DNA of 24,395 bases from an uncultured Eubacteriales bacterium (GTDB taxonomy: Bacteria > Bacillota_A > Clostridia > Lachnospirales > Lachnospiraceae), in NCBI GenBank assembly GCA_900321365.1, contig ONVT01000074.1, positions 1 through 24,395 of the forward strand, given 5' to 3'. The first letter of the stretch is position 1, and each line of letters starts with the position of its first letter. Both the position numbers and the translations under genes were made by a program. Below the pieces are notes generated by a model. That model had not been told where the DNA came from. It worked only from the letters and a program-made list of their open reading frames with translations, and did no database searches. Below are positions 1 through 24,395 of the stretch, one piece after another.

Positions 1-48
1 AAAAAGGAGAACGGCACTGCCTGGGTGCCGGAGCATGAGTTATTTTGA
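1..48 (+). CDS. Possible 3' end of an upstream gene (partial)
   Basis: The first 15 codons read openly in frame 1 and end at TGA (46-48), giving a peptide ending WVPEHELF. The composition looks protein-like, and the stop lies 24 bases before the next ATG, fitting a tightly packed operon. Frame 2 is also open from the left edge and stops at 74-76, overlapping the next start as GTATGA, so which frame is coding cannot be settled here. No function can be assigned from so few residues. Confidence 0.3.
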   Translation, partial: KKENGTAWVPEHELF

Positions 49-72
49 GGTTTATCCAAAGGAGGTTTCAGT

Positions 73-441
73 ATGAAGATCATTTTTGCCTGGCTGCTGT
101 CAATGTTTCTTTCTTTTGGCGCGGGCGTGAATGCCGGCAGGGACTATCAGGAGGATACGGAGCTTGAACAGAAGGTTCAGGCGCATATGGACGTAATCGT
201 GGATGAGGCGGCGGGAATCGTGGACGATGTGTCGGACGCCGCGAAGGAACGCAGGGAGAGTGCGGAATCTGAGTTTAAGGAGAGCGATGAATACAAGAAG
301 GCGGAAGAGTTTGTCAATGACGTCCAGGAGATCGCGGACAATACGAAAGCGGACATAGAAGAACACTTTGGCTCAGACGAGACAGAGACAGAGTCAGAAA
401 CGGCAGTTGAAACAGAAGCGGCAGAAACGGTGTCTGCATAA
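73..441 (+). CDS. Small secreted or membrane-anchored acidic protein
   Basis: This is a 122-residue protein with no family I can name. The start is well supported by AAAGGAGG eight bases upstream. Residues 3-16 form a hydrophobic N-terminal segment (IIFAWLLSMFLSFG), followed by GVNAG, which could be a signal peptidase site or an uncleaved anchor. Residues 25-100 are highly charged, Glu/Asp/Lys-rich and predicted helical, recalling YtxH-like stress or envelope proteins. The last 25 residues are a Glu/Thr-rich low-complexity tail. The gene lies 79 bases before the ABC transporter fusion, so co-transcription is likely, and it may be an accessory envelope protein of that transporter (inference). 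The length and good ribosome binding site argue that it is real. Confidence 0.7.
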   Translation: MKIIFAWLLSMFLSFGAGVNAGRDYQEDTELEQKVQAHMDVIVDEAAGIVDDVSDAAKERRESAESEFKESDEYKKAEEFVNDVQEIADNTKADIEEHFGSDETETESETAVETEAAETVSA

Positions 442-520
442 GGGCAACAGTGCAGAGATACCTGCGCAGCACGTCAGAGTGAATGCAGACAGGTCGCTGG
501 GCAGAGGTACGTCACGATAT

Positions 521-3436
521 ATGCTTCAGATCAGGGACATTCACAAAGAATACAAGACTGGTACGCTTGTCCAGAAGGCTCTGGACGGCGTATCTTTATA
601 TTTCAGAGAGAATGAATTCGTGGCGGTCCTGGGGCCGAGCGGATCCGGAAAAACCACGCTGCTCAATATCATCGGGGGGCTGGACCACTGTGACAGCGGA
701 GAATTGATCATAGACGGCGTTCCGACGAAGAAGTACAAAAGCCGTGACTGGGACGCTTACCGCAATCATTCGGTCGGGTTCATCTTCCAGAGCTACAACC
801 TGATCCCGCACCAGTCCCTGAAAAACAATGTCGAACTGGCGCTTACACTGGCGGGGACAGGCCGCGCAGAGCGGAGGGAAAGAGCGGAGGAAGAGCTTGA
901 CCGGGTCGGACTGAAGGAGCAGATGCACAAGAAGCCCGCCCAGCTTTCCGGCGGGCAGATGCAGAGGGTCGCCATCGCAAGAGCGCTGGTGAACCATCCC
1001 ACGATCGTGCTTGCGGATGAGCCGACCGGCGCCCTGGACAGCGAGACGGGCGAACAGGTGATGCAGCTTCTGAAGGAAGTGGCGCAGGATCACCTGGTTA
1101 TCATGGTTACGCATAATCCGGAGCTTGCGGAGCGCTACGCGACCCGCATCATCAGGCTTCGGGACGGCAGGGTGAAGTCCGACAGCAATCCCTTCGATCC
1201 TGAGAGGGGGGATCTGACAGAAGAGTCCTTGCGAAAGCAGGCGGAAACCGAAGAAACGCCCGTGCGGGCGGCACAGGAGCAGGCTGAGATGGATGAAGCG
1301 TCTGTGAGAGTGCCTCGGGAGCAGGTCCGGACGGCATCCCTGTCCGGGCGCGGCAGCAGGCGGAAACCCTCCATGTCCTTCCTCACGGCGCTGTCTTTGT
1401 CTGTTTCGAACCTGCTTTCCAAGAAGGCGAGAACGATCCTGGTCGCTTTTGCCGCGTCGATCGGCATTGCGGGGATCGCGCTGATCCTGTCACTGTCCAG
1501 CGGGGCTCACGATTACATCACCCGGATGGAGGAGACTGCGCTCAGCGAATATCCGATCCAGATCACCGCGTCCTCCTTTTCCATGGAAGCCATGATGGGG
1601 GCATTTTCCCAGATGCGTACGACAACACAGGAGACGGAATCTTCAGGCTCCGGCAAGGTGGAGGAGCAGCAGATTCTGGGGAGCATGCTCGCGGGTTCCG
1701 GGACGAATGACCTCGCCTCTCTGAAACGGTGGTTTGACAGCGGTTACAGCGGGATTGAGGATGTTACCCGCTGCGTGAGTTATTCCTACGGAATCAGTCC
1801 CCAGATCTACCTGAAGGAAGGGGACGGGTACCGCCAGGTCAATCCGGATCAGACGATGTCTGCAGTCGGTATCTCCATGAGTGATAACCTGACTTCCATG
1901 ATGAGTGTGTGGAACAGCAATGACCTCTTCTGCATGCTTCCCGAGAAGGAAGAGATGTACCAGGATTCCTACAAACTCCTTGCCGGCCACTGGCCGGGGG
2001 AGGCTGACGAGTGTGTCCTTGTGCTGCTTCCCGGAGGAGGGGTCCCGGATTACCTGCTGTATACCATGGGACTGAAGGACGCGTCAAAGAGGGATGAGAT
2101 TATAACCAACGTTGTAAACGGTGATGCGGTGGATACCTCCATGCAGGGTTCCGTCGAATATGACCCGGAGGAATTCCTCGGGATCTCCTTCCGTGTTCTT
2201 CCGGCATACAGGAGGTATTCCTATGACGGGAAACTGGGAGTATGGCTGGACGAGTCTGAGAATGACGAACGGATGAATCAGCTCCTCGATCAGGCGCAGG
2301 AGATCTCGATCTGCGGAGTCGTCATGCCCGAGGGTGACAGTTCCATCGGGCTTTTGGATCTCGGAATTGATTACCGGCCGGAGCTGATGGATACTCTGCT
2401 GAGGGATGCCGCGGACAGTGAGATTGTGAAGGCCCAGCTTCAGGATCCCGGGACGGATGTCCTGACGGGCGCCCCCTTTGGAGTAGCAAACGGCGGCATG
2501 ATGGACGGAATGACAGACATGATTGAGATCCATCCGGAGAAGCTGCCGGACGCGGTTTCCTTCGACTGGGACGGGTTGGATAAAGTGATGGAGGAGCACG
2601 GACAGCTGAGCGCAGTCCAGACGGTCCGCATCATCCGGGAGCTGTCGCGCAAAGGAGAATCGCCTACTCTGCAGGAGGCGCTCGATGATTTCCTTCCTGC
2701 GCTGATGGAACTGGTTCAGATCGACAAGGACAAGATTTCCGAAGCGGTCTCATTTGAGATGGACGAGGAGCGCATGCGCCAGATGTTCTATACGCAGGCC
2801 CAGGGGCAGGATGCAAGCCTGAGCGGGAACCTGATCCGGTTCGGCTACGCGGATCCCGATGAGCCGTCCATGATTACCATCTATCCGAACGATTTTGAGA
2901 GCAAGGACAGGGTGATCGCTATCCTCGACGCGTATAATAAGACGATGGACGATGAGGGGTATAAGGAGAAGGTCATCTCCTACACAGATTATGTCGGCTC
3001 CCTGATGAGTTCGGTGACGACCATCATCGATGTTATCACCTATGTCCTGATCGCGTTTGTCGCGGTTTCGCTGGTGGTGTCCTCGATCATGATCGGAATT
3101 ATCACGTATATCTCGGTTCTGGAGCGGCGCAAGGAGATCGGAATCCTGCGTGCGATGGGTGCTTCACGGGGTAATATCACGCAGGTATTCAACGCGGAAA
3201 CCTTCATTATCGGAGTTCTTGCCGGTTTATTCGGAATCGCACTCACCCTGCTGACACTGATCCCCATCAATATAGCGATCCATTCCTATACGGACCAGCC
3301 GGTGTCGGCGTTTCTTCCGGTGAAGGGTGCCGTGATTCTCGTGATCCTGTGCATCGTCCTGAACCTGATCGGAGGGTTCCTGCCGGCATGGAAGGCATCC
3401 AGGCAGGATCCGGTTGCAGCGCTCAGAAGTGAGTAA
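521..3436 (+). CDS. ABC transporter ATPase-permease fusion, MacB/FtsX type
   Basis: A 971-residue fusion of an ATP-binding domain and an FtsX/MacB-type permease in the cytoplasmic membrane. Residues 1-225 are the ATPase: Walker A GPSGSGKT (38-45), Q-loop Gln90, signature LSGGQ (142-146), Walker B IVLADEP (162-168) and switch His198. A charged linker (about 226-290) with a weak internal repeat leads to TM1 (about 305-326). A large extracytoplasmic domain (about 330-835) follows, then TM2-TM4 (about 838-863, 895-920, 935-957). The cytoplasmic loop ERRKEIGILRAMGAS and the terminal PVAALRSE are FtsX-family hallmarks. The frame is open back to 368, but homology begins at the ATG at 521, so I use that start; its ribosome site is weak (AGAGG, about 13 bases upstream). 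This family exports peptides, lipoproteins or drugs, or senses envelope stress. The substrate here is unknown. Confidence 0.9.
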   Translation: MLQIRDIHKEYKTGTLVQKALDGVSLYFRENEFVAVLGPSGSGKTTLLNIIGGLDHCDSGELIIDGVPTKKYKSRDWDAYRNHSVGFIFQSYNLIPHQSLKNNVELALTLAGTGRAERRERAEEELDRVGLKEQMHKKPAQLSGGQMQRVAIARALVNHPTIVLADEPTGALDSETGEQVMQLLKEVAQDHLVIMVTHNPELAERYATRIIRLRDGRVKSDSNPFDPERGDLTEESLRKQAETEETPVRAAQEQAEMDEASVRVPREQVRTASLSGRGSRRKPSMSFLTALSLSVSNLLSKKARTILVAFAASIGIAGIALILSLSSGAHDYITRMEETALSEYPIQITASSFSMEAMMGAFSQMRTTTQETESSGSGKVEEQQILGSMLAGSGTNDLASLKRWFDSGYSGIEDVTRCVSYSYGISPQIYLKEGDGYRQVNPDQTMSAVGISMSDNLTSMMSVWNSNDLFCMLPEKEEMYQDSYKLLAGHWPGEADECVLVLLPGGGVPDYLLYTMGLKDASKRDEIITNVVNGDAVDTSMQGSVEYDPEEFLGISFRVLPAYRRYSYDGKLGVWLDESENDERMNQLLDQAQEISICGVVMPEGDSSIGLLDLGIDYRPELMDTLLRDAADSEIVKAQLQDPGTDVLTGAPFGVANGGMMDGMTDMIEIHPEKLPDAVSFDWDGLDKVMEEHGQLSAVQTVRIIRELSRKGESPTLQEALDDFLPALMELVQIDKDKISEAVSFEMDEERMRQMFYTQAQGQDASLSGNLIRFGYADPDEPSMITIYPNDFESKDRVIAILDAYNKTMDDEGYKEKVISYTDYVGSLMSSVTTIIDVITYVLIAFVAVSLVVSSIMIGIITYISVLERRKEIGILRAMGASRGNITQVFNAETFIIGVLAGLFGIALTLLTLIPINIAIHSYTDQPVSAFLPVKGAVILVILCIVLNLIGGFLPAWKASRQDPVAALRSE

Positions 3437-3467
3437 TATGTACAGATCCTGAGGCCGAAAGACCTGA

Positions 3468-3965
3468 TGCGCCCGCCGTACTCAGATTCAGGCGCTGGAC
3501 GACGAGGTGGACTGTGCCGCCTTCAGCCGGCGCAAAGAAAAATGGTATGAGCGGCAGCTCTGTTTTCTGGCGCAGTCTCTTCCGGATGAGGCATTCCTGA
3601 AAGAGCGGGGCAGTGACGCTGAGAAGATCGGTCTGGAAGATGGCCGATATACGGTGGAGGTATCTATTGAGGGCGGCTCCGGCAGAGCCTTCCTCCAGTC
3701 TCCGGCCGAGATTGTGGTCACAGACGGCAGTGTCAGTGCGAGAATCGAGTGGAGCAGCCCCAATTATGATTACATGATCGTGAACGGAGAAAAATACCTG
3801 CCGCTCAATACAGAGGGAAACTCAGTCTTTGAGATTCCGGCTGCGGCATTTGACCGGCCTTTCACAGTTCTGGCCGACACAACCGCGATGAGCAGACCAT
3901 ATGAGATCGAATATGCGATTACACTTGACTCTGAAACCATTCAGCCTGTGGAAGAGGAACCCTGA
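3468..3965 (+). pseudogene. Remnant of an iron-transport-associated domain protein
   Basis: Residues 43-146, counted from the GTG at 3507, carry a beta-rich domain (LEDGRYTVEVSIEGGSGRA, then WSSPNYDYMIVNGEKY and NTEGNSVFEIP). I associate it with secreted proteins encoded beside clostridial haem, iron or corrinoid ABC importers. No signal peptide remains. The frame is closed by TGA at 3465-3467, has no ATG before residue 90 and no good ribosome site. The first 40 residues (KEKWYERQLCFLAQSLPDEAF) are unlike an export signal. A neighbouring frame just upstream (3443-3480) reads QILRPKDLMRPPY, suggesting a frameshift. A GTG-started 152-residue protein is possible but less likely. It sits directly before the truncated binding-protein gene, consistent with one decaying import locus. 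Confidence 0.55.
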
Positions 3966-4056
3966 TCCGGCATCTGCCGCGGCGGTGGATTCACATCGAC
4001 AGGTTTCGAAATGTCCGGAGAGGAGTCTCCTGAGAAGGAAGGATGTCTGCTTCCGG

Positions 4057-4449
4057 ATGTTTCTGATCATGGCAGCTGCCCTTATAATCAGGGGCGGCTG
4101 TGTTTGTATGTTCTGCGCGCAGCCGGATACAGAATCCGGTACTCAGGCAGGAGACCGGCTGAGCGCGGCGCTCCCGGAGGAATACACGAAAAGCATGGAC
4201 CGGCTTTTCGCCAGGGAGTTCAGCGTGGACTACTACGGGGAGGACTATACCCTGATTGTGATCCATTCACAGTTCCGTTACCTGCTGGTGGAGGAGGGAG
4301 CGGAGATTCCGGAGGATCTCCCGGAGGATGTCACGATCCTTCAGAAACCGTTCCCCCATATCTATGCCGCATCCTCCAGCTGCCCGGACTTTTTCCGGGA
4401 GCTTCATGCGCTGGATCGTGTTACCATGACCAGTACGAAAGCTGAGGAC
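4057..4449 (+). pseudogene. Truncated BtuF/FepB-like substrate-binding protein
   Basis: Starting at ATG 4057, the frame has a hydrophobic segment with a GGC that could be a lipobox. It then reads PEEYTKSMDRLFAREFSVDYY, DYTLIVIH, YLLVEEGAEIPEDLPED and FRELHALDRVTMTS, ending at KAEDW. This is the N-terminal lobe of periplasmic-type binding proteins for iron chelates or corrinoids, where the AE-G/D-W motif is followed by about 250 more residues. Here the homology stops abruptly near 4449, and the frame runs on into ATPase DNA in the wrong phase until a stop at 4543-4545. The remnant cannot form a two-lobed binding protein. It may once have supplied corrinoid or cobalt to the cobalamin operon downstream (inference). 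Confidence 0.75.
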
Positions 4450-4715
4450 TGGACGAGCCGGCTTCATTTCTTGATATCCGGTACCAGCTGGAGTTCATGC
4501 AGATTGCCCGCGATCTGGCCCGGGAGAGAGGTATGGCACTCATGATGTCACTGCATGAGATTTCCATTGCGAAGAATCTTGCAGACCGGGTGCTGACCCT
4601 GAAGGACGGAAGGCAGGATGAGACCGGCGGGGCGAATCTCCTGACAGAGGAGTATATCCGCAGGCTTTACGGGATTCCGGACGGACTGTCCATGGAGGGA
4701 ATCAATGGCATTTGA
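4449..4715 (+). pseudogene. C-terminal remnant of a BtuD/FecE-like ABC ATPase
   Basis: The frame opens exactly at a Walker B sequence, LDEPASFLDIRYQLEF, and continues through ALMMSLHEISIAKNLADRVL (switch His in SLHE) to LLTEEYIRRLYGIPDGLSM. This is the usual C-terminus of FecE/BtuD-type importer ATPases. Walker A, the Q-loop and the signature are absent, and a stop lies just upstream at 4443-4445. About 165 N-terminal residues are therefore gone. Its stop (4713-4715) overlaps the cbiD start (4705) by 11 bases, so any ribosome using an internal ATG such as 4497 could still couple into cbiD. Together with the binding-protein fragment it marks one internal deletion that also removed a permease gene. 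Confidence 0.8.
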
Positions 4716-6009
4716 ACACTATATCCGGTCCGGCGGCAGGAATCTGAGGCTTGGCTATACGACCGGCACATGCGCTGCCCTCGCCTGTGCGGGGGCGGCG
4801 GAGGGACTGCTGACAGGGCGCATCCCACAGGTTCTGAACCTGATCACGCCGAAAGGAATCGAAGTCAGCGCCCGTCCGGTCTCGTGTGCAGTGGAGTATG
4901 GCAGCGGTTGTTTGTATCAGACATCTACCGGAGAAATGCGTCCGCCTGCTGTGCCCTGCCTTGCAAGATGCGGCGTTGTGAAGGATGCCGGGGATGATAT
5001 CGACGCGACCGACGGGCTGCTGATCATGGCTCAGGCACAATACTGGAATCCGGAGAGCGTTCTTTCAGGCGGCACACCCCGGGAAGAGAGTATCCGAATC
5101 CTTGGGGGGAAGGGCGTGGGACGTGTGACCAGGCCCGGCCTGGACCAGAAGGTGGGAGAGGCTGCGATCAACTCTGTTCCCAGGCAGATGATCCGGCAGG
5201 AGGTCCTGCGTGTGTGCTCGGAGCAGGGCTATGAAGGCGGAATGACGATCACAGTCAGTGTTCCGGACGGAGAGGCGGCTGCGGAAAAGACCCTGAACGC
5301 TTCCCTGGGAATTGTGGGAGGCATCTCCATCATCGGGACCAGTGGGATCGTGGAGCCTATGAGCATGAAGGCATATTCGGACTCTGTGCGGCTCAGGATC
5401 CGGCAGGCCAGGTCGGAGGGAAAGCAGGACCTGATCCTGACTCCCGGAAACTACGGACTCTCCTTCCTGAGACAGGCCGGGTATGACCTCATGGATGTTC
5501 CGGTCGTCGTCTGCTCAAACTTTATCGGGGACGCGCTTGACGAGGCGGCGGCAGACGGATTCGGCCGCATCCTGCTGGCAGGCCATGTGGGAAAGCTGGT
5601 CAAGATTGCGGCCGGCATCATGAACACCCACAGCAGCATGGCGGACGGCAGGTGTGAGATTTTCACCGCGCACGCGGCTCTGGCGGGAGCCTCCGCAGAA
5701 ACCTGCGCCAGGCTGATGGACGCTGTGACAAGCGACGGGTGCATCGCCATCCTGAGAGAGGCGGGAATAGACCGGGCCGTGCTGGGAACAATCCTGGAGA
5801 AAGCACAGGGATATCTGGACAGAAGAAATGCCGGGACGAGGTGCGGGATGATCCTGTTCTCCAACGTATATGGAGAGCTCGGGAGGACAGGCATCGCGAA
5901 GGAAATCCTGGAAGCATGGACAGCCGGATCCGAACTAATCTGCACTGCGGTTTGGCAGGACAGTCAGAAAAGTCAGGAAAACGGAAAAGAATTTCGTTCG
6001 CGAGTATAG
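4705..6009 (+). CDS. cbiD: Cobalt-precorrin-5B C1-methyltransferase CbiD
   Basis: A 434-residue CbiD, the S-adenosylmethionine-dependent enzyme of the anaerobic B12 pathway that methylates C1 after CbiG opens the lactone ring. Family marks include GYTTGTCAA (residues 17-25) and GGISIIGTSGIVEPMS (205-220), followed by LTPGNYG, FIGDALDEA and HVGKLVKIAAGIMNTHS. The start overlaps the ATPase remnant upstream by 11 bases. The upstream sequence GGACTGTCCATGGAGGGAATC offers GGAGG about 8 bases before the ATG. CbiD proteins are usually about 360-380 residues; the extra length is mainly a C-terminal tail (SQKSQENGKEFRSRV) of no known role. It is the first intact gene of the corrin operon, 22 bases before cbiF. 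Confidence 0.95.
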   Translation: MAFEHYIRSGGRNLRLGYTTGTCAALACAGAAEGLLTGRIPQVLNLITPKGIEVSARPVSCAVEYGSGCLYQTSTGEMRPPAVPCLARCGVVKDAGDDIDATDGLLIMAQAQYWNPESVLSGGTPREESIRILGGKGVGRVTRPGLDQKVGEAAINSVPRQMIRQEVLRVCSEQGYEGGMTITVSVPDGEAAAEKTLNASLGIVGGISIIGTSGIVEPMSMKAYSDSVRLRIRQARSEGKQDLILTPGNYGLSFLRQAGYDLMDVPVVVCSNFIGDALDEAAADGFGRILLAGHVGKLVKIAAGIMNTHSSMADGRCEIFTAHAALAGASAETCARLMDAVTSDGCIAILREAGIDRAVLGTILEKAQGYLDRRNAGTRCGMILFSNVYGELGRTGIAKEILEAWTAGSELICTAVWQDSQKSQENGKEFRSRV

Positions 6010-6031
6010 AAGGAAACGAAAGGATCGGACT

Positions 6032-6793
6032 GTGGTACACTTTGTAGGCGCCGGGAGCGGCGCGCAGGATCTGATTACGATCCGGGGAAAGAGACTTCTG
6101 GAAGAGGCAGACATTGTCATCTACGCTGGAAGCCTGGTGAATCCGGTACTCCTCGGATACGCGAAGGAGGATGCCCGGATCTACAACTCTGCGCGCATGA
6201 CACTGGAGCAGGTGACGGATGTCATGCGAAAAAACCGGGATGATCGGATTGTGCGCCTTCACACCGGCGACCCGTCGCTGTACGGGGCGGTCCGGGAACA
6301 GATGGATATACTTGAAAAGGAGCAGATTCCGTATGACGTGACGCCGGGCGTCTCCAGCTTTCTTGCCGCTGCGGCCGCCCTTCGGGAAGAGTACACGCTT
6401 CCCGGCGTCTCCCAGACCGTGATCCTCACAAGGATGGAGGGGAGGACCCCGGTTCCGGAGAGGGAGTCTCTTGCGAAGCTTGCAGTGCATGGAGCGTCGA
6501 TGGTGATCTTCCTGTCCGCGTCGATGACGGCCGGTGTTCAGGAGGCGCTGCTTCAGGGTGCGTACACGAAAAAGACGCCTGCGGCGATCGTCTGCAGAAC
6601 CGGCTGGCCCCGGGAGAAGCTCATCCGCTGCACGGTGGGGACGCTCCATGAAAATGCGCAGAAGGAGGGAATCACGAAAACGGCGCTGATTCTTGTCGGA
6701 GACTTTCTGAAGAGGGAAGCGGGCGCGGAAAGAAGCCGCCTGTATGATCCGTCCTTTACGACCGGATACCGGAAGGGGAACAATGAAACATAA
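6032..6793 (+). CDS. cbiF: Cobalt-precorrin-4 C11-methyltransferase
   Basis: A 253-residue tetrapyrrole methylase that transfers a methyl group from S-adenosylmethionine to C11 of cobalt-precorrin-4. It starts at GTG 6032 with AAAGGA eight bases upstream. The protein opens with VHFVGAGSGAQDLITIRG, then YAGSLVNPVLL, the glycine-rich HTGDPSLYGA (residues 77-86) and TPGVSSF (104-110), ending near VGDFLKREAG. All of these match CbiF/CobM. Length is normal. Its last four codons overlap the cbiG start by 11 bases, which implies translational coupling. With CbiG and CbiD on either side it forms the middle section of the anaerobic ring-contraction pathway. The alternative name is CobM. Confidence 0.96.
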   Translation: MVHFVGAGSGAQDLITIRGKRLLEEADIVIYAGSLVNPVLLGYAKEDARIYNSARMTLEQVTDVMRKNRDDRIVRLHTGDPSLYGAVREQMDILEKEQIPYDVTPGVSSFLAAAAALREEYTLPGVSQTVILTRMEGRTPVPERESLAKLAVHGASMVIFLSASMTAGVQEALLQGAYTKKTPAAIVCRTGWPREKLIRCTVGTLHENAQKEGITKTALILVGDFLKREAGAERSRLYDPSFTTGYRKGNNET

Positions 6794-7946
6794 TTCTATG
6801 GCAGAGCCTGTCATCCGGATTGCCTGTTTCAGCGCCGCGGGAGAGCGGCTGGGACACAGGATCGGATCCGGGGAGGTGACACGGTTTCCGGGAGAACTTT
6901 CTCTTGCTGACTGGACACGGTCAGGTTTTCAGGAGGCGGATGCGCTGATATTTACCGGGGCATGCCAGATCGCCGTGCGGGCCGTCGCGCCGTTTGTGCG
7001 GAGCAAGCTGACAGATCCGGCAGTGCTTGTGGTCGATGAGACGGGCGCGTATGTCATCCCCATCCTGAGCGGACATCTGGGCCGTGCCAATGACCTTGCA
7101 GAGCGGATCGCAAAGCGGCTCGGCGCGCTGTGCGTCGTCACGACGGCAACCGACCGCAGGAAGACCTTCGCTGCGGACAGCTGGGCGGTGGAGAACGGGC
7201 TGGGCATCGTGAATCCCGAGGCGGTAAAAGGGATCTCCGCCGCACTCCTGGACGGAGAGGAGATCGTGATCGGCGTCCGGAGGAGAACCGGCTCACCAGA
7301 GAATCTCCATCGGGAGGCAGCACAGGAGGACCTCCATCGGGGGGCAGTACAGGAGGACCTCCATCGGGAGGCAGCACCCGGGAGCAGAATGCAGGAAGAA
7401 AACCTCCGAGGACCGGGGGTACTTCGTCTGGTTCCGAGAAGGGTCATCATCGGGGCTGGCTGCAGGAGGGGTACGGATCCGGCATATTTTGAGAAGTGCC
7501 TGCTCGGCTTCTGCGAGAAACATGGCATCGCCCGGGCATCTGTCTTTGGAATCGCGTCTATCGACCTGAAAAAGGAGGAACCGGCACTGAGGCAGCTGGC
7601 GGAAAAATGGAAGATTCCGTTTCTGACCTACAGCGCCGCCCTGCTGATGGAGACGCCGGGAAGATTCTCTTCCTCCGCTTATGTGCTTCAGAAAACCGGG
7701 GCGGACAATGTCTGCGAGAGGGCAGCGGTCAGGGCGAGCATGGAACTGGATCCTCCCTTTTCCGGGCCCGGGATGCTTCCACCCTCTTCCGGCTGCGAGA
7801 CGCTTCCTCCCTCTTCCGGCTGCGGGATATCTACGGAAGACGGGGAAGAGATCCGGGAGAGACTGATACACAAAAAGGAAACCTTCGAAGGAATAACACT
7901 TGCGGCGTCACGTATGCGGACGGTCAGGAGCTGGATATGGGTGTGA
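6783..7946 (+). CDS. cbiG: Cobalt-precorrin-5A hydrolase CbiG
   Basis: A 387-residue CbiG, which opens the delta-lactone of cobalt-precorrin-5A and releases acetaldehyde. I start it at ATG 6783, preceded by GGAAGGGGAACA; the frame is open further back but inside cbiF. The N-terminal domain shows VVDETGAYVIPILSGHLGR (83-101) with ANDLAERIA and TTATD (120-124). The C-terminal domain contains RRVIIGAGCRRGTD, SIDLKKEEPAL and GADNVCERAA, ending near KKETFEGITLAAS. Two in-frame tandem repeats of 27-base units interrupt conserved parts: one between the N-terminal domain and RRVIIGAGC, the other in the C-terminal loop after NVCERAA. They lengthen flexible segments but leave the recognised motifs intact, so I expect function. 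The last codons overlap cbiH by 10 bases. Confidence 0.92.
   Translation: MKHNSMAEPVIRIACFSAAGERLGHRIGSGEVTRFPGELSLADWTRSGFQEADALIFTGACQIAVRAVAPFVRSKLTDPAVLVVDETGAYVIPILSGHLGRANDLAERIAKRLGALCVVTTATDRRKTFAADSWAVENGLGIVNPEAVKGISAALLDGEEIVIGVRRRTGSPENLHREAAQEDLHRGAVQEDLHREAAPGSRMQEENLRGPGVLRLVPRRVIIGAGCRRGTDPAYFEKCLLGFCEKHGIARASVFGIASIDLKKEEPALRQLAEKWKIPFLTYSAALLMETPGRFSSSAYVLQKTGADNVCERAAVRASMELDPPFSGPGMLPPSSGCETLPPSSGCGISTEDGEEIRERLIHKKETFEGITLAASRMRTVRSWIWV
7297..7377 (+). repeat. Three 27-base tandem repeats inside cbiG
   Basis: Three consecutive units (7297-7323, 7324-7350, 7351-7377) share the core CTCCATCGGG-GGCAG. Units 2 and 3 differ at only two bases; unit 1 is more divergent at its 5' end. 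Being 27 bases long, the units keep frame and encode nonapeptides of the pattern x-E-x-L-H-R-E/G-A-A/V. They sit in the linker before RLVPRRVIIGAGC. Confidence 0.92.
7748..7824 (+). repeat. 27-base repeats encoding LPPSSGC in cbiG
   Basis: Two full units (7771-7797 and 7798-7824) share GCTTCC-CCCTCTTCCGGCTGCG and follow a degenerate partial unit (7748-7770). They encode LPPSSGCE and LPPSSGCG after PPFSGPGM, a Pro/Ser/Cys-rich loop between NVCERAA and the C-terminal strand of CbiG. The unit length matches the first cbiG repeat but the sequence does not. Confidence 0.85.
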
Positions 7947-8710
7947 AGAGGGGAAAGGTATATCTGGTCGGCATCGGTCCCGGCGGGATGGAGGACATGA
8001 CCGGGAACGCCCTGAGGGCGATCCAAAGCTGTGAGGTTCTGTGCGGATATACCGTCTATATCGACCTGATCCAGTCCCGGATACCGGGACTGGATCACAA
8101 AAGGATCCTGACAACGCCGATGCACCATGAGACGCAGCGGTGCCAGGCAGCGCTTGAGGAGGCACACCGGGGCAGGGATGTCGCGCTGGTCTGCGGCGGG
8201 GATGCCGGAATCTACTCGATGGCCGGCCCGGTTCTGGAGATGCTCGAATCCTTCCCGGATGTCGGGACGGAGGTCATCCCCGGGATCACGGCGGCAGTAT
8301 CAGGCGCGGCTCTCCTCGGCGCTCCGCTGATGAATGATTTCTGTGTCATTTCCCTGTCGGACCTGCTGACCGGATGGGATGTGATTGAGAAGCGGATCCG
8401 CTCAGCCGCGGACGGGGACTTCGTGACGGTCATCTACAATCCCATGTCGAAGAAGAGGACATGGCAGCTGAAACGCTGCTGCGGCATATTCCTGGAATAC
8501 CGGAGCGCCGATACCCCGTGCGGCTGGGTGAGGAACATCGGCCGCAGGGGACAGGAGAAGAAGCTCCTGACACTGGAGCAGCTTCAGGAGGAAACGGTGG
8601 ATATGTTCACCACGGTGTACATCGGAAACAGCACCACGCATTTTGCCGGGGGATATATGGTCACGCCGAGGGGATACGACAGCCTGGAGTTACGTGAAGA
8701 TGGACGCTGA
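7937..8710 (+). CDS. cobJ: Precorrin-3B C17-methyltransferase (CbiH/CobJ)
   Basis: A 257-residue tetrapyrrole methylase that methylates C17 and drives ring contraction, producing cobalt-precorrin-4 in the anaerobic route. I start at ATG 7937, with AGGAG six bases upstream; the frame is open to 7496 but that part overlies cbiG. The protein opens with KVYLVGIGPGGMEDMT, then CGYTVYIDLI, CGGDAGIYSMAGPVLEM and VIPGITAAVSGAALLGAPL, followed by ISLSDLLTGWDVIEKRI and TVIYNPMSKKR, all typical of CobJ/CbiH. The stop overlaps the next start by 11 bases. In an anaerobic pathway the name cbiH is equally appropriate. Confidence 0.95.
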   Translation: MGVKRGKVYLVGIGPGGMEDMTGNALRAIQSCEVLCGYTVYIDLIQSRIPGLDHKRILTTPMHHETQRCQAALEEAHRGRDVALVCGGDAGIYSMAGPVLEMLESFPDVGTEVIPGITAAVSGAALLGAPLMNDFCVISLSDLLTGWDVIEKRIRSAADGDFVTVIYNPMSKKRTWQLKRCCGIFLEYRSADTPCGWVRNIGRRGQEKKLLTLEQLQEETVDMFTTVYIGNSTTHFAGGYMVTPRGYDSLELREDGR

Positions 8711-9569
8711 AAGAAGGATCCTTCTGTTCGGAGGCACGACAGAAGGAAGAGAGATGGCCGGGGAGCTGCCTGCCCTGGGGTTTAAGGTTACGGTCTGTGT
8801 GGCGACGAAGACGGGAGAGGAGTACCTGAGGGGAATTCCGGGACTGGACATCCATACGGGAAGGATGGATGAAGACCGGATGGAGGATCTCATGATGGAG
8901 GGCTTTCTTCTTTGTATCGACGCGACACATCCCTACGCTCTGCAGGCCAGCGCTTCGATCCGGAAAGCTGCCGGACGCACAGGCCTTCCTGTCTTCAGGC
9001 TCACCCGCCGGGAGATGTCGTTGGAGGAGCTGGAGCGCAGCGTTTCGGCACTGGTGAGGGAATATGCTGATGCGCATCCCGAAGAGCCCTGCAGCGCATC
9101 AGATCCCGGAAGGCGTTTTCTCCGGTTTTGTGACAGCGCGGACCAGGCCTGCGGGATCCTTCTTCGTGCTGCGGACCTGACCGGAACCCGGGACGGGATT
9201 CTCCTGACAACCGGAGCAAAGGAGGCATCCTGCTTCGCCCCTCTTGTAAGGGAAAAGAGAGACCGGGTTTTCATCCGGGTTCTTCCCTCTGAGGAGAGTA
9301 TCAGCAGGTGCCTTAAGGCCGGGTTCGCTGAGGATCACATCCTCACCGGAAGGGGCCCTTTTTGTGTGGAAGAGAACGTCAGGATATTCCGGACGTACGG
9401 GATCCGCATCCTCGTGACAAAAGACGGCGGGCCGGAGGGGGGATTTCCCGAGAAGCTTGCTGCCGCAGCCCTGTGCCGGGGCTGTGTGATTGTGATCCGC
9501 AGGCCGAAGGAAGAGGGAATGTCCTCAGAGGAGATCCTGAGGATCTGTCAGTCAAAAACTGTACATTGA
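8700..9569 (+). CDS. cobK: Precorrin-6A reductase (CbiJ/CobK)
   Basis: A 289-residue reductase that reduces the macrocycle of (cobalt-)precorrin-6A using a nicotinamide cofactor. The Rossmann start ILLFGGTTEGREMA is followed by TGRMDEDRM, CIDATHPYALQAS, LTRRE, LLTTGAKE, RVFIRVLPS and ITGRGPF-like ILTGRGPFCVEEN, ending with TKDGGPEGGFPEKL and VIRRPKEEG, the recognised CobK series. The ATG at 8700 begins where homology begins. A GTG at 8694 is a possible alternative and is closer to GGAG (8686-8689). The middle region (about residues 105-150) is a little longer than usual. It overlaps cobJ by 11 bases and is followed by a 108-base gap before the exporter gene. Confidence 0.93.
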   Translation: MDAERRILLFGGTTEGREMAGELPALGFKVTVCVATKTGEEYLRGIPGLDIHTGRMDEDRMEDLMMEGFLLCIDATHPYALQASASIRKAAGRTGLPVFRLTRREMSLEELERSVSALVREYADAHPEEPCSASDPGRRFLRFCDSADQACGILLRAADLTGTRDGILLTTGAKEASCFAPLVREKRDRVFIRVLPSEESISRCLKAGFAEDHILTGRGPFCVEENVRIFRTYGIRILVTKDGGPEGGFPEKLAAAALCRGCVIVIRRPKEEGMSSEEILRICQSKTVH

Positions 9570-9581
9570 TAGCCTGTACAG
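9559..9581. promoter_or_regulatory. Inverted repeat after cobK
   Basis: CTGTACA (9559-9565) and TGTACAG (9575-9581) form a perfect 7-base inverted repeat with a 9-base spacer, starting just before the cobK stop and lying about 100 bases before the exporter start. No T-run follows, so it is not an intrinsic terminator. It could be an operator or chance; I see no clear promoter hexamers around it. Confidence 0.3.
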
Positions 9582-9677
9582 ATTGCGCAGGATTTTCATT
9601 CGATTGTGCCAGACAAAAAGCCGCGCACAGCGGACTATGTAAGGCACTGCCGCAGGATCCTGACGGAAGGGGTTGAG

Positions 9678-11390
9678 ATGATAAGAACACTTCTTCGATA
9701 CTTCAAACCACATATGAAGCTGTTTCTCCTTGACATGGCCTGCGCGGTGACAGCGTCCGCGATCGACCTGGCGTTTCCGCTGGTTTCCAGGTACGCGATG
9801 TACACACTCCTGCCGGACCGCCTGTTCGGCGCGTTTTTTGCCCTGATGGCGGCGGTCGTCCTGTTTTATGTCCTGCGGTCAGTCTGTTACTATGTCATGA
9901 CCTTCTGGGGACACACCTTCGGCATCCGTGTGGAGACGGACATCCGGGCTGACCTGTTCCGCCACCTCCAGGAGTTGGACTTTGAATTCTATGACCAGAT
10001 GCGCACGGGAAACCTGATGAGCCGCCTGACCGGGGATCTGTTCGAGGTCACGGAGCTGGCGCACCACGGGCCGGAGGACCTCCTGATCTCCCTGCTGACG
10101 GTGGCAGGTTCGCTGGCGATCATGTTTACCATTGAATGGCGCCTGGCACTGGTGGTAGCGCTGCTGATCCCTGTATTCCTGATGATCACGATGCTCCAGC
10201 GCCGCAATATGTCGCGCACGTCCACGAATGTCAAGAAGAAGCTGGCCGGAATCAACACGGACATCGAGACCAGCCTGTCAGGAATGAAAACCTCCAAGGC
10301 CTTCGCGAATGAGAATGTGGACAACGCACGTTTTACCGACGCGAACACACAGTATCGCGGAGCAAAAAAAGACTTCTACCGGGCGATGGGAATCTTTCAG
10401 GCATCCCAGGAGTTTTTCATGGGGATCCTCCCGGCGGTGGTGATTGCAGTTGGGGGCTTCCTGATGATGAACGGACGGATGAACTACATCGACCTGATTA
10501 CGTTCACGCTGTTCGTCGGGACATTTGTCTCCCCGATCCGCAAGATGGCGCAGTTTGCGGAGATCTTCGAAAGCGGAATGGCAGGTCTGAAGCGGTTCGA
10601 AGAGGTGATGGCAATGCAGCCGAGCGTGAAGGAGAAGCCGGATGCCGTGTGCCTTACGGTTACCCGGGGCCGCGTCGACATCGATCATGTCAGCTTCTCC
10701 TACATCAACAATCCTGAGGTGCTGCATGATATCGACCTTCACGCGGAGGGAGGCGAGATGATTGCGGTGGTCGGCGCGTCCGGCGGAGGGAAGACAACGC
10801 TCTGTCATCTGATCCCCCGGTTTTATGACGTGGTGTCAGGATCGATCAGGATCGACGGGTATGATATCCGTGACGTGACGAAGAGGTCACTACGCAGCAG
10901 CATCGGAATCGTACAGCAGGAGGTGTTTATTTTCGCGGATACGATCCGCGAGAATATCCGGTACGGAAGACCGGAGGCATCCGACGAAGAGGTGGAGGAG
11001 GCTGCCAGGAGAGCAAAGATCTATGAGGACATTCTCCGCATGCCGGACGGATTCGACACCTATGTCGGAGAGCGCGGGACAAGGCTGTCGGGCGGACAGC
11101 GCCAGAGAGTCTCGATCGCGCGCATTTTCCTGAAGGATCCGGCTGTGCTGATTCTTGACGAGGCGACCTCGGCGCTGGATACGATCACCGAAGAACAGAT
11201 TCAGAGGAGCTTTGATGAGCTGATGAAGGACAGGACGTCCTTTGTCATCGCGCACCGGCTTTCCACTGTGCGCGGTGCGGACCGGATCGCGGTGATCGAG
11301 GAGGGGCGGATCGAAGAACTCGGGACGCATGAGGAACTGCTTGAGGCGGGCGGAGAGTACGCGCGCCTGTATGAAGCGCAGGAACTATAA
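9678..11390 (+). CDS. ABC exporter half-transporter (MsbA/LmrA type)
   Basis: A 570-residue export-type half-transporter expected to work as a homodimer in the membrane. I start at ATG 9678, with GGAAGGGG five bases upstream. Residues 1-320 are the transmembrane domain with about six helices (FLLDMACAVTASAIDLAFPL, FFALMAAVVLFYVLRS and, later, LLISLLTVAGSLAIMF). The ATPase follows: Walker A GASGGGKT (366-373), signature LSGGQ (470-474), Walker B LILDEA with catalytic Glu495, and switch His in VIAHRLS. No C39 peptidase domain is present. It sits between cobK and cbiET, only 11 bases before the latter, so it is co-expressed with corrin synthesis. Export of a corrinoid intermediate, or protection from one, would be speculation. 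Confidence 0.93.
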   Translation: MIRTLLRYFKPHMKLFLLDMACAVTASAIDLAFPLVSRYAMYTLLPDRLFGAFFALMAAVVLFYVLRSVCYYVMTFWGHTFGIRVETDIRADLFRHLQELDFEFYDQMRTGNLMSRLTGDLFEVTELAHHGPEDLLISLLTVAGSLAIMFTIEWRLALVVALLIPVFLMITMLQRRNMSRTSTNVKKKLAGINTDIETSLSGMKTSKAFANENVDNARFTDANTQYRGAKKDFYRAMGIFQASQEFFMGILPAVVIAVGGFLMMNGRMNYIDLITFTLFVGTFVSPIRKMAQFAEIFESGMAGLKRFEEVMAMQPSVKEKPDAVCLTVTRGRVDIDHVSFSYINNPEVLHDIDLHAEGGEMIAVVGASGGGKTTLCHLIPRFYDVVSGSIRIDGYDIRDVTKRSLRSSIGIVQQEVFIFADTIRENIRYGRPEASDEEVEEAARRAKIYEDILRMPDGFDTYVGERGTRLSGGQRQRVSIARIFLKDPAVLILDEATSALDTITEEQIQRSFDELMKDRTSFVIAHRLSTVRGADRIAVIEEGRIEELGTHEELLEAGGEYARLYEAQEL

Positions 11391-11401
11391 GGAGAAGAAA
11401 A

Positions 11402-12784
11402 GTGAGAATTGATCTTGCGGGATTCGGGCCGGGATCGGCTCAGAAGACGACGCAGCAGGTTATGACAGCGCTGGGAGAGGCGGATCTGATCATAACGTCC
11501 TCAAGGCTTGCCGATGCTCTCTGGGGCGGGGCTGACACGGACTCCGGCTCCCTGATCGATGCCTCAGTCCCGTACTGGAACGTGATGCAGGATGAGGACA
11601 GGTTCGGTCTTTCATCCGGATTGAGGATCCTGGTTGAAACAGACAGCGGAAAGATTCTGCGGATCCTGGAAAATGAGCCTTTCGAGAGGGCGGTGTGCCT
11701 GTTTGGCGGGGACACCAGCTTTTACTCCGGCGCCGTTCCTCTGCTCGCACTGATCCGAAAGTCCCGCGCTCTTGAGGAGAAAAAGGCCAGGGTCCGGGTT
11801 CTGCCCGGAGTCTCGAGCCTGTCGGAGACATGCGCGCGACTGGGAGTCCCCTTTTCCCAGGTGGAAGTGTTCTCGGCGCATGGGAGGGATGTGGATCCTG
11901 TCAGGGCGGTCATGAACGGAAAGAAGAGCTTCTTTCTCACCGGCGGGGAAAATGACCCTGCCGCGCTCTGTGCCAGGCTGACCCGTGCCGGACTGGGGGA
12001 TCTGGAGGTAACCATCCTGGAGAGGCTGTCCCTGGGCGGGGAGCGCATACGGTCGATGAGCGCGAAGGAAGCAGCCGGCCTGAAGACCGATCCCCTGTCC
12101 GTCCTTCTTGTGGAGAGCGCTCCCGTGTCAGAGGAGCTTCGAAGGGGGATCCCGGGAATACCGGATGAATCCTTTGTGAGAGGAAGAGTTCCCATGACGA
12201 AGCGCCTTGTCAGGGTATGCGCCCTGTCCCTGCTGAACCCTTCAAAAGAGGATCTGTGCTGGGATCTGGGCGCGGGAACGGGGAGCATGTCAATCGAGCT
12301 TTCCGCCCGCTGCCGGCGGGTTGTCAGCGTGGAGAGGAATCCGGAAGCACTCCTGCTGATGGAGGAGAACCGGAAGAAATTCGGAGCCTGGAACATGGAG
12401 ATCGTGGAGGGAGTGATCCCGCAGATCCTGCCTGAGCTTCCCGCGCCGGACAGGATCTTCGTGGGAGGCGGCGGAGGATGGATCCGCCGGATACTGGGAC
12501 AGCTGAAGGAGCAGCACGTCCCGGTCTGCGCGCCGGCTGTCACACTGGAGACGCTGCAGGAGGCCAGATGTGCACTGGAAGAGAATGGATATGAGACACA
12601 GGTGGTCCAGGTCGCTGTCACCGACGTGATAAAGCGGGGGGAGCATCACATGATGGACGCACAGAATCCGGTGTTCCTGATTGCGGGATATCCGGCACAG
12701 CGCATCCCGGAAGAAGACATGCCGGCAGCAGAAGATCGTTCCGCCGCAGGCCAGACTGCGCTGTGGAATGCGGAGAAGGAATAG
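11402..12784 (+). CDS. cobL: Bifunctional CbiE-CbiT (CobL) methyltransferase and decarboxylase
   Basis: A 460-residue fusion that methylates precorrin-7 at C5 and C15 and removes the C12 acetate carboxyl. Start GTG 11402 follows AAGGAG seven bases upstream, 11 bases after the exporter stop. The CbiE half (about 1-205) opens with IDLAGFGPGSAQKTT and has LFGGDTSFYSGAV and VLPGVSSLSETCARLG, ending with VEVFSAHGRD and SFFLTGGENDP. The CbiT half begins near GRVPMTKRLVR and carries the SAM-binding motif WDLGAGTGSMSIEL (287-300), then VSVERNPEAL and DRIFVGGGGGW. Both halves look complete. A 35-residue Glu/Ala-rich tail follows the CbiT fold. In many bacteria cbiE and cbiT are separate genes; the fusion is common in clostridia. 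Confidence 0.95.
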   Translation: MRIDLAGFGPGSAQKTTQQVMTALGEADLIITSSRLADALWGGADTDSGSLIDASVPYWNVMQDEDRFGLSSGLRILVETDSGKILRILENEPFERAVCLFGGDTSFYSGAVPLLALIRKSRALEEKKARVRVLPGVSSLSETCARLGVPFSQVEVFSAHGRDVDPVRAVMNGKKSFFLTGGENDPAALCARLTRAGLGDLEVTILERLSLGGERIRSMSAKEAAGLKTDPLSVLLVESAPVSEELRRGIPGIPDESFVRGRVPMTKRLVRVCALSLLNPSKEDLCWDLGAGTGSMSIELSARCRRVVSVERNPEALLLMEENRKKFGAWNMEIVEGVIPQILPELPAPDRIFVGGGGGWIRRILGQLKEQHVPVCAPAVTLETLQEARCALEENGYETQVVQVAVTDVIKRGEHHMMDAQNPVFLIAGYPAQRIPEEDMPAAEDRSAAGQTALWNAEKE

Positions 12785-12809
12785 AACAGGTCCTGAGTCC
12801 TGAGGCAGT

Positions 12810-14987
12810 ATGGGTGGAATTAATTTCAAGGAAGTAAACAGTCTGATCGCTCTGGTCCAGGCCCTGGATGAGGCGCTGTCCGGCATGCAGGCAGATGCGG
12901 TATCCAGGGAGGAGGAGGTGCGTCTGGCATCGGAGTCCTGGATGGAGGAGGCGTCTGCCAGGTCACTGGAAGAAATTCCTGTGGAAGAGCTTAAGAAGTC
13001 AAAGGCAGGGATCCGGATCAATGCGCTGCAGGAGGCCGGATATCGGAACCTGAAGGACCTTTCGGACGCGGATGAGAGCAGCCTTCTGGCCGTGGACGGG
13101 ATCGGCGGGAAACAGACGGCCGCCATACGGTCAATTCTCGCTCAGTTCAGGCAGCAGTTCGCGCTGAGGAAGACAATCCGGCTTTCGCCTGACGACGTAT
13201 CGGAATCCAGTCTCCGGCTGATCCGCGCGCTTGCAATCTTCCGGATCAGCCGGCAGGTTCTGCTGGATGTATCCTCCGTCCAGACACAGTTCCATGACCT
13301 CTCCCGGGAGATCATCAACCGAATCAGGGTACGCAGTTTTTTTAAATGGCTGTTTGCCGGAAGAGAGATCCGCAATGAAACGGTATCGGCGATTGAGGAT
13401 CTGACCAGATTCACCGCCTCGCCGCTCTTTGAGCGCGCGGCCGCCCTCCAGGGCCGGTACGCCGGACTCTCCTCTCTGAGCATCGAGGAGGCGAAGAGAG
13501 ACTTTGAGCGCAGCAGCGCCCAGTATTATGTCCTTCTGGAAAAAGTCACCGGGAAAGGTTTCCGGTCCTCTGCGTTCGACAGCAGTCTTCCCGAAGATCT
13601 TGCCGCCTCGATCGACGCGTTCCCCCTGAAGCGGGGGCTTTTTACGGGCGGCCTGCGCTCCTACCAGGAATTCGGGGTGAAGTATATCCTCCATCAGAGG
13701 AGGGTGCTCCTCGGGGATGACATGGGACTGGGCAAGACGGTTCAGGCAATTGCCGCGATCTCACACCTGCATGAGGAGGATGGGCGGGGGCACAGTCTCA
13801 TCATCTGCCCGGCCGGCGTTCTGATCAACTGGTGCAGGGAGATCAGAAGGTTCAGCAGCATGAATGCCTGGCTGCTCCACGGGAAAAAGCTGGAAGAAGA
13901 ATTCAGCCGGTGGACGGACCTGGGGGGCATCGCGGTAACCAGCTTTGAGATCATGAACCGCATCGTCGAGAGGATTGACAACCGGATGAGGATCCTGATG
14001 CTGGTCATTGACGAAGCGCATTATATCAAGAATCCGAACGCTCTGCGCACCCGCTCTGTCCGAATGCTTCAGGAGGAGGCCGCTCATATTCTTCTCATGA
14101 CAGGAACACCGCTGGAAAACAGGGTGGATGAGATGTGCAGCCTGATTGACTTTGTCCGTCCCGACCTGTCCGGGCAGGTAAGGCGCGCTGTGTCTTACAG
14201 CCGGACGCAGGAGTTTCGGGAAATGATCTCGCCGGTCTATCTGAGGCGCCGGAGGGACGAGGTCCTCCGGGAGCTGCCGCCGGTCGAGGTGAGAGAAGAA
14301 TGGTGCGGCATGAGCGAGGATGACCGGAGGGCGTATGCGGAGCAGGTCGGCGCCGGAAGCTTCATGGGCGCAAGACGTGTCGGCTTCCTGCAGGAGGACC
14401 TCTCCACATCCTCCAAGGCGCAGCGGCTGAAGGAACTGTGCATGGAGGCGGAAGACGCCGGAAGAAAGGCCATTGTCTATTCTTTCTTCCTGGAGACGAT
14501 CCGGAAAGCGGAGTCACTTCTGAAGGAGCGGTGCGCGGGGGTGATCACCGGAAGCACGGATGCTTCCCGGAGACAGGAAATCGTCGACCGGTTTGAGAGT
14601 TCGCCCGGGGGAAGCGTACTGGTCTGCCAGGTGCAGGCAGGCGGAACCGGGCTGAATATCCAGGCCGCCAGCATTGTGATCTTCTGCGAACCGCAGATCA
14701 AGCCCTCCCTGATCCATCAGTCCGTCGCGAGGGCATGGCGGATGGGGCAGGTGAGAAATGTGCTGGTCTGCCATCTGCTCTGTGAGGATACAGTCGATGA
14801 AGCCGTTATGGAGAGGATCAGACGAAAGCAGCTCCAGTTCGATCTCTACGCGGAGGAATCCGCCGCCGCGAAGGCCGCGGAGGGGCTGGTCGACAAAGAG
14901 TGGATCCGGGATTTCATGGAAAAGGAGCACATGCGGTATCTGCCTGCGGTGATTGTGCCGGATCCGGAAATGCTGCAGGAAACCTGA
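12810..14987 (+). CDS. SNF2-family DEAD/DEAH-box helicase
   Basis: A 725-residue Swi2/Snf2-type ATPase that would translocate along double-stranded DNA in the cytoplasm. The N-terminal part includes a helix-hairpin-helix-like stretch (LKDLSDADESSLLAVDGIGGKQTAAI, split here as two motifs around residues 71-98). The ATPase core follows: motif I GDDMGLGKT (302-310), motif II DEAH (401-404), motif III LLMTGTPLEN, motif V QAGGTGLNIQAAS and motif VI QSVARAWRMGQ (637-647). The start ATG follows CTGAGGCAGT. It lies 25 bases after cbiET and 91 bases before cbiA, in the same direction, so it is probably in the cobalamin transcript. No nuclease or methylase partner is nearby. Its role here is unknown; bacterial relatives act in transcription recycling, repair or defence. 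Confidence 0.93.
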   Translation: MGGINFKEVNSLIALVQALDEALSGMQADAVSREEEVRLASESWMEEASARSLEEIPVEELKKSKAGIRINALQEAGYRNLKDLSDADESSLLAVDGIGGKQTAAIRSILAQFRQQFALRKTIRLSPDDVSESSLRLIRALAIFRISRQVLLDVSSVQTQFHDLSREIINRIRVRSFFKWLFAGREIRNETVSAIEDLTRFTASPLFERAAALQGRYAGLSSLSIEEAKRDFERSSAQYYVLLEKVTGKGFRSSAFDSSLPEDLAASIDAFPLKRGLFTGGLRSYQEFGVKYILHQRRVLLGDDMGLGKTVQAIAAISHLHEEDGRGHSLIICPAGVLINWCREIRRFSSMNAWLLHGKKLEEEFSRWTDLGGIAVTSFEIMNRIVERIDNRMRILMLVIDEAHYIKNPNALRTRSVRMLQEEAAHILLMTGTPLENRVDEMCSLIDFVRPDLSGQVRRAVSYSRTQEFREMISPVYLRRRRDEVLRELPPVEVREEWCGMSEDDRRAYAEQVGAGSFMGARRVGFLQEDLSTSSKAQRLKELCMEAEDAGRKAIVYSFFLETIRKAESLLKERCAGVITGSTDASRRQEIVDRFESSPGGSVLVCQVQAGGTGLNIQAASIVIFCEPQIKPSLIHQSVARAWRMGQVRNVLVCHLLCEDTVDEAVMERIRRKQLQFDLYAEESAAAKAAEGLVDKEWIRDFMEKEHMRYLPAVIVPDPEMLQET

Positions 14988-15078
14988 TTCACACATCCCT
15001 CAGACTGCCGGAGGCAGCAGGACGAGGTCATCCGGGGCGGTCTGAAAGTGGGGAACAGCGGATGAGGAGGAGGCCGTG

Positions 15079-16689
15079 ATGAGAGCCGGAAGGCTGATGG
15101 TCAGCGCCGCGGGAAGCGGCCATGGAAAGAGCGTTGTCACAATGGGGCTCCTTCAGGCGATGAAGGAGCGGGGGATCGCGCTCCAAAGCTTCAAGTGCGG
15201 CCCGGACTATATCGATCCCGGTTTCCATGAGCGTGTGCTGGGAGTGCCCTGCCGGAACCTCGACACCTTTTTAATGGGTGAGGAGGATGTGCTGGAAGAA
15301 GTATCAGACGCGGAAAAGGCCGGTCTTTTTGCGCTTGCCGAGGGCGCCATGGGGCTATTTGACGGACTTGGCGGAGGAGGTGCCCACAGTGCCTTCAGCA
15401 CCGCCCTCCTGTGCGGCATGCCGGTGGTGGCGGTTCTGGACGCGGGTCGGGAAGAAGACTGCGCAAAACAGCTGAAAAGGCTTCTGGAGCGTGATACGGA
15501 AGGGGCCATACGGGGATTCCTCATCAACCGGTGCCGGGAGGAGGAATATCCGTCTGTCATACAGAGCATACGGGACACCCTTTCCCTGAACAGTCCGGCA
15601 GAAATGACCTTCCCTTTTTCGGGCGGCGGGAATAAAACCCGGAGGATGCAGGACCGCATCCATGAGGAATGCAGGGAGAAAGGAACCGGTGCCGGATATG
15701 TCTGTGCGTGCGGATTCCTGCCTCCCCTGCCTGAGGCGGTGTTTCCTTCCAGACACCTGGGGCTGGTGGGAGCATCGGAGACAGAGGGTTTTGCCCGGAG
15801 AATCATGACGATTGCGAATGAACTGGAGCGCGCAGGATGCGTTGACGCGGTCCTGGCTCTGGGGCAGAAGGAAGTTTTTCCTTACGGAAAAACTCTGAAG
15901 CCCCTCGAAGCCGGGGCGGGCTCCCCTGATCTAAGATCAGGGGCAGGCAGGAAAATGCGGGAGGCTACGGCTCCTGCAGCGGTACATTGCGATATGCGGG
16001 AGAATACAGCTCCTGCATCGGCACATTACGTCCCGGAAGCGGTGTCGGAGAAAGAGAAGCGCTGCCGGATCGCGGTTGCCAGGGATCACGCATTTTCCTT
16101 CGTATACCAGAGATCGCTGGAAAACCTGGAGAGGGCCGGCGCACAGCTTGTCTTTTTCTCACCGTTGGATGATCCCTGTCTTCCGGAGGGGACGGACGGG
16201 CTCTACCTGCCCGGCGGGTATCCGGAACTGTATGCCCGGGACCTGGAGGAAAACCGGTCCATGCGCATTTCGGTGCGGGATGCGGTCATTGGCGGGATGC
16301 CGACCGTGGCGGAGTGCGGCGGCTTCCTCTATCTGGGAGAGGAGCTGTGCGGGGAGGACGGCCGTCCCTGCAAGATGGCAGGGGTCCTGAGAGGCAGGGC
16401 GTCGAAGAAGGACCATCTGGTGCGCTTCGGGTACCTGGAGCTTATGCAGGAGCGAGGAGACAGCCTTCTCTTCCGGGAGGGGGAGACGGTACATGCCCAT
16501 GAGTTCCATTACTGGGATACGACCGTTCCGGGCGATGATCTTCTCGCTCTTAAACCGTCGAAGAACCGGGAGTGGAGGTGCGGATTCACAGGGCCGAAGC
16601 TGTATGCGGCATTTCCTCACCTCTATCTGAGCGCACAGAGGGCAGAGCGGTTTGTGGGAGCGTGCCTGGCACCAATTCTATTGCGATGA
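15079..16689 (+). CDS. cbiA: Cobyrinate a,c-diamide synthase (CbiA/CobB)
   Basis: A 536-residue, ATP- and glutamine-dependent amidase acting on side chains a and c of cobyrinate. GTG ATG stand in tandem at 15076; I choose the ATG at 15079 because GAGGAGGAGG lies six bases before it. The ATPase half opens with VSAAGSGHGKSVVTMGLL, then FKCGPDYIDPGFH and LAEGAMGLFDGLGG. The amidotransferase half has LYLPGGYPELYA, the nucleophile in AECGGFLYLG (Cys413) and HAHEFHYWD with His474 or His477. Typical length is about 450-460. The surplus is an insert at roughly residues 274-320 containing a palindrome and a 13-residue tandem repeat. The last eight residues (CLAPILLR) and the stop are encoded by a long hairpin. 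Confidence 0.94.
   Translation: MRAGRLMVSAAGSGHGKSVVTMGLLQAMKERGIALQSFKCGPDYIDPGFHERVLGVPCRNLDTFLMGEEDVLEEVSDAEKAGLFALAEGAMGLFDGLGGGGAHSAFSTALLCGMPVVAVLDAGREEDCAKQLKRLLERDTEGAIRGFLINRCREEEYPSVIQSIRDTLSLNSPAEMTFPFSGGGNKTRRMQDRIHEECREKGTGAGYVCACGFLPPLPEAVFPSRHLGLVGASETEGFARRIMTIANELERAGCVDAVLALGQKEVFPYGKTLKPLEAGAGSPDLRSGAGRKMREATAPAAVHCDMRENTAPASAHYVPEAVSEKEKRCRIAVARDHAFSFVYQRSLENLERAGAQLVFFSPLDDPCLPEGTDGLYLPGGYPELYARDLEENRSMRISVRDAVIGGMPTVAECGGFLYLGEELCGEDGRPCKMAGVLRGRASKKDHLVRFGYLELMQERGDSLLFREGETVHAHEFHYWDTTVPGDDLLALKPSKNREWRCGFTGPKLYAAFPHLYLSAQRAERFVGACLAPILLR
15923..15943. repeat. Perfect palindrome inside cbiA
   Basis: CCCCTGATCT and AGATCAGGGG form two perfect 10-base arms around a single A. 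It lies in the low-complexity insert between the two CbiA halves, 11 bases before the tandem repeat. As a transcript it cannot form a full hairpin with a one-base loop, though a four- to five-base loop would leave a strong stem. It may be a recombination or insertion footprint. Confidence 0.8.
15955..16032 (+). repeat. Two 39-base tandem repeats inside cbiA
   Basis: Units 15955-15993 and 15994-16032 are aligned direct repeats sharing ATGCGGGAG, ACAGCTCCTGCA-like and GCACATT-like blocks. They encode MREATAPAAVHCD and MRENTAPASAHYV, two 13-residue units in the linker between the ATPase and amidotransferase halves. Frame is preserved. Confidence 0.9.
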
Positions 16690-16713
16690 ATCGCATAGAA
16701 TTGGTGCCAGGCA
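16663..16713. repeat. Long REP-like hairpin at the 3' end of cbiA
   Basis: The left arm (16663-16687) begins TGCCTGGCACCAATTC and the right arm (16690-16713) ends GAATTGGTGCCAGGCA. They pair over 24-25 bases with one extra base in the left arm and a two-base centre. The left arm encodes the last eight residues of CbiA, and the stop TGA (16687-16689) sits at the apex. No T-run follows, so I call it a palindromic repeat element, possibly also a transcript stabiliser or weak terminator. Whether it recurs in the genome cannot be seen here. Confidence 0.8.
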
Positions 16714-16731
16714 TGGCAACCGCACAGGTGG

Positions 16732-16782
16732 AAAAAATACCGGCGGTTTGAAAGGAGAATATCTCTCAAACCACCGGTATTT
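16732..16782 (-). terminator. Intrinsic terminator of the SH3-like peptide gene
   Basis: Seventeen-base arms (16735-16751 and 16766-16782) pair with one mismatch, which becomes a G-U pair in the minus-strand RNA. The loop is 14 bases. Read on the minus strand, the stem runs into six T residues (complement of 16732-16737). It begins 34 bases after the stop of the minus-strand gene. On the + strand the following sequence has few T residues, so termination of the cobalamin operon here would be weaker. Confidence 0.85.
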
Positions 16783-16815
16783 ATATTCAGGAAGGTTTCG
16801 TTTGAAAAGCTGTGG

Positions 16816-17106
16816 TTATCTCAGGAACGCGCTGTTCGCCCAGCCCCAGTTGCCGTTGAACATTACATAAGTGTAGGAGCAGGGTACACCGTTCAGGCCG
16901 GTTCCTCTTGTGGTTGAGCCGTAGGTGAAGACCTCATATCCCGGATACAGCTTTGCGATCTCATGATACTGATCCCAGACCGGCTGCGGTCTCAATGCAA
17001 GATATCCGCCGCCGCAGTCACCGACTGTCATGTAGAATCCGGCTCCGCCGTATCCACCATTCACATCCTCAAGTTCCTGTCCATCAATAATGATTTTGTC
17101 TGCCAT
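16816..17106 (-). CDS. Double-glycine-leader peptide with SH3-like domain
   Basis: A 96-residue protein starting MADKIIIDGQELEDVNGG. The ELEDVNGG ending matches the consensus of double-glycine leaders cleaved by C39-peptidase exporters, predicting a mature protein from Tyr19. The rest resembles a bacterial SH3-like domain: GGGYLALRPQPVWDQYHEI, then LYPGYEVFTYG and a closing NGNWGWANSAFL, equivalent to the usual NGxxGWVxSxYL. Two cysteines (in GDCGGGY and GVPCSY) could pair. AAAGGAGA eight bases before the ATG supports the start, and a strong terminator follows. No processing exporter is adjacent; the ABC exporter upstream lacks a C39 domain. Secreted SH3-like domains often bind cell-wall glycans, so a wall-binding effector or bacteriocin-like role is possible but unproven. 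Confidence 0.8.
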   Translation of the reverse strand: MADKIIIDGQELEDVNGGYGGAGFYMTVGDCGGGYLALRPQPVWDQYHEIAKLYPGYEVFTYGSTTRGTGLNGVPCSYTYVMFNGNWGWANSAFLR

Positions 17107-17247
17107 GATATTGTCTCCTTTTCTGATTTCGGGTATTTGCTCCGATGGCCTTTTTGTTTTCTGCCGGGCAGTTTGTTTCCCGGTCTGATGATTGATACGA
17201 AACTCTTTCCTGGAAGGCTAAATGATTTTTAGCACATAAAACGGTAT

Positions 17248-17292
17248 TTGTCCAACGCTGACGGACAATTGTCTGGACAACTGTGATATACT
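17248..17292. promoter_or_regulatory. Cluster of TTGTCC/GGACAA half-sites next to a possible -10 box
   Basis: TTGTCC (17248-17253), GGACAA (17263-17268), TTGTCT (17269-17274) and GGACAA (17275-17280) alternate in orientation, and the centre GACAATTGTC is a perfect 10-base palindrome. A TATACT (17287-17292) follows, which would suit a + strand -10 box for the YhhN gene; no convincing -35 is present, as expected for an activator- or repressor-controlled promoter. This divergent intergenic region (17107-17404) could serve both flanking genes. Confidence 0.4.
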
Positions 17293-17316
17293 TTTTTCAG
17301 TACAAACCTGTATTTC

Positions 17317-17380
17317 AGTTCCGGAACTATTCCAGACAGGTATAGCAGGTATAGTTCCCGCAGCCGGATGCCTTGCGGGT
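17317..17380 (+). promoter_or_regulatory. Palindrome, direct repeat and hairpin in the YhhN leader
   Basis: AGTTCCGGAACT (17317-17328) is a perfect 12-base palindrome. CAGGTATAG is repeated in tandem at 17337-17345 and 17346-17354. CCCGCA and TGCGGG then frame an 11-base loop (about 17358-17380), leaving a leader of about 25 bases with AGAAGG before the ATG. The arrangement suggests an operator or structured leader, but no known riboswitch class is recognised. Confidence 0.35.
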
Positions 17381-17404
17381 GACAAGGCGTGAAAGGACAG
17401 AAGG

Positions 17405-18079
17405 ATGAGCCTTGCTCTGATAATCACAGGAATGATCATACTCGTATTGTATGTCCGTGAGAAGATCCACGGCTGCACCCTGAAAGCAGTTTTCCTGAAG
17501 ACTGCGGTATCTGTGGTATTTGTTTCTGTTGCTGTAACCGCAGGCTCATCGGCTGCAGTCGCACCGTTCATTATCATGGGTCTGTTGTTCGGCCTGCTTG
17601 GGGATATCTGGCTTGATCTGAAATATGTATTCCCGTCACAGGACGAAACCTTCACATATGCCGGGTTTCTGGTTTTCGGCATCGGCCATATTCTGTACAT
17701 AACAGGACTGCTTGTCCAGTACGGGGTGAGAGCATACATTGCTGCTTCATTCTGCTTTGCCTTAGTGGCTGCGGGACTCGTCGTGATCCTTGAAAAGCCG
17801 ATGAAGCTGTCATATGGGCGGATGCGGCCGGTTGTCATGGTTTATGGTCTGCTGTTGTTCTCTACGGTGGCTGTATCAGGGGCGCTCCTGCTGGACCATA
17901 GAGAACCTGCGCTTTGCTGCATCTTTATTGGAAGTGTCATGTTTGCAATTTCGGATCTGATTCTGAGCGGGACATTTTTTGGAGAGGGAAAGGATCGTCC
18001 GATCGATATCATCGGCAATTATATCTTTTATTATGGCGGGCAGTTTTTGATCGCGTATTCTCTGGTTCTCCTAAAATGA
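17405..18079 (+). CDS. YhhN-family integral membrane protein
   Basis: A 224-residue polytopic membrane protein with about eight hydrophobic segments. The family signature is visible in MGLLFGLLGDIWLDLKY and GFLVFGIGHILYITGL, and again near the end in MFAISDLILSG and IIGNYIFYYGGQFLIAYSL. Acidic residues within these helices (GDIWLD, SDLIL) are the presumed catalytic or metal-site residues of YhhN/TMEM86 proteins. Characterised eukaryotic relatives hydrolyse lysoplasmalogen, and clostridia contain plasmalogens, so a lysoplasmalogenase role is plausible. Start ATG 17405 is preceded by AGAAGG. It stands alone, with a leader full of short inverted repeats and about 200 bases before the next gene. 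Confidence 0.88.
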   Translation: MSLALIITGMIILVLYVREKIHGCTLKAVFLKTAVSVVFVSVAVTAGSSAAVAPFIIMGLLFGLLGDIWLDLKYVFPSQDETFTYAGFLVFGIGHILYITGLLVQYGVRAYIAASFCFALVAAGLVVILEKPMKLSYGRMRPVVMVYGLLLFSTVAVSGALLLDHREPALCCIFIGSVMFAISDLILSGTFFGEGKDRPIDIIGNYIFYYGGQFLIAYSLVLLK

Positions 18080-18171
18080 CAATAATGTATGCCGTACTAC
18101 ACGAAGCCGGGCTCCTGCAGTCCGGATCCGTTTCACTGAATAATCACAGAGGGCAGATAGCCACAGAATAA

Positions 18172-18192
18172 AGATTCTTCGTATCAGAATCT
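18172..18192. promoter_or_regulatory. Inverted repeat upstream of the M4 peptidase gene
   Basis: AGATTCT and AGAATCT (7-base arms, 7-base loop) lie in the 203-base gap 18080-18282, about 90 bases before the peptidase start. An AT-rich stretch (CATATTGAATTAT) follows that could contain a -10 box. This may be an operator; the gap otherwise shows no gene or strong terminator after the YhhN gene. Confidence 0.25.
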
Positions 18193-18282
18193 GAAACCAT
18201 CATATTGAATTATCCCGGGCAGCAGCCTGAAGAGCCAGGAAACCGGGTGAAAGATAAAAAGAATGATCAGGAGGACAACAAA

Positions 18283-21012
18283 ATGAAAAAAAGAGGACTG
18301 GCATATATACTGTCAGCGGCTATGATGCTGTCTTTTGCCGCGCCGGCTGCGGCTGGAGCGCAGGAAACAACGCAGGAAGTGCAGACTGAAGTGCAGACCG
18401 AAGTGCAGGATGATGTGGACAAAGTCTGGGAGACAGACATCAGGATGTCGCTGACGCGCGAGAGTGCGCTTCGTCAGGAAGCAGGCATGAGTGTTCAGGA
18501 ATGGGACAACGCTGTTGCCGCGAAAAAACTCGAAGGCAGGGACGCGCCTCTGACGAGGGAGGATGTGACGGACGCACAGGTCTTTGAGAAGGACGGAGTA
18601 GTCTGTTCCATAGATCATGCGGACGCACTTGGCGAGGTGAAGGACGCACTTGATGCATATCGGGCTGCGTACAGCGCCGCGGCTTTGATGGGTGGAAATG
18701 AGCTTGCGGATCTTCGTCTGTGGCATCAGATGGATATCGATGATGTCAGGTTCTATTCCTTCCAGCAGGTATCCGACAGCACGATGGTGATGGGAAGCAC
18801 GCTGAAGCTTGCGGTCAAAGACGGCAAGGTTCTGGCGGTGTTCAGCAGCCTGGATCCGGAAACGGGAAAAGAAGAGAAACTTGTGACGCAGTCTGAGGCG
18901 GAGGATATTGTTCTCGATGCGCTTGAGGCGGCGGGAGAGAAGGCAGTGGTTTTTCCGGAATACACGGACCGTGTGCGATATATGCCGACTGTGCTGTCTG
19001 ACCTGAATCTGGACGAAGCGGACGATGATCCGGTACCGGAGGACCTGCGCTGGGTGGTCTACAGTGAGAATGAGGGCGATGATGAATATCCGTACACCGC
19101 GCACTATCTGGATCTTGCCGGCAATTATCTTGAGAGCCTTGACGTGAAGGAGCCGGGAGATGATGAAGCCATGTGCGGTTTCCGGAAGCAGAAGGTTTTT
19201 GACGGCATGACGGCAGATACCTGGACGGGAGAGATTCAGGGGGATGATGATAAGGTTAAGACCGTGACCCTTCCAATTATGCGGGATGAGGAGGGCCGTC
19301 TGTATCTGGGTGATGTGAAGCGCCGGATTGCCGTGGCGGACTTTGCGAAGGCGGTTTATGATGACGCCCATGAGCTGGTGCTTGTTCAGGCTGATGACAA
19401 TGCTGTATTCGACAACGAAGACCTGTACATGTATTACAACTATCTCAATGCCAGGGATTTCTACGCTGATATGGGCTGGATCAGTCCCGACGGGGAAAGC
19501 AGTGACGTGATCATCCTGAAGAATCTGTGTACCAGCGATGGGACGCCTTTTGAGAATGCCTGCAGCATCGGCATGATCCAGGGCTGGCAGATGTTTGGCT
19601 ACACCGCATATAACCGGTTCGGAGAGCCCCTGAAGCTTGGGCACGGACAGGATGTCATGGCACATGAGTACACACACACATTCACCTCTACCCTTATGAA
19701 CAGCAACCTCTATGAGAATGACCAGGGTGCCATAAATGAGGCGATGTCCGACATTCTGGGGAATCTTGCAGAGCTCATTCTTGGAGAGACAGATGACACG
19801 CGCTGGCTCCTGGGAGAGAACACGGCTGATACGGTTCGCAGCATGAGTGATCCTGCGGCTTATCAGCAGCCGTCCTATGTATGGGACAAATACTACGGGC
19901 AGGAAACCGATATCCCGGGCGACTGCAATGACCGCGGCGGCGTGCACTGCAATTCTTCGCTGTTGAATTACATTGCGGCGAGACTTTGCCTGGAATATGG
20001 AATGGAGTATGAAGACGCAGTCCGGTTCTGGATTATGACAGCCGGCGGCCTGACACCGAAGACAGATTATCCGCAGATCTGCGCCGTGATGAACTGGGCG
20101 ATGGATCAGAGCGGTAATGAGGCACAGGAAGGCAACCTGAACCAGCTGATCAAAGAAGAACATCTGGACCGGGAGGAGATTCCTGAAAAGATGCCTTACA
20201 ACAGAAAGATTGTAACCCTGCAGCTTCCGGATACCGAAACCTTCGAAGACGAGAACTGGATGATGATGACCGTCCAGCTGAACACGGAAACGGTTCAGAA
20301 CGCTGCCGTTGCCATCGTGAAGATGGTGATACAGCTCATTAAGGACGGGGAGGACACGGAAAGGATTGGCCTGATTCTGTCGGAACTGCTTGAGAGCATT
20401 CACCTGGACGGCAACAAGATCCACCTGGAAATGAAGGATGACAAGGATGCTGTGATGGAGGCGATCATAGAAACGGCGACCTCCACGCTTTCCAGATTAG
20501 TGGAACAGGGGTTAGCCTGGAGAAAGGACATAGGAGATGACATTCTCTTTGTCACGGACAACAATCCTACTGCGTATATGCTCCTTAACATTACAGAATC
20601 CGGAACAAAGGTGAACGGGGCAGTGGTTTTGATTGGAGAACGCTGGGTTGACCTGAGTCCGTTCCTGGAACTTGGAGAAGAATTGGTTAGAATGGGAACC
20701 GGCGCAGAGGAAACCGGGGCAGAGACGAAATCGGTCCTTGATCTGATCGGCAGCCTTACGCTTGAGCAGTTCGGAACCCTGATCGATCTGGCGGGAGCGA
20801 TCAGAGACGTAATCTATACGGACGAGGATGAAGAACAGAGCGCCGAAGAGAGCAACCTTGCCGGTGACATTCTGGAGCTTGCAGCGGCACTCCTTGAGTA
20901 CAGGAGTGCAGATGAAGAAACGAAGAAAGAAGGGCTGCTGTTTCCGACCAGGACGCAGGAGCTTCCGACGGAAGGGCTTGAGAAGGTTAAGCTGGTGAAG
21001 AATGGAGATTAA
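18283..21012 (+). CDS. Secreted M4 (thermolysin-family) metallopeptidase
   Basis: A 909-residue secreted zinc endopeptidase. AGGAGG eight bases before ATG 18283 and a clear signal peptide (MKKRGLAYILSAAMMLSFAA, ending AAAGA) fix the start; the upstream in-frame ATG at 18205 is rejected. A (EVQT)3 repeat follows at residues 32-43, then a propeptide (FTP/PepSY-like, about 50-340). The catalytic domain carries HEYTH (461-465), the third zinc ligand Glu486 in INEAMSD, and the active-site His555 in GGVHCNSSLLN. These three elements in order are diagnostic of M4. Beyond about residue 640 comes a 270-residue region, helical and acidic, that I do not recognise and that most M4 enzymes lack. The gene ends at a terminator about 50 bases downstream. 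Confidence 0.93.
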   Translation: MKKRGLAYILSAAMMLSFAAPAAAGAQETTQEVQTEVQTEVQDDVDKVWETDIRMSLTRESALRQEAGMSVQEWDNAVAAKKLEGRDAPLTREDVTDAQVFEKDGVVCSIDHADALGEVKDALDAYRAAYSAAALMGGNELADLRLWHQMDIDDVRFYSFQQVSDSTMVMGSTLKLAVKDGKVLAVFSSLDPETGKEEKLVTQSEAEDIVLDALEAAGEKAVVFPEYTDRVRYMPTVLSDLNLDEADDDPVPEDLRWVVYSENEGDDEYPYTAHYLDLAGNYLESLDVKEPGDDEAMCGFRKQKVFDGMTADTWTGEIQGDDDKVKTVTLPIMRDEEGRLYLGDVKRRIAVADFAKAVYDDAHELVLVQADDNAVFDNEDLYMYYNYLNARDFYADMGWISPDGESSDVIILKNLCTSDGTPFENACSIGMIQGWQMFGYTAYNRFGEPLKLGHGQDVMAHEYTHTFTSTLMNSNLYENDQGAINEAMSDILGNLAELILGETDDTRWLLGENTADTVRSMSDPAAYQQPSYVWDKYYGQETDIPGDCNDRGGVHCNSSLLNYIAARLCLEYGMEYEDAVRFWIMTAGGLTPKTDYPQICAVMNWAMDQSGNEAQEGNLNQLIKEEHLDREEIPEKMPYNRKIVTLQLPDTETFEDENWMMMTVQLNTETVQNAAVAIVKMVIQLIKDGEDTERIGLILSELLESIHLDGNKIHLEMKDDKDAVMEAIIETATSTLSRLVEQGLAWRKDIGDDILFVTDNNPTAYMLLNITESGTKVNGAVVLIGERWVDLSPFLELGEELVRMGTGAEETGAETKSVLDLIGSLTLEQFGTLIDLAGAIRDVIYTDEDEEQSAEESNLAGDILELAAALLEYRSADEETKKEGLLFPTRTQELPTEGLEKVKLVKNGD

Positions 21013-21064
21013 TATGAAATCATTGGAAGATCTGATCATGCATGCATAAAAGAATCGTAGTGAT

Positions 21065-21098
21065 AAAAACCGACGGACTGAAGTCCGCCGGTTTTTTT
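21065..21098. terminator. Bidirectional intrinsic terminator
   Basis: AAAACCGACGGACT and AGTCCGCCGGTTTT pair with one mismatch around a two-base centre, so the closed loop would take in a few stem bases. Seven T residues (21092-21098) follow on the + strand, and five A residues (21065-21069) precede it, giving a T-run on the minus strand. It separates the convergent M4 peptidase and Cys-tail membrane protein genes. Confidence 0.88.
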
Positions 21099-21104
21099 AA
21101 ACCT

Positions 21105-21125
21105 GTTCACAGTGACAGGCACCCT
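21105..21125. repeat. GTTCACAGTGACAGGC repeat, copy 1
   Basis: GTTCACAGTGACAGGC followed by ACCCT. The same sequence occurs at 23861-23881 with one change (20 of 21 bases identical). With the preceding CCT it is an imperfect palindrome (CCTG-T-TCAC-A-GTGA-CAGG). It sits at the 3' end of a minus-strand gene, touching its stop codon, and looks like an interspersed intergenic repeat of REP type. Confidence 0.65.
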
Positions 21126-22365
21126 AAGAATTTTGCTTAGCCCCTACGAGAATGCGCATCTTGTGCACATCGGTTTTAAAGAAGTCTTTTGCGGAGCACC
21201 CTGCGCGTCCCGAAGAAGCGCAGGCACAGGCGCATGCGCAGGAGGAAGCGCAGGCACAGGCGCATGAAGAAGCGCAGGATGACCCTCCGGATGAGCGGTG
21301 TGAGGATGATCCGCCTGATGAATGAGGCCGACGGACCGGCACGTTTACGACATTGACGTGGATATAGGTGTTGCCGGAACTGCCATAGCGGAATGTGCCG
21401 TTCTTTGAATACTTTTCGGGTTCTTCGATCTCGCTCTCTTTGAGCACTTCCCTGCTCTTGATCATACTGCGTCCGCAGTACGGGCATTTGTCCTTTCCGT
21501 CTTCACGGACGGCGCCGCAACTGGGACAGTTCGGGTAGTATTCGATTTTTGTTCTTGTTATCTTTTTCTTTGTTGCCTTGCCTGAGCCGAAACCGAAGCC
21601 GTTGAATATCCATATGATGAATTTTCCGATCAGGAAGAATGGGGCGAACAGTACCCCCAGGCCCAGAATGCCGCAGATGACATCGTAGATGTCGATCGAA
21701 TCGCCGGAGCTTTGGCTGTTCTGGCTGCTCTCCCCGGATGATTGATGGTCTGACACAAATCCGAAGGCGTCGTTTGGGTAGGTGACGGACATTGTATACC
21801 GGCCACCCGGTGAAAGAGACGTGTGGAAGACAAGGTATCCGTCTTCCTGCTGGCAGTCAGGCTGCCAGGCGCTGGATTGATCTTCTCTCCAGCGTATCGT
21901 CAGGCTGTCGACATCCATTCCGTCGAACCATGCGGGAGTGAATGTATACACTGTTTCACCTTCTGTCCATTTGTCGATCTGGTACATATGATCCTGGGTC
22001 ATGGAGAAATCAAGGCTGACCGTTTCACCTTCTGAGTAGGCGCGGTCAAGATAGATGGCAAGCTTGTTTCCCTTATCCTCTATGTGGTCTATGGTATCGG
22101 ACAATGGCTTCAGATTATCATGGTATTTGTTGGGCACTCCGAGGTCTATCCATTCCAGCATGCCGATGGAATCGTCGAGCACTTTCCAGTCGATGTGGTA
22201 AACCATATCAAGTGATGCGTCATCATTGACATCAACGGTAATAGAATAATCAATGATCTCATCTGTCGCCTTTGCGGCCGCAGATATTGCCGGCACAGCC
22301 AGGCTGAGCAGTATTGCCGCGGCGAACAGGATGGATCGGACATGTTTTCTCATTCTTTCATTCAT
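21124..22365 (-). CDS. DUF2207-like membrane protein with zinc ribbon and Cys-Ala tail
   Basis: A 413-residue surface protein. The chosen ATG (22365) follows GAGGAGGT seven bases upstream and shares its A with the stop of the radical SAM gene (TGATG); an ATG 24 bases earlier is possible. Residues about 8-30 are a signal segment. The extracytoplasmic beta-rich domain (IIDYSITVDVNDDASLDM to about 200) resembles the DUF2207/YciQ N-terminus. A Ser-rich linker and a membrane segment (about 225-250, GILGLGVLFAPFFLIGKFII) follow. Then comes a zinc ribbon, CPSC (280-283) and CPYC (294-297). The tail, after Ser/Gly/His-rich sequence, is CASSCACACASSCACACACA followed by SSGRAGC: nine cysteines between 364 and 390. 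The final 22 residues (from SAKDFFK) are ordinary. Its function is unknown, and the tail is a likely substrate of the enzyme next door. Confidence 0.85.
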   Translation of the reverse strand: MNERMRKHVRSILFAAAILLSLAVPAISAAAKATDEIIDYSITVDVNDDASLDMVYHIDWKVLDDSIGMLEWIDLGVPNKYHDNLKPLSDTIDHIEDKGNKLAIYLDRAYSEGETVSLDFSMTQDHMYQIDKWTEGETVYTFTPAWFDGMDVDSLTIRWREDQSSAWQPDCQQEDGYLVFHTSLSPGGRYTMSVTYPNDAFGFVSDHQSSGESSQNSQSSGDSIDIYDVICGILGLGVLFAPFFLIGKFIIWIFNGFGFGSGKATKKKITRTKIEYYPNCPSCGAVREDGKDKCPYCGRSMIKSREVLKESEIEEPEKYSKNGTFRYGSSGNTYIHVNVVNVPVRRPHSSGGSSSHRSSGGSSCASSCACACASSCACACACASSGRAGCSAKDFFKTDVHKMRILVGAKQNS

Positions 22366-23762
22366 CAGCAATACCTCCTCAGGGGGCATGTGCCTGTCAT
22401 CTCAGCCGCGAAATCCCTTTGTCTTACACATCTTTCCGACTCCCAGACAAAACTCCAGTCATCTTTCAGCATGTTTCCGAGTGGTTCGTCAGAAAGAGCG
22501 CTCTGGCACGGGACGATATTGCCGCCCGGCGTGAGGGCCATATTGGAAAGGCAGGCTCCGCACGTAGGTGACGGGATGTTCAGCTCGTCAAAGACTTCCT
22601 GTCCGATCCAGCCCGGTGATGTAAATGCAATCTCCATGCCGTTATCATGGCAGTAGGCTACCGCTTCGCGCAGGATGCTCTCAAGCTCTTCTCCCGTCAG
22701 CTGCAGGCGTTCCGAATCCTTTTCCGCCGCGTTTCCTGTTGTGATCAGGCCGGAACAGGTCACGTAGATCACTCCCTTCTCATGCAGGAATTCGAGGGTT
22801 TTTACATAGTCCCTGTTCAGCGTGCAAAGTGGCGTATTGATGCTGACACTGAGTCCGGCTTCTAAAGCGTTCTCTATACCGCTTACCGTGTTGCTGTACT
22901 GTTCTGCCCCCACAAGCGTGTTATGCGTCTCCTGATCTGTTGAATAGAAAGTGATCTGGACGCTGTCAAGTTCGGCTTCGCGCAGCTGCCGGCAATAGTC
23001 TTTCGTCAGTCTGGTACCGTTTGTGTTCAGGCGGGAAATAAACCAGCGCGCGTATCTGATCAGTTCGAAGAGATCGTCCCGCATCGTAGGCTCTCCACCC
23101 GTGAATGTCACCTGTGGAATACCTGCTTCCCGGCATTTGTCCAGGATCAGCTTCCAGTCTTTCGTCGGAAGCTCTTCCTCATCCGACAGTTTCTGTCCGG
23201 CGGCATAGCAATGTATACATTTCTGGTTGCAGTGCCATTTTCCGTTTTTTGTCATGGCGCTTACCATCAGATCCATCCGGTGCGGCGCGCTCATGTATTC
23301 GGCATAATCCCCGATGGCCATATAGTGTACATCGGTCGTCACCTCTTCCCGGTATGCGATTTGCCGCAGCGTCTGATAGATAGTCCGTATGTCCCTCCTG
23401 ATCCGTTTTCCGGACAGGACCGGCACGATCTGCCTGACATTCCCGGCAGTCTGATCCAGGATATGTTGTATATCCGTTTCATCGATCTGCCTGCCGTCAT
23501 ATTTGTTCGTCTCGCGGATCATCTCCGCCAGCATGATCGCCCAAATAAAGTTTACCGGCACGATATCTGTGCCGTTGATAATCGCGACACTCGGGTTAAA
23601 TGCGCCTTCTTCGGGCTTTGGCGGGATCAGATGAATACGGATGGCCCCCGGTCCGTTGGGATTCAGGGTAGTGTGGAGGACTTCGTTGAATGACGATGCC
23701 ATGTATGCGTTAATCTGTTTGACTGTTTTTGTTTTTCTGAAAATCTTTGGTACAGGGATCAT
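22365..23762 (-). CDS. Radical SAM protein with SPASM-like C-terminus, candidate peptide maturase
   Basis: A 465-residue radical S-adenosylmethionine enzyme. The cluster-binding motif is C-NQK-C-IH-C (Cys178, Cys182, Cys185), followed by VTFTGGEPTMRDDL (SAM-binding GGEP) and RLNTNGTRLT. The C-terminal region has CGACLSNMALTPGGNIVPC, then a Cys in ESERC and CPLRRYC at the end, a SPASM-like auxiliary cluster domain. Residues about 60-140 are a separate helical region (FIWAIMLAEMIRETNKYDG, DIQHILDQTAGNVRQIV) that could be a PqqD-like recognition element. AAAGGAGG upstream supports ATG 23762. The 123-base region before it holds TATGAT-like sequence but no clear -35. Overlap with the Cys-tail protein gene means coupled translation. 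SPASM enzymes typically modify peptides or proteins, often forming thioether links from cysteines. Confidence 0.9.
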   Translation of the reverse strand: MIPVPKIFRKTKTVKQINAYMASSFNEVLHTTLNPNGPGAIRIHLIPPKPEEGAFNPSVAIINGTDIVPVNFIWAIMLAEMIRETNKYDGRQIDETDIQHILDQTAGNVRQIVPVLSGKRIRRDIRTIYQTLRQIAYREEVTTDVHYMAIGDYAEYMSAPHRMDLMVSAMTKNGKWHCNQKCIHCYAAGQKLSDEEELPTKDWKLILDKCREAGIPQVTFTGGEPTMRDDLFELIRYARWFISRLNTNGTRLTKDYCRQLREAELDSVQITFYSTDQETHNTLVGAEQYSNTVSGIENALEAGLSVSINTPLCTLNRDYVKTLEFLHEKGVIYVTCSGLITTGNAAEKDSERLQLTGEELESILREAVAYCHDNGMEIAFTSPGWIGQEVFDELNIPSPTCGACLSNMALTPGGNIVPCQSALSDEPLGNMLKDDWSFVWESERCVRQRDFAAEMTGTCPLRRYC

Positions 23763-23860
23763 AAGCGTTCCTCCTTTCTCCCATCATATAGACAGAATTG
23801 TCAGCAGGGGGAACTGTATCGCGTATCACTCTTTCCCCGGACGGGTAAATTTCTATTCCG

Positions 23861-23881
23861 TTCACAGTGACAGGCCCCCTC
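23861..23881. repeat. GTTCACAGTGACAGGC repeat, copy 2
   Basis: GTTCACAGTGACAGGC followed by CCCCT, 20 of 21 bases identical to the copy at 21105-21125 and in the same orientation. It also lies directly 3' of a minus-strand gene (five bases from the stop at 23886). The two copies flank the radical SAM and Cys-tail gene pair. Confidence 0.65.
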
Positions 23882-23885
23882 AGTT

Positions 23886-24395
23886 CTATAACTCTCCTGC
23901 CAGGATGGCATCAATCACGATCTGTCCCACATCAAACAGGTTTTCCATACCTGGCTCGAAGATATCCACCGTTTCACTGTTCTCTTCTGATACCTGACTG
24001 GCGTAATCAGAACCATCAAGCCATAGCTGTTCCGGACTTTCACTCTTGAGAAAAGTGTCCAGGTTCACAACGACTCGTAAGGAAATAACCTGGTTTAGCA
24101 GATCAAAGCATTCTGCTGTATTCATCACAGCTATCTCTTCCATCTCAGTAACGGCGTAACTGTCAGGGCAGTCATAGTATTCTGCTGCAGCAACAGCATT
24201 CGTATGATCCTCCGCGCCTTTCCAGTAACTGTCAGCAGATACGGCTGTTCCCATTAATACCTGAGGCGCTCTGTTTGCCCATTCCTCATCCGGGAAGTTT
24301 TCTTCAATTACCCGTTTTGTTTTTTCTGTTGTTCGCAGCGGACAGTCTTTTATCAGCTGATAGGCTTTTTCATAAAGCTCTGGATTCAGTTGTTT
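23886..24395 (-). CDS. Unknown protein, 5' end beyond the window
   Basis: An open frame of 169 codons runs from the right edge to TAG at 23886-23888. An internal ATG at 24254 is unlikely to be the start, because the upstream 47 codons are open and protein-like (LNPELYEKAYQLIKDCPL, then VIEENFPDEEWANRAPQVL). The visible part is soluble, acidic and helical, with no recognised domain; it continues with AAEYYDCPDSYAVTEMEEIA and ends FDVGQIVIDAILAGEL. Upstream residues could include a lipoprotein or signal sequence. It reads in the same direction as the radical SAM gene, 123 bases further on. I cannot say whether they share a transcript. Confidence 0.65.
   Translation of the reverse strand, partial: KQLNPELYEKAYQLIKDCPLRTTEKTKRVIEENFPDEEWANRAPQVLMGTAVSADSYWKGAEDHTNAVAAAEYYDCPDSYAVTEMEEIAVMNTAECFDLLNQVISLRVVVNLDTFLKSESPEQLWLDGSDYASQVSEENSETVDIFEPGMENLFDVGQIVIDAILAGEL

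Follow-up and report, generated by a model that had tools for sequence, protein, structure and literature searches.

Most of what is known of radical SAM peptide chemistry comes from small peptides, which are found through short open reading frames near the enzyme. The 24,395-nucleotide stretch of DNA analyzed here, hereafter the window, raises the question of whether such an enzyme serves instead the tail of a 413-residue membrane protein encoded next door. An earlier note had singled out this gene pair as a radical SAM/SPASM enzyme coupled to a surface protein with a regular Cys-Ala tail. The features of the pair, and the evidence for each, are as follows.

21124..22365, minus strand: membrane protein with Cys-Ala tail, 413 residues, the proposed substrate (open reading frame, homologues, alignment, model)
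21178..21210, minus strand: GRAGCSAKDFF follower directly behind the Cys-Ala run (GRAGC invariant in alignment A1)
21196..21276, minus strand: Cys-Ala tail with nine cysteines, residues 364-390 (sequence, homologue tails, alignment)
21475..21528, minus strand: four-Cys zinc ribbon, residues 280-297 (Pfam 19.5 bits, below the 25-bit cut-off)
21598..21690, minus strand: single transmembrane helix, residues 226-256 (model, hydropathy)
21766..22263, minus strand: β-sandwich ectodomain, residues 35-200 (model, block pLDDT 91-98)
22273..22365, minus strand: putative signal peptide, approximately residues 1-31 (helix 2-22 in the model, hydropathy peak)
22363..22367, minus strand: TGATG stop-start overlap (stop TGA 22367-22365, start ATG 22365-22363, one base in common)
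22365..23762, minus strand: radical SAM open reading frame with RRE-like, radical SAM and reduced SPASM regions, 465 residues (open reading frame, Pfam, alignment, model)
22368..22562, minus strand: reduced SPASM region with C401, C404, C419, C445, C459 and C465 (Pfam score, alignment)
23208..23231, minus strand: CNQKCIHC, the CxxxCxxC motif for the SAM-binding [4Fe-4S] cluster, residues 178-185
23289..23762, minus strand: N-terminal RRE-like (PqqD-like) domain, approximately residues 1-158 (model, hhalign, SuiB alignment)

The enzyme belongs to the radical SAM superfamily, as indicated by its match to the Pfam Radical_SAM model (E 6.3e-22), and the three cysteines of its CxxxCxxC motif are unchanged in all 26 enzymes of a 26-row alignment (A3). 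In the structure model the N-terminus folds into four strands followed by three helices (residues 29-136). There is no direct Pfam match to PqqD in the window enzyme, and only four of the 26 members display one at E ≤ 0.1. The N-terminal domain is linked by hhalign (95.7%) to those of distant members, one of which, L073, scores above the Pfam PqqD cut-off. The window enzyme also aligns with SuiB from residue 23-43 onward. By way of this profile-profile link and the model, the region is assigned as a predicted PqqD-like RRE domain. The SPASM region of the window enzyme scores 20.0 bits, slightly short of the 21.5-bit Pfam cut-off, and is matched at E ≤ 0.1 in 26 of 26 members. Its CX2CX5C loop, retained in distant members, is missing in the window-type enzymes of alignment A3. 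The nearest solved folds are those of SkfB, a thioether maker, and SuiB. All of the NCBIfam equivalogs among the best 25 of 59 matches at E ≤ 1, including NirJ2, MoaA, AhbD and HxsC, fall below their cut-offs, the highest score being 115.7 against a required 500 bits.

The overlap of the enzyme stop and the membrane protein start as TGATG, which the earlier note had pointed out, can be read directly in the sequence. An AGGAGG lies within the last codons of the enzyme and ends 8 bases ahead of the ATG. An alternative ATG eight codons upstream would yield a protein of 421 residues, and thus the 413-residue start is a choice. In the enzyme-first, plus-strand loci the enzyme stop takes the form TGATG in eight of 65 cases and ATGA in 25 (33 of 65 together).

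The overall layout of the membrane protein is that of a signal peptide, an ectodomain, one membrane helix and a C-terminal tail. A Foldseek search with the ectodomain yielded distant β-sandwich matches only, with M1 aminopeptidase domains at TM-scores near 0.3. Given a signal peptide and one membrane helix, the tail is predicted to lie in the cytosol, and the earlier description of a surface protein is not supported insofar as it concerns the tail. Indeed, the same two main hydropathy peaks precede the tail in 17 relatives, with extra weak peaks in L072 and L099. Lysines and arginines are few just after the second peak in several relatives and in the window protein, and the topology is therefore a prediction. 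The window protein displays no match to DUF2207 (PF09972) at E ≤ 1, which leaves its description as DUF2207-like unsupported; TIGR04222 is likewise absent from its NCBIfam matches at E ≤ 1. The four cysteines of the zinc ribbon are present in the window protein, albeit below the Pfam cut-off, and three of them together with the following glycine are unchanged in the 26 rows of alignment A1, but not all of the family shares the motif. From about L040 on, matches to the window protein mostly end before it (query residues to approximately 167-274).

The tail itself carries cysteines at positions 364, 368, 370, 372, 376, 378, 380, 382 and 390, which bears out the earlier count of nine, whereas the remaining cysteines of the protein are at 171, 231, 280, 283, 294 and 297. 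The region is modeled with low confidence and is probably disordered. Relatives of the membrane protein, sought among 5.8 billion proteins, number at least 2246 at E ≤ 1e-3 out of 7998 candidates scored. GRAGC follows the run in 100 of the 120 homologues among the matches listed; many of the other 20 are short, named as partial, or shifted into another frame. The 100 homologues provide 44 unique tails, in which, with the last cysteine left out and among the matches listed, the residue after a cysteine is alanine in 312 of 340 cases and valine in 22. Phenylalanine is also seen in place of alanine. Successive cysteines are two residues apart in 204 of the 340 gaps, and a further 44 gaps of eight residues correspond to the distance from the run to the GRAGC cysteine. 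Both CACACAC and GRAGC are invariant in alignment A1, which consists of hand-picked full-length members with tails and has a mean column identity of 46%. Slippage of a DNA repeat was rejected as the origin of the tail. The codons for cysteine and alanine vary within the window tail and between genomes, and this, together with the recurrence of GRAGC, argues against either slippage or chance.

Whether the tail and the enzyme belong together was addressed by three tests. For the first, at least 76 loci were fetched by the tail protein alone, and 72 of the 76 listed contain a match to the enzyme, some of these matches being split or pieces at contig edges. Three of the four exceptions (L005, L039, L047) lie at a contig edge with the upstream sequence absent. 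In the fourth, L041, the tail gene is truncated at its 5' end, and tblastn finds no enzyme in 16.5 kb.

The second test sampled the family to which G001 belongs (the genome of locus L004, recorded as Lachnospiraceae), with 250 genomes. The enzyme occurs in 22 of these at E 7.3e-167 or better, and in all 22 a tail match follows 801-1311 bases downstream, on the contig and strand of the enzyme. The pattern CACACACA is present in 24 of the 250. In the two additional genomes the match lies within a 57-residue open reading frame opposite a longer one (G351) or in no open reading frame of at least 40 residues (G501), and the enzyme is absent from both regions. In the class of G001, the full-length enzyme is found in five of 291 genomes, and the same five have a tail match, which lies on the contig of the enzyme in three of them and on other contigs in two. 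In the latter two (G249, G210), each enzyme adjoins a truncated fragment of a tail protein. A 17-base CACACA pattern is matched in 24 of the 291 genomes. Of these, 18 were fetched, G001 is the center genome, and the match in G142 lies on the contig of its enzyme; left out were the sites in G279 (two), G287, G293 and G170 together with additional ones in G043, G071 and G098. The fetched regions of enzyme-less genomes contain no open reading frame of at least 50 residues with both CACACA and GRAGC.

The third test used the enzyme alone to search the phylum to which G011, an Anaerolineaceae bin, belongs, in a sample of 201 genomes. Twelve contain it (E 5.1e-120 or better), and the pair of genes in each of the twelve loci includes a protein that ends in CACACAGGGR followed by the stop codon. 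Each genome sample includes one known center genome, and at most 5 to 8 candidates were scored per genome. A second enzyme-like open reading frame is present in five of these twelve loci, each of which spans only about 4.3 kb.

A chance neighbor of a radical SAM gene is ruled out by the pairings of 72 of 76, 22 of 22 and 12 of 12. Together with the five of five in the class sample, they lend strong support to the coupling of enzyme and tail proposed in the earlier note. That note had named tail-bearing homologues that usually lack a neighboring enzyme as an outcome that would speak against it, and the opposite was observed. Its interpretation is thus supported in part, for the coupling; the thioethers that it suggested are a likely product, and neither the surface placing of the tail nor the DUF2207 kinship found support.

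Such strict pairing would look identical if the membrane protein served the enzyme as a partner or anchor, such as an electron or cluster donor acting via its Cys tail, and the tail, predicted to lie on the same side of the membrane as the enzyme, would suit that role. The two tail proteins that accompany one enzyme in five loci (L017, L019, L030, L049, L084), and the variable length of the repeat, fit a substrate better, and we regard a mere partner as very improbable. The tail is taken to be the substrate because nothing else in the partner is as constant, because it is predicted to face the enzyme, and because the enzyme is equipped like a peptide maturase. On the evidence of the sequences, it is probable that the two genes form a protein-modification system in which the enzyme modifies the Cys-Ala tail, whatever the bond.

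The Cys-Ala run persists while the gene order and the other domains vary. The enzyme gene comes first in 66 of 72 loci and second in six. A CPxC motif lies behind the tail in L067-L070, and the proteins of L071-L074, L076 and the twelve phylum loci end at GGGR without the follower. The pair extends over several phyla of bacteria and into some archaeal bins. It was found in records named Krumholzibacteriia, Aminicenantes, Chitinivibrionia, Zixiibacteriota and Anaerolineaceae, and also in those named Acidobacteriota, Methanomassiliicoccus, Eggerthellaceae and Acholeplasmatales. The records just named are metagenome bins, as are many others from outside the Bacillota, and may be misbinned. A single scan of a viral collection with P0110 revealed no relative. 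In a 43-row tree, which carries a long-branch warning, the 32 enzymes with Cys-Ala tails group together (96/86), apart from a sister clade (100/99).

Members of the sister clade were encountered in 10 of the 291 class-sample genomes (E 2.2e-55 to 5.7e-70; L097-L106), the enzyme profile as a whole being matched at E ≤ 1e-20 in 54. All ten adjoin a membrane protein ending in (ACHS/ACHD)n-ACVSGGAR or -GGAK, although in L106 the tail is in a different frame from the rest of the protein. A third open reading frame of 328-365 residues follows in nine of the ten loci and continues the frame of the enzyme in the tenth; that of L097 has no Pfam or NCBIfam match. The tail protein of L097 scores 19.5 bits against DUF2207 (PF09972), for which the cut-off is 24.4 bits, and for several of its relatives the protein database lists Pfam PF27846. 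A search with one sister protein as the query returned 21 relatives, 12 with the repeat and nine, several of them short, without it. Of the other, weaker matches among the 54, two were fetched (L107, L108), and no Cys tail was found near either of these more distant radical SAM genes. Since the (ACHS)n sisters are paired and these two are not, Cys tails ending in Gly-Gly-x-Arg or similar are partners of this branch. Regular Cys tails are thus associated with this group of enzymes and not with radical SAM enzymes at large.

These sister tails also bear on the proposal that the tail is an unmodified, metallothionein-like segment that binds metal or Fe-S clusters, with the enzyme acting elsewhere in the same process. 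The dense CxC spacing described above and the zinc ribbon ahead of the tail in the window family would suit such a role, but the (ACHS)n tails lack CxC, and the constant RRE-radical SAM partner would be left unexplained, no other common gene having been found. We consider this proposal improbable. Indeed, in an all-against-all BLAST comparison of open reading frames of at least 100 residues within approximately 6-7 kb, no third gene occurred in more than eight of the 72 loci, the most frequent (8 of 72) being ABC ATPases; this count sets aside two clusters represented by opposite-strand open reading frames over the pair, and many contigs end early.

The best reading of the pair is an RRE-guided radical modification of the predicted cytosolic tail, probably yielding Cys-Ala thioethers. 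The membrane protein would be inserted with its β-sandwich outside and its tail in the cytosol, and the RRE-like domain of the enzyme would hold it near the tail. The 5'-deoxyadenosyl radical derived from SAM would then abstract hydrogen atoms from the tail, most likely from the Cα of the alanine after a cysteine. A cysteine sulfur bound to an auxiliary cluster would close the thioether, and the cycle would be repeated along the run. A link from a cysteine to the next residue would create a six-membered ring, whereas linkage to a residue farther along would give a larger one. As no further conserved gene was found nearby, the modified tail most likely remains part of the membrane protein. That it serves as a rigid appendage or a metal site would be guesswork.

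With regard to the bond, SuiB, anSME, the epimerase EpeE and SkfB are all among the fold matches of the enzyme, and the fold alone leaves the reaction open. SuiB, which is as near by fold, carries out chemistry other than thioether formation, and this counts against the thioether reading. Epimerization, carbon-carbon links or cysteine oxidation in place of thioethers nevertheless appears rather unlikely. Only cysteine and a small next residue, mostly alanine, recur in the tails, and the Lys-Trp pair and the sulfatase motif, which are used by other known radical SAM reactions, are not evident in the tails read. Cys-Ala thioethers are the likeliest product because alanine follows nearly every cysteine, because the valine and phenylalanine found in its place also carry a Cα hydrogen, and because SkfB, a sactisynthase (PDB 6efn), is described as forming a Cα thioether and accepting alanine (PMC8326336). 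The chances for and against thioethers as the bond in the tail are about equal. The wider picture would be one of widespread, membrane-anchored and never-released RiPP-like tails of at least two types, (CA)n-GGG-R and (ACHS)n-ACVSGGA-R, crosslinked by dedicated RRE-radical SAM enzymes, possibly into a thioether ladder between neighboring cysteines and alanines that gives a rigid or metal-binding cytosolic appendage. It is evenly poised between being right and being wrong.

Radical SAM enzymes beside a protein with short tandem repeats are familiar from the HxsA/HxsB/HxsC His-Xaa-Ser system. The HxsC model scores only 59.3 bits on the window enzyme, however, against a cut-off of 267.9 bits, and the Hxs repeat is not Cys-Ala. 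The nearest published analogue is the TIGR04222/MNIO system, in which, according to PMC12452194, membrane proteins with Cys-rich tails are encoded beside MNIO enzymes and modification is proposed. There, as here, a disordered, Ser/Gly-rich and Cys-bearing C-terminus is the proposed substrate of an adjacent metalloenzyme. The enzyme here is a radical SAM protein rather than an MNIO, and the tail is predicted to be cytosolic rather than periplasmic. In addition, MNIO genes are reported there to be absent from a third of the genomes with TIGR04222 genes, whereas every genome with a full-length enzyme in our three samples has a tail.

Among the thioether-forming enzymes, SkfB acts on a peptide that becomes a killing factor (PMC8326336), whereas the partner here is a membrane protein, and the two enzymes share approximately 20% identity. 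CteB, the SCIFF ranthipeptide maturase (PDB 5wgg; sequence match E 3.1e-11), resembles the window system in its Cys-rich substrate, its RRE and its thioether, the last a prediction here. The CteB SPASM domain, set beside the reduced one of the window enzyme, is described as having two [4Fe-4S] clusters (PMC8326336), and its substrate class is named for six cysteines in forty-five residues (PMC7470986). QhpD, compared by description, sets its thioethers in a protein and not in a released peptide, linking cysteine to aspartate or glutamate in quinohemoprotein amine dehydrogenase (PMC8326336). Sactipeptide and ranthipeptide precursors are short, whereas the partner here has 413 residues. The system is thus filed under RRE-dependent radical SAM modification and not under either class, given the length of the partner and a bond that is a predicted one. 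A literature search of open-license papers found nothing on a pairing of a radical SAM enzyme with a Cys-Ala tail, and the family libraries searched (NCBIfam, Pfam) do not describe it.

In this pair it is a conserved membrane protein whose cytosolic end is the likely substrate, and searches for short open reading frames would skip such a case. If the tail is modified, radical SAM peptide chemistry would gain a new place and purpose, the two types of tail sequence would make the substrate rules directly testable, and a large membrane protein family of unknown function would have a first handle.

Several observations concern the surroundings of the pair. By the Anaerolineaceae pair, positions 11202-12371 and 12314-13138 of L073 encode a second radical SAM-like protein and a methyltransferase; the former is perhaps a pseudo-enzyme, its matches starting inside the models. 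In the window, a 17-base direct repeat with one mismatch (21104-21120 and 23859-23875, plus strand) flanks the two-gene cassette outside both ends. It had no match in 100 shuffles, its 15-base core occurs in none of 122 other loci, and it may represent a dispersed repeat or mark the boundary of a cassette. Convergent with the tail gene is an open reading frame for a thermolysin-like M4 metalloprotease of 935 residues (18205-21012, plus strand). A 96-residue open reading frame (16816-17106, minus strand), without a Pfam match, begins MADKIIIDGQELEDVNGGYGG, a start that looks like the double-glycine leader of a bacteriocin-like peptide. Finally, positions 4705-16689 (plus strand) contain cobalamin biosynthesis genes (CbiD, a tetrapyrrole methylase, CobB/CobQ-like), a set broken by an ABC transporter and an SNF2 helicase.
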